Origin: Comamonas sp. Y33R10-2
GTDB lineage: Bacteria > Pseudomonadota > Gammaproteobacteria > Burkholderiales > Burkholderiaceae_C
Direction of reading: 5' to 3'
DNA length: 64,000 nucleotides
Assembly (NCBI RefSeq): GCF_019355935.1
Contig: NZ_CP079925.1
Location: 2,170,001-2,234,000 of the forward strand
Part shown: positions 1-64,000 of the stretch, one piece after another
Layout of the letters: every line of letters begins with the position of its first letter
Numbering within the stretch: the first letter of the stretch is position 1
Position numbers and translations under genes: made by a program
The notes under the pieces: generated by a model
Told to the model about the DNA's origin: nothing
Databases searched by the model: none
What the model saw: the letters and a program-made list of their open reading frames with translations, nothing else

Positions 1-178
1 ATTCAAAGCCTGCCAACATCATCAGCGTAGTCGTCTTTCCAGAGCCGGAAGGGCCTAACAGCGAGATGAATTCTCCGCGCGCAACATCCAGATTCAAGCC
101 TTGAACGACGTAGTGCTCACCGTCGTAAGTCTTGTCAATTTGACGAAAAGAAATAAAGGGACTGGAGACTTCAAACAT
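1..178 (-). CDS. ABC transporter ATP-binding protein (partial, N-terminal part)
   Basis: Only the first 59 codons lie in the window. They start at an ATG (178-176) preceded by a very strong Shine-Dalgarno AAGGAGG. A Walker A motif GPSGSGKTTT follows a typical ABC N-terminal strand (FRQIDKTYDG). The form resembles the PotA/spermidine-putrescine or iron-type importer ATPases, which would energise uptake of a small solute at the inner membrane. The gene follows the Rieske oxygenase gene by 12 nt, and that gene's TAA stop overlaps this Shine-Dalgarno, so the two are probably translationally coupled. The transported compound may be the oxygenase substrate; that is inference. Walker B and the signature lie outside the window. 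Confidence 0.88.
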   Translation of the reverse strand, partial: MFEVSSPFISFRQIDKTYDGEHYVVQGLNLDVARGEFISLLGPSGSGKTTTLMMLAGFE

Positions 179-190
179 ACCGCCTCCTCC

Positions 191-1387
191 TTAGGTCGCG
201 GATGCTTGTGAGGCAGCCAATCGCTTTGCCAAGTAGCACGCAAAGTCGTAGTTCGGACGCTCCAGTCGGTTCAACTGTCCAGGTGTTGCCAGCGGTGCTT
301 GAACTCCGCGGAACACAGATTCGACCCCCAGACGGTCTTCTGCATTGACCTCGTCAAGCAGCTTCTTGAGTTGTGCCATGTACTCATGCGCTTTGGGATC
401 CGCAACGAACTCGGGAGCAAGACCACCACCAAAGCGAATGTGTACCTTGTCTACGCCACGTGGTTGCAGTGACAGGTACCAGAAATAGCCTGGGGTCAGT
501 GTGATGAGGTGCGAGGGATAGACGGCCAGCAGCGCTGTTGTTTTGCGCCAGTGACCTTGCAGCCGTTGGTTATCGGGGTGTGCAATTCCAATCGGCAGTG
601 ATGCTTCTTTGGTAATCCAGTGATAGTTGAACGCCTCCAGACCAGGCGGGCACTCCATTTCCTCCAGTTTGGAGTGAGGGCCAACTGTTGCTCGGTGGAG
701 CATTGGGAGGTGGTAGCTCTCCATGAAGTTTTCCGCGAGGATCTTCCAGTTGGTATTCCAAACATGCTCTTCGTAGAAGGTTTCAACGTAGTTGGACATT
801 TCGTAAGATGCAACGAGCTTGTCCAACTCTGCCAGGCGTTCAGCTACCGGGGATGCATTCGTGTCGAGGCTGACGTACACCCAGCCTTGCCATACTTCAC
901 AACGTACCTGTGGCAGGTTGTAGGACTCTTTGCAAAAATGTGGCTGCTCCGCCATCATTGGCGCGGCTCGTAAATCTCCGTCTAGCGTATAAGACCAAGC
1001 GTGATAAGGGCACACGATGGTTTTTGTATTACCTCGCCCTTCAAGAAGAACAGCCATTCGGTGCAAACAGACGTTTGACATTGCACTCAAGCTGCCATCA
1101 GCCTTACGGACCACGACGACTGGCTGTCCGTTGATGTCAGCTGTAACGTAGTCACCGGTTTTTGCGAAAGTGCTGGCGCGTCCAAGGCACTGCCACTCAC
1201 GACCAAAAACATCTTGCTGTTCTAGTTGGAGAAATCCGCTGGACGTATAGACCTCCGGCGGCATGGAACGAGCCTCCTCAAAAGGTAGCTTGCATGACTC
1301 GCGCAGCTTCGCAAGAGTCTTTAAACCTTCTTGCTGGATGAATCCGGCTACCTGAGGTTGGAATCGAATTTCATGAGTTTCTTGCAT
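191..1387 (-). CDS. Rieske non-heme iron oxygenase, alpha (catalytic) subunit
   Basis: The protein has 398 residues, normal for ring-hydroxylating oxygenase alpha subunits. The Rieske [2Fe-2S] ligands are CLH at about residue 107 and CPYH about 20 residues later. The C-terminal catalytic domain shows NWKILAENFMESYHLPMLH, the usual region supplying the two His ligands of mononuclear iron. Such enzymes insert oxygen into aromatic compounds or demethylate quaternary amines such as betaines or carnitine, using electrons from a separate reductase not seen here. The downstream PotA-like ATPase gene (12 nt away) suggests catabolism of an imported small molecule. The substrate cannot be decided from sequence. 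Confidence 0.9.
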   Translation of the reverse strand: MQETHEIRFQPQVAGFIQQEGLKTLAKLRESCKLPFEEARSMPPEVYTSSGFLQLEQQDVFGREWQCLGRASTFAKTGDYVTADINGQPVVVVRKADGSLSAMSNVCLHRMAVLLEGRGNTKTIVCPYHAWSYTLDGDLRAAPMMAEQPHFCKESYNLPQVRCEVWQGWVYVSLDTNASPVAERLAELDKLVASYEMSNYVETFYEEHVWNTNWKILAENFMESYHLPMLHRATVGPHSKLEEMECPPGLEAFNYHWITKEASLPIGIAHPDNQRLQGHWRKTTALLAVYPSHLITLTPGYFWYLSLQPRGVDKVHIRFGGGLAPEFVADPKAHEYMAQLKKLLDEVNAEDRLGVESVFRGVQAPLATPGQLNRLERPNYDFACYLAKRLAASQASAT

Positions 1388-1997
1388 AGCTGTCGCGTAA
1401 GTTCGTTGATTCAGTAGCTCCGCTTCCAGATAAAAAGCTCATCCGTTGCGGCGCTGTTTGCATCAATTTACGCAGGCAAAGTGCATCTGCAAAATACATT
1501 TAGAACATGCATGGCAGTGTTTGCAGCTATGCACTCAAAAGGGGATATCTTTCCCTAAATCAGGGCATTCAACTGGGGAAAATGTCCGGTGTTGGTGCAC
1601 ATGCAGCGGCATTTTGCAAGAAGTAGCTTCATTTTTTGAACAAATAGCTAAGCGAGGTTTCTCCCCTAAAAATGGACTGCTAACAGGCCGAACGAGGAAA
1701 TATCTATGACCCACAAATGGAGATGCAACACAGCACCATTTTCAGAGCCAACGTCGCTTTAGGCGGTGCGCGTCAAGTGCCCCGCCGCTGCGCTCGCTCA
1801 CCTCCATAAAACTCATCCCGGCCAGTTTGCCGATTGGAAACGACTGCTGTGTGTGCGTCAGATGTATTTGGCACGGCTTCATGCGTCTCGGTAACTTTTG
1901 CTTGTCAATTTCTGCAATATTTAAAGCAGCTCACAATCTATGCAATTTCATTGGTTATCTTAAATTTTGATCAATAAACTACAAATTTTCATAGCTT
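1388..1997. other. 610-nt region without a convincing gene
   Basis: This is the upstream region of the Rieske oxygenase gene and the left edge of the accessory island. Open frames here have no recognisable domain or good ribosome binding site. About 1740-1900 shows a short coding-like stretch on the minus strand that I could not assign; it may be a decayed gene. The part next to 1387 should hold the oxygenase promoter, but no clear -35/-10 pair stands out. The AT-rich stretch just before 1998 probably carries the promoter of the XRE gene. Confidence 0.4.
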
Positions 1998-2330
1998 ATG
2001 CAGTTTTTCAAAACACCTGATGAACTTGAGGTGGAGCTGGGTGAACAGCTTCGCGCCGAGCGTCTTCGTCTAAACCTGACCATGCACGATGTCGCTCTGA
2101 GAGCTGGAATTTCAGAGCAAACAATTCGTTCGTTGGAGAACGGCGCCGGTGGGCGCCTGAATTCGTTCATTCGAGTGATGAAAGCGCTTGGCAAAGAAGA
2201 GTGGCTGGTAAGCTTTCGTCCTGCTGTGCGCATCAGTCCGATGGATATAGCCAAACGCAGCGGCAAGCAGCGCCTGCGAGCCACGCGCAGTGTGATTGCT
2301 CAGCCTTCTTCACAAAAGGATCACGTGTAG
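1998..2330 (+). CDS. XRE-family helix-turn-helix regulator, HipB-like, orphan
   Basis: This 110-residue protein has an N-terminal Cro/C1-type HTH (about residues 13-65; LNLTMHDVALRAGISEQTIRS) and a basic C-terminal tail with a SPMDI motif. That layout is common in antitoxins or repressors paired with HipA-like kinases. In HipBA loci the hipA gene follows hipB directly. Here only 208 nt of unrelated sequence follow before an IS3 element, and no HipA reading frame is seen on either side, so the gene is probably an orphan remnant of a toxin-antitoxin pair. A stand-alone repressor role is the alternative. Confidence 0.72.
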   Translation: MQFFKTPDELEVELGEQLRAERLRLNLTMHDVALRAGISEQTIRSLENGAGGRLNSFIRVMKALGKEEWLVSFRPAVRISPMDIAKRSGKQRLRATRSVIAQPSSQKDHV

Positions 2331-2407
2331 AAGTTTCGATCATCTCGGAACTTCTACTGCTCACTCCTTTTGCGAAGAGCCTTGACACAGGCGAAGCAAA
2401 TGCTGGT

Positions 2408-2538
2408 TCAATCAGGTTGCGCAGGTTTGCGGTTTTTAAGCTTTTGCAGTTCTTGCGTGTCCACAGGTTTGACAGGGCGTGCAGTCTGAATGCTGTCTTT
2501 GATCACTGCCACATCCGGCTTGATCTTTTTTCCGCCTC
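2408..2538 (-). pseudogene. truncated C-terminal coding fragment ended by the IS element
   Basis: On the minus strand an open frame runs from the IS boundary at 2538 to a TGA at 2410-2408, encoding a Lys/Asp-rich tail of about 43 residues (RFRGGKKIKPDVAVIKDSI and on). It has no start codon of its own. It reads like the end of a protein whose front has been removed at the IS junction. No family can be named. It may also be a chance open frame. Confidence 0.3.
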
Positions 2539-2550
2539 TGAATCGACCAG
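2539..2550. repeat. left terminal inverted repeat of the IS3 element
   Basis: TGAATCGACCAG is matched exactly, inverted, at 3759-3770. The TGAA start is typical of IS3-family ends. Confidence 0.85.
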
Positions 2551-2601
2551 TTTTTTGTAGATAGTTCACAGCCTCCTATTTCCGTTCAAATAGGAGTCCA
2601 T

Positions 2602-2880
2602 ATGAACGCACAACGCTACCCAGAAGAATTCAGGATTGAGGCCGTCAAGCAAATCTTGGAACACGGCCACAGCGCAGCCGACGTCTCACGCCGTTTAGGC
2701 GTGAGCACGCATAGTCTGTATAAGTGGATTCGACTGCAGCAAATCCCCGCAGCTCAGCGGCAGGAGCAAGTCAGTCAAAGCGAAGAATTACGCCGTATCA
2801 AATCAGAACTCAAAAGGGTCACCGAGGAGCGTGACATCCTAAAAAAAGCGGCGGCGTACTTCGCTCGCCAGTGCGACTGA
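2602..2880 (+). CDS. IS3-family transposase OrfA (HTH protein)
   Basis: This 92-residue protein binds the IS ends and is the front part of the OrfAB transposase. It shows the usual HTH of the family (NAQRYPEEFRIEAVKQI start, then SAADVSRRLGVSTHSLYKW) and a C-terminal leucine-zipper-like helix ending in ERDILKKAAAYFA. The start ATG at 2602 follows AGGAG. An A7 run at 2841-2847 near the end lies where IS3 elements slip by -1 to make the OrfAB fusion. The orfB frame is indeed -1 relative to orfA. The sequence appears intact. Confidence 0.95.
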   Translation: MNAQRYPEEFRIEAVKQILEHGHSAADVSRRLGVSTHSLYKWIRLQQIPAAQRQEQVSQSEELRRIKSELKRVTEERDILKKAAAYFARQCD

Positions 2881-3752
2881 AGTACGCCTTCATTGCCAAG
2901 CACCAGTTGATTTACAGCGTTGTGCGCATGTGCCGGGTGCTGCAATTGCACCCCAGTGGTTACTACGCTTGGAGGGTTCGGCCGCTCAGTCAACGTGCGG
3001 CCGATGACCAGCGTCTATTGGGCCTTCTAAAGCAGGCATGGCTAGAAAGCGGTGGCGTATATGGCTATCGCAAGTTGACATTGGACATGCGTGACTTAGG
3101 CGAGACCTGCAGCAGGCACCGGGTAGCAAGACAGCTGCGCTGTGAGGGGTTAAAGGCTCAGCGAGGCTACGGACGACGCCCTCGTGTGCGAGGAGGTGCT
3201 CCAGCAGTCGTGGCTCCCAACTTACTATCGCAGCAGTTCACCGTGCATGCTCCGAACAAAGTCTGGGTGACTGATATAACCTATATCAGCACTCATGAGG
3301 GGTGGCTGTACCTGGCAACGGTAATTGACCTGTTCTCACGCCAAGTTGTTGGCTGGGCAACAGGTAGCCGCATTGATACCCAGCTGCCCTTGGATGCATT
3401 GCATATGGCGCTCTGGCGTAGAAGACCATGCAATACCGTGACCGTGCACTCTGACCAAGGCTGCCAATTTACAAGCCATGAATGGCAGCGCTTCCTTGCT
3501 AGCCACAACCTGCAATCGAGTATGAGCAGGCGAGGAAACTGTCACGACAACGCAGTTGCTGAAAGCTTCTTTCAGTTGCTTAAGCGGGAGCGCATCCGCA
3601 GAAAAACCTATCCTACGAGGCAAGAGGCGCACAGCGATGTCTTCAGCTACATCGAAATGTTCTACAACCCCATTCGCAGACATTCGTCTGCTGATGGTCT
3701 GTCTCCAATAGAGTTTGAGAGACGTAATTCCGTGAGGCTGGCAGCTATCTAA
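2871..3752 (+). CDS. IS3-family transposase OrfB (DDE integrase core)
   Basis: OrfB has 293 residues with an rve integrase core. The catalytic acidic residues are seen as the Asp in VWVTDITY, the Asp in HSDQGCQF and the Glu in AVAESFF, followed by the usual FYNPIRRHSS and SPIEFER tail. It overlaps orfA by 10 nt in the -1 frame and is normally expressed as an OrfAB fusion through slippage at the A7 run (2841-2847). No break is visible, so the element may be active. Confidence 0.95.
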   Translation: MRLKYAFIAKHQLIYSVVRMCRVLQLHPSGYYAWRVRPLSQRAADDQRLLGLLKQAWLESGGVYGYRKLTLDMRDLGETCSRHRVARQLRCEGLKAQRGYGRRPRVRGGAPAVVAPNLLSQQFTVHAPNKVWVTDITYISTHEGWLYLATVIDLFSRQVVGWATGSRIDTQLPLDALHMALWRRRPCNTVTVHSDQGCQFTSHEWQRFLASHNLQSSMSRRGNCHDNAVAESFFQLLKRERIRRKTYPTRQEAHSDVFSYIEMFYNPIRRHSSADGLSPIEFERRNSVRLAAI

Positions 3753-3758
3753 GAAAAG

Positions 3759-3770
3759 CTGGTCGATTCA
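3759..3770. repeat. right terminal inverted repeat of the IS3 element
   Basis: CTGGTCGATTCA is the exact inverted copy of the left end. The bases after it (CTG) do not repeat those before the left end (CTC). Confidence 0.85.
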
Positions 3771-3838
3771 CTGGCGGCAGACAGCCTCAAACGGAAACTT
3801 GACTACTTGTGCTCGGCTATCCGCCGGGCCCGCCATGA

Positions 3839-4013
3839 AACCGGTACGTGCGTGATTTGGCTATTGGGCAATGGGCCTTGATTCCCTGGTTTGCTAAGGA
3901 AGCCAAGCTGTCCTACAGCACCAACAACGCAAGGGCAGCGACAAAGCCCCTTGGAAGCGTGGCCAGCGCTGCATCATTCCTGCTGAATGCCAGGTGTGTT
4001 TTTAAATTCCGAA
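3839..4013 (+). pseudogene. SRAP (YedK/HMCES-like) gene relic
   Basis: One frame gives LAIGQWALIPWFAKEAKL then SYSTNNARA, a clear match to the core of SRAP proteins, which crosslink to abasic sites in single-stranded DNA. A second frame resumes with APWKRGQRCIIPAECQ, the next conserved SRAP block. The two blocks lie in different frames, joined at about 3930, and the reading ends soon after. The N-terminal catalytic Cys (MCGRY-type) is absent; a stop precedes the first block. The gene is thus truncated at both ends and frameshifted. It sits between the IS3 element and the Wadjet-like operon and is probably a deletion scar. Confidence 0.75.
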
Positions 4014-4033
4014 TGCAAGGTATTCGATAGCCG

Positions 4034-4855
4034 TCAAGGGGCGTCGATCATCCATTCTTGAGGGAGGCCTTTCTCCAGCCGGGACAATAGGCGCCAAGCG
4101 GCCGATATTTCCGCATTGTTGGATCTCTCAATGGTGCTTCTCCATTGGTTGATTTGATCGGCAAAGAGATCTGATCGCTTCACTCTCTTGATTGTTGCGT
4201 CCAACCACCCTGAGGCTGGAAGGATAATTCGATCCAGTCGGGGCAGGCTGCAAGCGCGGCCAAGTCCATTGGGATCGAAGTCGAAAAAGGCCCATACCGG
4301 CTCGGCCCTCGTACGTATGACGGCATCCACGCGATCAGCCTTAAAGAGGTTGTCGCCAAGAAGGATGGCCACCACATTGAGGCCTTGGTAATCGAGCCAC
4401 CGGTACTTCTCCAGAGTCCTGAATGTCTCGACGTTCTCAACGAGTAGAAGCCGATCGGCGGTGACGGTCGTGGCTTGGGCAACAGTCAGGACAGAGTAGA
4501 TGCCCTGCTCCGGGCGAGGTAGTGGGTGACCGCCAAGCAAACAAGCTCCAGACGCGACCTTGATGGCCACGGAGTCATCATGCGGCGCCTTCGTCCCGGT
4601 CTTCTCGCTTGGCAGGCCGATCGCGTCTGAGCGGCTGGATCCAGCCGGCAGAGGCGTCAGCGGAAGACCGTTGGCAATCAGGAGCGAGATTGCCTCTTGG
4701 TGGCTTTTCTCGGTATAGACGAATCCCCGGCCTTTGCGCGAGCCGATGCCACAGTGAACAAGAAAGAACTCGGCAACCGCGCTATGGCCACGCTCAGCTG
4801 GTTTTTCAATGGCCAGGCGTTGCAGGAAGGTGATCTGCGTGCTGCTGAGGATCAT
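4034..4855 (-). CDS. jetD: JetD/MksG-like Toprim nuclease subunit of a Wadjet-type system
   Basis: This 273-residue protein closes the four-gene condensin operon. A Toprim fold is visible in the second half: LLLVENVETF holds the conserved Glu and FFDFDPNGLG the DxD-type acidic pair that bind metal. In Wadjet and MksBEFG systems this subunit cuts DNA, chiefly small circular plasmids, after the SMC complex has extruded it. The first 130 residues look like a helical or winged arm, shorter than the DUF3322 arm of classical JetD proteins of about 400 residues. Its ATG overlaps the TGA of jetA by 4 nt (ATGA). A topoisomerase-like factor of another kind is a weaker alternative. Confidence 0.8.
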   Translation of the reverse strand: MILSSTQITFLQRLAIEKPAERGHSAVAEFFLVHCGIGSRKGRGFVYTEKSHQEAISLLIANGLPLTPLPAGSSRSDAIGLPSEKTGTKAPHDDSVAIKVASGACLLGGHPLPRPEQGIYSVLTVAQATTVTADRLLLVENVETFRTLEKYRWLDYQGLNVVAILLGDNLFKADRVDAVIRTRAEPVWAFFDFDPNGLGRACSLPRLDRIILPASGWLDATIKRVKRSDLFADQINQWRSTIERSNNAEISAAWRLLSRLEKGLPQEWMIDAP

Positions 4856-6089
4856 TTCAGGCTTACGCGCACGTCACTAAAAAGGTCGTTGTGCACGCCG
4901 CGGATGCGCTCTATAAGGCTGAATTCGACCTTGAAGCCAAGAACACCCAGTTGCCTGGAAGCGTAGAGGAGCCACTCCTCTTCCGAAATTTCACCCAAGT
5001 CGCCCCTATGCTCCGTGTACCACCCGGCCAGCGAGAGCGCGCCGGCAGAAGTGGTCGTCAGGACAGTGGCCGCCCGCTCGATGGACAGGTCAACCGGGTC
5101 GTGCTCTTCCTCGATCTCTTCCTGCTGAGTGTAGAGAACCTCTTGAGCCGGCGCGACCTCATCGACCTCAGTCTTTTGGACCGGGGGGGCGGCATGGCTG
5201 CCACGGCATTGGTCATGCACTCAAAGACAATCGGATCGGTATCAGAGGCATCTAGGTTCCACTTGAACTTCAGCGACTCCGGCGTGAGCAGCAGAGCCAC
5301 GGCTCGCTCGTCTAGCTCGATGTCTTGGAATCCGTCTGAGGTCTTGTTTTGAGCAAGCCAGAGCGCTACGCGGCCAAGATTCTTGATCTTGGTCTCCACC
5401 TTCAGGGCCTTGCCCAGCTGTTTGCTGATAGACGCCTGACAATCGTTCAGGCGGCTTCTCCAACTCAGCATCCGATTCATTAGCCTGACGTTGATCAGAG
5501 AGCGAACGTGGTGGAAGCCAATGGCCATAGCACCCTCGGCGATCTCCTTGATCAGCTCGTCAAGTTGATTGAGTTCTGCCCGGCAGACGTTGATTTCCCG
5601 GTCGTAGAACTGATTCTGGCGAGACTTGATCCTTCGCGACTCCACGTTCCCATAGTCTGTGGAGAGTTGCGAGTTGAGAACATTCAGGTTTCTGTCCATG
5701 ACGTACACGACTTCCGAAATCGTGTCGTCCAGCGCCCACTGCATACGCTCGGCCTTCGCGACCTCACCGTCGGCCTTGAGGTCGTACATCTCCCGCCACT
5801 CCTGACGGGCTTGGCGGATATTGCCGCTCAGGCGCGTGAAAGCCTGAAAGGCGTTGTAGCTCTGAAGGTGATCGGAGATAAAGTCTCTGAGTCGCGGGTT
5901 CAGGCGGTATTCGCCCTCCTCGTAGGGCGTGAGGGCCTTGATTGCGGCCAGGGCGTCAATCGCCTTATTCCTTGGCCTGTCACCGGGAATGACAGAACCA
6001 TCCAGCCCTTCTGCAACGAGGAGCCCATGCGTGGCAAGCGTCGCAAGGATCTGCTCAACCTGCCCGCGTCGATCTGCTGGTGTGCGCAT
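4852..6089 (-). CDS. jetA: JetA/MksF-like kleisin subunit, interrupted by a one-base frameshift
   Basis: The kleisin bridges the SMC heads and carries the MukE-like subunits. From ATG 6089 the frame reads a winged-helix-like N-terminus and long helical middle (about residues 100-240) to FECMTNAVAAM, then runs into low-quality sequence and stops at 5058. The sensible continuation (VQKTEVDEVAPAQEVLY to DLFSDVRVSLK) lies in the frame ending at 4852. Both join at a G7 tract on the plus strand (5183-5189; C7 in the mRNA sense). One extra C, or a -1 ribosomal slip on C7, would give about 412 residues. The restored stop overlaps the jetD ATG exactly, which supports the longer protein. Causes could be sequencing error, mutation, phase variation or programmed slippage. 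Confidence 0.75.
5183..5189. repeat. G7 homopolymer at the kleisin frame junction
   Basis: Seven G on the plus strand (C7 in the coding sense) mark the only place where the two jetA frames can be joined with a one-base change. The tract is a candidate slip or phase-variation site. Confidence 0.7.
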
Positions 6090-6091
6090 GG

Positions 6092-6724
6092 TTAGCCTAG
6101 CGAGTCAATCATGTCGGGCTCCTGACCGCTTGGCGAATCGGGATCCTCAGGGCGCAGCGTATTCTCCTCAATGAATCCGAGAATGGAGTGCAAGTGATCG
6201 ATCTTGCCGGTCACTTGATAGACTTCGCTTTGCTGGTTGGAGATGATCAGAAGTCCCTCGCCGCGCAAGTGCTCCAGCATCTTCTTCAGGAACTCACGAT
6301 TGGTGTGCTTTTGAGATACCCCACTGATGACGCCATGCAGTCGCCGCAACTCCAGCTCAAGCGTAGACGTTTCGTTCACTGCCTGCTCCAGCTCGGCAAG
6401 CTGGACGTAGTCCCCTGGGCTGGCTGTGAAGCCCTCCTTGGCCTGGAGAATCATGAGGAGCATCTTGATTGCCGGCTCGTACACGTCGCGGAATCGTGTG
6501 AGCATCTCGCGCACTTTCTGGTTTTCCGAGACGCCCAACTGAGACGGGGCCATGAAGAATGCGCCGTCGTCGCCAATGCGGGCCAGCCGCCTGTCGATCT
6601 CTCCCAGCCATTCGTTGATGGACTGTCTCAGTGGCTCACTCTGAAGCTGGTCATATTCAACTGCGTAGGCGATGGGGCAGATGTATTCGCCGCTCAAAAG
6701 CAATGTGCGGATGCGGGAACTCAT
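6092..6724 (-). CDS. jetB: JetB/MksE-like (KITE/MukE-type) subunit
   Basis: The 210-residue protein has the size and helical, winged-helix character of MukE/MksE subunits. A likely wHTH block is NREFLKKMLEHLRGEGLL followed by short strands, and an acidic tail (RPEDPDSPSG) ends the protein. Such subunits dimerise on the kleisin and help load the SMC on DNA. The ATG overlaps the jetC TGA by 4 nt (6721-6724), and jetA begins 2 nt after its stop, as expected for fixed stoichiometry. Assignment rests mostly on context and fold-like pattern rather than on a strong motif. Confidence 0.68.
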   Translation of the reverse strand: MSSRIRTLLLSGEYICPIAYAVEYDQLQSEPLRQSINEWLGEIDRRLARIGDDGAFFMAPSQLGVSENQKVREMLTRFRDVYEPAIKMLLMILQAKEGFTASPGDYVQLAELEQAVNETSTLELELRRLHGVISGVSQKHTNREFLKKMLEHLRGEGLLIISNQQSEVYQVTGKIDHLHSILGFIEENTLRPEDPDSPSGQEPDMIDSLG

Positions 6725-9700
6725 TTGTCACCCCCTTTGTAGCGTGAGATGCTGCCTCGCTCGCCGAAGCGATAACAGCGCGCAAAGTGTCGGAACTCGG
6801 CAATCGTGAGTGCAGGAGATGCAGTCACAACGTCGATGTGGTTGTCGCGAAGCATCTGCATGAGGCTGTGGAAGTTGCCAGGGTCAAACTTTCCGATTTC
6901 ATCGGTCACCCACGGGATATAGATCTGCCCGTCCCCGCGAATCATGTTCGCCATTCCAGATAGCAGGGTGATGAAGATGATCGCGGTCAGGCCGTTGGAG
7001 GAGATTTTTGCCAGCTCGGACTCTCGCTTAAAGTGTTTAACCTCACCGTTGATCTCAGCACTGCCGCGAATGATGATCTGTTTGGCGTAGTCAACCTCGA
7101 GTGTTCCTTCGGTCGAAAGAAGGCTCATGAAGTCTCGAAGCGCGTCCACGGTGTTCTTGTTTGGCAGATCGCGAGATCCCCATGTGACGGATTCCTGCAT
7201 CTGGACCTTGGAGACCCCCTCGATGGTATCGAGCTTCTTGATGAAGTCGAGGCTATCGAAGTCTGCGGCAAAGTGAATTTGCAAATCTCTGACGCGCTTG
7301 AATGCGCTCACCTTTTCCAGACCTTCGCTTAGCCTTTTGTCAAACGAAGCCACCTCTGATTTGAAGAGCGAGATTTCCTTTTGGTACTGCATGATCCCGC
7401 CAAGAATGGTATGGGTCTCTGACTGGACGGCAGCAATGGTGTCTCTGAGTGACCGAGTATGGGCTTGGCAGAGATCAAGGGCTCGCTTGACAATGGATGA
7501 GTCACCAGATTCATCCATCTCGTGCTGAATCTGCTGCTGGATGGAGTTGGTTCTTCCGGTCAAGGCCTCGCGAATGTTTCTGGTCATCTTGGATATCTGG
7601 CCCTCCAGGGAATCGACGGCCTCCATCAGTGCGACGATCTTGGCCTTCAGGTCGCCTGGCTTCGTCTCAGAATCTATGAGAGATGATCCAGTGGCGTGGT
7701 ACAGCGAAAGGCGATCATCAAGGCCGTGGAGCGTCACGGCGTCTTGTCCAAGGTGCTCGATCACTGCGTTCAGGTACGCAGTGCTGTTCTCGTACGCTGC
7801 GTGCGTGCGCCCCATTTCTTGCCTGTGGTCATCCAGCTCTTTTTGCTTGCCCGTGTGCGTTTCAGCAGCGTTTTGGGCGGCACGGCTCAGGCGGTCCAGG
7901 CCAACAGGCCCAACCCGCTCTTTCCATGCGTTCCAGCGATCAACCGTTGACTGTTTATCTTCGTAAGCGCGGATCTTTCCTTCTAGTTTCGTCTTCGCTT
8001 CCCCAAGGCCGGAAACCAGCTCGGCATCGATGCCCTGATTTTTGAGATGCTCCATCCGTTGGTCGTTGATCGTATTGATGGCGATCTGTAGGGCTCTCTC
8101 TCTTTCAGCAATTCGATCCGAAACCAGCCTTTCGGCGGTTTCGCGGCGGGTTGTGCAGGCGCGCCATTGGCCGTCAAAGTCTGACTCGATCGCCTTTCTG
8201 CCAATGCTGGAGTTGCGCTTGGTGGAGTTCTTCGCTGAACTGGCATCCTCGAAAGCTTTCTCAGCGATTTCAAGTTGCGCTGCGTTCTTAGCCTTTTGAT
8301 CTGCCACCTCTTTTTCGAGACGCCCGTTTGCGAGTTCAACCGCTTCGCCAAGCTGAGAGCCAGTTGTCTTGTTGACGTTGACCTTCGATTCGATCAGGCT
8401 TTTATCTGTATTGGCGCGCTCAACTGCGGCGCTTGAAATTTTCAGTTTGTTGCGAGCCTCTTGAACCTTCGCGTTGGCAGACTTGACTTCGTCATCGCAC
8501 CGGCGGACGGCGGCGCGCAGGGTCTCATCATCCGTCCAGATAGGCGAGTCAATGTTGTCCGTGACAAGACTCCACCCGTACGCCTCATGGCCAACGCCAA
8601 CATGCATTGGAGAAAGATCATTTCGATGCAGAAGGGCCGGATCAATTACGCGTGCAAGATCAGACTTCCATTCTTGGCCGCGGTCGGCTCGCAGGGCTGC
8701 AAGTAAGGATCCATCGTCTGGAGCCAGATTCTTTTGGGCTTCATGTAGCAATTGAATCGCAACTTCGCTTGCTGCAACTGCCGAGCGAACTGCGACATCA
8801 GTCTTGTTGAACTCAGCCAATGCCTCACTCGCAAATGATGCTGAACTGGTTAGATCCTGTTGATCTTTGAGTTCCTTCTGGCGATGTGCACTCAGCATTT
8901 CGTTGGCCTGCTTGAGGGCGGCCTTCGCCTTTTCGCTGGGCTGTTCGTGTTCGGCAAGCAGCTTGGCCGTGGTGAAGGAGTCACGAGCCGTGCCTTCTGC
9001 CTCCTCCAGTTGAAATTCAATAGCAGCCGCACTTTCGTCGTGGTCTTCCAGCGCTTTATTCTTGTCGCCCTGGATGGCCGCAGTCTCACTGTTGAAGGTA
9101 GCCAGAATCTGCGGAAACGACCCGTTGAGGGTGACTATTTCTGTTTGGCAATCGGATCTGGCCTGACCGATCTGCGCATCGTATTGGGCATCAATGCCCG
9201 TCAACTCTCCACTTGCGGTATCTATGCGGCTTTTGAGTGTGGCCAACTCGGAGCGCAAGCTGGGCAGGCTGTCGACGTTCTCAATCACCGTTTCAATTGG
9301 GAGATTGATGAACGATTTGTGCGCCGCATTCTCGGCCTCGAAGAGTGCTTCCGCCGCTCGGCGATCGTTGAGTGCCGTGTTTGCGGCCGACTCCTTCTCG
9401 CCTAGCGTCTTGTTTTCTCCGGCGACAGCGTTGTCGCGCGCTGTCTTCAGTGCGCCCAGCTCGGTATTGGCCTTCTTGGTGCATTTCTCGTTTTCTGCAG
9501 TGAGGTGCTGAACGTCAGCACGGTAAGAGCGCAATTGAGTTTCGTGCTGCCCGTAGGTGTTGGCCTGAACACGAAGCTTTTCGACCTCGCCATCTTGCTT
9601 GATGGCGTTCTTGCAGGCGTCCACGTTCTCAAGCCACAAGGAGATCTGCTTCTTACCCTGCGGCAGCTTGCGAACCTGTCCTTCTGCTTTCCGGCCGATG

Positions 9701-10368
9701 GACTCCTCAACGATGGAAAGGGCCACGTTGATGAAGTCGCGGAAGTCGATCCTCTCCTTGACCATCGCCGCGACCAGGCGATCCAGATGCTGGAGGCGCT
9801 TTTTCCCGTAAGAGTATTCCGTACTCATTGCCCGGAGTGCTACTCCCCGCTTGGTATTGGTAGGGGCGCCAAGAATGACCGAGCAGTATTCCGATGTGGA
9901 CAGGATGCGCTCCGGCGATACGCCGTGCTTGCGCGCCTGCTCCATGAATCCAGCGTCATCCACGAAGACGCGCTTTCCATCTAAAGTCTCGCTAAGGAAG
10001 AGCTCTTCCCGGAATGAGCCCTTGAAGAATCGATAGTCAGCGGCATCGCCGTTGGGCTCGCGCCGGATCGCGACGCATCGCGTGCTGTCCTCACCTTCGC
10101 CGCGTTGGTACTCGAAGACGATGGCGCTCTGGGGTGTCGGAAGGACAAACTGGAGCTGCGGCAGGTTGCCGCTGCCTGCTTCAACAATATGGCTGGGCTT
10201 GCTGCCAAGGAACAGGGCGAAGATCTGCTGGGTGGTGGTCTTGCCAACGGAGTTCTCGCCAGTGACGGCCGCCCCACCCTGGGGGTTTAGTTCATTGATC
10301 GCTCCAGACGGAATCTTGCCGCTGGTGCGCGTGTTGATCAGTAGGACTCTATTGAGACGAGATGGCAC
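6721..10368 (-). CDS. jetC: JetC/MksB-like SMC (MukB-type) ATPase of a Wadjet-type system
   Basis: A 1215-residue SMC-type protein starting at GTG 10368. The Walker A is GENSVGKTTT at about residues 37-46, in a context typical of MukB/JetC (N-terminal LLINTRTSGKIPSGAINELN). Residues of roughly 250-1000 are Lys/Glu/Ala-rich coiled coil with a probable hinge near the middle. The C-terminal head has a signature-like KISSNGLTAIIFITLLSG and a Walker B VTDEIGKFDPGNF. The family extrudes DNA loops using ATP and, in Wadjet, detects small circular DNA. It is the first gene of a minus-strand operon jetC-B-A-D, with 4-nt overlap to jetB. The gene order differs from the A-B-C-D order I know for classical Wadjet loci. 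Confidence 0.87.
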   Translation of the reverse strand: MPSRLNRVLLINTRTSGKIPSGAINELNPQGGAAVTGENSVGKTTTQQIFALFLGSKPSHIVEAGSGNLPQLQFVLPTPQSAIVFEYQRGEGEDSTRCVAIRREPNGDAADYRFFKGSFREELFLSETLDGKRVFVDDAGFMEQARKHGVSPERILSTSEYCSVILGAPTNTKRGVALRAMSTEYSYGKKRLQHLDRLVAAMVKERIDFRDFINVALSIVEESIGRKAEGQVRKLPQGKKQISLWLENVDACKNAIKQDGEVEKLRVQANTYGQHETQLRSYRADVQHLTAENEKCTKKANTELGALKTARDNAVAGENKTLGEKESAANTALNDRRAAEALFEAENAAHKSFINLPIETVIENVDSLPSLRSELATLKSRIDTASGELTGIDAQYDAQIGQARSDCQTEIVTLNGSFPQILATFNSETAAIQGDKNKALEDHDESAAAIEFQLEEAEGTARDSFTTAKLLAEHEQPSEKAKAALKQANEMLSAHRQKELKDQQDLTSSASFASEALAEFNKTDVAVRSAVAASEVAIQLLHEAQKNLAPDDGSLLAALRADRGQEWKSDLARVIDPALLHRNDLSPMHVGVGHEAYGWSLVTDNIDSPIWTDDETLRAAVRRCDDEVKSANAKVQEARNKLKISSAAVERANTDKSLIESKVNVNKTTGSQLGEAVELANGRLEKEVADQKAKNAAQLEIAEKAFEDASSAKNSTKRNSSIGRKAIESDFDGQWRACTTRRETAERLVSDRIAERERALQIAINTINDQRMEHLKNQGIDAELVSGLGEAKTKLEGKIRAYEDKQSTVDRWNAWKERVGPVGLDRLSRAAQNAAETHTGKQKELDDHRQEMGRTHAAYENSTAYLNAVIEHLGQDAVTLHGLDDRLSLYHATGSSLIDSETKPGDLKAKIVALMEAVDSLEGQISKMTRNIREALTGRTNSIQQQIQHEMDESGDSSIVKRALDLCQAHTRSLRDTIAAVQSETHTILGGIMQYQKEISLFKSEVASFDKRLSEGLEKVSAFKRVRDLQIHFAADFDSLDFIKKLDTIEGVSKVQMQESVTWGSRDLPNKNTVDALRDFMSLLSTEGTLEVDYAKQIIIRGSAEINGEVKHFKRESELAKISSNGLTAIIFITLLSGMANMIRGDGQIYIPWVTDEIGKFDPGNFHSLMQMLRDNHIDVVTASPALTIAEFRHFARCYRFGERGSISRYKGGDK

Positions 10369-10826
10369 GAAGTTGCTTTCGACTGGTTAATTATCTGACT
10401 ACGCTACTTTCATCATTAGACGTATTTCATTCGGTTGAATTCGTTTCCCTCCCTAGTCATCGCTTGAATGCAAATGATTCAATTCGTTCGCTGTTGCCAT
10501 TTTCTCGCCAGCCGACAGTAACCCGTTCTCACAACGAGTAGGCCCCATTGGGCCACTCTTGGTAGGTTCGCTGCGAAGCCGCCGGCCTAGCTACAGCAGA
10601 ATGATGCTTGGAACCGTCGTTCATCTGTTGCAGGATCTGGAGCACCGACGGCCCAGAAATTTGGGGCCGTTCAGCAGTCGTTCGCGGCAGCCCAAAATCG
10701 CCCTATTGCTGTCACTCGAACTTTGACTAAAGATAACTGGTGTGCAGCGGTTGCGGACAGTCATACTTCCAAGTCGATGTTCCGGTTTTGCCAGGAGGCA
10801 GTCACTGACCGCACAACGGATTGGAG
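10369..10826. other. 458-nt spacer between the two minus-strand defence operons
   Basis: No convincing gene is present; the open frame at 10621-10860 on the minus strand has no recognisable domain and overlaps the DUF6527 gene. The right part should end the ubiquitin-like operon and the left part should hold the jetC promoter. An inverted repeat (ACGGCCC 10648-10654, GGGCCGT 10664-10670) could form a hairpin but lacks a T run. The sequence has the look of decayed intergenic DNA. Confidence 0.4.
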
Positions 10827-11297
10827 TCAATGGCCAAGCCAATTCTTTAACCGAGACCACAAACTTTGGGAGCGCGCCCCCCTTTCTTGATAGGCTACTT
10901 CGGGTTCAGATGCGAGTATGGTCGGCTGTTGAACCGTCGAGCGCATTTCGTCGCTGCCACCGTAATGCGCGGCTTTTGCTTTCTTGTCTCGGCGGCGCTC
11001 CGCTTCAACTTGCGCGTTAGACCAGGGGCCAACCTCCACCACGCGTCCCTGCCGGATCACATAATGCGACCGGCACTTCTGGTTCCAGTTGCCCACAGAA
11101 GGGTGAAGCGAGACGGATTCGCCGTTGAAGGTCATATGCCAGTCGGTTGGAGTGAACGGCGTCACCACGCGCTCACCACAACCACAGCAGCATGAGTGCA
11201 CCGCTGTTGCGTACTCCATTGAGATGTACAGCACTCCAGGCTCCAGTTCGCGTGGCACGTTCCGGACGAACCGGTGCTCCAGGGTGTGGTGCCGCAT
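10827..11297 (-). CDS. DUF6527-family protein of the ubiquitin-like operon
   Basis: I chose ATG 11297 because it shares one base with the E1 gene's stop (TGATG); this gives 156 residues. The core shows a Cys-rich block HSCCCGCGERVVTPF, then DWHMTFNG, SLHPSVGNWNQKC and SHYVIRQG, the pattern of DUF6527. The Cys and His residues probably bind zinc. Proteins of this family are found beside ThiF and multi-ubiquitin genes, so a part in conjugation or deconjugation (an E2- or ligase-like accessory) is plausible but not established here. The C-terminal 50 residues are low in order and end in WSRLKNWLGH, possibly an amphipathic helix. Confidence 0.75.
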   Translation of the reverse strand: MRHHTLEHRFVRNVPRELEPGVLYISMEYATAVHSCCCGCGERVVTPFTPTDWHMTFNGESVSLHPSVGNWNQKCRSHYVIRQGRVVEVGPWSNAQVEAERRRDKKAKAAHYGGSDEMRSTVQQPTILASEPEVAYQERGARSQSLWSRLKNWLGH

Positions 11298-12478
11298 CAC
11301 GATTGGTCTCCGTTCAGCAACATGCCGCCGTCCGTGGTGTAAGTGCAGTGGTGCTCCTGCTCCAGGTCCCGGTAGAAGCCGCGCAGCTTCTTCCACTTCA
11401 CCACTGCTAAGCACGCGTTCAGAGCATTCAGGTCGGCCACCTGGATGTTGGACGCGTACAGGTCCTGGTCACCGCCTCCAGCGAAGGAGACGCGGCCCTG
11501 GTGAACGTGTTCGCGTTTCTCAGGCGTGCTGGTGGTGACGCGCAGGATACCTCCAAGGGTGCCGTTCGTGAGTTCCAGACCCATCCCGACGTCTATGAAG
11601 GGAACACCTAGCGCCTCGAGCTTGGTCACGACGGCGTGCTTCTCCTCGCCGGCGTCCATGCTGAGGAACGCGAAGCTGATGCCGTCCAGCAAGCCAAGCG
11701 TGTCTGCCTTCATTTTCACCGGGTGCGCCTCGATGAAGCGGTGCATGCGTCCATAGATGCCCTTCAGGTAATGCACCTTCATCGGGGCATCCCGCAGGTC
11801 CTCGAGGGTCGGCGCACCAGGTGCACGGAAGGCGTTGTGCGACAGGAAGACGTCGGGGTCGAACAGGCGAATCTGCTTCACAGGCGTTTTCGCCACAAAG
11901 TCGAGGATGTAGCCGCCCGTACCGCCAAGACCGATGATGGCCACGACCTCCTTCTCAAGCTTAGCGGCCAGCGCGCCAATCCCGACGCGGCTAGAGGCCG
12001 TGTCGAGGTAGTTGAAGGCGCTGGCCTCATCTTCCTCGTCGCTACCGCGAAACACGCGCGGGCTAAGGCCCGGCTTCAGCACCGCAGCTGGTCCGGACAC
12101 GATGGTTGCGTAAGTCGACATCTTGGCGTAGTAGTCCGGGTAGCCCTGCTCGCTTGGCTTGCTAGAGAACGTGAACCGAGCTTTGAGCCCGTGGCCGAGG
12201 TCAGTGTTCGGTTCGGCATGCGAGATGCCCTGCAGAGGCACCCCGTCGGCATTGCATGGGAAGTCTCCATCCCAGTTCATGACATGCGTTTCGGGCTTGC
12301 GGGTGCGGTCGCCGGCCAGGTCAAGAGCCGACGATAGCGTGCCGAAGCGCACCTGGCGCTGCGCGTCGACGTAGGGCACCTCCAGCATCACCAGGAGGCT
12401 CCCCTGGATGCGCATGAAGTAACCCTCCGAACGAAGGCGGGCCAGGTCGGGATTAAGACTGAACAGTGCGCGTGACAT
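11297..12478 (-). CDS. E1-like ThiF adenylyltransferase with N-terminal DUF6791-type domain
   Basis: Starting at ATG 12478 (AAGGA about 10 nt upstream) the protein has 393 residues. Residues 1-150 match the DUF6791 pattern (LNPDLARLRSEGY, VPYVDAQRQVRFG, KPSEQGYPDYY), found in front of ThiF domains in bacterial ubiquitin-like loci. The ThiF part has the nucleotide-binding loop IIGLGGTGGYILDF, then LFDPDVFLSHNAFR with the Arg contacting ATP. E1 enzymes adenylate the C-terminus of a ubiquitin-like protein. A catalytic Cys is not obvious; candidates are in LNACLAVVKW and EHHCTYTT. The start lies 26 nt inside the end of the multi-ubiquitin gene, so the two are coupled. Confidence 0.85.
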   Translation of the reverse strand: MSRALFSLNPDLARLRSEGYFMRIQGSLLVMLEVPYVDAQRQVRFGTLSSALDLAGDRTRKPETHVMNWDGDFPCNADGVPLQGISHAEPNTDLGHGLKARFTFSSKPSEQGYPDYYAKMSTYATIVSGPAAVLKPGLSPRVFRGSDEEDEASAFNYLDTASSRVGIGALAAKLEKEVVAIIGLGGTGGYILDFVAKTPVKQIRLFDPDVFLSHNAFRAPGAPTLEDLRDAPMKVHYLKGIYGRMHRFIEAHPVKMKADTLGLLDGISFAFLSMDAGEEKHAVVTKLEALGVPFIDVGMGLELTNGTLGGILRVTTSTPEKREHVHQGRVSFAGGGDQDLYASNIQVADLNALNACLAVVKWKKLRGFYRDLEQEHHCTYTTDGGMLLNGDQS

Positions 12479-13184
12479 TGAAGATGGTTCCTTTCTTCTT
12501 AACTTCGACGGAGCCGCCCTCGCCGAACTCGCCGGCGTGGGGGAGCGAGGCCGCATTGCGGTAGGTCATCGAGAACTTCACATTGGTCTCGCCGGCCGCG
12601 TTCGGGTAGTACAGCTTGACCACCTGCTCGAAGGTGACGTGCTTATCCGGCACAGTCTTCTCTTCAGAGTTGACCAAGATGACGTACGCGGTAATAAAAC
12701 GCTCGATACCAGGCGCGTCGAGGTTGATGCGCTCGTCCGGGTCGATCAGGCGGTCTTCACCGCCGCGAACCTCCAGGAACACGGCCTCATCCGGCGACGT
12801 GTCGGCGAGGTCGTACAGGACGCTGCCCAGCATGTCGGCGCGGCCCCAGGCCAGTTGGCGGTCGTTCAGCGAGAACTTGAAGTCGCGGTCGGACTTGAAC
12901 GCGATGAAGCGTTCAGCGCCCTTGCCGCGCAGGTCGAAGGTCTCGTCGAGGCGGACGTCCTCGAAGTCACCCGTGTCCAGGTAAGCGAACAGGATGTAGT
13001 CAGCGCGGTGGTCCAGGCCCGCGTTGGACAAGATTTGCCGGCCGGTGGGTACCGGGTCCGGCACGTCGATGTGGCGGAAGGTCAGGCCTTCCAAGCCAAA
13101 GCGGATACGGTAGGCGGTAGCCTCCCGCAGAGGACGGTCCTCACGGATCGCATCGCCAACGTCGTCAAAATCAGGATGTTTCAT
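12453..13184 (-). CDS. multi-ubiquitin domain protein
   Basis: The 243-residue protein can be split into three beta-grasp-like units: about 24-95 (YRIRFGLEGLTF to ERFIAF), 98-165 (FKFSLNDRQLAWGRA to ERFITAY) and 167-243 (VILVNSEEKTVPDKHVTFEQ to the end). The recurring ERFI(A/T) strand and spacing support the repeat. The C-terminal GTIFNVTRTVQS resembles the end of the Multi_ubiq family. No diglycine tail is present, so conjugation would need another C-terminal chemistry or trimming. It lies directly before the E1-like gene and is its expected substrate. Confidence 0.82.
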   Translation of the reverse strand: MKHPDFDDVGDAIREDRPLREATAYRIRFGLEGLTFRHIDVPDPVPTGRQILSNAGLDHRADYILFAYLDTGDFEDVRLDETFDLRGKGAERFIAFKSDRDFKFSLNDRQLAWGRADMLGSVLYDLADTSPDEAVFLEVRGGEDRLIDPDERINLDAPGIERFITAYVILVNSEEKTVPDKHVTFEQVVKLYYPNAAGETNVKFSMTYRNAASLPHAGEFGEGGSVEVKKKGTIFNVTRTVQS

Positions 13185-13267
13185 AGGGTCCTTATGGTTG
13201 CTGTAGCGAGGTTTTCCCGCCTACAACCCTCCAATCGGACCCACTAGACGTCGCCGGTAAACTTTCT

Positions 13268-16200
13268 TCAGAAGTTTTTTGAGAGCGTGCCTGGCGGTAC
13301 CGCACCGCATACGAAGAAGGCCGGGCAGTTGGGGCAGATTGCGTCCGATGCCTCAGTCTTGAACTGGCCGGCCCGGATGCCACGGAAGATGTCACCCAGT
13401 TTGTCCTGGCGGTTGCTCAGCTCCTTGGGGGAGAGGGTCAACGGCTTGGATTCAGCGTCTGCCAAGTAGACGAGCTCAATGCTGGCGTCGGGGAATGCGG
13501 CCCTGCCGGCTAGCACGAAGGCTGCGGCCCCAACGTCCTTGCCGTCACCGCTGGACGCGTGGCCTGTCTTCACCCGACGCAAGGTCCTGACGCCGTTTCG
13601 CACCAGAACTTCGTCTGGGGTGACCTCTACCTCGTGGTCGCCGAACGAGACACGAAGCGCGGTCGGTGCTTCCACAACCGCTCCCGCTCTGGATTCCAGG
13701 AAGTATCGGAGCATCGTCGTCGCCATCGCCCGGTAGTCCTCGACGTAGCCGTGCTCATGCAGACCGTGGGTGACAAATGCTTTTGAGAGCAGCTCATCGA
13801 GCTTTCCTGTCGGTACGCCCCCTTGCGCCACGACAGTGCGGTAGACCTCGCGGATCGCCTCGTGCATCTGCATGAACGAGCTCGTCCGGCGGCGACCGCC
13901 CACATGCAGTAGGTGTGTGTACAGAAACCGTCTGGCGCAAGACTCGTAGAGCCCGACTGCATCGGAACTGAAGCGCGGTGTACCGGAGAAGACGACAGGA
14001 ATTATCGCCTCATCGGGAGCAGGAGGCATGACGGTGGTCGGCGTCACCGGCCGCGAATTGACGGGCCCAATCCGCTCAAGGAACGGTGATAGCGCTCTGG
14101 CCCGTCCCGACGCCGTTGCGGTGGCCCCGTAGAACGCCAGGCGATTCCTTGCACGGGACATGGCGACGAAGAACAGACACTCCTGCTCTTCGTTATGGGC
14201 TGCCCGTGCAACCTCCTCGGCACTTCCTTGTCCGCCCGCGACCAGGCCAACTGGTGGAGGGCATTTCGACGTCCGAAGCGACCCCGGGATCGAGTCCTTG
14301 TTGACGCCGGCAATGTGGACTGCGGGGAACTCAAGCCCCTTCGAGCCGTGGATCGTCATCAGGCGGACCGCGTCGATACCCTGGGCTGCCGCTGGCAGTT
14401 GCCTCAGGTCCCTGTCGTCTCTGAGGCGCAGCAGCCTTCGCACACGGTCGGACAGCCGCTGAATCGGGAGTCCCTGGGCATTCGGTTGCACCCGAACGAA
14501 GTTCATGAACTGCCAGATCGCGATGCCTTGGGCTTGCTCCGGTACGCTGCTCGAGGCTGCAATGCGTGCTGCCTGCCTGGTTCGATCCAACAGAAGGGTC
14601 GCCAGCACGATCCAAGGCTGCGACGTTGCGTCGAAGCCGGCAAGGGCCGCATGGAGGGCTGATAGCGCCTCTTGCCCCGATGGCGTTACCTCGGTTGGGG
14701 CACCAAGCCGCCATGCGCCTGGCTCCGCGTTGGTTCCCCGGAGATGCTCAAAGACGCGGACTGCGTCTTCCAGGCCCATCGTGAACTCCGGCCAGCAAGC
14801 GGTCCGGATCAGCCCCATCGCGCGCCGGTCGACAAGGAGCGTCAGCATCGCGACAAGGTCCTTCACTTCCGGCCGCTCAAAAAGGCTACCCAAGAAAAGC
14901 ACCGGAATGCCTGCGCGCTCGAGTTCCCTTCCGACATCAGACAGTCGGTCGTTCCCGCGGCACAGGACGGCCTGGTCGCGATACCGGTATCCCTCTTCGC
15001 GGAGCTCTTCAATGCCATCAGCGATAGCCGCTGTCAGCAAGGGTGTGCTAACCACCGTGATGACCTCGGGTAGCTTGCCACCAGGGCCTCGATCCGCTTC
15101 GAGCGCCTGCTCGCCATCGGCTGCAGACATACCCGCCGCAAACGTCGAAAAGGCATGGACGACTTCCGAGGTGGAGCGGTAGTTGACCTCCAGGCTGTCG
15201 CGTACCGCGCCAGGGAAATCCTCACGTCCGAAGCGGGACATGTTGAACGATGAGGCACCGCGGAACCGGTAGATGGATTGCTTGGCGTCTCCTACCACCC
15301 ATAGGTTGACGCCCGTTGGCTTCAGCGCCGCCAGGAGCCGCACGCTGCTGCGGTTCACGTCCTGGTACTCGTCGACCAGGATGTGGTCATAGTCGCTTTG
15401 AAGCTGAGCTCGAACTGCGGCATCGCTTTCCAGCAGCAGCACCGGCCGCATGACCAAGTCACCGAAATCCACGCACTGGGAGACTGTCTTCAGTTCCTCG
15501 TAGCGCGCATAGACCTTGGCGACCTCTGCTGCCTTCTCGGCGGCTTCCACCGCGCCCGGGTCGGTCGCCGCCGCACGCATTGCTGTGGCCAGCACCTGAT
15601 AGCCAGCGGCATCAACAACTTCATCCTTTGCGCGTGACACCGCGGTCAAGATGTCAGCCGCCGTCTGCGATGGATCGTAGAGGTTGCGGTAATGGGTCAG
15701 GCCGAGTCGCGGGAACTCATTCTCAAGAAGCTCAACAGCCTCGGTTCGATCCATCAGGCGGGGATCGGCCGGGAGGCTGCACCGGTCGTTGAATCGCCGC
15801 AGGATGTCCAGGCCGAAGCTATGGAAGGTTCCGATGCAGAGTGCCGTAGCATCCTTGGGACGCTTCAAGGCGATCCGCTCGGTCATTTCTCCTGCGGCCT
15901 TGTTCGAGAAGGTCAGGAGAAGGATGCGCCGTGGGTCAACACCTTCGTCCAGCAAGCTTTCGACACGTGCAACGAGCGTGCGGGTCTTCCCAGTTCCCGG
16001 CCCGGCCTGAAGCAGGAATGCAGCGCCACGATGCCGAGCCGCGTCACGTTGCTTTTCGTTGAGGGGAATTTCAACGGGGTCGGCTTCAGCGACGACCGGA
16101 ATGGGGGGCAGGAGCAGCGCATCGAGCATCTGCTGAGCTACGACTTCGAAGGGAGCACCTAGACGTCCTGCAATGTCAGAACAGGTTTGGCCCTGAACAA

Positions 16201-16654
16201 GATGCAAGTCAACGATGCTAGACCTCGGTAGCAGAAGCTCCCTAGCGAAAAGGTCCATTTGAACTTCTCGACGCTGTCGGCGGCTGTAGTCGACGACCCG
16301 ATCCATCCCGACAGGAGCTGCTTCCGAGGTGCGGGCTGGATCAATGTGCGCAGATGGCTCTGGAGCTTCTTCACCATCACCCAGTTCGGCGTGCCCAAGC
16401 TCATGCGCAACCAAGAATGCTTGGTCGAAGGGTGATCCTTCGTTCTCATGGAGAATGAGGGGAAGGTCCGGATCAAAGGAGGCTCGGCCACCATCGAGCA
16501 TCGCGGCGCCTGGAGCGCAGGTCTCAACGGTGATCCCGAGGTCGTTAGCGATGCCAACAGCGAAGTCGTACGGGGACCAAGGGTTGCGCCCACGCTGGAC
16601 AGCCTCATCGTGCAGTCGCCGAGCATGCTGCCGTGCAAGCTCTATCGGGTCCAT
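13268..16654 (-). CDS. ImmA/IrrE metallopeptidase - UvrD-like helicase - Fe-S PD-(D/E)XK nuclease fusion
   Basis: A 1128-residue three-part protein. Residues about 1-180 are an ImmA/IrrE-type zinc peptidase with HELGH at 84-88 and a further ligand near Glu130 (REVQMDLFARELLLP). Residues about 195-880 are an SF1A helicase: GPGTGKT at 218-224, LTFSNKAAGEM, GTFHSFG, DEYQDVNRSS, GDAKQSIYRFRGA, MTIHGSKGLEFP, and FFVAMSRARNRL. The last 250 residues carry YESCARRFLYTHLL and CPNCPAFFVCG, the four-Cys Fe-S frame of AddB-type nucleases, with a PD-(D/E)XK-like strand around RVKTGH. It would cut proteins, translocate on DNA and cleave it. The gene starts 2 nt after the small upstream gene; the multi-ubiquitin gene follows after 83 nt. 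Confidence 0.87.
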   Translation of the reverse strand: MDPIELARQHARRLHDEAVQRGRNPWSPYDFAVGIANDLGITVETCAPGAAMLDGGRASFDPDLPLILHENEGSPFDQAFLVAHELGHAELGDGEEAPEPSAHIDPARTSEAAPVGMDRVVDYSRRQRREVQMDLFARELLLPRSSIVDLHLVQGQTCSDIAGRLGAPFEVVAQQMLDALLLPPIPVVAEADPVEIPLNEKQRDAARHRGAAFLLQAGPGTGKTRTLVARVESLLDEGVDPRRILLLTFSNKAAGEMTERIALKRPKDATALCIGTFHSFGLDILRRFNDRCSLPADPRLMDRTEAVELLENEFPRLGLTHYRNLYDPSQTAADILTAVSRAKDEVVDAAGYQVLATAMRAAATDPGAVEAAEKAAEVAKVYARYEELKTVSQCVDFGDLVMRPVLLLESDAAVRAQLQSDYDHILVDEYQDVNRSSVRLLAALKPTGVNLWVVGDAKQSIYRFRGASSFNMSRFGREDFPGAVRDSLEVNYRSTSEVVHAFSTFAAGMSAADGEQALEADRGPGGKLPEVITVVSTPLLTAAIADGIEELREEGYRYRDQAVLCRGNDRLSDVGRELERAGIPVLFLGSLFERPEVKDLVAMLTLLVDRRAMGLIRTACWPEFTMGLEDAVRVFEHLRGTNAEPGAWRLGAPTEVTPSGQEALSALHAALAGFDATSQPWIVLATLLLDRTRQAARIAASSSVPEQAQGIAIWQFMNFVRVQPNAQGLPIQRLSDRVRRLLRLRDDRDLRQLPAAAQGIDAVRLMTIHGSKGLEFPAVHIAGVNKDSIPGSLRTSKCPPPVGLVAGGQGSAEEVARAAHNEEQECLFFVAMSRARNRLAFYGATATASGRARALSPFLERIGPVNSRPVTPTTVMPPAPDEAIIPVVFSGTPRFSSDAVGLYESCARRFLYTHLLHVGGRRRTSSFMQMHEAIREVYRTVVAQGGVPTGKLDELLSKAFVTHGLHEHGYVEDYRAMATTMLRYFLESRAGAVVEAPTALRVSFGDHEVEVTPDEVLVRNGVRTLRRVKTGHASSGDGKDVGAAAFVLAGRAAFPDASIELVYLADAESKPLTLSPKELSNRQDKLGDIFRGIRAGQFKTEASDAICPNCPAFFVCGAVPPGTLSKNF

Positions 16655-16656
16655 GA

Positions 16657-17223
16657 CTACTCTCCGTCGAGGAGGTTCGAAATGCTCTGTTCGTCGACGC
16701 CAGCGTCTTGCAAAACTCTCTCGAACGGCACTTTCTCAGGGGCTATTGGCTTGACGGCTGACTTCCTTGCACGAGCCAGGGGAGCCTCAGGAGGAAGAGC
16801 GAGGTACGAGAGCAGTGTCTCGTTTGATGTCTGCAGCGCTTCAGCCATTTTCGTCAGAACGCGCCGGGGCAAGGTTGCGACCTCTATCCGACGCTCTCGG
16901 AAGGCAAGGCCGACCTGCATAGGTAAGGACAGCACTTTGATTGCATCGGCAAACGCCTTTGCAGGGGCAACTTGCAGAGACTTAAGCGTTGCCGTGTTCT
17001 CCCGAAGACGCACCATGCCTGCCGCGACGAGGTCGAATTCGGCAGCACTAGGAGGAACATCGTCGTCAAACTCGCGAGTCAGCTCCGCGGAGAGGTCTAT
17101 TAGGGCTGAGGAATGCTCTGGGTACTGAGCGAGATATCGCTGCAGCACACCGTGTTCTTGCTCAAAGTCCATAGCGAACGCTCTCAGGACATCGTCTGCG
17201 GTGATTTGTGGCTGCATACCCAT
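16657..17223 (-). CDS. small regulator-like protein between sigma-like and ImmA/IrrE genes
   Basis: The 188-residue protein has no family I can name with certainty. The first 50 residues (DVLRAFAMDFEQEHGVLQRYLAQYPEHSSALIDL) are helical and resemble segments seen in anti-sigma-like or partner proteins. The middle (LPMQVGLAFRERRIEVATLP to LLSYLALPP) resembles a divergent XRE-type helix bundle of the sort paired with ImmA/IrrE proteases. Its ATG shares a base with the sigma-like gene's TAA (TAATG), and the protease-helicase gene begins 2 nt after its stop. A role as repressor or anti-sigma cleaved by the ImmA/IrrE domain is a reasonable inference. Confidence 0.6.
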   Translation of the reverse strand: MGMQPQITADDVLRAFAMDFEQEHGVLQRYLAQYPEHSSALIDLSAELTREFDDDVPPSAAEFDLVAAGMVRLRENTATLKSLQVAPAKAFADAIKVLSLPMQVGLAFRERRIEVATLPRRVLTKMAEALQTSNETLLSYLALPPEAPLARARKSAVKPIAPEKVPFERVLQDAGVDEQSISNLLDGE

Positions 17224-17999
17224 TACTTCTTCCCCTTGCGCTCAAGGCGCAGCTTCAATGACGCAAAGGCCTTGTCGCGATGCGTGCGGACGGTCTTCTC
17301 CGATTTCCCCAGGACTTTGCTGATGGACTTGACGGAGGGGTCATTGGACTCTATGGGAATGTCTTGGCGCCACATCACGACGATCCTCCTTTGGAACTCA
17401 GGTAGGCTGTCAATCGCCTCATCAAGGAAGAGCCGGTAATCTTTTTTGTCAAGTTCTTCGGCGTCGAATGGGTTGTAGTCTCCGATGGCTGATTCGACCT
17501 GGGCGGAGATCTCTCCATCTTCGGTCTCAATTTCAGTAGTCCGGTTCTCCTGCTTCCAGTGGCGGTCGTTCGCGTCCCGACGATCCGCCGCGACCGCGCT
17601 GTTGAAGTTGACCTCGTAGTAGTCGAGGCGGTCGTCGTAGTGGCTCCGGTCGCTAAGTAGCAGGTCAACGAAGTGGTCGCCGACGGCCTCGCGGATGTTC
17701 ATCCTAGTCATCGAGACCGTTTTGCCGTCGGCGTTAGTGACTGAAGGAACTCGACGGGCCACCCGGAGTAGAAGCTTCTCGGTCAATTTCTCGCGGTGAG
17801 CGCCGGAGGCCGCGTTGCGCACAAAGTACAGCAAGGCTTCGGGGGAAACGTATCCGGGATCGCCGACCTGCCATAGGTCAGCACGGCGCTCCAGTTCTGC
17901 GGCGCTGATTCCTGCAAGGGCTTGAATCTCGCTCTCGACCTTTTCTCGCCTGAAGTAAGGGGTGCCATCGAGCTTCCGCTTACGAAGAGGACGTGCCAC
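17223..17999 (-). CDS. sigma-70-like protein (region 4 HTH)
   Basis: A 258-residue protein beginning at GTG 17999 with GAGGAG about 8 nt upstream. The C-terminal 65 residues (LDEAIDSLPEFQRRIVVMW, then SISKVLGKSEKTVRTHRDKAF) match sigma region 4, which contacts the -35 element. Region 2 is not clear: the middle part (DDRLDYYEVNFNSAVAADRR) could be a reduced or altered core-binding part. It is the first gene of the six-gene operon, so it may direct RNA polymerase to this operon or sense stress. A stand-alone HTH regulator is the alternative. Confidence 0.72.
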   Translation of the reverse strand: MARPLRKRKLDGTPYFRREKVESEIQALAGISAAELERRADLWQVGDPGYVSPEALLYFVRNAASGAHREKLTEKLLLRVARRVPSVTNADGKTVSMTRMNIREAVGDHFVDLLLSDRSHYDDRLDYYEVNFNSAVAADRRDANDRHWKQENRTTEIETEDGEISAQVESAIGDYNPFDAEELDKKDYRLFLDEAIDSLPEFQRRIVVMWRQDIPIESNDPSVKSISKVLGKSEKTVRTHRDKAFASLKLRLERKGKK

Positions 18000-18001
18000 A
18001 A

Positions 18002-18331
18002 CTACTCCTCAGCTTGGTATACGAAGGGGCCCTGTTTGGGCTATCGAGCCAAACTGTAACAGAATAGTCGAAATGTACTTCACACCACGCGGCACGCCAA
18101 CGTGATCAGCCGCAATTAAGCGACCCGGGCGTCACTGTTTGGCGAGCCGCAGACTTGTGACCATCCATTCGATCGACGATCGAATAGCAGCTTTCGACTA
18201 ATTCTCAGGCATTCGTGCCAATACCCTAACCGTCAGCAACCAGCCTGAAGCAGCTCCACAAGTGAGGGTGTGCAGAATTTTCTGTAAACAGGCTAAACCG
18301 TAAGGCTCAGATCGGAACTTCTACATATAAG
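18002..18331. other. 330-nt upstream region of the six-gene operon
   Basis: No gene is visible. The part next to 17999 carries the ribosome binding site of the sigma-like gene and should hold its promoter; I could not settle a -35/-10 pair. The sequence contains a GATCGACGATCG-like palindromic stretch near 18171-18183 that could bind a dimeric regulator, but this is weak. Confidence 0.35.
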
Positions 18332-18832
18332 TTATCGCAACTTGCAATACTCTTGCAGCTTTTCCGAAAGCTTGGCAACTGTCTCTTGATCTGCTATTCC
18401 ATTGCGCCCACGGGTCAGCACAAGATGCTTGGATGCAGCACCTATCCATCCTTCGTCATCATCATCGAGCACCACCCAACGAGTGACCGATCGCCGTGTT
18501 GCATCAGCTAAGACTTGTGCGCCACGAGTCATTGCATCGAACTCAAATTTGTTCATCGCACTGTGAAAAGTGGAGCCAATCACTCGTGACCGTAATGCTT
18601 CTGGAAGATAGGCCTTAGCTTGAGAGAACCCCAGAATGCGAACCCATGATGTCGACAAAACGATTCGTACGTCAGGATACGGCACCAGTACGTCAACGAG
18701 GATTTTTGCGTGCTCGAACAAGGTATGGCCAGTGTGATCGACACTGAAATACATTCCGCCCCGAGGGTGCCTGTAGACGGGCTCTGGATGCAAGACCCCG
18801 TCATAGTCAAGATAAAGAATCGTGTGGGACAT
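18332..18832 (-). CDS. HAD-family phosphatase-like protein
   Basis: The 166-residue protein has the HAD motifs in order: I as LDYDGVLHP (the nucleophile Asp in DYD), II as VLSTSW, and the last as VLDDDDEGW. The form matches the HAD domain group noted in RNA-repair multidomain proteins and in stand-alone genes of mobile islands. It probably removes phosphate from a nucleic-acid end or a small molecule; the substrate is unknown. It is separate from the six-gene operon (gap about 330 nt) but on the same strand, at the right edge of the accessory region next to tRNA-Pro. Confidence 0.78.
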   Translation of the reverse strand: MSHTILYLDYDGVLHPEPVYRHPRGGMYFSVDHTGHTLFEHAKILVDVLVPYPDVRIVLSTSWVRILGFSQAKAYLPEALRSRVIGSTFHSAMNKFEFDAMTRGAQVLADATRRSVTRWVVLDDDDEGWIGAASKHLVLTRGRNGIADQETVAKLSEKLQEYCKLR

Positions 18833-19018
18833 ACATTCTTGTGACGAAGCAATCAGTCACATGGCAACAAAAGGCACTGGAATTGATAAGTCCATGGCAG
18901 TCGCAGGCCAGCCTTTTGCATGGCAATGCCTGAACCGCAAACGCCCACATTCAGGCACCGTTTTTCTTTACCGTTACCCCCTGAGTTACCCCCTTTTGAG
19001 GCAATTTCGCTACAATAG

Positions 19019-19053
19019 AAAAAGGACTCCTAACTTTATAGCTAGGAGTCCTT
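19019..19053 (-). terminator. intrinsic terminator after tRNA-Pro
   Basis: On the minus strand AAGGACTCCTAGC pairs with GTTAGGAGTCC around a short AT loop, followed by TTTTT. It lies 9 nt past the tRNA 3' end. Confidence 0.85.
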
Positions 19054-19061
19054 ATCTAGAT

Positions 19062-19138
19062 TGGTCGGAATGGCGGGATTCGAACTCGCGACCCCTTGCA
19101 CCCCATGCAAGTGCGCTACCAGGCTGCGCTACATTCCG
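19062..19138 (-). tRNA. tRNA-Pro (anticodon GGG)
   Basis: A 77-nt cloverleaf with encoded CCA (19064-19062), acceptor stem CGGAATG/CATTCCG, T-arm GTTCGAATC, and anticodon stem CTTGC/GCAAG around loop ATGGGGT, giving GGG. It stands at the right end of the accessory island. tRNA 3' ends are common integrase targets, but no integrase gene or second copy of the 3' end is seen in the window. Confidence 0.96.
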
Positions 19139-19574
19139 TGATGCTTCGAATTATAGGGGGCAATAAAAGCTTGTTTGGGCAAAACTCTCACTTTTTTCAA
19201 AAAAGTAAGCTGCAGCTTGCTGAAAGTGCTTTCTGCATCGTCTGACTACGCACGCACCAGCATCCCTAGCGGGCGCTATGGTCACCGAATGCTGTCGTAA
19301 AAATCAAGCAAGCCTTTGGATAACGAAAAAGCGATTCGTCTCACAGCTTCATTTCACAAGCACTCACTTTCGACCAAGCCCTCAGTTAGCAAATTCCAAT
19401 TAGCTATCAGCACGGTGCGTACACATCACAGCGTTGTCAAATGACGCAAAAAAACCACTACCACGCCTTTGAAATAATGATTTCATCAGCTTCCTTGAAG
19501 TGAGCGCTTCAGCAGCCCTCAAACCGCCGCTATATTTCAAAGCGTAAATTTAATAACCAGCTGAGAAAACACCC
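19139..19574. other. 436-nt upstream region of the porin gene
   Basis: No gene or RNA is recognised. It must hold promoters for tRNA-Pro (minus) and the porin (plus). A TAGCTATCAG fragment near 19401 belongs to the family of short repeats seen elsewhere in the window. Confidence 0.4.
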
Positions 19575-20648
19575 ATGAAAAATGTTTTTATCGCCATGGC
19601 GGCTGCCTTGGCCTGCTCCGGCGCTGCATACGCTCAAAGCAATGTGCAATTGACGGGTCTGGTCGATATGTACGCAGGCTCCCTCAAAGCCCCTGGTGGC
19701 GAGCGCACCGCCTCTCTCGGCTCAGGTGGTATGACCACTTCTTGGTGGGGCATCAAGGGCACTGAAGATTTGGGCGGAGGCTTGAAGGCTGACTTCAACC
19801 TCACCGCCTTCTTCCGCCCAGACACTGGCACCCCCGGCCGCTATGACTTGGCTTTTGGCGAGACATTCTTCTCTCGTGATGCCAACGTGGGCCTGAGCGG
19901 CAGCTTTGGTCGCGTGGGTCTGGGTCGCGGTTTGGCTCCAAACTTCTTGCCCACCGTGTTCAGCAACCCATTTGGCGACTCTTTCGTGATCTCGCCACTG
20001 GTGCTGCATGCCAACATGGGCGTGAGCTCTGCCAACTGGTACAACACAACAACTCCTGCAGACACTGGCTGGAGCAATCAGATTGTTTACTCCACTCCCG
20101 ACATGGGCGGCCTGAAGGCCAATCTGCATTACCAGTTTGGTGAGCAGACCGCAGCCGGTCAGCGCGGCAAAAAGAATGTCGGCCTGAACGTGATGTATGG
20201 CAACGGCCCTCTGAACTTGGTCGCTTTTTATGAGCGTGCTCAGGTCAACAACCCCGCAGGCTCGTCTGTCATCCCCACAACCAGCAACTGGATGGTTGGC
20301 GGTAACTACGACTTCAGCGTTGTAAAGCTCTACGCCACCTACGGCCAATCCAAGTCCAAAGCTGACGTGATGGCTGCAGGCTGGACACCGGGCAAGAACA
20401 AGACCTACTCTCTGGGTCTGGATGTGCCAGTCAATGCTGCTGGCACTTTCAAGGCTGCTGCCGCCCAAACCAAGGCTGAGCCTGCTAACGGCTCTATCGG
20501 CGGCAAGCGCACAACCTTCACTCTGGGCTACAACCACTTCATGTCCAAGCGCACTGACGTTTACGGCGCTGTGATGTATGACCGCGTCAAGTTCACACAA
20601 TCCATGTCCGGCACCAGCGTGGCTGTGGGTATCCGTCACCGCTTCTAA
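19575..20648 (+). CDS. Gram-negative general porin
   Basis: The 357-residue protein has a signal peptide (MKNVFIAMAAALACSGAAYA, then QS) and a typical beta-barrel of the betaproteobacterial porin family (SSNVQLTGLVDMY-like start, GGLKADFNLTAFF, SFGRVGLGRGLAPN) ending in a C-terminal Phe (VAVGIRHRF), the signal for BAM-mediated insertion. It forms a trimeric outer-membrane channel for small hydrophilic solutes. It is monocistronic with a strong terminator 54 nt downstream. Confidence 0.93.
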   Translation: MKNVFIAMAAALACSGAAYAQSNVQLTGLVDMYAGSLKAPGGERTASLGSGGMTTSWWGIKGTEDLGGGLKADFNLTAFFRPDTGTPGRYDLAFGETFFSRDANVGLSGSFGRVGLGRGLAPNFLPTVFSNPFGDSFVISPLVLHANMGVSSANWYNTTTPADTGWSNQIVYSTPDMGGLKANLHYQFGEQTAAGQRGKKNVGLNVMYGNGPLNLVAFYERAQVNNPAGSSVIPTTSNWMVGGNYDFSVVKLYATYGQSKSKADVMAAGWTPGKNKTYSLGLDVPVNAAGTFKAAAAQTKAEPANGSIGGKRTTFTLGYNHFMSKRTDVYGAVMYDRVKFTQSMSGTSVAVGIRHRF

Positions 20649-20700
20649 GCGCTAGAAGCGAACAGGTTTAAGAACTCACTAAGACCTGTTTAGGAACAAA

Positions 20701-20726
20701 AAGCGAGGCTTCGGCCTCGCTTTTTT
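20701..20726 (+). terminator. bidirectional terminator of the porin and lipoprotein genes
   Basis: GCGAGGC-TTCG-GCCTCGC is followed by six T on the plus strand and preceded by A's, so it can serve both convergent genes. Confidence 0.92.
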
Positions 20727-20745
20727 CATATCGGCAGCGACTTCA

Positions 20746-21444
20746 CTACTTTGCGCCAGGCATCTGCAGCAACTTCAGGCGGCGCTGTATTTGCCCACTT
20801 GTGCCCATATCACCCGCCCTTTCAGCCGCCTGCTGCTGCAAGAGTAGCCATGCCATGAGCGCCCTGCGCCAGCCTTGCTCTGATGCGGTATCCACGCCCA
20901 GTTGCAAAAGTTCGGCAGAGGCACTACCTGCGCGCAGCATGACGCCCGCAGCAACCAAACGCGAGAGCGGATCTTGGACTTTGGCGAGACCAGAAAGACC
21001 AGATGCAGCAATAGCACCCACTGCCGCCCTCTGCGCCTGAGGCAATTGACCCACATCACTCGGATGCAACTCCCCTTTCAAATACTGCGCATAGGCGCGC
21101 TCTGACTGATCGGCATCCTGCGCCAGCGCTTCATAAGCTGAGCAGTTATTCCAATCGAGGCTGGCGACTTGCGCCGCGCAACGCATTAGCTCCACCTTGG
21201 CCGCCAGTGCAGGCTGGCCGGTGCTGGCCACGGCATCGCGGGCTTTTTGCCACTGCAAAGTTTCTACGCGCTGCTGCCCCTGCAAATAGGCTTGGGTGGC
21301 TTTTTGCGCAGCAGCTTCAGCATTCAAAGCCCAGTCAGGCACGCGCGGCTGGTTGCCGCAGGCGCTAAGTGCTATGACAGAGATAGCAGCTAGTCCTTTA
21401 AATATATGGACTAGCACCTTATTTGGCTTCAATTTTTGGCTCAT
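20746..21444 (-). CDS. lipoprotein of the Mla-type operon
   Basis: A 232-residue lipoprotein with lipobox LSAC at about residues 26-29 (VIALSACGN). The rest is helical and Ala/Gln-rich, without a family I can name. It does not look like the usual PqiC-type auxiliary lipoprotein. Its ATG overlaps the MCE gene's stop by 4 nt (21441-21444). The signal peptide is encoded inside a genomic repeat (21382-21437) with the inverted pair GCTAGTCC/GGACTAGC. It may assist lipid transport in the periplasm or be an unrelated companion. Confidence 0.72.
   Translation of the reverse strand: MSQKLKPNKVLVHIFKGLAAISVIALSACGNQPRVPDWALNAEAAAQKATQAYLQGQQRVETLQWQKARDAVASTGQPALAAKVELMRCAAQVASLDWNNCSAYEALAQDADQSERAYAQYLKGELHPSDVGQLPQAQRAAVGAIAASGLSGLAKVQDPLSRLVAAGVMLRAGSASAELLQLGVDTASEQGWRRALMAWLLLQQQAAERAGDMGTSGQIQRRLKLLQMPGAK
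21382..21437. repeat. Comamonadaceae-type intergenic repeat inside a lipoprotein signal peptide
   Basis: The stretch contains TAGCAGCTAGTCC and GGACTAGC with an 11-nt spacer and a TTGGCTTCAATTTTT end. It resembles short repeats at 29956, 31643 and 56602, all with a palindromic core and TAGCT-type flank. Confidence 0.6.
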
Positions 21445-22430
21445 GGCAGCTTCAGCTCCGGCTTATTGGCAAACGGCCATTTGCGTTGCAAATCATTGAG
21501 CACAGACTCCAGCCGCAGCAAATTGTTCTCTACCTCAGCGCGCAAAGCACCTAGATCGGTCGATGCCTCGCGGGCATTGCTGCCCACGACCTGCATATCC
21601 GCTAGTACCGCATCCACCTTACTCATGCTTTTGCGCGTATCGGCCAGCAAGCCGTTGAGTTGCTCTACCGTGGATTTGACCTGCGGCATTACGCCGTTGG
21701 TATCAAAGACTTGACTGTCGGCACGCGCCACCATGCGATCCATCCGGCCCAGCACGGAGTTAGCGCGCTCTAGCAGTTGGGTGACTTTTTTGGCTTCTTC
21801 GTCGCTGCCCAGCACTGCGCCCAAAACACCGCCTTGGCCTTGCATGCGCTCAGCCAACTTACGTACCTCGGCCAAAGAGCCGCCCAAGGCAGAGTCCGTG
21901 GCCGTCATCGCGGCCACATTGGCCAGCACTTCTTTGGCGGAGTTAATGATCTGCGGCAGCTCCGCCGTGGCATCGCCGCTGAGCACAGGGCGTACCGAAT
22001 CAGGCGGCAGCACTTCATCACTGAGCATGCCGCTATAAGCCTTGATGGTGGTGCCGCCCACAATGCCTTTGACCAGCGTAAACACGCTGGACTGGCGCAG
22101 CCAGTGGGCGTCTTTTTCAGGCACATCAATCAAAATGCGCACCGTTCCATCCGCGGCCAGCTCAATCTTGCGCACACGCCCGATGGGAAAGCCCGAGAAC
22201 GTCATATCCATGCCCACGACCACGCCCTCAGAGTCATCCGCCGTCAACACCAGCCGCTGTGTGCTCTCAAACACGCCGCGGGCGTACAGCAGATAGCCCA
22301 CTGAGCTCAAAACCAGCGCCAAAGTCAGCACCAGCAGGGCCGCCGCTTTGACGCGCAAGTACGCTACGGGTTTGAGGTTGTGCAGTTCTTCATCGATCGG
22401 CTGCTCCTCGACCATGCGGGTTTCGCTCAT
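21441..22430 (-). CDS. MlaD-family (MCE) substrate-binding protein
   Basis: A 329-residue protein with one N-terminal membrane helix (about residues 28-50, AAALLVLTLALVLSSVGYLLY) and an MCE domain (residues about 55-140: ADDSEGVVVGMDMTFSGFPIGRVRKIEL). The C-terminal half is predicted coiled coil. MCE proteins form hexameric rings that carry phospholipids between membranes together with an MlaE permease and MlaF ATPase. The permease gene is 24 nt upstream; the ATPase gene is not in this operon. Confidence 0.9.
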   Translation of the reverse strand: MSETRMVEEQPIDEELHNLKPVAYLRVKAAALLVLTLALVLSSVGYLLYARGVFESTQRLVLTADDSEGVVVGMDMTFSGFPIGRVRKIELAADGTVRILIDVPEKDAHWLRQSSVFTLVKGIVGGTTIKAYSGMLSDEVLPPDSVRPVLSGDATAELPQIINSAKEVLANVAAMTATDSALGGSLAEVRKLAERMQGQGGVLGAVLGSDEEAKKVTQLLERANSVLGRMDRMVARADSQVFDTNGVMPQVKSTVEQLNGLLADTRKSMSKVDAVLADMQVVGSNAREASTDLGALRAEVENNLLRLESVLNDLQRKWPFANKPELKLP

Positions 22431-22454
22431 TGCGCAATCCTTTGAGTCATGTTT

Positions 22455-23270
22455 TTAGTAATAGTTACCCATAAGAGAGATGACCTCGATCAAAAGCAGC
22501 ACGGCAAACATGCGCGCAAAGCCACCAAGCTCTGAGCCACCTCGCTGGTGCAGCGCAATCGGCGTGTACATGGCAGATGCCAATGGCATCACAGCCACCG
22601 TCAGGCTAAAAAACCAGGTCTTGAGCACAAAAACCAGAGTCAAAGACGGCGTAAAAATCTGTCCAAAAATACGGGTGTAGGTCGCAAACCCGGCCACACT
22701 AAAACCATAAACACTCAGATAAACCGTGACCAGCGCCACGATGCAGCTCAGAGCAGCCAGCGTAATGGCCGCAAATACGCCTGCCGCCGCACGCGGCACC
22801 AAAGCGGCGCGAATGGGGTCTATGCCGCGCGCCGCCCACTGCCCCAGCAAACCTTGCGTGCGCATCTGCACCACTTGCACGCCTGCAGGGATGGTGCAGC
22901 GCATGGCCACAAACAGCGCCGCCGTCAGCGGGATCAGCTCAATGACCATCACGCGCACCACCAAATCCTGCGCATAGCGAGACAGGCCGTAACTTTGGGC
23001 GGTGACGATGACAATGCGCGCAATCACCGCGCACAGCAAGGCGGCCAGCGCGGTAAAGCCCAAGAGCACCGGCGCCGTCTGCGCATAGATTTGCTGGGCC
23101 AGCATGGCGCGGCCACGCTTTTGATAGCTAGATGGCGACGCGATCAGCACCAGCAAAATAGCCGTCAAATAAATGCTGCGCCACCAAGCCAAGGCTTGCG
23201 CGGCTAAAGCCGCACCCAAAGCGGCGCCTAGGCGCCCGGGTAGCTTGATGGTGGTTTCACTCCAGCTCAT
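22455..23270 (-). CDS. MlaE-family ABC permease
   Basis: The protein, started at ATG 23270 (MSWSETTIKLPG), has 271 residues and several hydrophobic helices of the MlaE type, with conserved VMVIELIPLTAALFVAMR and GLLGQWAARGIDPIRAAL. It would be the inner-membrane part of a lipid transporter for outer-membrane or periplasmic lipid traffic. The usual order is permease, ATPase, MCE protein; here the MCE gene follows directly. An ATPase must be shared from elsewhere. The start is chosen by family length; the ribosome binding site is weak. Confidence 0.87.
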   Translation of the reverse strand: MSWSETTIKLPGRLGAALGAALAAQALAWWRSIYLTAILLVLIASPSSYQKRGRAMLAQQIYAQTAPVLLGFTALAALLCAVIARIVIVTAQSYGLSRYAQDLVVRVMVIELIPLTAALFVAMRCTIPAGVQVVQMRTQGLLGQWAARGIDPIRAALVPRAAAGVFAAITLAALSCIVALVTVYLSVYGFSVAGFATYTRIFGQIFTPSLTLVFVLKTWFFSLTVAVMPLASAMYTPIALHQRGGSELGGFARMFAVLLLIEVISLMGNYY

Positions 23271-23327
23271 GCAGGAATGATAGCTCCCGCATCTCGCGCA
23301 AGCCCCATCAAGCACAACGCCAACGTG

Positions 23328-23798
23328 TCAGACATGACGCTTAACCCCACTGCCACCCTGCAACCCCGTCGGCAAAGGCTCATCGGCCTGAGCGTGCAAG
23401 GCCACGATGATGTGGCAATAGCTGTCCGAGCCATCGCACTGGCCGCGCAGGCGTTCTAGCTCGCGCTCCAGCGCTTGCAACTCAGCCAGTCGCTCACGCA
23501 CATGGCTGAGATGGGTATTGAGCGTCTCCCGCGCCGCGACGCAATCGTCCTTGCGCGCACCATCCAGCGCCAGCAGAGTACGCACTTCACCCAGCGACAT
23601 ATCCATTGCCCGGCACAGGCGGATGAAGCGCAGGCGGTGCACATCGCCATCGGTATATAGGCGGTACTGGTTGTCTTCACGCACTCCGGGCGACAGCAAC
23701 AGCTCTTTTTCGTAATAACGAATATTGGCCGCCGCTATGCCCGAGCGCTTGGCCGCCTCACCAATACGCCAGCGCGGAATGTCGCAAGAATTGATCAT
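23328..23798 (-). CDS. cadR: MerR-family metal regulator, CadR/ZntR/PbrR type
   Basis: From ATG 23798 the protein has 156 residues: MerR HTH (WRIGEAAKRSGIAAANIRYYEK), dimerisation helix, and three metal-binding Cys in the CadR/PbrR pattern (KDDC, GQC, SYC). It twists the DNA of an over-long promoter to switch on the divergent P-type ATPase gene when Cd, Zn or Pb is bound. Start choice is set by the MerR family N-terminus; the in-frame upstream reading overlaps the ATPase promoter and is not coding. The intergenic operator is described separately. Confidence 0.92.
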   Translation of the reverse strand: MINSCDIPRWRIGEAAKRSGIAAANIRYYEKELLLSPGVREDNQYRLYTDGDVHRLRFIRLCRAMDMSLGEVRTLLALDGARKDDCVAARETLNTHLSHVRERLAELQALERELERLRGQCDGSDSYCHIIVALHAQADEPLPTGLQGGSGVKRHV

Positions 23799-23803
23799 GC
23801 TGC

Positions 23804-23836
23804 TTGACCTTGAAGTGACTTCATTGTTTTTAATAG
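23804..23836 (+). promoter_or_regulatory. MerR-type promoter/operator of the metal ATPase gene
   Basis: TTGACC at 23804-23809 is a -35 box; TTTAAT/TTAATA at 23828-23834 is the likely -10. The spacer is 18-19 bp and contains the near-palindrome TGAAGTGACTTCA, the hallmark of MerR sites. The ATPase ATG follows at 23841, so the transcript may start at or next to the start codon. Confidence 0.8.
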
Positions 23837-23840
23837 TGCC

Positions 23841-26006
23841 ATGAAGCCTCAAAGCCTGCCCACCCACCACCATGACGAGCATGACCACGGTCACAATCAT
23901 GAACATGCCGCTTCCAAATCAATAGCATCCACTCAAGACTCAGCCTGCGGCACCGGCTGCTGCGCCCCGTTTTCGATCAGCGAGCCGGGCAAAAGTCATG
24001 TGCACGATGGCCACGATGGCCACGATGGCCACGATGGCCACGATGGCCACGATGGCCACGATCACGGTGATCAGCATGACGGTCATGATCACGGCGTACT
24101 GCCCGGCTGGCCACGCATTTACGCGGCACTAGCAGCGGCCTTGGCGGCAGAAGCCTGTCACTGGTTTGGCGGCGGCAATGACAGCTCCAGCGCGCTGCAA
24201 TATCTGGGCATGGGCTTGGCGGTGGCCGCCATCGCACTGGCAGGTCTGGGCGTGTACAAGGCCGGCATCAAAGATCTGCTGCGCCTCAAACTCGGCATTC
24301 ATGCCCTGATGGCCGTGGCAGTGACTGGCGCTTTCATCATTGGCCAGTGGCCCGAAGCGGCCATGGTCATGGCTTTGTACGCCGCCGCCGAGCGCATTGA
24401 AGACCAAACCATGGACAAGGCCAGAGCCGCTATTCGCAGCCTGTTGCAGCTGGCGCCCGAGACCGCCGACGTGCTGCAAGCCGGCGGCGGCGTGCAGCGC
24501 ATGGCTGCCAAAGATGTGCCGCTGGGCGCAGTGCTGCGTGTGGCGCCCGGCGCACGCCTGCCCTTAGATGGTGAAGTCAGCGCCGGTGAAAGCTCGGTCA
24601 ATCAAGCCCCTATTACCGGCGAGAGCGCTTTGGCCCACAAAGGCCCGGGCGACAGCGTGTACGCAGGCTCCATCAACCAAGATGGAGAGCTGCAAGTGCG
24701 CGTGACCGCCCCGGCTTCTGACAGCCTGATTGCCCGCATTGTTCATGCCGTAGAGCAGGCCCAGTCGAGTAAGGCCCCCACCCAGCGCTTTGTGGATAGG
24801 TTTGCCGAAATCTACACCCCCATCGTGCTGGTGCTGGCCATTGCACTGGGCTTTCTCGCCCCTTGGCTGCTGGACTGGACTTGGCAGCAAGCCGCCTACC
24901 AAGCGCTGGCCCTGCTAGTCATCGCCTGCCCTTGCGCGCTGGTGCTGTCAACGCCCGTCACCGTGGTCAGCGCCCTCACCGCTGCGGCCAAGCGCGGCAT
25001 TTTGATCAAGGGCGGCAGCGCGCTAGAGTCCGCCCGCAAGCTCAAGGCCATTGCACTGGACAAGACCGGCACGCTCACGACGGGCTCGCCCAAGTTAGTT
25101 CATTGGCAGACGTGGGGCTTGAATGCGGACGAGCCCATCGCCGAGCACGCCTATGCGCTGGCATCGCGCTCAGACCATCCTGTCTCCCGTGCTATCTCTC
25201 AAGGTTTAGCTCAGGGTTTAGAAGCACAAATAAGCAAACGCTTTTCACAAGCCCAGCAACTCCAAGCCCTACCCGGGCGCGGCGTGCAAGCCCAGATAGA
25301 CGGTCAAACCTGGACGCTGGCCAATCTGCGCTGGGTAGGCGAGCAAGGCTGGAACAGCCCCGAGCTGCAAGCCGCACTAGAAAAACACGAGCAGCAAGGC
25401 CGTACCGTCACCCTGCTGGCCAATACACAAGGCGTGCAAGCCCTGTTTGCCGTGGCCGACCCGCTGCGCGCTCAAGCCAAAGAGGCGGTACAGCAATTGA
25501 AGGCGCTGGGCGTAACGCCCATTGTGCTGAGCGGCGACAACAGCGCCACCGTGCGCACCATGGCCGCCGAAGCCGGCATTGACGATGCACGCGGCAATAT
25601 GCTGCCCGAGGACAAACTCAAAACTCTCAGCGAGTTGCAGCGCAGCATAGGCCCAACAGCCATGACGGGAGACGGCATCAACGACGCCCCGGCTCTCGCT
25701 CAAGCCGATATCGGCTTTGCCATGGGCGGCATGCACGCCACGGACATGGCCATGGAAACGGCAGATGTGGTGCTGATGAATGACGACCTGCGCCGCATCC
25801 CGGAGGTGGTCGATCTTTCGCAACGCGCGCACAACGTGCTGTGGCAGAACATCGGCTTGGCCTTGGGTATCAAGCTGGCCTTTTTTATTCTGGCCATCAG
25901 CGGCAACGCCAGCATGTGGCTGGCCGTGCTGGCCGACATGGGCGTGAGCCTGCTGGTCGTGGCCAATGGCTTGCGACTGCGCCACTGGAAGAAAGGCGTG
26001 GCTTAA
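23841..26006 (+). CDS. cadA: Cd/Zn/Pb-translocating P1B-type ATPase
   Basis: The 721-residue protein exports soft divalent metals from the cytoplasm. The N-terminus is His-rich (HHHDEHDHGHNHEH, then an HDG repeat array) and has CGTGCC, in place of a full HMA domain. The core shows TGES, the CPC metal site in VIACPCALVLS, DKTGTLTTG (phosphorylated Asp), the HP motif SDHPVS, and GDGINDAPAL. It is divergent from the CadR-type regulator. The ATG at 23841 lies so near the -10 box that translation may be leaderless; no other start upstream of the conserved core is apparent. Confidence 0.95.
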   Translation: MKPQSLPTHHHDEHDHGHNHEHAASKSIASTQDSACGTGCCAPFSISEPGKSHVHDGHDGHDGHDGHDGHDGHDHGDQHDGHDHGVLPGWPRIYAALAAALAAEACHWFGGGNDSSSALQYLGMGLAVAAIALAGLGVYKAGIKDLLRLKLGIHALMAVAVTGAFIIGQWPEAAMVMALYAAAERIEDQTMDKARAAIRSLLQLAPETADVLQAGGGVQRMAAKDVPLGAVLRVAPGARLPLDGEVSAGESSVNQAPITGESALAHKGPGDSVYAGSINQDGELQVRVTAPASDSLIARIVHAVEQAQSSKAPTQRFVDRFAEIYTPIVLVLAIALGFLAPWLLDWTWQQAAYQALALLVIACPCALVLSTPVTVVSALTAAAKRGILIKGGSALESARKLKAIALDKTGTLTTGSPKLVHWQTWGLNADEPIAEHAYALASRSDHPVSRAISQGLAQGLEAQISKRFSQAQQLQALPGRGVQAQIDGQTWTLANLRWVGEQGWNSPELQAALEKHEQQGRTVTLLANTQGVQALFAVADPLRAQAKEAVQQLKALGVTPIVLSGDNSATVRTMAAEAGIDDARGNMLPEDKLKTLSELQRSIGPTAMTGDGINDAPALAQADIGFAMGGMHATDMAMETADVVLMNDDLRRIPEVVDLSQRAHNVLWQNIGLALGIKLAFFILAISGNASMWLAVLADMGVSLLVVANGLRLRHWKKGVA
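24006..24059 (+). repeat. in-frame tandem repeat, six units of GATGGCCAC
   Basis: Six perfect 9-bp units encode Asp-Gly-His repeats in the metal-binding N-terminus of the P-type ATPase. Perfect copies in frame could gain or lose units by slippage without breaking the gene. Confidence 0.95.
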
Positions 26007-26140
26007 GCAGCCACTAATAACAAAACAAGCCGCTGGCGTTAGATTAACAAGGATGAGTAGCTATCATTTTTAAAGCCAATTGAGAGCGGCTCTTAACCTA
26101 GCTGGGGAACTAAAACCCGCCCATCGTTATCATTCAAGCC

Positions 26141-26647
26141 ATGCGTCGTTTTCTCTCCCTGTTCATGGTTTTGCTGCTAGCCCTGCGTGGCTTGGCAGGC
26201 GACGCCATGGCCATGGAGCAAAGCAGCGCACCGGCCCATCACATGACGCAAGAGCAGAGCGGTGTGCAGAGCCACAAGCCAAGCCACAGTCATGCTCAAA
26301 CGGTGGACGAGATGGCGGCCATGGCGCAACACCTGCATCACGACATGGGCTCACACCATGAGGCGGCGCTTAATACAGCCATCACTTCAGCCGCCATTTC
26401 AGTCGCCGCTTCAGTCTCCGCTTGTAATACCGACACCCCCAACAGCGCCAGCAATCCCAACAATGACTGCCACCAGCATGAAAGTCATTGCACGGCCTGC
26501 GGCATCTGCCACTCCACACTGGCAACGCCAGAGCTACTGCAACAGCAAGTCAGCACTGAGCCAGCGCTGCCGCTTATTCACGGCGCAGCGCGCTTTGCCA
26601 GCGCTGGCACTTTTGAGCTGATCAAACCACCGATTTCTGCCCTCTGA
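26141..26647 (+). CDS. His-rich periplasmic protein, DUF2946-like
   Basis: The 168-residue protein has a signal peptide (MRRFLSLFMVLLLALRGLAG) and is rich in His and Met (HHM, HSHAQ, AQHLHHDMGSHHE). A Cys/His cluster (DCHQHESHCTACGICH) sits near residues 109-128, as in DUF2946-type proteins of metal loci. It may bind copper or another metal in the periplasm. The gene lies between the Cd/Zn ATPase and the copper cluster, on the same strand. Confidence 0.7.
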   Translation: MRRFLSLFMVLLLALRGLAGDAMAMEQSSAPAHHMTQEQSGVQSHKPSHSHAQTVDEMAAMAQHLHHDMGSHHEAALNTAITSAAISVAASVSACNTDTPNSASNPNNDCHQHESHCTACGICHSTLATPELLQQQVSTEPALPLIHGAARFASAGTFELIKPPISAL

Positions 26648-26666
26648 CGCCCTAGGTGCGTCCGCA

Positions 26667-26720
26667 TTTTTGATAGCACTACCTCTTTGTTTTATCTGGA
26701 CTTGAGCCCTTTATTCATAT
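26667..26720. repeat. short intergenic repeat, TTTTTGATAGC type
   Basis: TTTTTGATAGCACTACCTCTT with a TTGAGCCCTTTATT end resembles the repeats described elsewhere in the window. It lies between the His-rich protein and the copper operon. Confidence 0.4.
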
Positions 26721-26773
26721 GAATCGCTCAATCCTGCGGAGCTTCTCTTGGTTTTAGACGACAGGAATTTTCT

Positions 26774-27109
26774 ATGCGCCAAGCGCATCCTTTTTCTTTC
26801 AAAGCCGCGGCGCTGCTCATCGCCACGGCTAGCTCGCTGGCCTTGGCCCAAGCCCCAAAACCCGCTGTGCCAACTGCCGCAGAGCACAGTGTTTTCAACC
26901 CCGCAGCACCCACGCTGCCACTGCAGCACCAGCCGCTGGCCAGCAGTGGTGCCATCGTCGAGCAAGCTGGCGACTGGAAAGCCGCTAATTCAGCAGTGGC
27001 TGCCTTTGCACGCGGCCATGCCGATGTGATCGAGTGGGAAAAAGCCCAGAGCGCAGCCAACGGCAAGACCCCATCAGCGCATCCACACCCGCAGAGGGAT
27101 AAGCCATGA
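26774..27109 (+). CDS. small periplasmic protein of the copper operon
   Basis: A 111-residue protein with a signal peptide (AALLIATASSLALAQ cleavage region) and a mature part rich in Ala, Pro and His. AGGA precedes the ATG. The stop overlaps the TolC-like gene by 4 nt (ATGA, 27106-27109), so the two are coupled. The family is unknown to me; similar small proteins often precede TolC and copper oxidase genes in this bacterial group. It may be a metal-binding or assembly helper. Confidence 0.7.
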   Translation: MRQAHPFSFKAAALLIATASSLALAQAPKPAVPTAAEHSVFNPAAPTLPLQHQPLASSGAIVEQAGDWKAANSAVAAFARGHADVIEWEKAQSAANGKTPSAHPHPQRDKP

Positions 27110-28562
27110 AGCGCTGCGCTCTCAAAGTCACGCCCTTGCTGGCAGCTTGGGTGCTGGCCGGCTGCGCCAGCATCTCGCCAGACGGCTTGCGCAGCAAGGT
27201 GAGCGAGCACACCGCAGCTCGCCTGCCAGCTGGCGCACAACTACCTTCACCCAACGACGCCCAAGCCCAGCAAGGGGCTCAAAACGTGCAAGTGCAGATT
27301 GCCGACTGGCTCAAGGCTGATGTCGATGCCGATACCGCCGTACGCATTGCCTTGCTCAACAACCCCGGGCTGCAAGCCCAGCTGGCGCAGTTGGGCATAC
27401 AAGACGCACAGCGCGTGCAGGCGCTGACCCTGCCCAACCCCAGCTTTACCTTTGGCCGTTTTCGCAATGGCGATGAACGCGAAATTGAGCGCCAGCTCAG
27501 CTTTGGGCTCATCAACCTCATCACCTTGCCTTGGCGCAGCCGCTGGCAAGGCTGGCAGATGGAGCAAGCCACGCTAAGCGCTGCCCAGCAAGTGCTGCTG
27601 CTGGCCGCAGACACGCGCCGCGCTTGGCTGCGCGCCGTGGCCGCCGAGCAAGCCCTGGCTGCCAACGAGCGCATGCACGACGCGGCCGCACTGGGCGGTG
27701 AATTAGCCCGGCGCATGGCACAGGTAGGCAACTTCAGCAAGATGGACCAAGCCAAGGAGCTAACCCAGCAGCAACAAGCCGCAGCCCAACTGGCCCGCGC
27801 CCGCCTCAATGCCCAGCTAGAGCGCGAGCAGCTGGCGCGGCGCATGGGCCTGTGGGGGCAGCAACTGGCGTTCAAACTGCCTCATCAACTGCCAGCCCTG
27901 CCCAAAGCGGCAGCGCTGCGCAGTGGTGATGACGCCGAAGCCACCGCTTTGCAAGAGCGACTCGATTTAGGTGCGTTGCGCCGTGATTTGGATGTGAGCG
28001 CAGGGCGCCAAGGCTGGGCCACGATTGGCAGCATTTTGGCAATGTGGGAGCGAGCTACAGCAACAACACCCGCACCGAAAGAGCGACGGGCCACAGCGAT
28101 AAAACACAGGGCTGGGAGTTTGACGTGCCCCTGCCTCTGTTTGACTGGGGCTTTGCCGCACGCGGCATGGCGCGCAATCAAGTGCTGCGCAGCGCTGCCT
28201 TGCTGCGCGAAAACGCCATTCGCGCCCGCAGCGAGGCCCGCAGCCATTGGCTGGCCTACCGCACGGCTTTTGATCTGGCCCAGCAGCAGCAATTCGAGGT
28301 GCTGCCTCTGGCTCAGCTGATGCAAGAAGAAACCGTGTACCGCTACAACGGCATGTTCATGAGTGTGTGGCAGTTGCTGGCGCAGGCCCGCAGCACCACG
28401 CAGGCCGTGGTTACCACGACTGAGGCGCAGCGCGACTTTTGGCTGGCAGAGACTGATTTGCAGTTGGCGCTCTATGGGACATCGCCGGGGACATCGCAAT
28501 CTATAGCGCCCATCACAGCGCCCTCTACAGCCCCCAGCACTACACCCAATGCAGGCCACTGA
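27106..28562 (+). pseudogene. TolC-family outer-membrane efflux protein, broken by a one-base frameshift
   Basis: The frame from ATG 27106 encodes a lipoprotein-like signal (WVLAGCASIS) and TolC helices up to GWATIGSIL near 28037, then runs out of sense and stops at 28320. From 28044 another frame continues with VGASYSNNTRTER, PLPLFDWGFAARG and the normal TolC end at 28562. Adding one G at GG 28038-28039 would read GSILGNVGASYSNN and restore about 485 residues. The site is not a good programmed-slip sequence, so mutation or sequencing error is likely. Whole, it would be the outer-membrane duct of a metal efflux system. The multicopper oxidase gene starts 2 nt after its stop. Confidence 0.8.
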
Positions 28563-28563
28563 T

Positions 28564-29949
28564 ATGCAACGCCGATCTTTCTTCACCAGCGCAGCCGCTG
28601 CAGTCGCCGCATCGTCCGTCAGCCGCGTCGCCATGGCTGCTTTGCCCGAGCCCGTCATGCAAAGCAGTGCCGATACCGCTGCGCCTTTGACGCCGCCCAA
28701 CGGTCGCCCCTACCAGCCCATCGTCACGCTCAACGGCTGGAGCACGCCTTGGCGCATGAACGCGGGCATCAAAGAATTTCATTTGGTCGCCGAGCCCGTG
28801 GTGCGCGAAGTCGCGCCCGGATTTTTCGTCAACATGTGGGGCTACAACGGCCAGTCTCCCGGCCCGACCATCGAGGTGGTGCAAGGCGACAAGGTGCGTA
28901 TCTTCGTGACCAACCGCTTGCCGGAAAACACCACCGTGCACTGGCATGGCCAGCGCCTGCCCAATGGCATGGATGGCGTGGGCGGGCTCAACCAGCCGCA
29001 TATCCCGCCCGGCAAAACCTTTGTCTATGAGTTCGAAGCGCGCCGCCCCGGCACCTTTATGTACCACCCACATTCGGACGAAATGGTGCAAATGGCCATG
29101 GGCATGATGGGTTTGTGGATCACCCACCCCAAGGGCTCGCACCCACTGATCGACACCGTGCAGCGCGACTACGCCTTGCTGCTGAGCGCCTATGCGGTAG
29201 AGCCCGGCACCATGACGCCGCGCATCAACGAGATGACGGACTTCAACATCTGGACCTTCAACAGCCGCGCCTTTCCGGCCATCACGCCGATGGTGGCAAA
29301 GCAAGGTGACAGGGTGCGCATACGCGTTGGCAATTTGACGATGACCAACCACCCCATCCACATTCACGGCCACGAGTTTGAAGTGACCGGCACCGATGGC
29401 GGCCCCGTGCCCAAAACTGCACGCTGGCCTGAGGTGACCACCGATGTGGCTGTTGGGCAAATGCGGCAGCTTGAGTTTATTGCCGACGAGCCCGGCGACT
29501 GGGCTTTTCATTGCCACAAAAGCCACCACACCATGGGCGCCATGGGGCACGATGTGCCCACCATGATTGGCGTGGATCACAAAGGTCTGGTGAGCAAGAT
29601 CCAGAAAATCGTGCCTGACTACATGCTGATGGGCGAGCGCGGCATGGGCGATATGGGCAGCATGCAAATGCCGCTACCCGACAACACCTTCCCCATGATG
29701 ACGGGCAAGGGGCCGTACGGCGCCATTGAGATGGGCGGCATGTTCACCAGCTTGAAGGTGCGCCAAGGTCTGGGCGCAAATGACTACCGTGACCCCGGCT
29801 GGTACACCCAGCCCAAGGGCACGCAAGCCTATGAATGGAAGGGTGCGCCGCTAGATGCCAACGCCCCGCGCAAAGACTTGCCCGGCACCGCACCCGGTGC
29901 AGCCACCGCGCACAAGCCCGGCTCAAAGTCAGCCCATGATCACCACTGA
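28564..29949 (+). CDS. multicopper oxidase (copper tolerance, CopA/CumA-like)
   Basis: From ATG 28564 the protein has 461 residues and a Tat signal (QRRSFFTSAAAAVAASS). The copper ligands are seen in HWHGQ, HPHSDE, HPIHIHGHEFE and HCHKSHHTMGAMGH. Such enzymes oxidise Cu(I) to the less toxic Cu(II) in the periplasm. A Met-rich part (MGERGMGDMGSMQMPL, then MMTGKG) may supply extra copper sites. The gene lies 2 nt after the TolC-like stop. The His-rich C-terminus (SAHDHH) fits metal binding. Confidence 0.93.
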   Translation: MQRRSFFTSAAAAVAASSVSRVAMAALPEPVMQSSADTAAPLTPPNGRPYQPIVTLNGWSTPWRMNAGIKEFHLVAEPVVREVAPGFFVNMWGYNGQSPGPTIEVVQGDKVRIFVTNRLPENTTVHWHGQRLPNGMDGVGGLNQPHIPPGKTFVYEFEARRPGTFMYHPHSDEMVQMAMGMMGLWITHPKGSHPLIDTVQRDYALLLSAYAVEPGTMTPRINEMTDFNIWTFNSRAFPAITPMVAKQGDRVRIRVGNLTMTNHPIHIHGHEFEVTGTDGGPVPKTARWPEVTTDVAVGQMRQLEFIADEPGDWAFHCHKSHHTMGAMGHDVPTMIGVDHKGLVSKIQKIVPDYMLMGERGMGDMGSMQMPLPDNTFPMMTGKGPYGAIEMGGMFTSLKVRQGLGANDYRDPGWYTQPKGTQAYEWKGAPLDANAPRKDLPGTAPGAATAHKPGSKSAHDHH

Positions 29950-29955
29950 TTCATC

Positions 29956-30005
29956 AAAAATCATAGCTACTAGTCCTTTATTGAAAAGGGCTACAGGCAA
30001 ATTTC
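29956..30005. repeat. short intergenic repeat, ATCATAGCTACTAGTCC type
   Basis: TCATAGCTACTAGTCCTTT, an AT loop, AAAAGGGCTACAGGC and AAATTT match the common repeat pattern of Comamonadaceae genomes. It separates the oxidase and DUF411 genes and could form a weak hairpin. Confidence 0.65.
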
Positions 30006-30039
30006 ACTCAAATCCGACTCTTCAATTTCACGCTTGTTG

Positions 30040-30612
30040 ATGAAAGCCAGCCACACCATGCAACACACCCATACAGCCGCCACTGCTGCAACAACCACCA
30101 CGGCCGCCACGGCTACCCGTCGCCACGCACTACGCCTACTTGCCGCCGCCGCCGCCGCCGCCGCCAGCATCAGCGCCTTGCCCGTGAGTTCAGCGCTTGC
30201 CGCTTCGCCCATCAAAACAGCGATGGAAGTCTGGAAAGACCCGAACTGCGGCTGCTGCAAGGACTGGATCGCCATCATAGAAAAAGCGGGCTTCGACATC
30301 AAAGTGCACGACGTAGGCAACGCCGCCGTGCGCGCCAAGCTGGGCCTGCCGCAAAACCTGGGCTCTTGCCACACCGCACTGGTGGGCGGCTATGTCGTCG
30401 AAGGCCATGTGCCCGCCGCCGATGTGCATAAGCTGCTCAAAGAGAAGCCCAAGGCGCTAGGCATCACCGTGCCCGGCATGCCTGTTGGCAGCCCCGGCAT
30501 GGATGGCCCCGACTACGGCGGCCGCAAAGACCCGTTTGATGTATTGCTGGTCACCAAAAACTTCATGGGCAACGGCGTCACCACCCGCGTCTTCACCAGC
30601 TACCGCAGCTAA
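30040..30612 (+). CDS. DUF411-family periplasmic metal-binding protein
   Basis: A 190-residue protein with an Ala/Thr-rich start and twin-Arg (RRHALRLLAAAAAAAAS), suggesting Tat export. The DUF411 core has the copper-binding CGCC motif (DPNCGCCKDW), then GSCHTALVGGY and GHVPAADV. Members occur in copper operons with multicopper oxidases and are thought to bind copper. ATG 30040 was taken; ATG 30058 is possible and neither has a strong ribosome binding site. Confidence 0.9.
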   Translation: MKASHTMQHTHTAATAATTTTAATATRRHALRLLAAAAAAAASISALPVSSALAASPIKTAMEVWKDPNCGCCKDWIAIIEKAGFDIKVHDVGNAAVRAKLGLPQNLGSCHTALVGGYVVEGHVPAADVHKLLKEKPKALGITVPGMPVGSPGMDGPDYGGRKDPFDVLLVTKNFMGNGVTTRVFTSYRS

Positions 30613-30671
30613 AAAACACGCCTAAAAAACACGGCTGAGCCGACCAAACCGGCACCCGAATCTAAAAAACC

Positions 30672-31007
30672 ATGAAAAAACTTCTGCCCATCATCGGCCT
30701 GAGCGCTGCCCTGACTTGCCCGGCGTTTGCCCAGAACCATTCTGATCATTCCACTCACAGCGCCACGCAAAGCAGCGCACAACAAGTCATGACTGCCGGT
30801 GAAATCACCCGCATCGACACCCGCAGCGGCCAACTCACCATCCGTCATGAAGAGATCAAAAACCTGGACATGCCCGCCATGACTATGGTGTTTGTGTTGA
30901 CCGACTCAGCCAAGCCAGCCGATTTCAAAAAGGGTGACAAGGTGCTGTTCCACGCCGAGGAAAAAGAGGGAGTCTTGCTCATCACGCACATTCAGCTAGC
31001 GGTTTAA
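30672..31007 (+). CDS. CusF-like periplasmic copper-binding protein
   Basis: The 111-residue protein has a signal peptide (ALTCPAFAQ cleavage region), a His-rich linker (NHSDHSTHS) and a CusF_Ec-type domain with the key MPAMTMVF stretch that binds Cu(I)/Ag(I) through Met and His. It would pass copper to an efflux system. It is the last gene of the copper cluster; 59 nt separate it from DUF411. Confidence 0.88.
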   Translation: MKKLLPIIGLSAALTCPAFAQNHSDHSTHSATQSSAQQVMTAGEITRIDTRSGQLTIRHEEIKNLDMPAMTMVFVLTDSAKPADFKKGDKVLFHAEEKEGVLLITHIQLAV

Positions 31008-31067
31008 AGTGGTTTGAGGATGGCAAAGGCCGCCGCAGTGCGGCACAGCGCTTAGACTGCGGCCTTC

Positions 31068-32270
31068 ATGTTGACGCTCAAGCAATTTCACTCCCAACTC
31101 GCTGACGGCACACTGGCCAGCGCCCGCCATATCCAGCTCAGCGATTCGCTGACGGAGTTTCCGCAAGCCCTGTATGCGCTGGCCGATTCACTGGAAGTTT
31201 TGGATCTATCGGGCAACCAGCTCACCCAGCTGCCGGGCGACCTTACGCGCTTTAAAAAGCTGCGCATTTTGTTTGCCTCGGGCAACCCATTTACCGAGCT
31301 GCCAGCGGTGCTGGGCCAAATGCCTGCGCTGGAGATGGTTGGCTTTAAAGCCTGCCGCATCGAGCATGTGCCAGCTAATAGCCTGCCGCCACGCCTGCGC
31401 TGGCTGATCTTGACGGACAACCGCCTGCAAACCCTGCCGGACACCCTAGGCCAGTGCCCGCGCTTGCAAAAGCTGATGCTGTCTTGCAACCAGCTGCGCA
31501 GCCTGCCCAGCAGTCTGGCGCAATGCCAAAAACTTGAGCTGCTGCGCATTGCCAGCAACCAGTTTGAACAACTGCCCGAGGTGATTTTTGAGCTACCCGC
31601 ACTGGCATGGCTTGCCATGGCGGGCAACCCAATGACTCAAAAAAGTGAGCTACAAGTGCTTGAATCACCAGCACTTGAGCTTATTTTTTATCAAAATCTG
31701 CAAATTCATGAGCTGCTGGGCCAAGGCGCCAGCGGCCATATTTACCGCGCAAGCCACGGCAATCAGTCACTGGCGCTCAAACTGTTCAAAGCCGCTCACA
31801 CCAGTGATGGCACGCCGCAGTCCGAACTGGCAGCAGGTCTTGCGATTGGCCAGCATCCGCAACTACTCACACCGCTCGCCCAAGTGCTTGGCGCACCCGA
31901 CGGGCAACTGGCCACCGCCCTGCCCTTGCTAGACGCATCAATGCAGCCACTGGCGGGGCCACCCAGTTTTGACAGCTGCACCCGCGATGTTTATGGGGCT
32001 GAGCAGAAATTTTCACCTTTCGCTGCGCAGCGCCTGCTGCAAGCCATGCAAAGCGCCCTCACCCAACTGCACGTGCGCGGCGTGCTGCATGGCGATTTTT
32101 ATGCCCACAACATTCTGTGGAACGCAGCGACGGGCGACGCCATGCTCAGCGACTTTGGGGCCGCCGCCATGACCGAGGCTCTGCCCAAAGCACAAGTGGC
32201 GCAGCTGCAGCAGATTGAACTGCGAGCATTGCGCCACTTGCATCAAGAGATTCAGACCCGGACAGTCTGA
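31068..32270 (+). CDS. leucine-rich repeat protein with C-terminal protein kinase domain
   Basis: A 400-residue fusion. Residues about 30-200 are LRRs (LEVLDLSGNQLTQLP, LRILFASGNPFTELP, and so on). Residues about 215-400 are a Ser/Thr kinase: LGQGASGHIYRA loop, LALKLF with the ATP Lys, HGDFYAHN catalytic loop and DFGAAA for metal. The kinase C-lobe is short. The junction is encoded by a palindromic repeat (31643-31697). No signal peptide, so the target is cytoplasmic and unknown. Confidence 0.88.
   Translation: MLTLKQFHSQLADGTLASARHIQLSDSLTEFPQALYALADSLEVLDLSGNQLTQLPGDLTRFKKLRILFASGNPFTELPAVLGQMPALEMVGFKACRIEHVPANSLPPRLRWLILTDNRLQTLPDTLGQCPRLQKLMLSCNQLRSLPSSLAQCQKLELLRIASNQFEQLPEVIFELPALAWLAMAGNPMTQKSELQVLESPALELIFYQNLQIHELLGQGASGHIYRASHGNQSLALKLFKAAHTSDGTPQSELAAGLAIGQHPQLLTPLAQVLGAPDGQLATALPLLDASMQPLAGPPSFDSCTRDVYGAEQKFSPFAAQRLLQAMQSALTQLHVRGVLHGDFYAHNILWNAATGDAMLSDFGAAAMTEALPKAQVAQLQQIELRALRHLHQEIQTRTV
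31643..31697. repeat. palindromic genomic repeat in the LRR-kinase linker
   Basis: CAAGTGCT and AGCACTTG are perfect inverted arms 9 nt apart, flanked by GAGCTA and a TTATTTTTTATC end. It is translated in frame as part of the linker, and resembles the repeats at 21382 and 29956. Confidence 0.6.
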
Positions 32271-32290
32271 ACCTTGCTTGAATCCACTAT

Positions 32291-33127
32291 TTACTTCAGA
32301 AAAGCAGGCTTAGAGTAGCCGGGGAACTGGGTGTCCACCACGGCCTTGAACTCTGGCGAGCGGTAAGCCGCAGCCAAGTCCTTAGCCCACTGGCTGTTTT
32401 CGTTGCCGGTCTTCACGGCCACCACGTTCAGGTACAAATCAGGCGTTTTTTCCAAGACTACGGCTTCTGTCAGCTTCAGGCCAGATGAGATGGCGAAATT
32501 GCCATTCACCACCACAAAGTCGGTGTCTTCCAGTACGCGGGGCAGTTGCGCCGCATCCAGCGCCACAAACTTCAGCTTGTGCGGGTTGGCAGCCAAGTCC
32601 AGCTCAGAAATACGCGCTGGGTTCACACCTTCCTTGACCTTCACCAAACCCGCTTGCTGCAGCACCAGCAGTGCGCGGGCCAGATTGCTGGGGTCGTTAG
32701 GCAAAGCCACCTTGGCGCCGCTCTTGACGTCAGCCAGCGACTTGTGCTTTTTGCTGTACACACCCATGGGCGCGACCGGGCCTTGCGCAATCGCGCTCAG
32801 TGCCAGCTTGCGGTCGGCGGTGAACTGGTCAAAGTAAGCGCGGTGCTGGAAGAAGTTTGCATCCAGCGAGCCATCCGACAGGGCCAGGTTGGGCTGCACG
32901 TAGTCGTTGAACTCGATCAGCTTGATTTGGTAGCCCTTTTTCTGCAACTGGGGCAGGATGCCTTTTTGCAGCAGGTCATAGTTGGAGCCTGCAGTCGCGC
33001 CGATCAGCAGGTTCTTCTTGGCCGCATCTTGCGCCATCGCAGGAGCGCCCAGAGTGACGGCAAAAGCCAAAGCCGCAGTGGCCAAAACAGAGCGGCGGCT
33101 AGCGGCAAAAGAAAAACGTTCGGACAT
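32291..33127 (-). CDS. MetQ/NlpA-family substrate-binding protein
   Basis: From ATG 33127 (AAGGAG upstream) the protein has 278 residues: a Tat-like or Sec signal (SRRSVLATAALAFAVTLGAPAMAQ) and a NlpA domain (NLLIGATAGSNYDLL, EFNDYVQPNLALSDGSLDANFFQHRAYF, ALPNDPSNLARAL). The family binds D/L-methionine or related compounds for MetNI importers. There is no Cys at the cleavage site, so it is a soluble periplasmic protein and not a lipoprotein. metN and metI are not adjacent. Confidence 0.9.
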   Translation of the reverse strand: MSERFSFAASRRSVLATAALAFAVTLGAPAMAQDAAKKNLLIGATAGSNYDLLQKGILPQLQKKGYQIKLIEFNDYVQPNLALSDGSLDANFFQHRAYFDQFTADRKLALSAIAQGPVAPMGVYSKKHKSLADVKSGAKVALPNDPSNLARALLVLQQAGLVKVKEGVNPARISELDLAANPHKLKFVALDAAQLPRVLEDTDFVVVNGNFAISSGLKLTEAVVLEKTPDLYLNVVAVKTGNENSQWAKDLAAAYRSPEFKAVVDTQFPGYSKPAFLK

Positions 33128-33284
33128 GAATGACTCCTTGAATTTGTTGAGCTTTCGCAGCACAGTTCTCATTTATTTACCGCGCCGCAACAATGTAAGC
33201 AAGTATGAGCCTTGCAGACCTCGCTTCTAAAGAATAAAAATCCATCTGTTTATCTTTAAAACAATATAAGAGACTAGAAAACCC

Positions 33285-34331
33285 ATGGTGACATCTCCTC
33301 AATCCATCGCCCAGCTACTTGCACATGACGGCCATATAGCTCGCGTGCAAGGCATTCGCGTGGGGCACTTCACACACTCGCGCCGCCCTACCGGCTGCAC
33401 CGCCGTGCTCTGCCCAGATGGCGCAGTAGGCGGCGTTGATGTGCGCGGCGCAGCGCCCGGGACGCGCGAGACGGATTTGCTGCACCCCAGCAATCTGGTG
33501 CAAGAGGTACACGGCATCATGCTGGCCGGCGGCAGCGCTTGGGGGCTGGACGCCGCCACTGGCGCCGTGCGCTGGCTGGAAGAGCAAGGCGCTGGCCTGA
33601 ACATTGGCGTGGGCCGCATTCCGCTGGTGCCTGCCGCTGTTTTGTTTGATGTGATGCTGGGCGATATGCGCATACGCCCGGATGCAGCGGCAGGCTACGC
33701 GGCTTGCCAAAACGCCAACATCGGCAATGCCGACCTCAACGATCGACCAGCCGAAGGCAGCGTGGGCGCAGGTGCCGGCGCGGTAGTTGGCAAAGTCTTT
33801 GGGCTTGAGCGTGCCATGAAGGGCGGCATTGGCACGGCCAGTTTTACCGTAGATGGCGTAACCGTGGGCGCCATCATTGCCTGCAATGCGCTAGGCGATG
33901 TGCTCAACCCCTTTAATGGCGAACTATTGGCAGGAGCCCGCACGGCAGATGGCCAGTATTTACGCGGCACGCGCGATGCCTTGCTGGCAGGAGAGGAGCA
34001 TTGCCCTATCTTGGCGGCCAGCAACACCACGATTGGCGTGATCGCCACCGATGCCATCATCACCAAAGCTCAGGCCCACCGCTTGGCCGTGGTGGCCCAC
34101 GACGGATTGGCCCGCGCCATCAACCCTGTGCACACCATGAGTGACGGCGACAGCCTGTTTGCACTGGGCACAGGCAAAAGTGGCAAAAGTTTGGGAATGA
34201 TGACGCTGAGCACGCTGGCCGCTGAGGCCGTTGCCGTGGCAACAGCACGGGCAATTTTGTTGGCGCAATCCGTGCAGATCGCAGGGCAGGCAAAACTACC
34301 CTGCTATCAAAATTTCAAGACTCAAGGCTAA
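33285..34331 (+). CDS. S58 (P1/DmpA-like) aminopeptidase
   Basis: A 348-residue peptidase of the DmpA/BapA group, which self-cleaves to expose an N-terminal Ser nucleophile. The pattern VGHFTHSRRPTGCTAVLCP, GGVDVRGAAPGTRETDLL, and the downstream ACNALGDVLNP and GVIATDAIITKAQA fits the family. It would trim peptides or hydrolyse amino-acid amides in the cytoplasm. It is divergent from the MetQ-like gene with 157 nt between the starts. Confidence 0.88.
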   Translation: MVTSPQSIAQLLAHDGHIARVQGIRVGHFTHSRRPTGCTAVLCPDGAVGGVDVRGAAPGTRETDLLHPSNLVQEVHGIMLAGGSAWGLDAATGAVRWLEEQGAGLNIGVGRIPLVPAAVLFDVMLGDMRIRPDAAAGYAACQNANIGNADLNDRPAEGSVGAGAGAVVGKVFGLERAMKGGIGTASFTVDGVTVGAIIACNALGDVLNPFNGELLAGARTADGQYLRGTRDALLAGEEHCPILAASNTTIGVIATDAIITKAQAHRLAVVAHDGLARAINPVHTMSDGDSLFALGTGKSGKSLGMMTLSTLAAEAVAVATARAILLAQSVQIAGQAKLPCYQNFKTQG

Positions 34332-34443
34332 GAGACGCAAACACCACCCAGCAAACCACAGGTTTGCGTTTGAGACGAGGCGCGAAACCGCAGGCAGTAC
34401 ATGCGTACGACAAGGCGATGCAACGACGCATCAAGGGTGTGCT

Positions 34444-36888
34444 CTAAACAATGGCCTCAAGGCGGCGCAGCTGCCCCTGCTCCAGCAGCTTGTCGCGCAT
34501 ACGGCGTGTCATGGACTGGGTGCTGCCATCTTCTGCGGTAAACAAGAACAGGCTTTGCTGCGGGCTGACCCAGGTGAGCTTGGTGCGCAGTTGCTGGCGC
34601 TCATTGCGCAGCTCTACCCAAGTGCCCAACGTCCACTCTGAAGTGCTTGCCTGAACTGGTGCCTGAACTGGTTCCTGATTTGACACCTGATGGTGATGCT
34701 GCGATTGCACGCTAGCAGAAAGGACAGGCGCCGGGGCAGCAGCTACGGCGGACTCCAGCAACTCAACAGCTTCCAGCATCATGGGTGCAGGGCTAAAGTC
34801 AGGCTGGGGCTGTACTTGAAGCTCAGGCTTGTATACCGGCTCAGGAACCGACTTGGCGACATGCCTAGTTACGGGTTTGACTTCAGGCTCTGGTGCAAAC
34901 TCAAACACCACATCCATCATTTCCGTCAACACAGGCAAGGATGCTTCAAACGCTGCATGCGCAGATTCCGCATCCTCATCAAGCCCGCCAAACATGCTTG
35001 GCAGTTCATCGAACAAATCAGTGCTGGTATCGCTGTGCGCCTCTGGGCTACGGCTTAGCACCTGCGCAGTATCAAGCACACGCTGCTGTAAGCTGCCTAA
35101 ACGAGCGGCCAAAGCAGCAATTTCAACATCAGAGCGACCCACACTGCGCAAGCCTCTTGCGAGGCGGCGCTGCAATCTAGGGGCGATGGCGACCAGACGC
35201 GATACATCCAAAGAGGCCTGCGGCGACACACTCCACAGCAAACTAGGCACCAATGCCAAGTAGCCACCAGGATCACGCTCTTGACTAGGCTGCGCTTGCT
35301 GCTGCGCCTGAGAAATGACTTCTGCCCATGGGCCAGTCACAAAATCCAAAATATCTTCAGGTACGCCCTTGGCACTGGGCAGGCTGCGAATCATCTTGCC
35401 CAGTTGGACGGCATTAGGCGGCGTCTTCTCAATCGCCGCGCTCACCATCTGGCGATCCACCAATCCCAAGACTGAGTGCATCAGTCCTTGCTGAGTAGAG
35501 TCTTCGTGATCTGCTTGTATGCCTAAAGCTGCGATGCCGCTCATGCGGCCTTCTGGCGGCCATTGCTCGCGCACATATTGAAGCGCCTGTGCAAACATCG
35601 CTGCGTTGACCTGAACCAGACTGGCCAGCTGCTTTGTCGCAGCGTCTGCCACGGCAATAAAGTGCGCAAAGCCCAAGGCCGATTCGCTAGAAAACCAGAG
35701 GCTACGCGCCGTCAACTCATCGAGCAATTGCCGCGCTGGGTGCATGCGGTCTTCAAAGAAAGCACTGTCGCTCCTCACCAGTTGATGCAGTGCAGGCTCT
35801 AGTTGGTGCAGCACTTGTTGCACTGCCGGCAGCAAACGGCCATCACTGGTCATGTGGCTCATCATGCGCTGCAAGGTGCGCGAATGAATCAGCGCGATAG
35901 GTGCCTGAGTGGCTTGTACCGCTCTAAGTCCACCCATAGCGCTGGAAACCCAAGGCTGGCGCGTAGTTTGTAGCGCAGATGCTGAGTAAGACGTCCAGCC
36001 CGGCTTCAGGCCTTGGTCGGCCCCTTGCATCGCGACTGATGTAGGCAAAAAAGCAGATTCCGAGGCATGTACAGATGCGGGTGCTGCTGCTGGCTCACTC
36101 ATAGGCCAGCCGGCCAACATGGAGTCCGTCAATGCTTGCGGAATCGTAAAGTGCTGGTTATCAATCCAGCGCAAGTCCGACGCCATCTCTTGCAACACGC
36201 GTAAGGTCAGCAAGCACTGAGGTGGGGAATCAAGACTGACCCCATAACGCGCAGGCTGAACCCCTTGCTGACGCAGCAAGCTGGCTGTGCGGGCATATTC
36301 ACTCGCGAGCAGTCCACCTAGCTGCTGGGCCATGAATTCACGCCAGCAATCTGCCACCTCCATGGCAGGCTGCAAAGCAGTCAAAGACTGACTCAGAGCG
36401 CGCACATAGTTTTCCAGGCGCAGCGGGTTGCACTCCGGCTGGGCGAACTCCAAGCCCTGCGCACCACTCATCAGTGCGTCTAGGTCTGCCAGTGCCAGTT
36501 CGACCTGCGGGGAGACCAGTTGCACTAAATTGTGCTCAGCCTTGATCTGGCGACTTGCTGACTCCGCCATCGCAGTCAGGGGCAAATACCGTCCACTGCC
36601 AGCATCTAGCGTCTGGGCACTGAAAGAAAAGGGTTGGCGCGCAGATAGGATCAGTGCTTCCAGCAAGTTCTGCGGAAAGCTGTTGATGATTGAGGAGCGA
36701 TGCAGCTGCAAGTTGTGCAGCGCAGCACTCAGTACATCCTGCCTTGAAGACGAAAAACCCGATGACAGGGTCTGCTCCAAGGCGTATTCGGTGCGCTGCA
36801 ATAAACGCAGCGCAAATGCATCAGCGCCACGTACTGCCTTAACAAGGCATGTACGCAGCACGGAGACAGATGCATGGGCGAGGCTCAT
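34444..36888 (-). CDS. DUF1631 family protein
   Basis: The 814-residue protein has the layout of DUF1631: helical N-terminal half (LHNLQLHRSSIINSFPQNLLEAL, MASDLRWIDNQHFTIP) and a long central part with Pro/Glu/Val-rich linker (EPEVKPVTRHV). The last 65 residues (GTWVELRNERQQLRTKLTWVSPQQSLFLFT) are PilZ-like and may bind c-di-GMP. The role is unknown. It is a single gene on the minus strand. Confidence 0.85.
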   Translation of the reverse strand: MSLAHASVSVLRTCLVKAVRGADAFALRLLQRTEYALEQTLSSGFSSSRQDVLSAALHNLQLHRSSIINSFPQNLLEALILSARQPFSFSAQTLDAGSGRYLPLTAMAESASRQIKAEHNLVQLVSPQVELALADLDALMSGAQGLEFAQPECNPLRLENYVRALSQSLTALQPAMEVADCWREFMAQQLGGLLASEYARTASLLRQQGVQPARYGVSLDSPPQCLLTLRVLQEMASDLRWIDNQHFTIPQALTDSMLAGWPMSEPAAAPASVHASESAFLPTSVAMQGADQGLKPGWTSYSASALQTTRQPWVSSAMGGLRAVQATQAPIALIHSRTLQRMMSHMTSDGRLLPAVQQVLHQLEPALHQLVRSDSAFFEDRMHPARQLLDELTARSLWFSSESALGFAHFIAVADAATKQLASLVQVNAAMFAQALQYVREQWPPEGRMSGIAALGIQADHEDSTQQGLMHSVLGLVDRQMVSAAIEKTPPNAVQLGKMIRSLPSAKGVPEDILDFVTGPWAEVISQAQQQAQPSQERDPGGYLALVPSLLWSVSPQASLDVSRLVAIAPRLQRRLARGLRSVGRSDVEIAALAARLGSLQQRVLDTAQVLSRSPEAHSDTSTDLFDELPSMFGGLDEDAESAHAAFEASLPVLTEMMDVVFEFAPEPEVKPVTRHVAKSVPEPVYKPELQVQPQPDFSPAPMMLEAVELLESAVAAAPAPVLSASVQSQHHHQVSNQEPVQAPVQASTSEWTLGTWVELRNERQQLRTKLTWVSPQQSLFLFTAEDGSTQSMTRRMRDKLLEQGQLRRLEAIV

Positions 36889-36934
36889 GCCCTAAGAATA
36901 CCCGCTTCAGCCGAGGCTGAAAGCATTTTGTCGC

Positions 36935-38596
36935 TTACTTCAACGCTTTGTAACGCATACGCTTAGGCGCAGCACCTTCAACGCCCAAACGTTTCTTTTT
37001 ATCGGCTTCGTACTCTTGGTAGTTGCCGTCAAAGAAGACCCACTGCGAATCGCCTTCAGCAGCCAAAATGTGCGTCGCAATACGGTCCAGGAACCAACGA
37101 TCGTGAGAGATCACCATCACGGTACCGGCGTATTCCAGCAGCGCATCTTCCAGCGCGCGCAGGGTTTCGACGTCCAAGTCATTCGATGGCTCATCGAGCA
37201 TCAGCACGTTGCCGCCCTGAATCAGGGTCTTGGCCAAGTGCAGACGACCGCGCTCACCACCGGAGAGGTTGCCGACCTTCTTTTGCTGGTCTTGACCGTT
37301 GAAGTTGAAGCGACCAGCGTAAGCACGCGAAGCCATCTGGAACTTGCCCACGGTGATGATGTCCAGACCGCCGGAGATGTCTTCCCACACGGTCTTTTCA
37401 TTGGCCAGCGCATCGCGGTGCTGGTCCACAAAGGCCATCTTCACGGTTTGACCAATGTCCACGGTACCGGAATCAGGCTGCTCAATACCGGCAACCAGCT
37501 TAAACAGGGTCGACTTACCGGCGCCGTTAGGGCCGATGATGCCGACGATCGCGCCTGCAGGAATGTTCATCGACAGGTTGTCGATCAACATGCGGTCGCC
37601 AAAGGACTTGGAGACATTGTTGAACTCGATAACCTTGGAGCCCAGACGTTCGGCCACAGGAATAAAGATTTCCTGTGTTTCGTTGCGCTGTTGGTATTCG
37701 AAGTCGCTCAATTCCTCGAAGCGTGCAATACGCGCCTTAGACTTGGCCTGACGACCCTTGGCGTTCTGACGCACCCACTCCAGCTCCTTCTTCAGAGCCT
37801 TGGCACGCGCTTCTTCACCCTTTTGTTCGGCTTCCAGACGGTTGCCCTTTTGCAGCAGCCAGTCAGAGTAGTTACCCTTGTAAGGAATGCCGTGGCCACG
37901 GTCCAGCTCCAAAATCCACTCGGCAGCGTTATCCAAGAAGTAACGATCGTGGGTAATCGCCACCACAGTGCCGGTAAAGCGGTGCAGGAATTGCTCCAGC
38001 CAATCCACAGACTCGGCGTCCAAGTGATTGGTTGGCTCGTCCAGCAGCAGCATGTCGGGCTTAGACAGCAGCAGCTTGCACAGAGCAACGCGGCGCTTTT
38101 CACCACCGGACAACAGGCCAACCTTGGCATCCCATGCGGGCAGGCGCAGCGCGTCAGCAGCGATTTCCAGTTGGTGCTCGGAGTCGGTACCAGCGGCAGC
38201 GATGATGGCTTCCAGCTCGCCTTGCTCGGCAGCCAGTGCATCAAAGTCAGCGTCTTCTTCAGCGTAGGCTGCGTAGACTTCTTCCAGACGCGCCTTGGCG
38301 TTGTTCACCTCAGCCATGGCTTCTTCAACAGCCTGACGCACGGTGTGCTCAGGGTTGAGTTGAGGCTCTTGAGGCAGGTAACCAATGGACAAGCCCGCCA
38401 TTGGAATCGCTTCGCCTTCGTATTCCTTATCCACGCCAGCCATGATCTTCAGCAGCGAGGACTTACCCGAACCATTCAGGCCCAACACGCCGATCTTGGC
38501 ACCGGGAAAGAAACTCAGCGAAATGCCTTTCAAGATTTGGCGCTTTGGCGGCACCGTCTTGGTCAGCTGATTCATTGAAAAAACGTATTGAGCCAT
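36935..38596 (-). CDS. ettA: energy-dependent translational throttle protein EttA (ABC-F)
   Basis: At 553 residues it has the length of EttA. Two ABC domains show GLNGSGKSS and GPNGAGKST Walker A motifs, LSGGEKRR and LSGGERGR signatures, and DEPTNHLDAESVDW and DEPSNDLDVETLR Walker B regions; no membrane part. EttA binds the ribosomal E site and gates entry into elongation in response to the ATP/ADP ratio. The gene stands alone on the minus strand. Confidence 0.96.
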   Translation of the reverse strand: MAQYVFSMNQLTKTVPPKRQILKGISLSFFPGAKIGVLGLNGSGKSSLLKIMAGVDKEYEGEAIPMAGLSIGYLPQEPQLNPEHTVRQAVEEAMAEVNNAKARLEEVYAAYAEEDADFDALAAEQGELEAIIAAAGTDSEHQLEIAADALRLPAWDAKVGLLSGGEKRRVALCKLLLSKPDMLLLDEPTNHLDAESVDWLEQFLHRFTGTVVAITHDRYFLDNAAEWILELDRGHGIPYKGNYSDWLLQKGNRLEAEQKGEEARAKALKKELEWVRQNAKGRQAKSKARIARFEELSDFEYQQRNETQEIFIPVAERLGSKVIEFNNVSKSFGDRMLIDNLSMNIPAGAIVGIIGPNGAGKSTLFKLVAGIEQPDSGTVDIGQTVKMAFVDQHRDALANEKTVWEDISGGLDIITVGKFQMASRAYAGRFNFNGQDQQKKVGNLSGGERGRLHLAKTLIQGGNVLMLDEPSNDLDVETLRALEDALLEYAGTVMVISHDRWFLDRIATHILAAEGDSQWVFFDGNYQEYEADKKKRLGVEGAAPKRMRYKALK

Positions 38597-38861
38597 GTTC
38601 GAATTGCTTTGAGTTGCTTGAATTTATGCAAAAAAGTGTGCCGCTTTTCGCGACAAACAAACCATGATTATCCGCGCATGCGACAATACCCCTCGCAATA
38701 GGCGTCCAGTTGCCTGCTGCAGCAGCACTTCAGCTGGGGACAACGGAAGCGTTTCCAAGCTCCCAACATGCAACTTTATCTGCCTACAACTGGCCAGGCA
38801 GCCTAACAGGCTGCCATGACAGGCTGATACCCCGCGCTACGGATTAGCGCAACTGATCACA

Positions 38862-40787
38862 ATGACATTTGAAGAACTAAACTTGGATCCGGCCATTCTT
38901 AAGGCCGTACAAGAGCAGGGTTACGCAAACCCAACCCCCATTCAGGCGCAAGCCATTCCTCTGGTTCTTGCAGGCCACGACCTGCTTGCAGGCGCCCAGA
39001 CCGGAACCGGCAAGACGGCAGCATTTACGCTGCCCATGCTGCAGCGCTTGTCCATGGGCACTGCGCCTAAGAACCGCTTTGGTGGCAAGGGCATTCGCAC
39101 TTTGGTGCTGACCCCCACCCGCGAGTTGGCTGCCCAGGTTGAAGAAAACCTGCGCTGCTACGCCAAATATATGGACATCACCTCCACCGTGATCTTCGGT
39201 GGTGTTGGCATGAAGCCACAGATCGCTCGCATTGAAAAAGGCGTGGACGTTCTGGTCGCAACCCCCGGCCGCCTGCTGGATCTGGTGGGCCAAGGCTTCA
39301 TGGACTTGTCTACCGTCGAGATGCTGATCTTGGACGAAGCCGACCGCATGCTAGACATGGGCTTCATCCATGATGTCAAGAAGGTGCTGGCATTGGTGCC
39401 TAAGAACAAGCAAAGCTTGCTGTTCTCAGCGACTTTCAGCGATGAAATTCGCGATTTGGCTAATGGACTGCTCAAAAACCCTCAGTCCATTCAGGTCACG
39501 CCCAGCAACACGACGGTGCAACGTATCAAGCAGGTGATCCACCCCGTGGGTCGCGGCAAGAAAAAGCAAGTTCTGCTGCACATCATTCAGGAAAACAACT
39601 GGAGCCAAGTACTGGTGTTCACCCGTACAAAATTTGGCGCTAACAATGTTGCCGAGTTCCTGAGCAAGAACGGTGTCAGCGCCATGGCGTTGCACGGAAA
39701 CAAGAGCCAAAGCGCCCGTACTCAAGCCTTGGAAGGCTTTAAGACCGGCGAATTGCGTGCACTGGTTGCTACTGATATTGCAGCACGTGGTATCGACATC
39801 GACGAATTGCCTAACGTGGTCAACTACGAGATTCCTAATATCTCGGAAGACTATGTGCACCGCATTGGCCGCACTGGCCGCGCCGGTCGCGAAGGCAATG
39901 CCGTAAGCCTCGTCTGCATGGACGAAGAAGGCTTCATGATGGATATCGAGCGCTTTACCAAGCAAGAGATTCCAGTGAACCTCATCGAAGGCTTTGGCCC
40001 TGAAGATGGCGAAGTGGCTGAGCCCATCGCCATGGGTCGCCAAACTCTGTGGGGCGGCGCAGGCAAGCCTCCGAGCCGCGACGTCATGCAAGCAGCTGCT
40101 AAGGCTGCCCGTCAGGAAATGATGGAACGCATTCGCACCACCAAGGCCCCTGGCGGCGGCGGTGGTCGCGGCGGCGCACGTCGCCCAGCAGCAGGCGGTG
40201 GCCAAGGTGAAGCAGCTGGCGAAGCCCAGCAACGCCCACCCCGTCAAAATAGCCCACGCGGCAATGGCCGCTTCGGCAATCCACGCCCTCAAGGTCAGGG
40301 CAATGGCCAGCAAGAACGTAGCGGCAACGGTCGCAACGCGGATCGCGGCTTTGACCGTCATTCCGAGCGCGGCGCTGAACGAGGTGCTGAGCGCGGCGGC
40401 GATCGTGGCCAACCACAATTTGGCCAAGGCGAGCGCGCACCACGCCCTTACAACAACGACCAGCAACGCGCCCCTAGTCGCAATGACTCGCGCCAGTTTG
40501 GTGACCGCGAACGCGGTGGCCGCTATGACGACCAGCCTCCTCGCGCTGACGCCCATCTGGGCACCCAACAAGGTCATGCCCGCAACAACAGCTCGCGCGG
40601 CGGCAACGGCGGCCAGCCTGACCCGATGCGCACCAGCGTAGACAGCATGGCAGACCGCGGTCGCCGTGGTGGCTTTGGCGGTGGTAACCGTGGCGGCTTC
40701 GGCGGTGGCAATGGTGGCGGTGGCAACCGCGGTGGTAATGGCGGCGGCGGCAATCGCGGCGGCTTTGGTGGCGGCTACGGTCGTTAA
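38862..40787 (+). CDS. rhlE: DEAD-box RNA helicase, RhlE-like
   Basis: A 641-residue helicase with the Q motif (GYANPTPIQAQAIP), AQTGTGKT, PTRELA, TPGR, LDEADRMLD, SATF, and HRIGRTGRAGR in order. The last about 200 residues are rich in Gly, Arg, Asn and Gln with RGG-type repeats, longer than in E. coli RhlE and likely to bind RNA or phase-separate. It remodels ribosomal or mRNA structures, often at low temperature. It has its own terminator. Confidence 0.94.
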   Translation: MTFEELNLDPAILKAVQEQGYANPTPIQAQAIPLVLAGHDLLAGAQTGTGKTAAFTLPMLQRLSMGTAPKNRFGGKGIRTLVLTPTRELAAQVEENLRCYAKYMDITSTVIFGGVGMKPQIARIEKGVDVLVATPGRLLDLVGQGFMDLSTVEMLILDEADRMLDMGFIHDVKKVLALVPKNKQSLLFSATFSDEIRDLANGLLKNPQSIQVTPSNTTVQRIKQVIHPVGRGKKKQVLLHIIQENNWSQVLVFTRTKFGANNVAEFLSKNGVSAMALHGNKSQSARTQALEGFKTGELRALVATDIAARGIDIDELPNVVNYEIPNISEDYVHRIGRTGRAGREGNAVSLVCMDEEGFMMDIERFTKQEIPVNLIEGFGPEDGEVAEPIAMGRQTLWGGAGKPPSRDVMQAAAKAARQEMMERIRTTKAPGGGGGRGGARRPAAGGGQGEAAGEAQQRPPRQNSPRGNGRFGNPRPQGQGNGQQERSGNGRNADRGFDRHSERGAERGAERGGDRGQPQFGQGERAPRPYNNDQQRAPSRNDSRQFGDRERGGRYDDQPPRADAHLGTQQGHARNNSSRGGNGGQPDPMRTSVDSMADRGRRGGFGGGNRGGFGGGNGGGGNRGGNGGGGNRGGFGGGYGR

Positions 40788-40843
40788 GCCAGCTACTCAG
40801 CTAAGGGCGTGAATACGCTTCCAAAGCAACTCACTCTCACATT

Positions 40844-40885
40844 AAGGGCTGCAATAGAAAATATTGCGGCCCTTTTGTATTTTTT
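40844..40885 (+). terminator. intrinsic terminator after rhlE
   Basis: AAGGGCTGCAATA pairs with TATTGCGGCCCTT (one G-U pair) with a short A-rich loop, followed by TTGTATTTTTT. Confidence 0.85.
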
Positions 40886-41004
40886 GTACTCAGCGACGTT
40901 CTTCGCTGACAGCAGATCGCAAGCTACCCCGCCTAACATCGGCCTTGAATGTGCGAAGCTTTTGGTTTCGCGCTTGGCGTGTTCTTTTTATTTGCGTTGA
41001 ACTT

Positions 41005-42753
41005 ATGACATTCCTACCCAAGCCCGTTTTCTCTCATGCAAAGCGTTGCCAGCCTTTTTGGGCTCAAAGTATGCTCAAGCTGACGACCGTGGGTTCTGCA
41101 GTGTTGTTGACAGCCTGCGCAAATGTGCAACTTCCGCCATGGGCTGGCATGCCAAGTCAGTCACAGGTCAAAGCAAATACGCCAAACACGCACATTGCTC
41201 CAACACCATCGGCTCCTGCGGCCATTAGCCAGCCTATTGCACCTTCCTCGCAACTTGCGGCACTTCCATACAACCCAGCCATCGAGTCACATTTCCCAGA
41301 CCCCACAACGCTTTACGCTACACCGGGTTTGGGCGCAAATCGGCAGCTGTTCAGCACACAGGCAGAAATCACCGCTTCGCTGCAATCATTGAGCAGCAAA
41401 GCTAGCAGCGGCTATCAAATAACCGCGACATCCATCGGCACCTCGCAACGCGGGCTCCCTATTCAAGCGCTGATCGCCACCCAAAGCGAAAGCACGCAAG
41501 CCAAGGCGATCAACAATAATGGCAAGCCTACGGTGTTGCTTGTCGGCGGCCAGCGCGGAGATGAACCCGCCAGCACCGAAGCCTTGCTAGTTCTCGCCAG
41601 CGAACTAGGCCAAAGCGGCCTGCTAGCGCCCATGCTGCAGCAAATCAACATCATCATCGTGCCGCGCGCAAACCCCGATGCAGCAGACACTGCAAGTCCT
41701 TTGACTGCAGATGGCACTGACCTCACACACGACCATCTGCTTTTAAGCACCCCGGAAGCTCAAGCACTCGCTCGCTTGACGCGTAACTACCGCCCGGCAG
41801 CCGTTATCGACCTTCAAGAATTTGCCGCTGGCGGAGCTTTTTTGCAGAAATTTCAGGCCGTACAGTTCTATGACGTGCTGCTACAGCCCGCCGCCACGGC
41901 CAATACGCACGAATTCATCAATAAGGCATCTCGCGAATGGCTTAGCCAGCCCATGCGCAGTGCTCTCAAACAAGCAGAGCTCAGCAACGAATGGTTCTTC
42001 AAGCCCAGCAATCATCAGGGTGATAAAGCTATCTCCATGGCTAGCCTTGACGCAGACACGTTAATTAACGCCAACAGCCTCAAAAATGCTGCATCCCTCA
42101 TGATCGCCAGCCGCGGCTCTGACTTAGGCCGTATGCATATTCAAAGGCGTGTGCATAGTCTTGTCATTGCAGCCACCGCAGCGCTAAGAGCCACCGCAGA
42201 AAAATCCAAAAACCTAAAGCAGGTCGAATCATTTGTGTCACGCGATGTTGCGGCGCTTGCCTGCCGAAACACGCTGACCGTGCGGGCTGCCCTGACGCCA
42301 GAGCAACACACTATTCGCATGCTGCAAGCCGACTCGGGCCAAGAAATTGAAGCACGTGTGGACTGGAATTCGTCCCTCAACATCAAAGCTGAACAGACAC
42401 GCCCACGCCCGTGCGGTTACTGGCTATCCGCAAGCTCAGGGCGCACAGTCGATCGCCTGCGCCTGCAAGGTGTGCAAGTCATGCAAATTGCAGAGCCCGG
42501 TCAAATGCTAGCTGACAGCTACAACCCTCCCCGCAGCGACAGCAACACACCTGTGCTGACACGCGGCTCCATCGACACCCCAACCGGCAGCTACTACATC
42601 ACGCTCAACCAAGCCAAAGCCCACTTGGTCACCGCCGCATTAGAGCCAGATACCCCATTTAGCTACCTCAGCAAGAGCTTGATCACATCGCCTGCTGATA
42701 TAGGCCGAGTGGTCGCAGCACCCTCGGTCATATTTGAGGAAGAAATGGAGTAA
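41005..42753 (+). CDS. M14-carboxypeptidase-like lipoprotein lacking zinc ligands
   Basis: A 582-residue protein with a lipobox LLTAC; ATG 41005 is used, though ATG 41071 (MLKLTTVGS) would give a more usual signal peptide. Residues of about 120-300 follow the M14 pattern (ITATSIGTSQRGLPIQAL, VLLVGGQRGDEPASTEAL, IIVPRANPDAAD, AAVIDLQEF). Active M14 enzymes have HxxE at GQHGDE and DLHE; here both His are replaced (R in GQRGDE, Q in DLQE). It is thus likely a non-catalytic binding protein, perhaps for peptidoglycan or peptides. Confidence 0.75.
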   Translation: MTFLPKPVFSHAKRCQPFWAQSMLKLTTVGSAVLLTACANVQLPPWAGMPSQSQVKANTPNTHIAPTPSAPAAISQPIAPSSQLAALPYNPAIESHFPDPTTLYATPGLGANRQLFSTQAEITASLQSLSSKASSGYQITATSIGTSQRGLPIQALIATQSESTQAKAINNNGKPTVLLVGGQRGDEPASTEALLVLASELGQSGLLAPMLQQINIIIVPRANPDAADTASPLTADGTDLTHDHLLLSTPEAQALARLTRNYRPAAVIDLQEFAAGGAFLQKFQAVQFYDVLLQPAATANTHEFINKASREWLSQPMRSALKQAELSNEWFFKPSNHQGDKAISMASLDADTLINANSLKNAASLMIASRGSDLGRMHIQRRVHSLVIAATAALRATAEKSKNLKQVESFVSRDVAALACRNTLTVRAALTPEQHTIRMLQADSGQEIEARVDWNSSLNIKAEQTRPRPCGYWLSASSGRTVDRLRLQGVQVMQIAEPGQMLADSYNPPRSDSNTPVLTRGSIDTPTGSYYITLNQAKAHLVTAALEPDTPFSYLSKSLITSPADIGRVVAAPSVIFEEEME

Positions 42754-42815
42754 AAAACTAGGCTACGCGGCACTTGCCAAGTACGGCATCAGCGCTGAAG
42801 GCTTCAACAAAGCAA

Positions 42816-42848
42816 AATGCCGTTCACTTAAGCTAAGTGAACGGCATT
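42816..42848 (-). terminator. terminator of rimO (15-bp perfect inverted repeat)
   Basis: AATGCCGTTCACTTA and TAAGTGAACGGCATT are perfect arms around AGC. On the minus strand a TTTTGCTTTG tail follows, so it serves rimO, whose gene ends 43 nt away. Confidence 0.75.
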
Positions 42849-42890
42849 CGCATCATTGACGATGCCACACGCCAGTGCGGCAAACGTTAG

Positions 42891-44297
42891 TTAAACAGGT
42901 ACGCCGACCAAGTCGTGACCTTGCGTACCCACAATGCGCACGCTAATCAAATCACCGACCTTATAGGTCTTGCTGGCCTTTTCAGGCGGCTGGATGTGCA
43001 CCACACCATCGATTTCAGGAGCATCGGCATAGGTACGACCGATGCCGCCCTTTTTGCCCAGGCTAATGGCCTTATCGACCAGCACCTTCATGACCTGACC
43101 CACGCGGCGCTGCAGGCGCTGAGTGGAAACTTCCTCCGCCACTTCCATAAAGCGAGCGCGGCGTGCTTCGCGCACTTCTTCAGGCAACATGCCGGGAAGC
43201 TCATTTGCTGTAGCGCCTTCAACAGGGCTATAGGCAAAGCAACCAGCGCGGTCGATTTCAGCTTCGCGGATGAAGTCGAGCAGGTGCTCAAACTCTTCTT
43301 CTGTCTCACCAGGAAAGCCTGCGATGAAGGTGGAACGAATCACCAACTCAGGGCAAATCTTGCGCCATTCGCGGATGCGGTCCAGATTCTTTTCGCCCGA
43401 AGCTGGGCGCTTCATGCGCTTCAATACATCGGGGTGGCTGTGCTGCAGCGGCACATCCAGATAAGGCAATATCTTGCCTTCAGCCATCAATGGCAGCACC
43501 GCATCAACCGTAGGGTATGGGTACACATAATGCAAACGCACCCAAGCGCCATATTGTTTGGCCAGTTTGCCCAACTCCTCGGCCAGCTCCAGCATGCGAG
43601 TCTTAACCGGCTTGCCATCCCAGAAGCCCGTAACGTACTTCACATCCACACCATAGGCAGAGGTGTCTTGGCTGATGACTAGCAGTTCTTTAACGCCACC
43701 TTCAAAAAGTGCCTTAGCTTCTTTAAGCACATCGCCAATCGGACGCGAGACCAAATCACCGCGCATAGATGGAATGATGCAGAAAGTGCAGCGGTGGTTG
43801 CAGCCCTCGGAAATCTTCAAGTACGCATAGTGCTTGGGCGTGAGCTTAATACCTGCCTCGCCAAAGCTTCCGGGCACCAGATCTACAAACGGATCGTGGG
43901 GCTTGGGCAAGTGGGCATGCACTGCATCCATCACTTCTTGCGTGGCGTGGGGACCAGTTACCGCCAGCACGCTGGGGTGAATCTCAGCCACCATGGAGCT
44001 GCCGCCCTCTTTACCGGCCTTGGCACCCAAACAACCAGTGACGATTACCTTGCCATTCGCAGCCAGTGCTTCACCAATAGTGTCCAAGCTCTCTTTAACA
44101 GCGTCGTCAATGAAGCCGCAGGTGTTCACGATCACCAGATCCGCACCTTCAAAGGTCTTAGATGTCTGGTAACCCTCAGCACTGAGTTGCGTGAGAATGA
44201 GTTCGCTATCAGTCAGCGCTTTAGGGCAGCCTAACGAGACAAAGCCAACTTTAGGGATGCTCGTTAGCATCGTGCGATCAGAATCAGTTGATTTCAT
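42891..44297 (-). CDS. rimO: ribosomal protein S12 methylthiotransferase RimO
   Basis: The 468-residue radical SAM enzyme adds a methylthio group to Asp88 of S12. Seen are the UPF0004 domain ([16 protein letters not shown] with Cys of the second Fe-S cluster, [12 protein letters not shown]), the SAM-cluster motif CNHRCTFC (CxxxCxxC), and a C-terminal TRAM domain (MKVLVDKAI to [12 protein letters not shown]). Length is as expected. The start may be the internal Met 10 ([10 protein letters not shown]) instead. Confidence 0.97.
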
Positions 44298-44421
44298 TTG
44301 ATTTTTCCAGCGGCGCAGCCTGTACGCGAAAAGAGCAATTTTAAGCTAATCGCATTTTTTGGCAGACGCAATACCATTGCACGACTCGACATGCAGGCCG
44401 ACAGTCAATGGATAGATAAAC

Positions 44422-44457
44422 GAAAAAGGCGCTACAGCTTTTGTAGCTGTAGCGCCT
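44422..44457 (-). terminator. intrinsic terminator after tRNA-Lys
   Basis: On the minus strand AGGCGCTACAGCT pairs with AGCTGTAGCGCCT around a short loop and is followed by TTTTTCG. Confidence 0.92.
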
Positions 44458-44463
44458 GCATTC

Positions 44464-44539
44464 TGGTGGGCCCTGCGAGATTCGAACTCGCGACCAACGG
44501 ATTAAAAGTCCGCTGCTCTACCGACTGAGCTAAAGGCCC
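44464..44539 (-). tRNA. tRNA-Lys (anticodon TTT)
   Basis: A 76-nt cloverleaf with encoded CCA, acceptor GGGCCTT/AGGGCCC, D-arm AGCTCAGTCGGTAGAGC, anticodon loop CTTTTAA and T-arm GTTCGAATC. A strong terminator follows 7 nt past the 3' end. Confidence 0.97.
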
Positions 44540-44647
44540 TGCCACACTTAAAAAACAATGTTTGCTTAATCAGTGGAATGACGTTATTGTAATCTATTTT
44601 TCCTGCCTCTCAGGAAAACGATTCAATTAATTCAATTTGTGCTCAAA

Positions 44648-45460
44648 CTAGCGTGCCAGTTGGTCCAAAACCCAGCCTGCAGCACACTGCCCAAAGGTCG
44701 CGGTCACCGCAACCACTGAGCCATAGCCACTGCAGTTCAGGCTGCCGTCACCCTCGATAGCGCAAGAGGCATCTGGCGGGGCAACTGCTTCGCGACTGAA
44801 CACACAGGTCACTCCCATGCGCTTGCCATCCTTGGGTGCACCATGCTGCTTGCGCAGGCGATAACGTAGCTGAGACAGTAACGGGTCATGCGTAGTGGTG
44901 CTCAGATCTGCAATGTCCACCAAATGCGCAAGGCGTTTGCCACCTGCGGCACCTACCGCAATAAAGCATTGCTTGGTCTTGCGGGCATGAGCTGCCATCT
45001 CTGCTTTTGACTTCACCTGATCACAGGCATCAATCACAGCATCCGCATCTGCGGGGAGCAACTGCAGCCAGTTCTCAGGATCAACGAAGTCATCAATACA
45101 GTTGACTTGGCAAGCAGGATTGATCAAGGCAATGCGATCGCGCATGGCTTCAATCTTGGCCTGCCCCACGGTGTTCGTCAGCGCATGAATCTGGCGGTTG
45201 ATATTGGATTCGGCCACATGATCCATGTCGATCAAGGTCAAGCGGCTCACACCGCTGCGCGCCAAAGCCTCTGCCGTCCACGAGCCCACACCGCCAATAC
45301 CGACAACTACTACGTGGGCTGCACGAATTTGAGCAGCGCCTTGCACGCCATACAGACGCTCTAGCCCACCGAAGCGACGCTGCAAATCAGCCTCGTCTGT
45401 CAAAAAAACAGCGCCGGATTGGGGCGCTGTTTCCGCTTGCTGCTGTGAATGGTCAACCAT
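44648..45460 (-). CDS. tcdA: tRNA t6A37 cyclisation enzyme TcdA (E1-like)
   Basis: The 270-residue ThiF-fold enzyme dehydrates t6A to cyclic t6A in tRNA. It shows VVVVGIGGVGSWTAEALARSG, LIDMDHVAESNINRQ with the Arg finger, and DACDQVKSK. ATG 45460 was chosen because it shares a base with the cpoB stop (TGATG); a GTG 3 nt upstream is possible. It closes the tolB-pal-cpoB operon. It is not part of the ubiquitin-like locus at 11-13 kb. Confidence 0.93.
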   Translation of the reverse strand: MVDHSQQQAETAPQSGAVFLTDEADLQRRFGGLERLYGVQGAAQIRAAHVVVVGIGGVGSWTAEALARSGVSRLTLIDMDHVAESNINRQIHALTNTVGQAKIEAMRDRIALINPACQVNCIDDFVDPENWLQLLPADADAVIDACDQVKSKAEMAAHARKTKQCFIAVGAAGGKRLAHLVDIADLSTTTHDPLLSQLRYRLRKQHGAPKDGKRMGVTCVFSREAVAPPDASCAIEGDGSLNCSGYGSVVAVTATFGQCAAGWVLDQLAR

Positions 45461-46221
45461 CACTTAAGCGTCGCCAGTTTTGGCTTGGCAATCCCTGCGG
45501 CTTCCGAGTTCGGATAAGCCTGCAACAGATCTTCAAGCGTCTTGCGCGCTGCCTTGGTTTCTTTCAACTCAACTTGGCAGTTAGCAATGGACAAAGCCGC
45601 CTCCGGTGCACGCATATGCATGGGTGCATTGGTCAATACCGAGCGGAAGTTGGCAATGGCATTCTTATAGTCGCGCGTGGCGTACTGCGAATTACCTAAC
45701 CAAAAGCGCACAGAAGGCGTGTAGCCACTCTTGGGCCACTGGCGCAAGATGCCTGCAAACGCCTGAGCGGCTTCAGGAAACTTGCCCGAGCGGAACAATC
45801 CCAAGGCTTGGTCAAAGTCTTGCTTTTCGCTGCGGTCTGCAGTGAACTCCATGCCATCGACATTCACACTGACAGGCTCGAACTGGCGCAAACGCTCATC
45901 AAAGCCCTTGGCCAAATCTTTTTGACCACGTTGCAGCTCAGATGAATCTCGTATCAATTGCTCGTTCTGACCACGCAGCTTGGCTTGGTCGGCCTTAAGC
46001 GCTTCGATTTGCGACTGCAGATCAAGCAGGCTGCGGCGAGTCTGCTCCTGCGACTGCTGCAAGCTATCAGCGCGCTGGCGCAATTCAATAATGGCGCGGC
46101 GCGCCTCGTCATCACCAAATAAAGCAGCCTGCGCACTAATAGCAGAGCTGGCCAACAGGCCAGCCACCACCAGTTGCGACAGCGTTGTGTGACGAAGAGT
46201 CAACAAAGCCTGCTTCATCAT
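45460..46221 (-). CDS. cpoB: cell division coordinator CpoB (YbgF)
   Basis: A 253-residue periplasmic protein with a signal peptide, an N-terminal coiled coil (LRQRADSLQQSQEQTRRSLL) and three TPR units at the end (FDQALGLFRSGKFPEAAQAF, RDYKNAIANFRSVL, EAALSIANCQVEL). It links peptidoglycan synthesis with the Tol-Pal system. The first codon shares a base with the pal stop (TAATG). MMK and MKQ starts are equally possible. Confidence 0.95.
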   Translation of the reverse strand: MMKQALLTLRHTTLSQLVVAGLLASSAISAQAALFGDDEARRAIIELRQRADSLQQSQEQTRRSLLDLQSQIEALKADQAKLRGQNEQLIRDSSELQRGQKDLAKGFDERLRQFEPVSVNVDGMEFTADRSEKQDFDQALGLFRSGKFPEAAQAFAGILRQWPKSGYTPSVRFWLGNSQYATRDYKNAIANFRSVLTNAPMHMRAPEAALSIANCQVELKETKAARKTLEDLLQAYPNSEAAGIAKPKLATLK

Positions 46222-46748
46222 TAACGGTAGTTCACTTCAACGCGGCGGTTTTGGGCAAAGGCGCTTTCGTTGTTGCCTTCGACTGCGGGCTTTTCCTTGC
46301 CGTAGCTCACTGCTTCAACTTGAGCGTCATTCACACCCAGCAAACCCAAAGAGCGGCGCACAGCTTCAGCGCGCTTTTGACCCAGAGCCAAGTTGTATTC
46401 ACGGCCGCCGCGGTCATCGGTGTGACCTTCCAGTTGCACCTTGGCTGCGGGGTTGGCCTTGATGAACTTAGCGTGAGCTTCGATCTGGGGCTGAGCATCC
46501 GCCTTAACGGAGTAGCTATCAAAATCGAAGTACACGATACGGCTCACGCCTTGAGGGCCGGCCTTGGAAGCAGCAGAACCGGTCAGGTCCACACCGGACA
46601 CACCGCTTTGGCCGCTGCCATTCGCGCCAGCACCTTGGCTAGTCAGCGAGCCATCGACAGGCTTGTCATCGAGCTTGACACCGGAGCTGCAGCCAGCAAC
46701 CAGAGCAGTAACAGCCAAAGCCAAAGAAAGACGTTTGATAGTCAACAT
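46221..46748 (-). CDS. pal: peptidoglycan-associated lipoprotein Pal
   Basis: The 175-residue lipoprotein has lipobox VAGC and an OmpA-type domain (VYFDFDSYSVKADAQPQI, LEGHTDDRGGREYNLALGQKRA) that binds diaminopimelate in peptidoglycan. It anchors the outer membrane at the septum with TolB. tolB lies upstream on the same strand with 63 nt between. Confidence 0.97.
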   Translation of the reverse strand: MLTIKRLSLALAVTALVAGCSSGVKLDDKPVDGSLTSQGAGANGSGQSGVSGVDLTGSAASKAGPQGVSRIVYFDFDSYSVKADAQPQIEAHAKFIKANPAAKVQLEGHTDDRGGREYNLALGQKRAEAVRRSLGLLGVNDAQVEAVSYGKEKPAVEGNNESAFAQNRRVEVNYR

Positions 46749-46811
46749 GAGATTTCTCCGAACAGTCCAAATAGGACTACATCACTAATAAAAGGGAACG
46801 AAAACTTAGAT

Positions 46812-48131
46812 TTATTGCTTTTGGAACGGGCCCCAATCGGGCTCACGAATGTCTCCACCCGATCCGGCCAGACGCGCTTTGATCTTGCCGTCTAACGTCG
46901 TCGTCATGAGTGCCTCGCGTCCAGCTTGAATGGTGGCGTAAACAATCAAGCGACTATTAGGGGCAAAGCTTGGGCTTTCGTCGGCATTGGTGTCCGTGAT
47001 GGAGTTTGCAGTACCCGTTGCCAAGTCCATGACTTGCAGCTTGAAGCCGCCGCCGACACGAGAGACGTAAGCCAGCCATTTGCCATCAGGGCTGATGGCT
47101 GGCGAGATGTTGTAGGTGCCTGTAAAAGTGACGCGTTCAGCGCTACCGCCAGAAGCTGAAACCTTGTAAACCTGCGGCGCGCCACCACGATCACTGACGA
47201 AGTAAATGGTTCGGCCATCACTTGAAAAGCATGGCTCGGTATCAATACCGCTGCTTTGCATCAAACGGCGAGGCTCGCCGCCCTGAGCGCTGAGCAGATA
47301 CAACTGGGAGCCACCATCACGGCTGAGCGTTACCGCCAAGCGGCTGCCGTCTGGCGACCACGCTGGCGCACTATTGGAGCCGCGGAAGTTGGCCAGCAAA
47401 CGGCGATGGCCGCTGGCCACGTCATGCACATAGACCACGGGCTTGCGCGCTTCAAACGACACATAAGCCAGTTGCGTGCCGTTGGGCGCCCATGCGGGCG
47501 AGATGATAGGTTCCGGGCTAGACAGCGCAGACTGAGAGTTCTCACCGTCCGCATCCGCAATCCACAAACGGTAATGCGCGCCAGACTTGGTGACGTAAGC
47601 GATGCGGGTGGAGAAAATGCCTTTTTCGCCCGTTAGCTTTTCGTAGATATAGTCTGCAATGCGGTGTGCAACCAGGCGCAAGTCACCTGTCGTAACAGCA
47701 AAGCCTTGGCCACCCAAGTCAGCACCCTTGACAACATCCCACAGGCGAAAGCGAACATCCCAGCGGCCATCAGACGTACGGGTAACGCTGCCGTTCGCAA
47801 GAGAATCAGCTCCCTTTTGGCGCCACTGCGCCACGTCGGGGCGCGATGACTCATCAAGAGCCACACCCGAGGCATCCACACCGCGGAACTGGCCGCTGCG
47901 CTCCAGATCCGCCTGAATGATGGCGGATATCTTCTGCGGGGCCGAGCCCTCGCCCTTGAATGGGGCAATCGCAATGGGCAACTGTGTCAGGCCCACGCCT
48001 GTTACCTCTACCCTAAACTGGGCCAACGCGGGAATGGCCGGCGAGGCAGCTAACGCTGCCAACATGGTTCTACGAGAAGCGCGCGGGCTTACTGCCCAAG
48101 TTTTAAGGGATGGAAGTCGGTCAATAGTCAT
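46812..48131 (-). CDS. tolB: Tol-Pal system protein TolB
   Basis: From ATG 48131 the protein has 439 residues: a twin-Arg-type signal (SPRASRRTMLAALAASPAIPALAQ), the N-terminal TolA-binding domain and a six-blade beta-propeller with repeated SPDG/APNG motifs (SPAWAPNGTQLAYVS, APAWSPDGSRLAVTL, SPAISPDGKWLAYVS). It binds Pal. Here tolB starts the operon; tolQ, tolR and tolA are not upstream in the window. Confidence 0.97.
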   Translation of the reverse strand: MTIDRLPSLKTWAVSPRASRRTMLAALAASPAIPALAQFRVEVTGVGLTQLPIAIAPFKGEGSAPQKISAIIQADLERSGQFRGVDASGVALDESSRPDVAQWRQKGADSLANGSVTRTSDGRWDVRFRLWDVVKGADLGGQGFAVTTGDLRLVAHRIADYIYEKLTGEKGIFSTRIAYVTKSGAHYRLWIADADGENSQSALSSPEPIISPAWAPNGTQLAYVSFEARKPVVYVHDVASGHRRLLANFRGSNSAPAWSPDGSRLAVTLSRDGGSQLYLLSAQGGEPRRLMQSSGIDTEPCFSSDGRTIYFVSDRGGAPQVYKVSASGGSAERVTFTGTYNISPAISPDGKWLAYVSRVGGGFKLQVMDLATGTANSITDTNADESPSFAPNSRLIVYATIQAGREALMTTTLDGKIKARLAGSGGDIREPDWGPFQKQ

Positions 48132-48433
48132 TGGCAGCCATCTAAATTTTTTGGAGGTGTTCAGTACAAACACAAGCTCGGATGTTACACACACTGACGG
48201 ATTCCTGATGTAAGAACGTACTCAGTAGGGTGATCAAACGCAAGTGCCACAAAATAATTAAATCGAGAGCATGTCAGCGCCTACGGATAAGCGCTTGCAT
48301 TACCTTGAGCAATTTTGCCGCAGGCTTTGCCTTTATATCCAAATAGGCATAGTTGGTTACAACTTCATCTCAAAACCGGTCTATCAACGGTAAGCGCCTA
48401 CGCTAAATGCGCAAGCCCTAAAATTACGCGCTT
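48132..48433. other. 302-nt divergent region between tolB and msbA
   Basis: No gene is visible. It must hold promoters for tolB (minus) and msbA (plus). I see no clear operator. Confidence 0.4.
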
Positions 48434-50299
48434 ATGCAAGCCACACCGCCCACACCGCCAAGCCAAGCCTCCTCAGCCGCTCAGACGCCGACGCCCGCGC
48501 AATCAGCCCCTTTCAACCCGGCCGATCTGCCACTCATGCAGCGCCTGAAACGACTGACCCCTTACTTCTCAGGCCAGCGCTGGGCATGGGGCTTGGCCAT
48601 TTTGGCAACCCTAGTAGGTGCGGCCACCGAGCCCGCCATGCCTGCCTTGCTCAAGCCCTTGCTCGACAGTGGCTTCACCCAAGGCTCGCTTGATTTGTGG
48701 ATGGTGCCAGTCTTTCTGATTGGCCTGTTTGTGATTCGCGGTCTGGCCCAGTTTGCCGGTCAGTACGCGCTGGCGCGTATCACCAACGACGGCATGTTAG
48801 CCCTGCGCAAAAAATTGTTCGAGCGTTTGCTCGCCGCTGATATGAGCTTGTTCTCGCGTCAATCGGCATCGGCTCTATCAAACACCATTGTCTATGAGGT
48901 GCAAACCGGCGCCCAGCAATTAGTGCAGGCCATGATGAGCATCTCGCGCGACGGCTTTACGCTGGTCGCCCTGCTTGGTTATCTGATTTATTTGAACTGG
49001 CAACTCACGCTCATCGTGACCTTTATGGTGCCCTGCGTAGCTTGGGTGATGAAAACGCTCTCGCGCCGTCTGTACCGCATCACCAAATCCAGCCAAACCG
49101 CCACTGACGAGCTAGCCTATGTAGTGGAAGAAAACGTGCTGGCCCACCGCATGGTGCGCCTGCATGGCGCGCAGGCCTCGCAGCAATCACGCTTTGGCGC
49201 CTTGAGCAACCAACTGCGCGGCCTCAACACCAAGGCCACGATCGCCTCTGCTGCCATGACGCCGCTCACGCAGGTGCTAGCCTCCATTGCGCTGTCCGTG
49301 ATTCTTTGTATTGCACTGTGGCAAAGCCGTCAGGGTGCGACCACCGGCACCACCGTTCAAGATGTGACCGTAGGTGGTTTCGCCGCCTTTATCTCGGCCA
49401 TGTTGATGCTGATCGCCCCCATTCGCCGTATGGCCGATGTGGCAAACCCCATCACTCGCGGCGTGGCAGCCCTTGAGCGCGGCCTGTCACTGCTGGAAGG
49501 CTCCAGCGATGAGCAAAGCGGCTCTTTCAAGCCCGCAGGCCCTGTCATCGGCACGCTGCAACTGAGCAACGTGATTGTACAGTTTGGCCCGGACAAAGCC
49601 CCTGCTCTTGCCCAACTCAACCTGAACGTGAAAGCGGGCGAAGTGGTTGCGCTGGTCGGCCCATCGGGTGCGGGCAAGACTACGCTGGTCAACCTGCTGC
49701 CACGCTTTTTCTCGCCCACCAGTGGCCAGATCACGCTCGATGGCGTGCCACTGACTGAATGGGACTTGAACACCCTGCGCCAGCAGTTCGCCATGGTCAG
49801 CCAAGATGTCGTCATGCTCAACGACAGCGTGGCCGCCAATGTGGCTCTGGGCGCTGAGGTCGATGAGACCCGTGTCTGGTCTGCGCTTGAAGCCGCCAAC
49901 TTGGGCGACTTTGTGCGCAGCCTGCCGCAAAGCCTGCATACCTTGATCGGCCACAACGCCAACCAGCTTTCAGGCGGCCAGCGCCAGCGCCTGGCTATTG
50001 CCCGCGCGCTCTACAAAAATGCACCGATTCTGATTCTGGACGAGGCCACCTCGGCACTAGACAACGAATCCGAGCGCTTGGTTCAAGAAGCCCTGAACCG
50101 CCTGATGCAAGGCCGCACCACGCTGGTCATTGCCCACCGTCTGTCCACCATTGAGCACGCCAACCGCGTGGTGGTGATGGAGCGCGGGCAGATCGCCGAG
50201 CAAGGTACGCATGCCGAGTTGATTGCGCTGGGTGGCCTGTACGCACGCCTGCACACACAGGTGCGCAGCACGGCAACGCCCGGCGAGGCACAAATTTAA
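48434..50299 (+). CDS. msbA: lipid A ABC exporter MsbA
   Basis: The 621-residue protein fuses six membrane helices (residues about 45-350) with one ABC domain: Walker A GPSGAGKTT, signature LSGGQRQRLAIARAL, Walker B ILILDEATSALD and H-loop IAHRLSTI. As a homodimer it flips core-lipid A across the inner membrane. The N-terminal 35 residues are Pro/Ala/Gln-rich and unusual but common in this bacterial group. It is followed by a terminator. Confidence 0.95.
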   Translation: MQATPPTPPSQASSAAQTPTPAQSAPFNPADLPLMQRLKRLTPYFSGQRWAWGLAILATLVGAATEPAMPALLKPLLDSGFTQGSLDLWMVPVFLIGLFVIRGLAQFAGQYALARITNDGMLALRKKLFERLLAADMSLFSRQSASALSNTIVYEVQTGAQQLVQAMMSISRDGFTLVALLGYLIYLNWQLTLIVTFMVPCVAWVMKTLSRRLYRITKSSQTATDELAYVVEENVLAHRMVRLHGAQASQQSRFGALSNQLRGLNTKATIASAAMTPLTQVLASIALSVILCIALWQSRQGATTGTTVQDVTVGGFAAFISAMLMLIAPIRRMADVANPITRGVAALERGLSLLEGSSDEQSGSFKPAGPVIGTLQLSNVIVQFGPDKAPALAQLNLNVKAGEVVALVGPSGAGKTTLVNLLPRFFSPTSGQITLDGVPLTEWDLNTLRQQFAMVSQDVVMLNDSVAANVALGAEVDETRVWSALEAANLGDFVRSLPQSLHTLIGHNANQLSGGQRQRLAIARALYKNAPILILDEATSALDNESERLVQEALNRLMQGRTTLVIAHRLSTIEHANRVVVMERGQIAEQGTHAELIALGGLYARLHTQVRSTATPGEAQI

Positions 50300-50318
50300 G
50301 AGCGGCTTGTCCGCATAA

Positions 50319-50357
50319 ATAAAGGACTTCAGGCTTAGATTGGCTTGAAGTCCTTTT
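50319..50357 (+). terminator. intrinsic terminator after msbA
   Basis: AAAGGACTTCA and TGAAGTCCTTT pair over a 14-nt loop and are followed by TTTTTA. Confidence 0.85.
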
Positions 50358-50413
50358 TTATTAAAAACTAGTCGCTATCAAATTAATAACAAAAACTCAG
50401 TTTCAGGCCAAGA

Positions 50414-51148
50414 CTACCAAGTACCTTTTGACGGTTGCATGCGCCGCTCTTGCTTGAGGGCCTTGTTCAGCAGCTCCACCATGTACTGGCGGTCCACCCG
50501 CGCCGCAAAGTCAGCCGCATTGAGTTTGAGCTGGTTACGCAAATTCAGATCTGCGCCCTCTTGCAGCAGCAGTTTGACCACAGACTCGCTGCTGTACTGC
50601 GCCGCCATCATCAACGGCGTGCTGCCGTTGGGCGATGCGGCATCGATATAAGCGCTTTCTTCCAGTAGCAGCTTGATGATGTCCAGCGTCTGAGGCGTGT
50701 CTGCCGATGCGGCGTAATGCAGCGGCGCCCAGCCTTCACGATTAACGTCCGCGCCGCGCTTGATCAGCTCTTTGACCAGCTTGATATGGCCTTTGAGACA
50801 GGCCATCATCAGCGGTGTCTCGTTCTGGCGCGAGGCCAAATTCACATCAATCTTGGGCGCTTTGAGCAGCACCTCAAACACCTTGAGCGAATCTTGGTGC
50901 AAGGCCGACACCAAACCGGGACGCCCACGCGAATCCAGCGTATTGGCATCAAAACCGCGAAAGATCAGATTCACCATGGCACTGGCGTTATCGCTAACCA
51001 AGGCTCTTGAGAAATCATCAAAGTCATTGGCCCAGCCCATGCTTGGCAGACCTGCCGCCCCGACCACCGCAACCCCCAAGCAACGCAGGCTTTGGCGACG
51101 ATTCAATGACGATGTCAATGTGGTGATGGGGGCAGCGAAAAGACTCAT
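50414..51148 (-). CDS. exported ankyrin-repeat protein
   Basis: A 244-residue protein with a Tat-like signal (NRRQSLRCLGVAVVGAAGLP) and about five ankyrin repeats from residue 50 (RGRPGLVSALHQDSLKVFEVLL, NETPLMMACLKGHIKLVKEL, WAPLHYAASADTPQTLDIIK, GSTPLMMAAQYSSESVVKLL). It probably binds another periplasmic protein. It follows tatD on the same strand with about 50 nt between; coupling is possible. Confidence 0.88.
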   Translation of the reverse strand: MSLFAAPITTLTSSLNRRQSLRCLGVAVVGAAGLPSMGWANDFDDFSRALVSDNASAMVNLIFRGFDANTLDSRGRPGLVSALHQDSLKVFEVLLKAPKIDVNLASRQNETPLMMACLKGHIKLVKELIKRGADVNREGWAPLHYAASADTPQTLDIIKLLLEESAYIDAASPNGSTPLMMAAQYSSESVVKLLLQEGADLNLRNQLKLNAADFAARVDRQYMVELLNKALKQERRMQPSKGTW

Positions 51149-51197
51149 GCATTGGCTCCAGAGTTCACGGATGGCTCACGTTTGATTCAAGGCGAGG

Positions 51198-52007
51198 TCA
51201 CGACTGGGTTACGCCCTTGAACAGGCGATCAAAGTTGGCGCTGGTAGCTTCAGCCACCTCTTCCACAGAAATACCTCGCACCTCAGCAATTTGCTTGGCG
51301 ACAAACGGTACATAGGAAGGATTATTCGTCTTACCGCGGTAAGGCATGGGCGCGAGATAAGGGCTGTCCGTCTCGATTAGCAAGCGATCGAGCGGTACAA
51401 ACGCTGCAACATCGCGCAGATGCTGTGCATTCTTGAAAGTAACGATGCCCGACAGGGAGATGTAGTAACCTATATCCAGCCCGGCACGTGCCACTTCAGC
51501 GGTCTCGGTAAAGCAGTGAAAAACACCGCCCGCCTGCGTGGCGCTGTCGGCCTCGCCGCACTCGCGCAAAATGCCCAAGGTGTCATCTGAGCTGCTGCGG
51601 GTATGAATAACCAGCGGCTTTTGCGTAATCTGCGCAGCGCGGATATGAGTACGAAAACGCTCACGCTGCCACTCCAGATCGGCAATCGTTCGGCCGCCCT
51701 TGCGATCTTCCATGCCGTAGTAATCAAGACCGGTCTCACCAATCGCCACCACACGCGGCAGCGCTGCGCGATCGACCAAATCCTGCACGCTGGGCTCGGT
51801 CATGTCTTCGGTATCGGGATGCACGCCCACCGTAGCCCAGAAGTTGTCATAGTCCAGCGCAAGCTGGTGCACATCCGGGAACTCTTCCATCGTGGTGCAA
51901 ATGCACAGTGCACGCGTGACCTTGGCTGCGGCCATAGCCTCGCGAATTTGAGCGAGATTGGCGCTCAGATCAGGATAGTTGAGGTGGCAATGCGAATCGG
52001 TAAACAT
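51198..52007 (-). CDS. tatD: TatD-family metal-dependent DNase
   Basis: From ATG 52007 the protein has 269 residues. Metal ligands: TDSHCHL, the Glu in AIGETGLDYY, VIHTRSSSDDT, FHCFTET and ETDSPYLAP. TatD/YcfH enzymes hydrolyse DNA ends and D-aminoacyl-tRNA. It follows the pilZ gene of the tmk-holB-pilZ-tatD order of proteobacteria. Confidence 0.95.
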   Translation of the reverse strand: MFTDSHCHLNYPDLSANLAQIREAMAAAKVTRALCICTTMEEFPDVHQLALDYDNFWATVGVHPDTEDMTEPSVQDLVDRAALPRVVAIGETGLDYYGMEDRKGGRTIADLEWQRERFRTHIRAAQITQKPLVIHTRSSSDDTLGILRECGEADSATQAGGVFHCFTETAEVARAGLDIGYYISLSGIVTFKNAQHLRDVAAFVPLDRLLIETDSPYLAPMPYRGKTNNPSYVPFVAKQIAEVRGISVEEVAEATSANFDRLFKGVTQS

Positions 52008-52146
52008 AGAAAATTTCACCCCCTGAGCGGCTGCGCCGCGTGCCCCTCGCTTGCTTGGCGGGAGGAAGATGCAGCATCGCCGCAAGAGGGCTTTTGCTTG
52101 GCTACCCTGGCTTGGGCAGCGTCAGTTTGAAGGCTACGCGAGGTAG

Positions 52147-52503
52147 TTAAAGTGTTTGAGTGGGCTTTTCAGAGCCCAAGGTCGCGCCCAAAATCTGTTC
52201 AATCTTGGCTTTGAGTTCGGCAGACTTGGCATCTTTAGGGAACTGCAAACCTATGCCCTGAGTGCGATTGCCAGAAGCTCGCTCGGGGGTGACCCAAGCC
52301 ACACGCCCTGCTACAGGGTAGCGCTGGGGATCGTCTGGCAGCGTGAGCAGCACATAGACATCATCGCCCAAGCGATAGTCACGCTGTGTGGGTACAAAGA
52401 TTCCCCCCTCGGCGAATAACGGAATGTAGGCGGCATACAAAGCGGCCTTTTCCTTAATCGCCAGTTGCATGACGCTGGGACGGGGAGAGGTAGATGCGTT
52501 CAT
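52147..52503 (-). CDS. PilZ-domain protein
   Basis: From ATG 52503 the protein has 118 residues: a PilZ fold of the type IV pilus class (LYAAYIPLFAEGGIFVPTQRDYRLGDDVYVLLTLP, RVAWVTP, GIGLQF). It lacks the RxxxR c-di-GMP motif, as does the PilZ prototype needed for pilus biogenesis. It lies between holB and tatD, a usual place. Confidence 0.92.
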   Translation of the reverse strand: MNASTSPRPSVMQLAIKEKAALYAAYIPLFAEGGIFVPTQRDYRLGDDVYVLLTLPDDPQRYPVAGRVAWVTPERASGNRTQGIGLQFPKDAKSAELKAKIEQILGATLGSEKPTQTL

Positions 52504-52594
52504 AGTGGGATCACATAATTTTTGAGACGGTCGGCTGGCGGCGCTTTGTAGATTAACACCCCACAAAACATTCGTAAAACCCGCAAGTTATGAC

Positions 52595-53623
52595 CTAACG
52601 TATGGCTTTGCTGGCCTTACCTGAAATCAATACGCTGCGCGCACGAGAGGCCAGAGCCTCCATCATCAGCCCGGCATTAAAAGGATGATCTGCCGTACGC
52701 GCCGCTTGCACAAGCTCGCGCGACCAATCGGCCAGCAGCGCCATCGCCAAAGGCTTGCCCGGCAAATCGGCAGGCGAAAAGTAGCGCGGGCTCGCGCCGC
52801 CCGCCATGGCCATTAAGTCGTGACAGATTTTTTGCAGCGCCTCTACCCCAGCCACTGGGCCAAATGCGGCCAACGCGGCCACATCGCCCTTAGCTAGTTG
52901 ACGCGGCAACTGCGCCCAAGCGGCTGCACGGCCAGCGTCCCCAGCCATACGCAGCGCATCACCGGGACGACCGCCAGTGGCTTGCAGTGCCGTTGCAGCG
53001 TCGGCCTCATTGACACCTTGCAACTGCAGCCATTGGGCCGCCTCTGGTGCGGCTGGCCAAGTCATGGTGTGAGCCAGGCAACGACTGCGAATAGTGGGCA
53101 AGAGCAGGTGCGATGCCTCGCTGGCCAAAACAAACTTGGCATCACCCGGCGGCTCTTCCAGCGTTTTGAGCAAGGCATTGGCCGTGATTGCGTTCATCTG
53201 TTCTGCCGGGTAGACCAGCACGGCCTTGCCGCGGCCACGCGCGCTGGTGCGCTGACAAAACTCCACCGCGTCCCGCATGGCATCGACGCGAATTTCTTTG
53301 CTGGGCTTGCGCTTTTTATCGTCAATATCCGCTTGCGCCTTTTCAGACAGGGGCCAGCCCAGCTCCATCATCTGCACCTCAGGCATGAGCACACACAAGT
53401 CGGCATGGGCGCGCACATCAATGGCGTGGCAGCTGGCGCAATGGCCACAAGCGCCTTGCGGCGAAGGCTGCTCGCACAACCAAGCCCGCACCAGTGACAG
53501 GCCTAGCGCGTACTGCCCTAAGCCCGAAGGCCCCTGCAACAGCCATGCATGACCACGCTGCGCCAGCAACTGGCTTCGCTGCGTGGCAATCCACGGGGCT
53601 TCGGCGCTCACTGCACTACTCAT
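52595..53623 (-). CDS. holB: DNA polymerase III delta-prime subunit
   Basis: The 342-residue clamp-loader subunit starts at ATG 53623, overlapping the tmk stop by 4 nt (53620-53623). It has the P-loop-like [11 protein letters not shown] (with the Walker Lys replaced, as in delta-prime), a zinc site CGHCASCH and the TLEEPP sensor region. It helps load the sliding clamp on DNA. Confidence 0.94.
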
Positions 53624-54321
53624 GCCTTGCTTTCTGTCAAACCGGTCAAGCCCGTCAGCCAACCTTTGGCGACAACCGCCTGTGCGATTTGCTCCCACAC
53701 GGCTTGCCGGCTGGCATTGGCATCCACGCGCGCAAAGCGCTGCGGCGCGGCCTGAGCGCGCTGAGCGTAGCCTTGGGCCACGCGGGCAAAAAATTCGCCG
53801 GGCTGGGCTTCAAAGCGATCAGGCACTCGCGCTGTAGCCAAGCGCACCGCGGCGACTTCAGCAGGCAGGTCAAACCACAGCGTCATATCGGGCTCACGCA
53901 TAAAGTTCGATGGCAAATCAGCCTGCAGTCTAGTTCCTGTCTGGACTAGTTGCTCTAAAACTGATAGCTGATCCCAATCAAAGCCACGACCTGCGCCTTG
54001 ATAGGCAAAGGTAGCATCGGTAAAGCGATCGCTGATCACCACTTCGCCACGCGCCAGCGCAGGCTCAATCACCTGCACCAAATGATCACGGCGCGCTGCA
54101 AAGGCAATCAGCGCCTCGGTCAGCGGATCCATCGCGTCATGCAGCATCAAGGCGCGCAGCTTTTCGGCCAGCGGCGTGCCGCCGGGCTCACGCGTCAAAG
54201 TGACCACGCGGCCTTGATCGCGAAAAGCTTGCGCCAAACCAGCGATGTGCGAGGACTTGCCCGCACCATCAATGCCCTCGAAACTGATAAACAGTCCTGT
54301 TGTCATTTCAAACTCATTCAT
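53620..54321 (-). CDS. tmk: thymidylate kinase
   Basis: The 233-residue enzyme phosphorylates dTMP to dTDP. Seen: P-loop [27 protein letters not shown] with the DR-type motif, [17 protein letters not shown], and the lid region. ATG 54321 (MNEFEM) is used; MTTGLFISF 6 residues later is possible. It is followed by holB in an overlapping pair. Confidence 0.95.
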
Positions 54322-54369
54322 TTATTGCTCACGCACCACTAGCAGCTCCTATCCAGCAGACACCAAGCA

Positions 54370-54412
54370 AGGGCCGCCCCGCCGCGATGGTGTCGTCCCC
54401 CTCAGGGGGGAA
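54370..54412. repeat. CCCCCTCAGGGGG-type intergenic element
   Basis: CCCCTCAGGGGG with a nearby GCCGCCCCGCCGCG stretch between tmk and mltG resembles GC-rich repeats common in Comamonadaceae. A related piece (CCCTGAGCGGCTGCGCCGCG) lies at about 52019-52038 beyond the tatD start. Confidence 0.45.
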
Positions 54413-54414
54413 GG

Positions 54415-55410
54415 CTATTGCCCTCCGCGCTGATAACGGTTAACCGCCCTATTGTGCTCATCCAAGGAGGCACTGAAATGGCTGGTGCCATCGCCCTTGG
54501 CCACAAAGTACAAAGCTTTGGTCTGATCGGGCTGCACTGTCGCCATCAGCGCGGCCTTACCAGGCATGGAGATGGGCGTAATCGGCAGCCCGGCGCGGGT
54601 ATAGGTGTTCCAAGGCGTATCTGTCTGCAAATCGCGCTTGCGCAGATTGCCATCAAAGCTCGCGCCCACGCCGTAGATGACTGTGGGGTCCGTCTGCAAG
54701 CGCATACCAATGCGCAAACGGTTGACAAAAACGCCCGCAATCTGCGCACGGTCTGCAGCGCGGCCGGTTTCTTTTTCCACAATGCTGGCCAGCGTCAGGG
54801 CTTCTTCCGCAGATTTCAGCGGGGTGTTGGCTGAGCGCATAGACCAGACATCGGCCAAGCGTCTATCCATGGAATGCATGGCACGGCGCAACACGGCCAT
54901 GTCAGAGCTGCCCTTGGCGTAGGTATAAGTGTCGGGAAAGAAGCGCCCCTCAGGCATCACACCGCTGCGGCCCAGCGCCGTCATCACGGCTTCATCGTTC
55001 AGGCCAGCGCTGTCTTGTTTAAGGAATTCTTCACGGGCCAGCGCAGCGCGCACTTGGCGCCAGTTCCAGCCTTCCACAATCGTCATCGCGCGCAGGCTTT
55101 CTTCACCACGCGCCAGTTTTTGCAGCAGCAAATATGGTGTAAGGCCTGCACTCAACTCGTAGTTACCCGCTTTGATGGCGCGATCTTTGCCCGAGAGGCG
55201 AAACCACGCATACAGCAGGCGGGCATCCGTCTGCACACCGGCTTTGACGACGTTTTGCGCCACACCACGCGGCGTGGTGCCGGGTTCAATTTCCAGCTCC
55301 AAGCTGGGTTCACTCAAATTCAAGGGTTGGTTTAGCCACCACCAAGCGCCACCGGCAGTCAGGGCGGTTAACAACAGCAAAAATATCAGTGCACGAATAA
55401 GGGCACGCAC
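54415..55410 (-). CDS. mltG: endolytic murein transglycosylase MltG
   Basis: I chose GTG 55410 (VRALIRALIFLLL), which gives 331 residues and starts just before the membrane helix; an upstream ATG 55467 would overlap ygfZ. The YceG domain shows TIVEGWNWRQVRAAL, MPEGRFFPDTYTY, SIVEKETGRAADRAQIAGVF (catalytic Glu), and TDPTVIYG. It cuts nascent glycan strands in the periplasm and sets their length. The gene is divergent from ygfZ. Confidence 0.93.
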   Translation of the reverse strand: MRALIRALIFLLLLTALTAGGAWWWLNQPLNLSEPSLELEIEPGTTPRGVAQNVVKAGVQTDARLLYAWFRLSGKDRAIKAGNYELSAGLTPYLLLQKLARGEESLRAMTIVEGWNWRQVRAALAREEFLKQDSAGLNDEAVMTALGRSGVMPEGRFFPDTYTYAKGSSDMAVLRRAMHSMDRRLADVWSMRSANTPLKSAEEALTLASIVEKETGRAADRAQIAGVFVNRLRIGMRLQTDPTVIYGVGASFDGNLRKRDLQTDTPWNTYTRAGLPITPISMPGKAALMATVQPDQTKALYFVAKGDGTSHFSASLDEHNRAVNRYQRGGQ

Positions 55411-55454
55411 AGGCTCAATCCGTAAAGTCTCAGAGCGACGATCATAATTCAGAC

Positions 55455-56411
55455 ATGACTGAGCCAAAGACGCTGCCCCTGAACGGCATTACCCCCATTA
55501 CCCATCTTGGTGTGATCCGCGCTGTTGGCGCTGATGCGGCCAGCTTTCTTCATGGTCAGTTGAGCAATGATTTTGTGCTGCTCAAACAAGATCAGGCCCG
55601 CTTGGCGGCTTTTTGCACCGCCAAAGGCCGCATGCTGACCAGTTTTATTGGCTTTAAGCGCAGCGCTGACGAGATTGTGTTGATTTGTGACCGCAGCTTG
55701 CTCGCGCCCACACTCAAGCGCCTGTCGATGTTTGTGATGCGCGCCCAGTGCAAGCTCAGCGACGCTACGGCAGACTTTGCGCTCTACGGCCTAACAGGCA
55801 CTGCGGCTGCGCAATACCTGAGCGCTGATGCTGCACCTTGGGCTCTCAAAGCCGAAGGCGAATCTCATGCCCTGGCCCTGTACCCCGCCGCTGGCAACCA
55901 GCGTGCATTGTGGGTCGCCCCCGCAGGTCAAGCGCCCGCCGGTGAAGTACTGAGCGAACAGCTATGGCAATGGTCTGAAGTGCAAAGCGTAGTGGCTACG
56001 CTGTCCGCCCCTGTAGTCGATGCCTTTGTGCCCCAGATGCTCAATTACGAGTCGCTAGGCGGCGTTAATTTCAAAAAGGGCTGCTACCCCGGCCAAGAGA
56101 TTGTGGCCCGCAGCCAGTTCCGCGGCACACTCAAGCGCCGCGCTTATTTGGTGCATGCCGATAAGGCCTTGAGCGTTGGTCAAGAAGTATTTAGCGCCGA
56201 AGATGTAGAGCAAGCGACCGGTACGGTGGTGCAAGCCGCTGCGGCCCCTGAAGGCGGCTGGGATGCCATCGTCTCTATGCAGATCGCATCATCCACTTTA
56301 GGCGACCTGTTTGCCCACGCTGCGCTGGCAGAAGGCCAAAGCGCTGATGCCGCCCAAGGCGTGGCGCTGCAAGTGCTGCCCCTGCCCTACGAGCTGCTGG
56401 CAGACATCTAA
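55455..56411 (+). CDS. ygfZ: folate-binding Fe-S cluster protein YgfZ
   Basis: The 318-residue protein helps repair or make certain Fe-S enzymes. It has the GcvT-like fold (GVIRAVGADAASFLHGQLSNDF) and the family signature KGCYPGQEIVARSQFRG with the key Cys. Its ATG lies 45 nt from mltG's start on the other strand. A bidirectional terminator follows. Confidence 0.95.
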   Translation: MTEPKTLPLNGITPITHLGVIRAVGADAASFLHGQLSNDFVLLKQDQARLAAFCTAKGRMLTSFIGFKRSADEIVLICDRSLLAPTLKRLSMFVMRAQCKLSDATADFALYGLTGTAAAQYLSADAAPWALKAEGESHALALYPAAGNQRALWVAPAGQAPAGEVLSEQLWQWSEVQSVVATLSAPVVDAFVPQMLNYESLGGVNFKKGCYPGQEIVARSQFRGTLKRRAYLVHADKALSVGQEVFSAEDVEQATGTVVQAAAAPEGGWDAIVSMQIASSTLGDLFAHAALAEGQSADAAQGVALQVLPLPYELLADI

Positions 56412-56450
56412 AGCAGCCTGAACCCACTGAGGCCGGGCCACAAAACCCGC

Positions 56451-56491
56451 AAAAAAGCGGCTCCATCAATGGCTGATGGAGCCGCTTTTTA
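56451..56491 (+). terminator. bidirectional terminator between ygfZ and the small-protein gene
   Basis: AAAAAGCGGCTCCATCA and TGATGGAGCCGCTTTTT form a long stem with a 5-nt loop, A-rich before and T-rich after, so it works on both strands. Confidence 0.93.
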
Positions 56492-56499
56492 TCTTGACC

Positions 56500-56580
56500 T
56501 CAAAACACGCCGTAACGATAAGCCACATAGGCCGCTACAGCCACTCCAATTACACTCAGAATTGTCATTGCTCGGCTCAT
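56500..56580 (-). CDS. 26-residue single-helix membrane protein
   Basis: An ATG at 56580 is preceded by a strong Shine-Dalgarno GGAGGT about 8 nt upstream and opens a 26-codon frame ending at TGA 56502-56500. After MSRAMT the sequence is a hydrophobic helix (VIGVAVAAYVAYRYG) that could span the inner membrane. A bidirectional terminator follows 9 nt after the stop. I know of no named family. Start signal, composition and terminator together support a real gene. Confidence 0.7.
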   Translation of the reverse strand: MSRAMTILSVIGVAVAAYVAYRYGVF

Positions 56581-56601
56581 CGTTGACCTCCAGTTTTAAG
56601 T

Positions 56602-56650
56602 AAAAACAGGCTACAGCCTTTTATCGGCTAGGACAAGTAGCTATCAAAAA
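56602..56650. repeat. short intergenic repeat with TAGCTATCAAAAAA core
   Basis: The stretch holds AGGCTACAGCCTTTT and CTAGGACAAGTAGCTATCAA, matching the pattern of other repeats in the window. It lies upstream of the small membrane protein gene and downstream of the thioesterase-GNAT gene. Confidence 0.6.
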
Positions 56651-56657
56651 AGAAGTA

Positions 56658-57515
56658 TCAAAGCGTTTGGCGCATGGTGATATGGGGAATGCCCGCCTCT
56701 TCGTAAGGCTCACCCACCGGCGTAAAGCCTGCGCGTAAATAAAACATCTCTGCATGGCGCTGAGCATGCAAAACCACCTCTTTGTCACCCCGGTCACGCG
56801 CAGCGGCGACCAGGCTATCGAGCACCATGCGACCCCAGCGCCCGCCGCGCACGCTGCGCTCCACCGCCATGCGGCCAATGCGAGCCACGCCCGGTGCATC
56901 GCTTACCAAACGGCCGGTAGCCACGGGCTGATTCAGACCATTGAGCAACACCACATGGCGGGCAATGGGATCAAACTCATCAATCTCAATTTCACGGGGC
57001 ACGCCCTGCTCGCGCACAAACACCGCCATGCGCAGGCGCTCTGCCTCACGGCCCAAATCATTCCAGCTGCCGGAATGCAGCGTCACCACATCTTGCCCCG
57101 CTTCATAAGCGGTCAGCACATCACGCAACTGCTGCGGTACAGACTTGGGGGTTTGCGTTGCGGGGTCGGCAAACACATAAACCAGCTCGACGCTATTGAG
57201 CAGCTCCATACCGCGAAAAATGCCAACATCAAACTGCAGCGAGGTATTGCCCTGCTTGACGCAGCGAATCCCTACCTCCAGCACATCCCCCAAGGTGGCC
57301 GAGCCGTGATAAACGGTGCCTGCCTTCTTCACAAACATCTCGCCGCCCAAAGCCGCGAAACCGGCATCGTAAGGAATCGCTAACTGGCGCCAGTAGTTGC
57401 TCATGGCCACATCGGCGTACATGAGGTAATGGGCGTTGAAGACGATTTTCTGTGCGTCCACCTCGGCCCAGCGCACCTCAATGCGGCTAAACCTGCGAAA
57501 GTCTTGTCGGTTCAT
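56658..57515 (-). CDS. YbgC-type thioesterase fused to GNAT acetyltransferase
   Basis: A 285-residue fusion. Residues 1-135 are a hotdog thioesterase (RIEVRWAEVDAQKIVFNAHYLMYADVAMSNYW, with Asp in the YbgC position). Residues about 150-285 are a GNAT domain of the ElaA type (RLRMAVFVREQGVPREIEIDEFD, then ARIGRMAVERSVRGGRWGRMVL, the acetyl-CoA loop). The two halves may act on acyl-CoA and use its acetyl group. It follows the alpha/beta hydrolase gene on the same strand by 11 nt. Confidence 0.9.
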   Translation of the reverse strand: MNRQDFRRFSRIEVRWAEVDAQKIVFNAHYLMYADVAMSNYWRQLAIPYDAGFAALGGEMFVKKAGTVYHGSATLGDVLEVGIRCVKQGNTSLQFDVGIFRGMELLNSVELVYVFADPATQTPKSVPQQLRDVLTAYEAGQDVVTLHSGSWNDLGREAERLRMAVFVREQGVPREIEIDEFDPIARHVVLLNGLNQPVATGRLVSDAPGVARIGRMAVERSVRGGRWGRMVLDSLVAAARDRGDKEVVLHAQRHAEMFYLRAGFTPVGEPYEEAGIPHITMRQTL

Positions 57516-57526
57516 GGTTCTTGCTT

Positions 57527-58513
57527 TCAGTTCAATTCAAATGCGCGGCGCAAGGCCTGCGCCATATCTTGATGGGCCTGCCGTGCCTCGGCAATCACGC
57601 GCCCCATTTTGATAAATTCATGCGTCACGCCCTTGTAAATTTCAAGCTCTACTGGCACGCCTGCCATGCGCAGCTTGTCAGCGTAGTCAACCCCCTCATC
57701 CACCAATGGGTCTAGCTCAGCCAAGCCTATCCATGCGGGCACCACATCGTCCACATCAGGGGCGAGCAGCGGCGCAAAGCGCCAGTCCTCTCTGTCCTTT
57801 GGATCAGCAATGTATTGTGCAAAAAACCAGCGAATAGACTCTTCTTCTAGCACCAAACCATGGGCAAACCTGCGGTGCGAATCGGTGTCTTGGTGCGCTG
57901 TAGTGCCGGGGTAGATCAGCAATTGCAGCGCAAGTTTGAGGCCAGCATTGCGCGCCTCAATGGCGCAAGCTGCAGACAGCGTACCGCCAGCACTATCGCC
58001 GCCTATCGCGATGCGGCTGGGGTCAGCACCTAAAGTCGCAGCATTAACGGCCAACCACTGCAAAGCATCCCAAGCATCGTTATGTGCTGTGGGGAACTGA
58101 AATTGAGGCGCCAGCCGGTAGTCCAGCGATACCACCATGCATCCAGCCAAATGCGCTAACTGACGGCAAAGCTGATCATGGGTGGCCACACTGCCCACGG
58201 TAAAACCGCCGCCATGCAGATACAGCAGCACAGGCAAGCCAACCGCAGGAGCTTCCTCTCTCGTCACAGGCGCATACAGGCGGGCGAGCAGCTGCGCATC
58301 ATCACGGGCAGGTATCTGCAAATCCTCCACGCGTGGCAAGGCTTGCTTGGGGATTTCAAGCACCCCAGCGCCAGCCTCATAGGCGGCTCTGGCTCCATCG
58401 GCTCCCAATTGATGCATGGGAGTTCGCGCGGCTCGTGCCATACGGCGCAGCACATCGCGCATAGAAACTGTCAAGCTGGCAGGCAAAGCCACGGAAGAAT
58501 CAGGCATGAACAT
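57527..58513 (-). CDS. alpha/beta hydrolase, HSL (hormone-sensitive lipase) family
   Basis: From ATG 58513 the protein has 328 residues. Seen are the oxyanion HGGGFTVGS, the nucleophile GDSAGG, and the C-terminal Asp (LAELDPLVDEG) and His (GVTHEFI). It hydrolyses short esters. ATG 58507 is an alternative and no start has a clear ribosome binding site. It is the first gene of a pair with the thioesterase-GNAT gene. Confidence 0.92.
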   Translation of the reverse strand: MFMPDSSVALPASLTVSMRDVLRRMARAARTPMHQLGADGARAAYEAGAGVLEIPKQALPRVEDLQIPARDDAQLLARLYAPVTREEAPAVGLPVLLYLHGGGFTVGSVATHDQLCRQLAHLAGCMVVSLDYRLAPQFQFPTAHNDAWDALQWLAVNAATLGADPSRIAIGGDSAGGTLSAACAIEARNAGLKLALQLLIYPGTTAHQDTDSHRRFAHGLVLEEESIRWFFAQYIADPKDREDWRFAPLLAPDVDDVVPAWIGLAELDPLVDEGVDYADKLRMAGVPVELEIYKGVTHEFIKMGRVIAEARQAHQDMAQALRRAFELN

Positions 58514-58716
58514 GAAAAATTTTGGCAAGACACAGGCAAGCATTGTGAGGGCTGCTGTGACATTTATCGGCAATCAGCATGCAAGCACCAACAAGCGCAA
58601 GCAATCCTGTCCCCGGTGCGACGATTAAAGGCTGCCTCTCAGGGTTTGCGTTCTTGGCCCTGCTGCGGGCAGCTTCTAGATTGAACTGATCTCTGTTTTG
58701 AGCAAATGCACAGGCC

Positions 58717-59853
58717 ATGGCTTTTATCAATTACGTCACCCAGATTCAATTCGACTTTGGCGCCATCCAACTGCTGCGCGCAGAGTGTGAGCGCGTGGGC
58801 ATCAGCAAACCACTGCTCGTGACCGACCATGGCGTTAAGGCCGCAGGCATTTTGCAAAAGGCGCTCGATGCGCTGGCTGGCTTACCCCACGCTGTGTTTG
58901 ACCAGACACCATCCAACCCCACAGAAGCGGCCGTGCGCGCTGCGGCTGCCATCTACCAAGCGCAGCAATGCGATGGACTGATTGCCGTGGGCGGCGGCAG
59001 CGCCATTGATTGCGCCAAGGGCGTAGCCATTGCTGCCACACATCAAGGGCCGCTGTCGCACTACGCGACCATTGAAGGCGGCTCACCTCGTATCACCGAG
59101 CAAGTCGCACCACTCATTGCCGTGCCCACCACCAGCGGCACGGGAAGCGAAGTGGCACGCGGCGCCATTCTCATCGTGGATGACCACCGCAAGCTCGGCT
59201 TTCATAGCTGGCATCTGGTGCCCAAAGCGGCGATTTGTGATCCTGAATTGACCTTTGGCTTACCGCCCATGTTGACGGCAGCGACCGGCATGGATGCGAT
59301 CGCTCACTGCATGGAAACCTTTATGGCTGCCGCCTTCAACCCGCCCGCAGACGGCATTGCACTCGATGGCTTAACACGCGGCTGGGCGCACATTGAGCGG
59401 GCCACAAGCAATGGACAAGATGCCGAGGCCCGCCGCCAGCTCATGAGCGCCAGCATGCAAGGAGCCATGGCCTTTCAAAAAGGGCTGGGCTGCGTGCATA
59501 GCCTGAGCCACAGCCTTGGTGGGGTGAACCCGCGACTGCACCACGGAACACTCAACGCCATGTTTTTACCCGCCGTTGTGCGCTTCAATGCCAGCGCCGA
59601 AAACGTGCAACGCGAAGACCGCCTGAACCGCATGGCCCATGCCATGGGTCTGAAAAACGGCAGCGATATTCCAGGGGCGATTCGCGAGATGAATGCCCGC
59701 CTTGGCTTGCCTTCGGGTCTTGCCGCTATGGGCGTGGAAAGCGCGCAGTTTGACTCCATCATCAGCGGCGCATTGAAAGATCACTGCCATGCCACCAACC
59801 CACGCTTAGCCTCAGTGCTGGACTATGAGCAGATGCTGAGCACATCGCTATAA
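58717..59853 (+). CDS. iron-containing alcohol dehydrogenase
   Basis: The 378-residue group III dehydrogenase has GGGSAIDCAK (NAD binding), PTTSGTGSEV, and metal ligands in DAIAHCMETF and HSLSHSLGGV...LHHG. Such enzymes oxidise alcohols or reduce aldehydes. It is divergent from the alpha/beta hydrolase gene by about 200 nt. The substrate is unknown. Confidence 0.93.
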   Translation: MAFINYVTQIQFDFGAIQLLRAECERVGISKPLLVTDHGVKAAGILQKALDALAGLPHAVFDQTPSNPTEAAVRAAAAIYQAQQCDGLIAVGGGSAIDCAKGVAIAATHQGPLSHYATIEGGSPRITEQVAPLIAVPTTSGTGSEVARGAILIVDDHRKLGFHSWHLVPKAAICDPELTFGLPPMLTAATGMDAIAHCMETFMAAAFNPPADGIALDGLTRGWAHIERATSNGQDAEARRQLMSASMQGAMAFQKGLGCVHSLSHSLGGVNPRLHHGTLNAMFLPAVVRFNASAENVQREDRLNRMAHAMGLKNGSDIPGAIREMNARLGLPSGLAAMGVESAQFDSIISGALKDHCHATNPRLASVLDYEQMLSTSL

Positions 59854-59876
59854 ATCATCTCAATACTCATCAATGT

Positions 59877-59911
59877 AAAACGGCCTTGCGCACCACCATG
59901 CGCAAGGCCGT
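59877..59911 (-). terminator. terminator of the AI-2E/GAF gene
   Basis: CGGCCTTGCGCA and TGCGCAAGGCCG form a 12-bp stem with a 6-nt loop. On the minus strand it is followed by TTTTA. It may also end the dehydrogenase transcript. Confidence 0.8.
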
Positions 59912-59929
59912 ATGCATCAGCTGATGGAG

Positions 59930-62545
59930 TTAAGCTTCAGCGGCAGGTCCTTGTTTGAGCGCCTCGCGCACCTGCTCCATGAGCTGCTGAGCCATGCTCG
60001 TGAGCAACGCCAACTCGTCATCTGACAAGTTTCTAGGCTCATCATCCAGTATTGAGAAGCAGCCCAAAACATGGCCTTTTTTGTCGCGCAAGGGCACGCC
60101 CGCATAAAAACGTAGCTTCAAACTCTGCACGGTCGCGTCTGATGCAAATCGGGGGTCTCTAGCCAAGTCGCCCACCACAATGGCTTCCTCCTCATACACC
60201 ACATAAGAAGACACCGTCTTCCCGCGCGGCAAGCTGCGCAGTGCAGCTCCGTCTTCTGGCGAGGGCAACACGCTTTCAGGCATATAAACACGGTCCGCGT
60301 CGACCCAAGAGACCTGTGCCCATTTCGTGTTGAACGCATTAACCGCTTGCTTAGCCACCTCGTAATAAAGCGGTTTAAGCGATTCAGTCAGCACGCCACT
60401 TTCATGCAACGCCTTGACACGCAGCTCATCGCCCTCGGGGACAGGGGCTGCAGTTCCTCTCTCCCCTCCATCATCGACCTGCATAGCCTCCACCCACAGG
60501 TGCAGCTCATGCAAGCTGGTTACGCAAGCTTGCGCCCCACACTGCACCGCAAAATCAGGGTCTGCGGCCACTGCCGGGGCATTCCATAGACACAGAACCA
60601 CCCGCACCTGAGGCCTGTGGCGACGAATACGCCTAACCATGCGCCGCACCATGCTTTGGGGCTGATTACTAAAGATTGAAAGCACCAACAAATCTGAGCG
60701 CTGCACGAGCTTGAGCCACTCTCCATCACCGCTCAAGCCGCTTGAGGCGTTTCCTTCTGGCGACAAAGCTTGCGCATCACTGCTCAAAGCCGATTCAGAG
60801 CAAGTCACCTCGTGCCCATGTAAACCTTCGGCATGCGCGACCATGGCTGCCCCTAGGGCATCAACTTCCCAACGAGCACCTGCGCAATGAATTCGCAAAC
60901 GGCGTCGCTCAGTGCTGGGGGCTGCCTCAGCGTGACGAGCATTCTTTGGTGAATAGTGCTCACGTAACTCTTCAAGCAAAGCGCTCATGCCACTAGACAG
61001 CCTAAGGCGGTGCTCCGCCGTGGCCGACTCGGTGTGCTGCTGTGAGGCAAGGCGCAGGGCAGGGATAGCCACCTCATCGTAAAAGTCACTGACGGCATAG
61101 GCTCTATCTTCAGCACTGGGCTTGGACGGCAATCGCTCCTCAACAGAATCAACAGCCATGCTGATAGCGTCCTCCGCATCGTCGGCTAGCAAACGCTGAT
61201 ACAGCCGCTGCTGCGGACCCAGCACAGGCTCGCTACCCAGCAAGACTTCCATAAATTTGAGCGCAGGAATGTATCGCCCCAAAACCAGCAAGCACACCGT
61301 TAAAGGCGTGGAAAGAATCAGACCTATCGGGCCCCAAAGCGCGGTCCAAAAGGTGGCTGCAACAATAATGGCTAACGTCGAAAGTCCTGTGCTGCTGCCA
61401 TAAAGCCAGGGCTCAATCACGTTATTGCTAATTAACTCCAGCAACAAGATCAAGCCCAGCGCCAGCAAAAACATATTCCAACTAGGATCAACCGCGAAAG
61501 CCAGTGCCAGCGGAAACACCGCTGACATCAGCGGCCCGACATAGGGCACGAAACGCATGATGGCACCCAGCACGCCCCAGAGAATTGCCCCTGGTACCCC
61601 AATAAACCACAAACCAGTCGCCAGTGGGATTCCATAGCAAATATTGACGATGAACTGCATGCGCAGGTAATTTCCAATGCGCTCAGACGCCTCATCCAGC
61701 GCATCCGTTGCCACATGAAAATTGCCCCCCACCAGCCTGAGCAGTCTGTCGCGCAGATCGTCTCTATCGAGCAAAATTAGAATCACGAACAACAACACAA
61801 TACCCGCCGTAGTCAGCGGCTCAGCAATACGGCCAAGCCACTGAAGCAACTGCGTGGTAGGTTTTGATTCTGGAGTCTGCACCTCTACTTTTTGGACACG
61901 CGGCTTGGCACTATCAGCGCTGGAAATTTCTTTTTCTACCGTGTTGTAAGTCTTAAAAACACCATCCCATGCACTAGGCATATTGGCGCTCTGGCGCAAA
62001 CCCCGCAGCTTGTCGCGAATCGTGGACTGATAAGTGGGCAAGTCAGCGCTGAGTTGCTGAATCTGGCTGCCCAGATACATCCCCAAACCGCCCAAGGCGG
62101 CCAGTGCAAACATCACAACCACAATGGCAGAAGCCATGCGCGGCAAGCCCCAACGCTTGAGGCGAGAGACAGCAGGATCGAGCAAAAACCCAAACAGCAT
62201 GGCGAGTGCCAGCGGGATGAGCATGTCGCGGCCATAAAACAGCGCCAAGATCAAGATCGAGGCAATCAGCAGCCCGATCAACAATCGCAAGGCCGGGACA
62301 AGATCAGCAAGCTGCATCACACCGGGTCGCAGATTGGATCGGCTGCGTCTGTCTGCCCCGTACCAAGAGGCTGAATCACTGCGCGCACCCAACTCTCCCC
62401 CGGCACTTTGCGCCACTGACAAGTTCGCCTCAAGCTCAACCGGCGCCCTCGCGTAGGGCTCGTTTGGTGCAACAGCCCCAAAATTGACAGGCACATCCAA
62501 AGATGAGTCGGCAGGCTGTGGGGAATCCTTGGGAAGTTCATTCAT
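59930..62545 (-). CDS. AI-2E-family (PerM) membrane protein with C-terminal GAF domain
   Basis: An 871-residue protein. Residues about 85-440 are the PerM/AI-2E exporter fold (VPALRLLIGLLIASILILALF, MLFGFLLDPAVSRL, GVPGAILWGVLGAIMRFVPYVGP). Residues about 545-675 have a Rossmann-like pattern (RIHCAGARWEVDALGAAMVA, RVVLCLWNAPAV), possibly cobalamin-binding-like. Residues about 720-865 are a GAF domain (VSSYVVYEEEAIVVGDLARDPRF, LRFYAGVPLRDKKGHVLGC). The plain PerM family has about 350 residues, so this is a sensor-like fusion. The response regulator gene is 355 nt upstream. Confidence 0.85.
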   Translation of the reverse strand: MNELPKDSPQPADSSLDVPVNFGAVAPNEPYARAPVELEANLSVAQSAGGELGARSDSASWYGADRRSRSNLRPGVMQLADLVPALRLLIGLLIASILILALFYGRDMLIPLALAMLFGFLLDPAVSRLKRWGLPRMASAIVVVMFALAALGGLGMYLGSQIQQLSADLPTYQSTIRDKLRGLRQSANMPSAWDGVFKTYNTVEKEISSADSAKPRVQKVEVQTPESKPTTQLLQWLGRIAEPLTTAGIVLLFVILILLDRDDLRDRLLRLVGGNFHVATDALDEASERIGNYLRMQFIVNICYGIPLATGLWFIGVPGAILWGVLGAIMRFVPYVGPLMSAVFPLALAFAVDPSWNMFLLALGLILLLELISNNVIEPWLYGSSTGLSTLAIIVAATFWTALWGPIGLILSTPLTVCLLVLGRYIPALKFMEVLLGSEPVLGPQQRLYQRLLADDAEDAISMAVDSVEERLPSKPSAEDRAYAVSDFYDEVAIPALRLASQQHTESATAEHRLRLSSGMSALLEELREHYSPKNARHAEAAPSTERRRLRIHCAGARWEVDALGAAMVAHAEGLHGHEVTCSESALSSDAQALSPEGNASSGLSGDGEWLKLVQRSDLLVLSIFSNQPQSMVRRMVRRIRRHRPQVRVVLCLWNAPAVAADPDFAVQCGAQACVTSLHELHLWVEAMQVDDGGERGTAAPVPEGDELRVKALHESGVLTESLKPLYYEVAKQAVNAFNTKWAQVSWVDADRVYMPESVLPSPEDGAALRSLPRGKTVSSYVVYEEEAIVVGDLARDPRFASDATVQSLKLRFYAGVPLRDKKGHVLGCFSILDDEPRNLSDDELALLTSMAQQLMEQVREALKQGPAAEA

Positions 62546-62900
62546 ATGCGGTCTTGCTTATTTTTATTGGCATCAGGTGGCACTCGGAAGAACTCAGGAA
62601 AACTCGTGAGAGTTCAAAAGAGCTCGGATTTAGGGAGGTGACCCTTGAGCATCAAGCAATTGATGGAGATTTTCAATCCACCGCAAATACGAAATTGAAA
62701 GCAAAGCGTTTCGCCTACAGCATGCGCTTAATAGCCCGTATCGAGCCCGCGGCGAACCCACGACTGCTGCCTTGCACAGCGACCTCATCCAGGTCTTTAC
62801 CCTTGTCTTCAATGCTGAGCTGTGCATGAACAAAGGCATTCGAAATTTAGATCCGCCATCGGCTCTTGCCGCAGACAATGGCTTCTTCACTAACAAGAGG
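62546..62900. other. 355-nt spacer between response regulator and AI-2E/GAF genes
   Basis: No gene is recognised; open frames here are short and without domains. The AI-2E/GAF promoter should lie here. Confidence 0.4.
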
Positions 62901-63659
62901 CTAAAACCAGCCGCGCAGCGATGCAAAACGTACGGCCTGAGCCCGTGTTCGCACTTGCAACTTGCGATAAATATTCTTGATATGCGTGTTGACCGTCATG
63001 GCGCTGATTTGTAAATGCACACCGATCTCGGAGCTGGTATTGCCACTGGCCACCATGCGCAGCACTTCATTTTCACGGCTTGAGAGCATGTCTGGAGTGC
63101 TGACAGCGAGCTGATGCTCTGACACCGGGCTTTTGCCGTATCGCTGCAGCAACTGCCTTGCCACACTCGGTGTAATGGAGGCACCGCCATTCACGACTTG
63201 AAGCACTGCCTGCGGGTAGCTGCCAAACCATGAATTTTTGATCAGGTAACCACTGGCACCCAATTCAAAAGCCCGCAGCACCTGCTCTTCGGCTTCTATC
63301 ACCGACACCACAATGACCTCAGCCTTTGGCTGCTGAGTTTTCATCACATCAATCAGCTCTAGGCCATCGCCATCACCCAAATGGGGATCGAGCAACATGA
63401 CATCGAAGTCATTTTGGCGAATCGCTTTCTTTGCGTCCTTCAAATTACTGGCCTGCGCCACCACCATGGTGCGCCGATCACTCATAATTTCCTGAGCAAT
63501 CACCATTCGTAGATGAGCATCATCATCCACAAGCAGCACCCTGGCTGGGTTTTCAGGTTGGCCCACCATGTAATCTGGCCACATGGAAGGACTCCCCTGC
63601 TGCTCCGCTCGCACGGCCAGCGTGTCATTGGTGAAGAGTGCGTCTTTCGAGTCCATCAT
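62901..63659 (-). CDS. NarL/LuxR-type response regulator
   Basis: The 252-residue protein has a REC domain (VLLVDDDAHLRMVIA, acceptor Asp91 in MLLDPHLGDGDG, VSVIEAEEQVLRAF, GYLIKNS) and a LuxR HTH (LSSRENEVLRMVASGNTSSEIGVHLQISAMTVNTHIKNI). The first 38 residues are an extension. No histidine kinase gene is adjacent in the window. It may regulate the AI-2E/GAF gene next to it. Confidence 0.92.
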   Translation of the reverse strand: MMDSKDALFTNDTLAVRAEQQGSPSMWPDYMVGQPENPARVLLVDDDAHLRMVIAQEIMSDRRTMVVAQASNLKDAKKAIRQNDFDVMLLDPHLGDGDGLELIDVMKTQQPKAEVIVVSVIEAEEQVLRAFELGASGYLIKNSWFGSYPQAVLQVVNGGASITPSVARQLLQRYGKSPVSEHQLAVSTPDMLSSRENEVLRMVASGNTSSEIGVHLQISAMTVNTHIKNIYRKLQVRTRAQAVRFASLRGWF

Positions 63660-63830
63660 TTATCCTTGCCAAAATGAGTTGAATGCTGCACTGCAATGTG
63701 GCGACAGAATCAACGCAGATAAAAACTATTCAATTTTCCGATGAATAGCTTTTAACAATAACTCACGAACTTCAGCGTAGGAAAAAATGCAATTTAGGTA
63801 AGCAAAATCATCTGACGTGCGTCAAAAAAG

Positions 63831-64000
63831 CTAAAACTCCACATCCAAAGAGCTAGCAGCATGCCAATTGATTGAGGCTTGGCGCAGCACCATGTCGATA
63901 TCCATGCCCAGCGCCAGCCCCACCTCTGCGGGGTAGGAAACAGCCAGTTGGCGTTCGCTCCATTTCAAAGCACGGGTCGAGGCCAGCCAAACTGCGAGGT
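63831..64000 (-). CDS. C-terminal part of an unknown protein (partial)
   Basis: An open minus-strand frame of 55 codons runs from the window end to TAG at 63833-63831. The sequence (WLASTRALKWSERQLAVSY, MDIDMVLRQASINWH) matches no family I can name. It may belong to a gene upstream of the response regulator. Confidence 0.45.
   Translation of the reverse strand, partial: LAVWLASTRALKWSERQLAVSYPAEVGLALGMDIDMVLRQASINWHAASSLDVEF

Follow-up and report, generated by a model that had tools for sequence, protein, structure and literature searches.

The gene set of the bacterial ubiquitination-like (Bub) operons was reportedly defined by Gong 2025 and Ye 2026. Bub operons often carry DNA-damage-responsive regulators, namely CapW or CapH with CapP (219 of 544 operons) and CapK with CapS (59 of 544), and according to the authors of that work, protection against phage has yet to be demonstrated for them (PMC13373217). 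Type 6e polyubiquitin-like operons are described as sporadic and mobile (Iyer et al. 2006, PMC1779556). A protease-based form of control is represented by IrrE/PprI, whose cleavage of DdrO is stimulated by ssDNA, and by the similar CapP/CapH pair (PMC10904395).

In this study, a cassette of six minus-strand genes was analysed within a 64-kb stretch of DNA (the window). Re-checking of the open reading frames recovered all six genes at the positions, and with the overlaps and gaps, that the original prediction had given. The features of the region are as follows:

17223..17999, minus strand: gene for a sigma-like protein of 258 aa, with a region-4 type helix-turn-helix (residues 184-257)
17412..17439, minus strand: DNA site P1, TTACCGGCTCTTCCTTGATGAGGCGATT, within the sigma-like gene and ~190 nt upstream of the 188-aa gene; 26.8 bits; DNA-level selection in relatives
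16657..17223, minus strand: gene for a 188-aa protein, a probable sigma-binding/anti-sigma partner, with an XRE-like HTH (residues 77-145)
13268..16654, minus strand: gene for a fusion of ImmA/IrrE metalloprotease, SF1 (UvrD) helicase and PDDEXK-fold domain, 1128 aa; four conserved Cys, (D/E)xK lost
13233..13260, minus strand: DNA site P2, TTACCGGCGACGTCTAGTGGGTCCGATT, in the 83-nt gap, 48 nt 5' of the multi-ubiquitin start; 27.0 bits
12453..13184, minus strand: gene for a multi-ubiquitin protein of 243 aa with three Ubl domains; C-terminus ...RTVQS, no terminal Gly
11297..12478, minus strand: gene for a DUF6791-ThiF E1-like enzyme (longest ORF from 12556)
10827..11297, minus strand: gene for a DUF6527 protein with conserved CxCGCG ... 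C-x2-H residues (longest ORF from 11414)
19062..19138, minus strand: tRNA-Pro(ggg), the attachment end of the 34.6-kb island bearing the cassette

The first three genes (sigma-like, 188-aa and helicase fusion, hereafter the trio) are tightly packed, with a 1-nt overlap followed by a 2-nt gap, and the helicase gene is separated by 83 nt from the multi-ubiquitin gene. The E1 start was placed at the methionine at 12478 (ORF residue 27), where the NCBIfam match begins, which gives a 26-nt overlap, while the E1 end at 11297 is also a possible DUF6527 start (1-nt overlap). Pfam searches assigned Multi_ubiq (179.9 bits, in three stretches) to the multi-ubiquitin protein, DUF6791 (177.9 bits) and ThiF (25.3 bits, cut-off 28.1) to the E1, and DUF6527 (85.4 bits) to the small protein. 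Where 1.9 sigma-70 promoters and 6.1 terminators would be expected, consensus scans returned 0 and 2, respectively.

Among 398 sampled Pseudomonadota genomes, the helicase and the 188-aa gene (the latter counted by strong matches of its product) were found in the same 6 genomes, and in all 6 the same contig carried a multi-ubiquitin gene at a distance of about 4 kb. The original prediction had taken the two halves for one unit and had made this neighbourhood search its refuting test; the unit is borne out from the side of the trio, whereas the converse association is weaker, as the trio is missing from 9 of the 15 Multi_ubiq genomes. Among 85 relatives examined, the 188-aa gene was present in 82 and the sigma-like gene in 78 of the 82 helicase loci with room for them. 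Plasmids from Agrobacterium, Acinetobacter, Cereibacter, Mesorhizobium, Klebsiella and Leptolyngbya carry the genes in an identical order between unrelated flanks (in one Acinetobacter copy, L003, the helicase frame is broken), and among 5,426 E. coli genomes searched by blastn one record has the same order. In its island, the cassette has another defence-like cluster beside it. No relative of the multi-ubiquitin protein turned up in viral contigs, in a search limited to close relatives of one query sequence, nor one of the 188-aa protein in the phage records. On sequence evidence, the six genes are one mobile cassette.

The module behind the trio is exchangeable. Across the 85 relatives it consists of multi-ubiquitin, E1 and DUF6527 in 43, of multi-ubiquitin, JAB and E1 in 3, and of a Bil-type module, with E1s of one cluster, in 20. 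PADLOC scoring covered 14 of these 20 E1s, all of which matched BilD at 485-577 bits; BilA was scored in L063, L072 and L082, and BilB and BilC in L063. With hhalign, no relation emerged between the Bil-type Ubl and DUF7665 proteins and the multi-ubiquitin profile, and PADLOC supplied their identity instead. No PADLOC model matched the next ORFs of L052 (132 and 452 aa), and a 239-aa ORF of L079 gave weak SduA and CARF matches (at most 23 bits). Comparison of the loci shows a trio that is near-constant while its module swaps, and the same switch appears to precede Bil-type modules, a known antiviral tagging kind. Because a Bil-type module follows the trio in 20 of the 85 relatives, a role of the cassette in defence is plausible.

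The helicase fusion of the window matched Peptidase_M78 (50.9 bits, cut-off 22), UvrD-helicase (213 bits) and PDDEXK_1 (38.5 bits, cut-off 22) in Pfam, and Peptidase_M78 together with an HExxH motif marks it as an ImmA/IrrE metalloprotease. In 76 aligned helicases, the H, E and final H of this motif are each kept in 75, as are the four cysteines of the PDDEXK-fold domain, and the helicase motifs are kept across the aligned relatives. In contrast, the acid position of (D/E)xK is occupied by D or E in none of the 76 (Arg in 52), and its Lys position by 48 Arg and 10 Lys. All domains of the ImmA/IrrE-SF1-PD-(D/E)XK fusion that had been predicted are thus present, but the alignment indicates that the last is a fold with a degenerate catalytic motif, which speaks against the accompanying proposal that DNA cleavage is linked to protein tagging. 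With protease and helicase motifs kept, and with a sigma-like factor and matching DNA sites, the trio looks like a control half rather than an effector. GajB models also matched the helicase core; Gabija was nevertheless rejected, as this core stood alone and no GajA was found among the matches listed for ten window proteins (for the helicase, the best 25 of 53).

The sigma-like protein scored 22.8 bits with Sigma70_r4, just below the Pfam cut-off of 24.1, and 28.8 bits with TIGR02937 (cut-off 42.9), and no ECF family exceeded its own cut-off. The 188-aa protein had no Pfam match. Since no Foldseek match of either model reached E 0.001, statements on fold rest on a second structural comparison. 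This comparison of structure models showed the region-4 helix-turn-helix of ECF sigma factors in the sigma-like protein and a weak resemblance of the 188-aa protein to the XRE/DdrO HTH. For region 2 of the sigma-like protein, a joint superposition on sigmaE had an rmsd of 15.9, and the TIGR02937 score lies below its cut-off. The 188-aa protein is a probable anti-sigma partner.

A two-block DNA motif, TT[A/T]CCGG-N16-CGATT, newly recognised here and resembling an ECF sigma promoter, is located in the helicase-Ubl gap and a second time either within the sigma gene or a short way upstream (the upstream placement mainly in Bil-type loci). P2 and P1 are its best and second best matches in the window. 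Among the 76 loci having both the sigma gene and gap sequence, leave-one-out scoring on both strands put the gap site among the top two matches in 64, and in 54 both top matches were the cassette sites. With a matrix built from 40 Pseudomonadota sites, the gap site was one of the two best matches in 11 of 12 loci from other phyla. Of six loci outside the training set, both sites were the top two in five (L147, L148, L150, L151 and L156, of which L147 and L148 had had their gaps inspected by eye beforehand) and neither was in L149. Sites and sigma gene occur together: no site was found in the four loci that keep the 188-aa gene and lack the sigma gene (L023, L052, L057 and L064; best 13.1 bits), in any of nine multi-ubiquitin loci without the trio (at most 14.2 bits) or in four short DUF7665 loci (at most 11.6 bits), and the background at 20 bits or more was 3 matches in 2.68 million strand-bases. 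The site is asymmetric and has the same direction as the downstream gene, both in the gaps and in L011, where a second, divergent multi-ubiquitin module has a site on the strand that encodes it, from 79 nt before its start; the median distance from the second block to the next ORF is 51 nt. Exact-pattern counts alone prove nothing, since the cassette's own genome has 4 exact matches and 9 for the reversed pattern; the two matches outside the cassette were taken as chance. In 13 of 75 loci, 34-mers common to the upstream-of-sigma region and the gap reached the level of at most 2 of 100 controls, and the stretches shared in L003 and L063 differ from the motif.

Within the sigma gene, 50 of the 52 rows chosen have T just before the Tyr/Phe codon of the site, with 13 amino acids represented (background 25.6%), and in 44 of 52 Ile is encoded by ATT (background 34%); with identical codon strings removed, the counts are 46/48 and 41/48. 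The in-gene residue tracks the A or T of the gap copy (YA 34, FT 16, YT 1, FA 0; Fisher 2e-12). The copy within the gene is therefore under selection at the DNA level, and it varies together with the copy in the gap. The cassette has a conserved two-block site before its own operon, as known for ECF sigma factors, and we infer that the sigma-like protein recognises it.

The reading that we favour, and regard as reasonably probable, is that of an inducible Ubl conjugation module with its own sigma/anti-sigma/protease-helicase transcription switch. The sigma-like protein would guide RNA polymerase to P1 and to P2 in front of the Ubl module, as two promoters that match, and would be held inactive by the 188-aa protein. 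The helicase fusion would be the sensor: engagement of damaged or invading DNA by its SF1 motor and Fe-S-like domain would activate the N-terminal metalloprotease, which would then cleave the 188-aa protein and free the sigma. At P1, freed sigma would yield more helicase and 188-aa protein (feedback); at P2 it would turn on the Ubl module, whose E1 would tag proteins, with DUF6527 probably processing or removing the tags. The model is supported by the precedents of IrrE/PprI-DdrO and CapP/CapH (PMC10904395). More tentatively, the trio may represent a transferable DNA-to-transcription alarm (sigma, anti-sigma and helicase-borne protease), repeatedly coupled to multi-ubiquitin/E1/DUF6527, multi-ubiquitin/JAB/E1 and Bil modules, with the sigma promoter written inside the sigma gene and both halves answering one signal.

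The same sites could be read as repressor operators, with the XRE-like 188-aa or the sigma-like HTH protein repressing both and the IrrE protease removing the repressor, as in CapH/CapP and DdrO/IrrE. We consider this unlikely, although the IrrE-type partners DdrO and CapH are repressors or transcription factors (PMC10904395) and the 188-aa model has its weak XRE/DdrO resemblance. An asymmetric site that points the way of the gene behind it, both in the gaps and in L011's divergent module, with blocks 16 nt apart and the second a median of 51 nt from the ORF, suits -35/-10 elements and not a palindromic operator; a region-4 fold in the sigma-like protein, and the loss of the site where the sigma gene is missing though the 188-aa gene stays, also argue for a promoter.

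The remaining alternatives concern the link between the halves. As originally predicted, the helicase fusion would be a nuclease effector cutting invader DNA and would form, with the protein-tagging Ubl module, a joint immune effector; the kept PDDEXK_1 fold and cysteines (75/76), and a helicase strictly linked to a Ubl gene in the genomes sampled, agree with this, but a (D/E)xK position that is non-acidic in 76/76, with its Lys mostly replaced by Arg, makes it improbable, and module swapping with common promoter-like sites fits a controller better. Little likelihood is also given to the fusion being mainly a substrate or recruiter of the Ubl system, directing the tagging of DNA-bound proteins, while the sigma sites merely co-express the halves. 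Common control sites, and a helicase never found without a Ubl gene in the unbiased 398-genome sample, agree with such a partnership, yet one helicase type pairs with different Ubl/E1 families (multi-ubiquitin, Bil), so that a specific contact would need re-making each time, and 9 of the 15 Multi_ubiq genomes do without the helicase. Chance adjacency of unrelated genes could be imagined for a cassette located beside another defence-like cluster, but the data refute it: the halves are linked in 6 of 6 cases among 398 genomes, keep the same order in several phyla and have common promoter-like sites.

The cassette, with the switch as its preferred reading, bears on how bacterial ubiquitin-like immune pathways are turned on and on the signals that they perceive. 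It offers a direct input, an apparently dedicated sigma/promoter pair plus a protease fused to a DNA motor, which is common to the uncharacterised multi-ubiquitin module and to Bil-type modules. The model predicts inducers, one cleaved protein and two transcription starts. The cassette is moreover a clear case of a regulatory site kept within a protein-coding gene by DNA-level selection. No paper recognisable as describing the six-gene make-up was present among the matches listed in the open-access literature.

Of the known systems, Bil (bacterial ISG15-like, BilA-D) is found behind the trio of relatives, with BilA-D all in L063, whereas the window module differs, as no Bil model matched its three proteins; nor did the PADLOC Bil models (BilA-D) match the trio, among the matches listed. 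Type 6e proteins have one to three Ubl domains and the window protein has three; the type 6e E1 may carry JAB or a non-JAB 'domain X' N-terminally, where the window E1 has DUF6791 before ThiF; and the type 6e metal-binding protein has C-x(3)-C-x(35-38)-H-x(2)-C, while DUF6527 has CxCGCG and C-x2-H, the last two ligands being in the other order (PMC1779556). The words 'helicase' and 'nuclease' are absent from the main text of that paper, and the trio and promoter-like sites from the sections compared. With IrrE/PprI-DdrO and CapP-CapH, in which the protease acts, under ssDNA stimulation, on a DNA-binding regulator (PMC10904395), the cassette has in common an ImmA/IrrE-type metalloprotease, but here this is fused to an SF1 helicase and a Cys-bearing PDDEXK-fold domain, the regulator is sigma-like and a 188-aa protein is a constant third member. 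ECF sigma/anti-sigma pairs are similar in the region 4 fold, the two-block site with a 16-nt spacer before the own operon and the small partner next door; they differ in that here no ECF family is over its cut-off, region 2 is not clearly recognisable, the partner shows weak XRE-like similarity and one of the sites is inside the sigma gene. The Bub regulators, finally, are not a sigma-like factor with a protease-helicase (PMC13373217), and if the switch model is true, sigma-factor release would join CapW, CapH+CapP and CapK+CapS among the known modes of control.

The six minus-strand genes at window positions 10827-17999 were confirmed with the overlaps and gaps originally predicted. The cassette that they form sits at the tRNA-Pro end of an island in a genome of 3.84 Mb (G000), in which the window corresponds to 2170001-2234000 of contig C1. 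The final 26 nt of the tRNA-Pro gene have an exact second copy 34.6 kb off, at 2154455-2154480, where no tRNA gene was found and which adjoins a 467-aa ORF (recombinase-like) and an AlpA-like ORF, both named from a reading of their translations; a third exact copy lies far off in the same genome, at 1064937. The features of the region are:

Window 1-19087 and beyond (G000:C1:2154455-2189087): island, 34.6 kb between the 26-nt repeats, with the recombinase-like ORF at its far end
Window 2871-3752, plus strand: IS3-type transposase with an rve domain
Window 4034-10368, minus strand: cluster adjoining the cassette, encoding a DUF3584 (MukB-like) protein of 1215 aa, a MksE-like protein of 210 aa (weak), a 343-aa protein and a DUF7281 protein with a weak JetD match
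Window 18332-18832, minus strand: HAD_SAK_2 domain protein (99 bits), between the cassette and tRNA-Pro

The cluster at 4034-10368 looks like the Wadjet/MksBEF type.

Linkage of the two halves of the cassette, i.e. the front trio (sigma-like, 188-aa and helicase fusion genes) and the ubiquitin-like (Ubl) module behind it, was assessed in an unbiased sample of 398 Pseudomonadota genomes. The helicase was found in 6 of these (E 1e-100), Multi_ubiq in 15 (13 above the cut-off) and the 188-aa profile in 11 (E 0.001; 6 were strong, with E no higher than 1e-28, and 5 were short, partial matches of about 21-22 bits). The strong 188-aa matches fell in the same 6 genomes as the helicase, and each of these genomes had a multi-ubiquitin ORF at a distance of about 4 kb, within one contig (that of G256 having a Pfam match below the cut-off and 2e-23 with the family profile), while the trio was absent from 9 of the 15 Multi_ubiq genomes. 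The co-occurrence in 6/6 cases bears out the original prediction that the two halves are one unit. Among 72,556 plasmid records, matches numbered 154 for the multi-ubiquitin, 95 for the helicase (E 1e-40), 77 for the sigma-like and 70 for the 188-aa protein. The favoured reading is that the cassette is a control-plus-tagging unit.

Relatives were compared at 15 plasmid loci chosen by hand (L002-L016) and at the best 80 of at least 587 relatives from one scan of GTDB species genomes (L017-L096), of which L087-L096 (helicase core lacking both upstream genes) were left out, giving 85 loci. These span Pseudomonadota, Cyanobacteria, Myxococcota, Planctomycetes, Verrucomicrobia, Chloroflexi, Acidobacteria and a Manganitrophus genome. 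The 188-aa gene preceded the helicase in all 82 loci with room for it, and the sigma gene was present in 78 of them (79 by script, minus L052, whose match lies elsewhere in the locus) and absent from four (L023, L052, L057 and L064), where its place is occupied by an ORF of 187-227 aa with no Pfam family above the cut-off in the three scanned. What follows the helicase varied: (i) multi-ubiquitin, E1 and DUF6527 (43/85), (ii) a Bil-type module (20/85), (iii) multi-ubiquitin, JAB and E1 (3/85), (iv) incomplete, divergent or interrupted Ubl genes (9/85), (v) a contig end (6/85) and (vi) no Ubl gene found (4/85). Bil-type here denotes a single sequence cluster of E1s, 14 of whose 20 members were scored, all as BilD (485-577 bits); scores for BilA were obtained at three of these loci, and for BilB and BilC at L063. 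One locus, L079 (10957-12527), has the trio and both of the DNA sites described below (22.4 and 19.2 bits), with no Ubl gene within reach behind the helicase; the ORFs there encode 110 aa and 239 aa, the longer one matching SduA/CARF weakly (at most 23 bits), and in this locus the switch may be coupled to an output that is not a Ubl module.

The rhizobial plasmid loci L002 (11486-17532) and L006 (11528-17577) carry a PD-(D/E)XK nuclease and a second UvrD helicase directly downstream of the cassette and AbiE-like genes upstream. Among 5,426 E. coli genomes, the sole blastn helicase record was that of CP61_Sichuan (L156, 1331094-1350341), with all six genes and both DNA sites, near fimH and with IS elements on either side.

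Inspection of 25 helicase-Ubl gaps by eye revealed a two-block site, TT[A/T]CCGG-N16-CGATT, ahead of differing modules, and its strict pattern is present in 49 of 86 gaps, including that of the window. With a matrix built from 48 gap sites (leave-one-out scoring, both strands), the gap site was among the top two matches in 64 of the 76 loci having a sigma gene and gap sequence; the second top match lay within the sigma gene, some 219 nt ahead of its stop, in 45 loci and upstream of that gene in 9. At 12 bits, sigma-linked sites in 78 loci were in-gene only in 48, upstream only in 10 (8 of them Bil-type), both in 3 and neither in 17; background elsewhere, in 2.68 million strand-bases, amounted to 50 matches at the 12-bit level and 3 at the 20-bit level. 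Across the 64-kb window the gap site (P2) and the in-gene site (P1) scored 27.0 and 26.8 bits, the next-best match reaching 17.6. From the CGATT end of the gap site to the next ORF the median distance was 51 nt (66 loci; approximate, from longest-ORF starts), and in L011 a second, divergent multi-ubiquitin module has its own, correctly oriented site. The matrix misses seven very divergent loci; in L071, L074, L085 and L086, a variant is common to the gap and the region upstream of sigma.

When a matrix from 40 Pseudomonadota sites was applied to 12 loci from other phyla, some seen by eye beforehand, the gap site ranked first or second in 11, accompanied by a sigma-linked partner in 9. Outside training, both sites were the top two in five of six loci (L147, L148, L150, L151 and L156; for L147 and L148 the gap was among those already inspected by eye) and neither was in L149. 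No match exceeded 14.2 bits in nine multi-ubiquitin loci without the sigma and 188-aa genes (one of them, L146, of 3.4 kb only) or 11.6 bits in four DUF7665 loci (about 3.4 kb each), and the four loci without a sigma gene had no site (maximum 13.1 bits). We infer that P1 and P2 are targets of the sigma-like protein, which is the most testable claim made here. Within window 17372-17439 (minus strand), P1 is followed by the in-frame codons GTG208/ATG209 of the sigma-like gene; speculatively, transcripts from P1 could also yield a region-4-only fragment of the protein.

The in-gene site encodes (x)-Y/F-R-...-A-I. A set of 52 rows, out of 81 aligned, was chosen for Y/F, R as CGG/CGA and I. Of these, 50 have a T-ending codon ahead of Y/F (13 different amino acids encoded; expectation from the remainder of these genes 25.6%) and 44 use ATT for Ile (expectation 34%); with identical codon strings counted once, the figures are 46/48 and 41/48. 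Without the choice of Arg codon, 56 Y/F-R rows gave CGG in 48, CGA in 6 and the preceding T in 54. The Tyr/Phe residue also follows the A/T base of the gap site (YA 34, FT 16, YT 1, FA 0; under a looser row choice YA 36, FT 17, YT 3, FA 0, with another residue in 7 further rows). Shared ancestry inflates these codon and covariation figures, but it does not account for a protein residue tracking an intergenic base. Judged from these alignments, the in-gene site is selected as DNA.

In an alignment of 76 helicase fusions, window included (L073 aligns poorly near its end), the H, E and H of HExxH are each conserved in 75, Walker A in 76 and DEYQD in 75-76 per position. The acidic position of (D/E)xK is D or E in 0/76 (52 Arg), and its Lys position is Arg in 48 and Lys in 10. 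Because the former motifs are conserved and (D/E)xK is not, the protease and motor look active and the nuclease does not; with (D/E)xK lost, the DNA cleavage effector of the original prediction is not supported. Cysteines 906, 1107, 1110 and 1116 are conserved in 75/76, and they are putative Fe-S ligands by likeness to AddB-type nucleases. The helicase frame is broken in L003 (5503-8884), L015 (8001-11419), L065 (7501-10321) and L086 (7480-10792), and some of these copies may be inactive or mis-sequenced.

Ubl C-termini vary by module (window 12453-12500; L011, L041 and L045; L063). Among 50 multi-ubiquitins, the terminus is -QS in 24 and -KS in 2 (the type found in the window, lacking Gly), -GG in 3 (JAB type), a single Gly in 5 and of another kind in 16, many of the last with an extension presumed to be an E2/RWD-like domain. 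Bil-type Ubls end in Gly.

In Iyer et al. 2006 (PMC1779556), the polyUbl/E1/metal-protein half appears as type 6e; the words "helicase" and "nuclease" are absent from the main text of that paper. None of the literature matches listed was recognised as describing the trio or the two-block sites. Of 544 Bub operons, many are accompanied by DNA-damage regulators (CapW or CapH+CapP at 219, CapK+CapS at 59; PMC13373217), and IrrE-type proteases are described in PMC10904395 as cutting DNA-binding regulators when ssDNA appears. By analogy, the trio can be read as another such controller, in which the helicase would carry the protease and the sigma-like factor would be the output.
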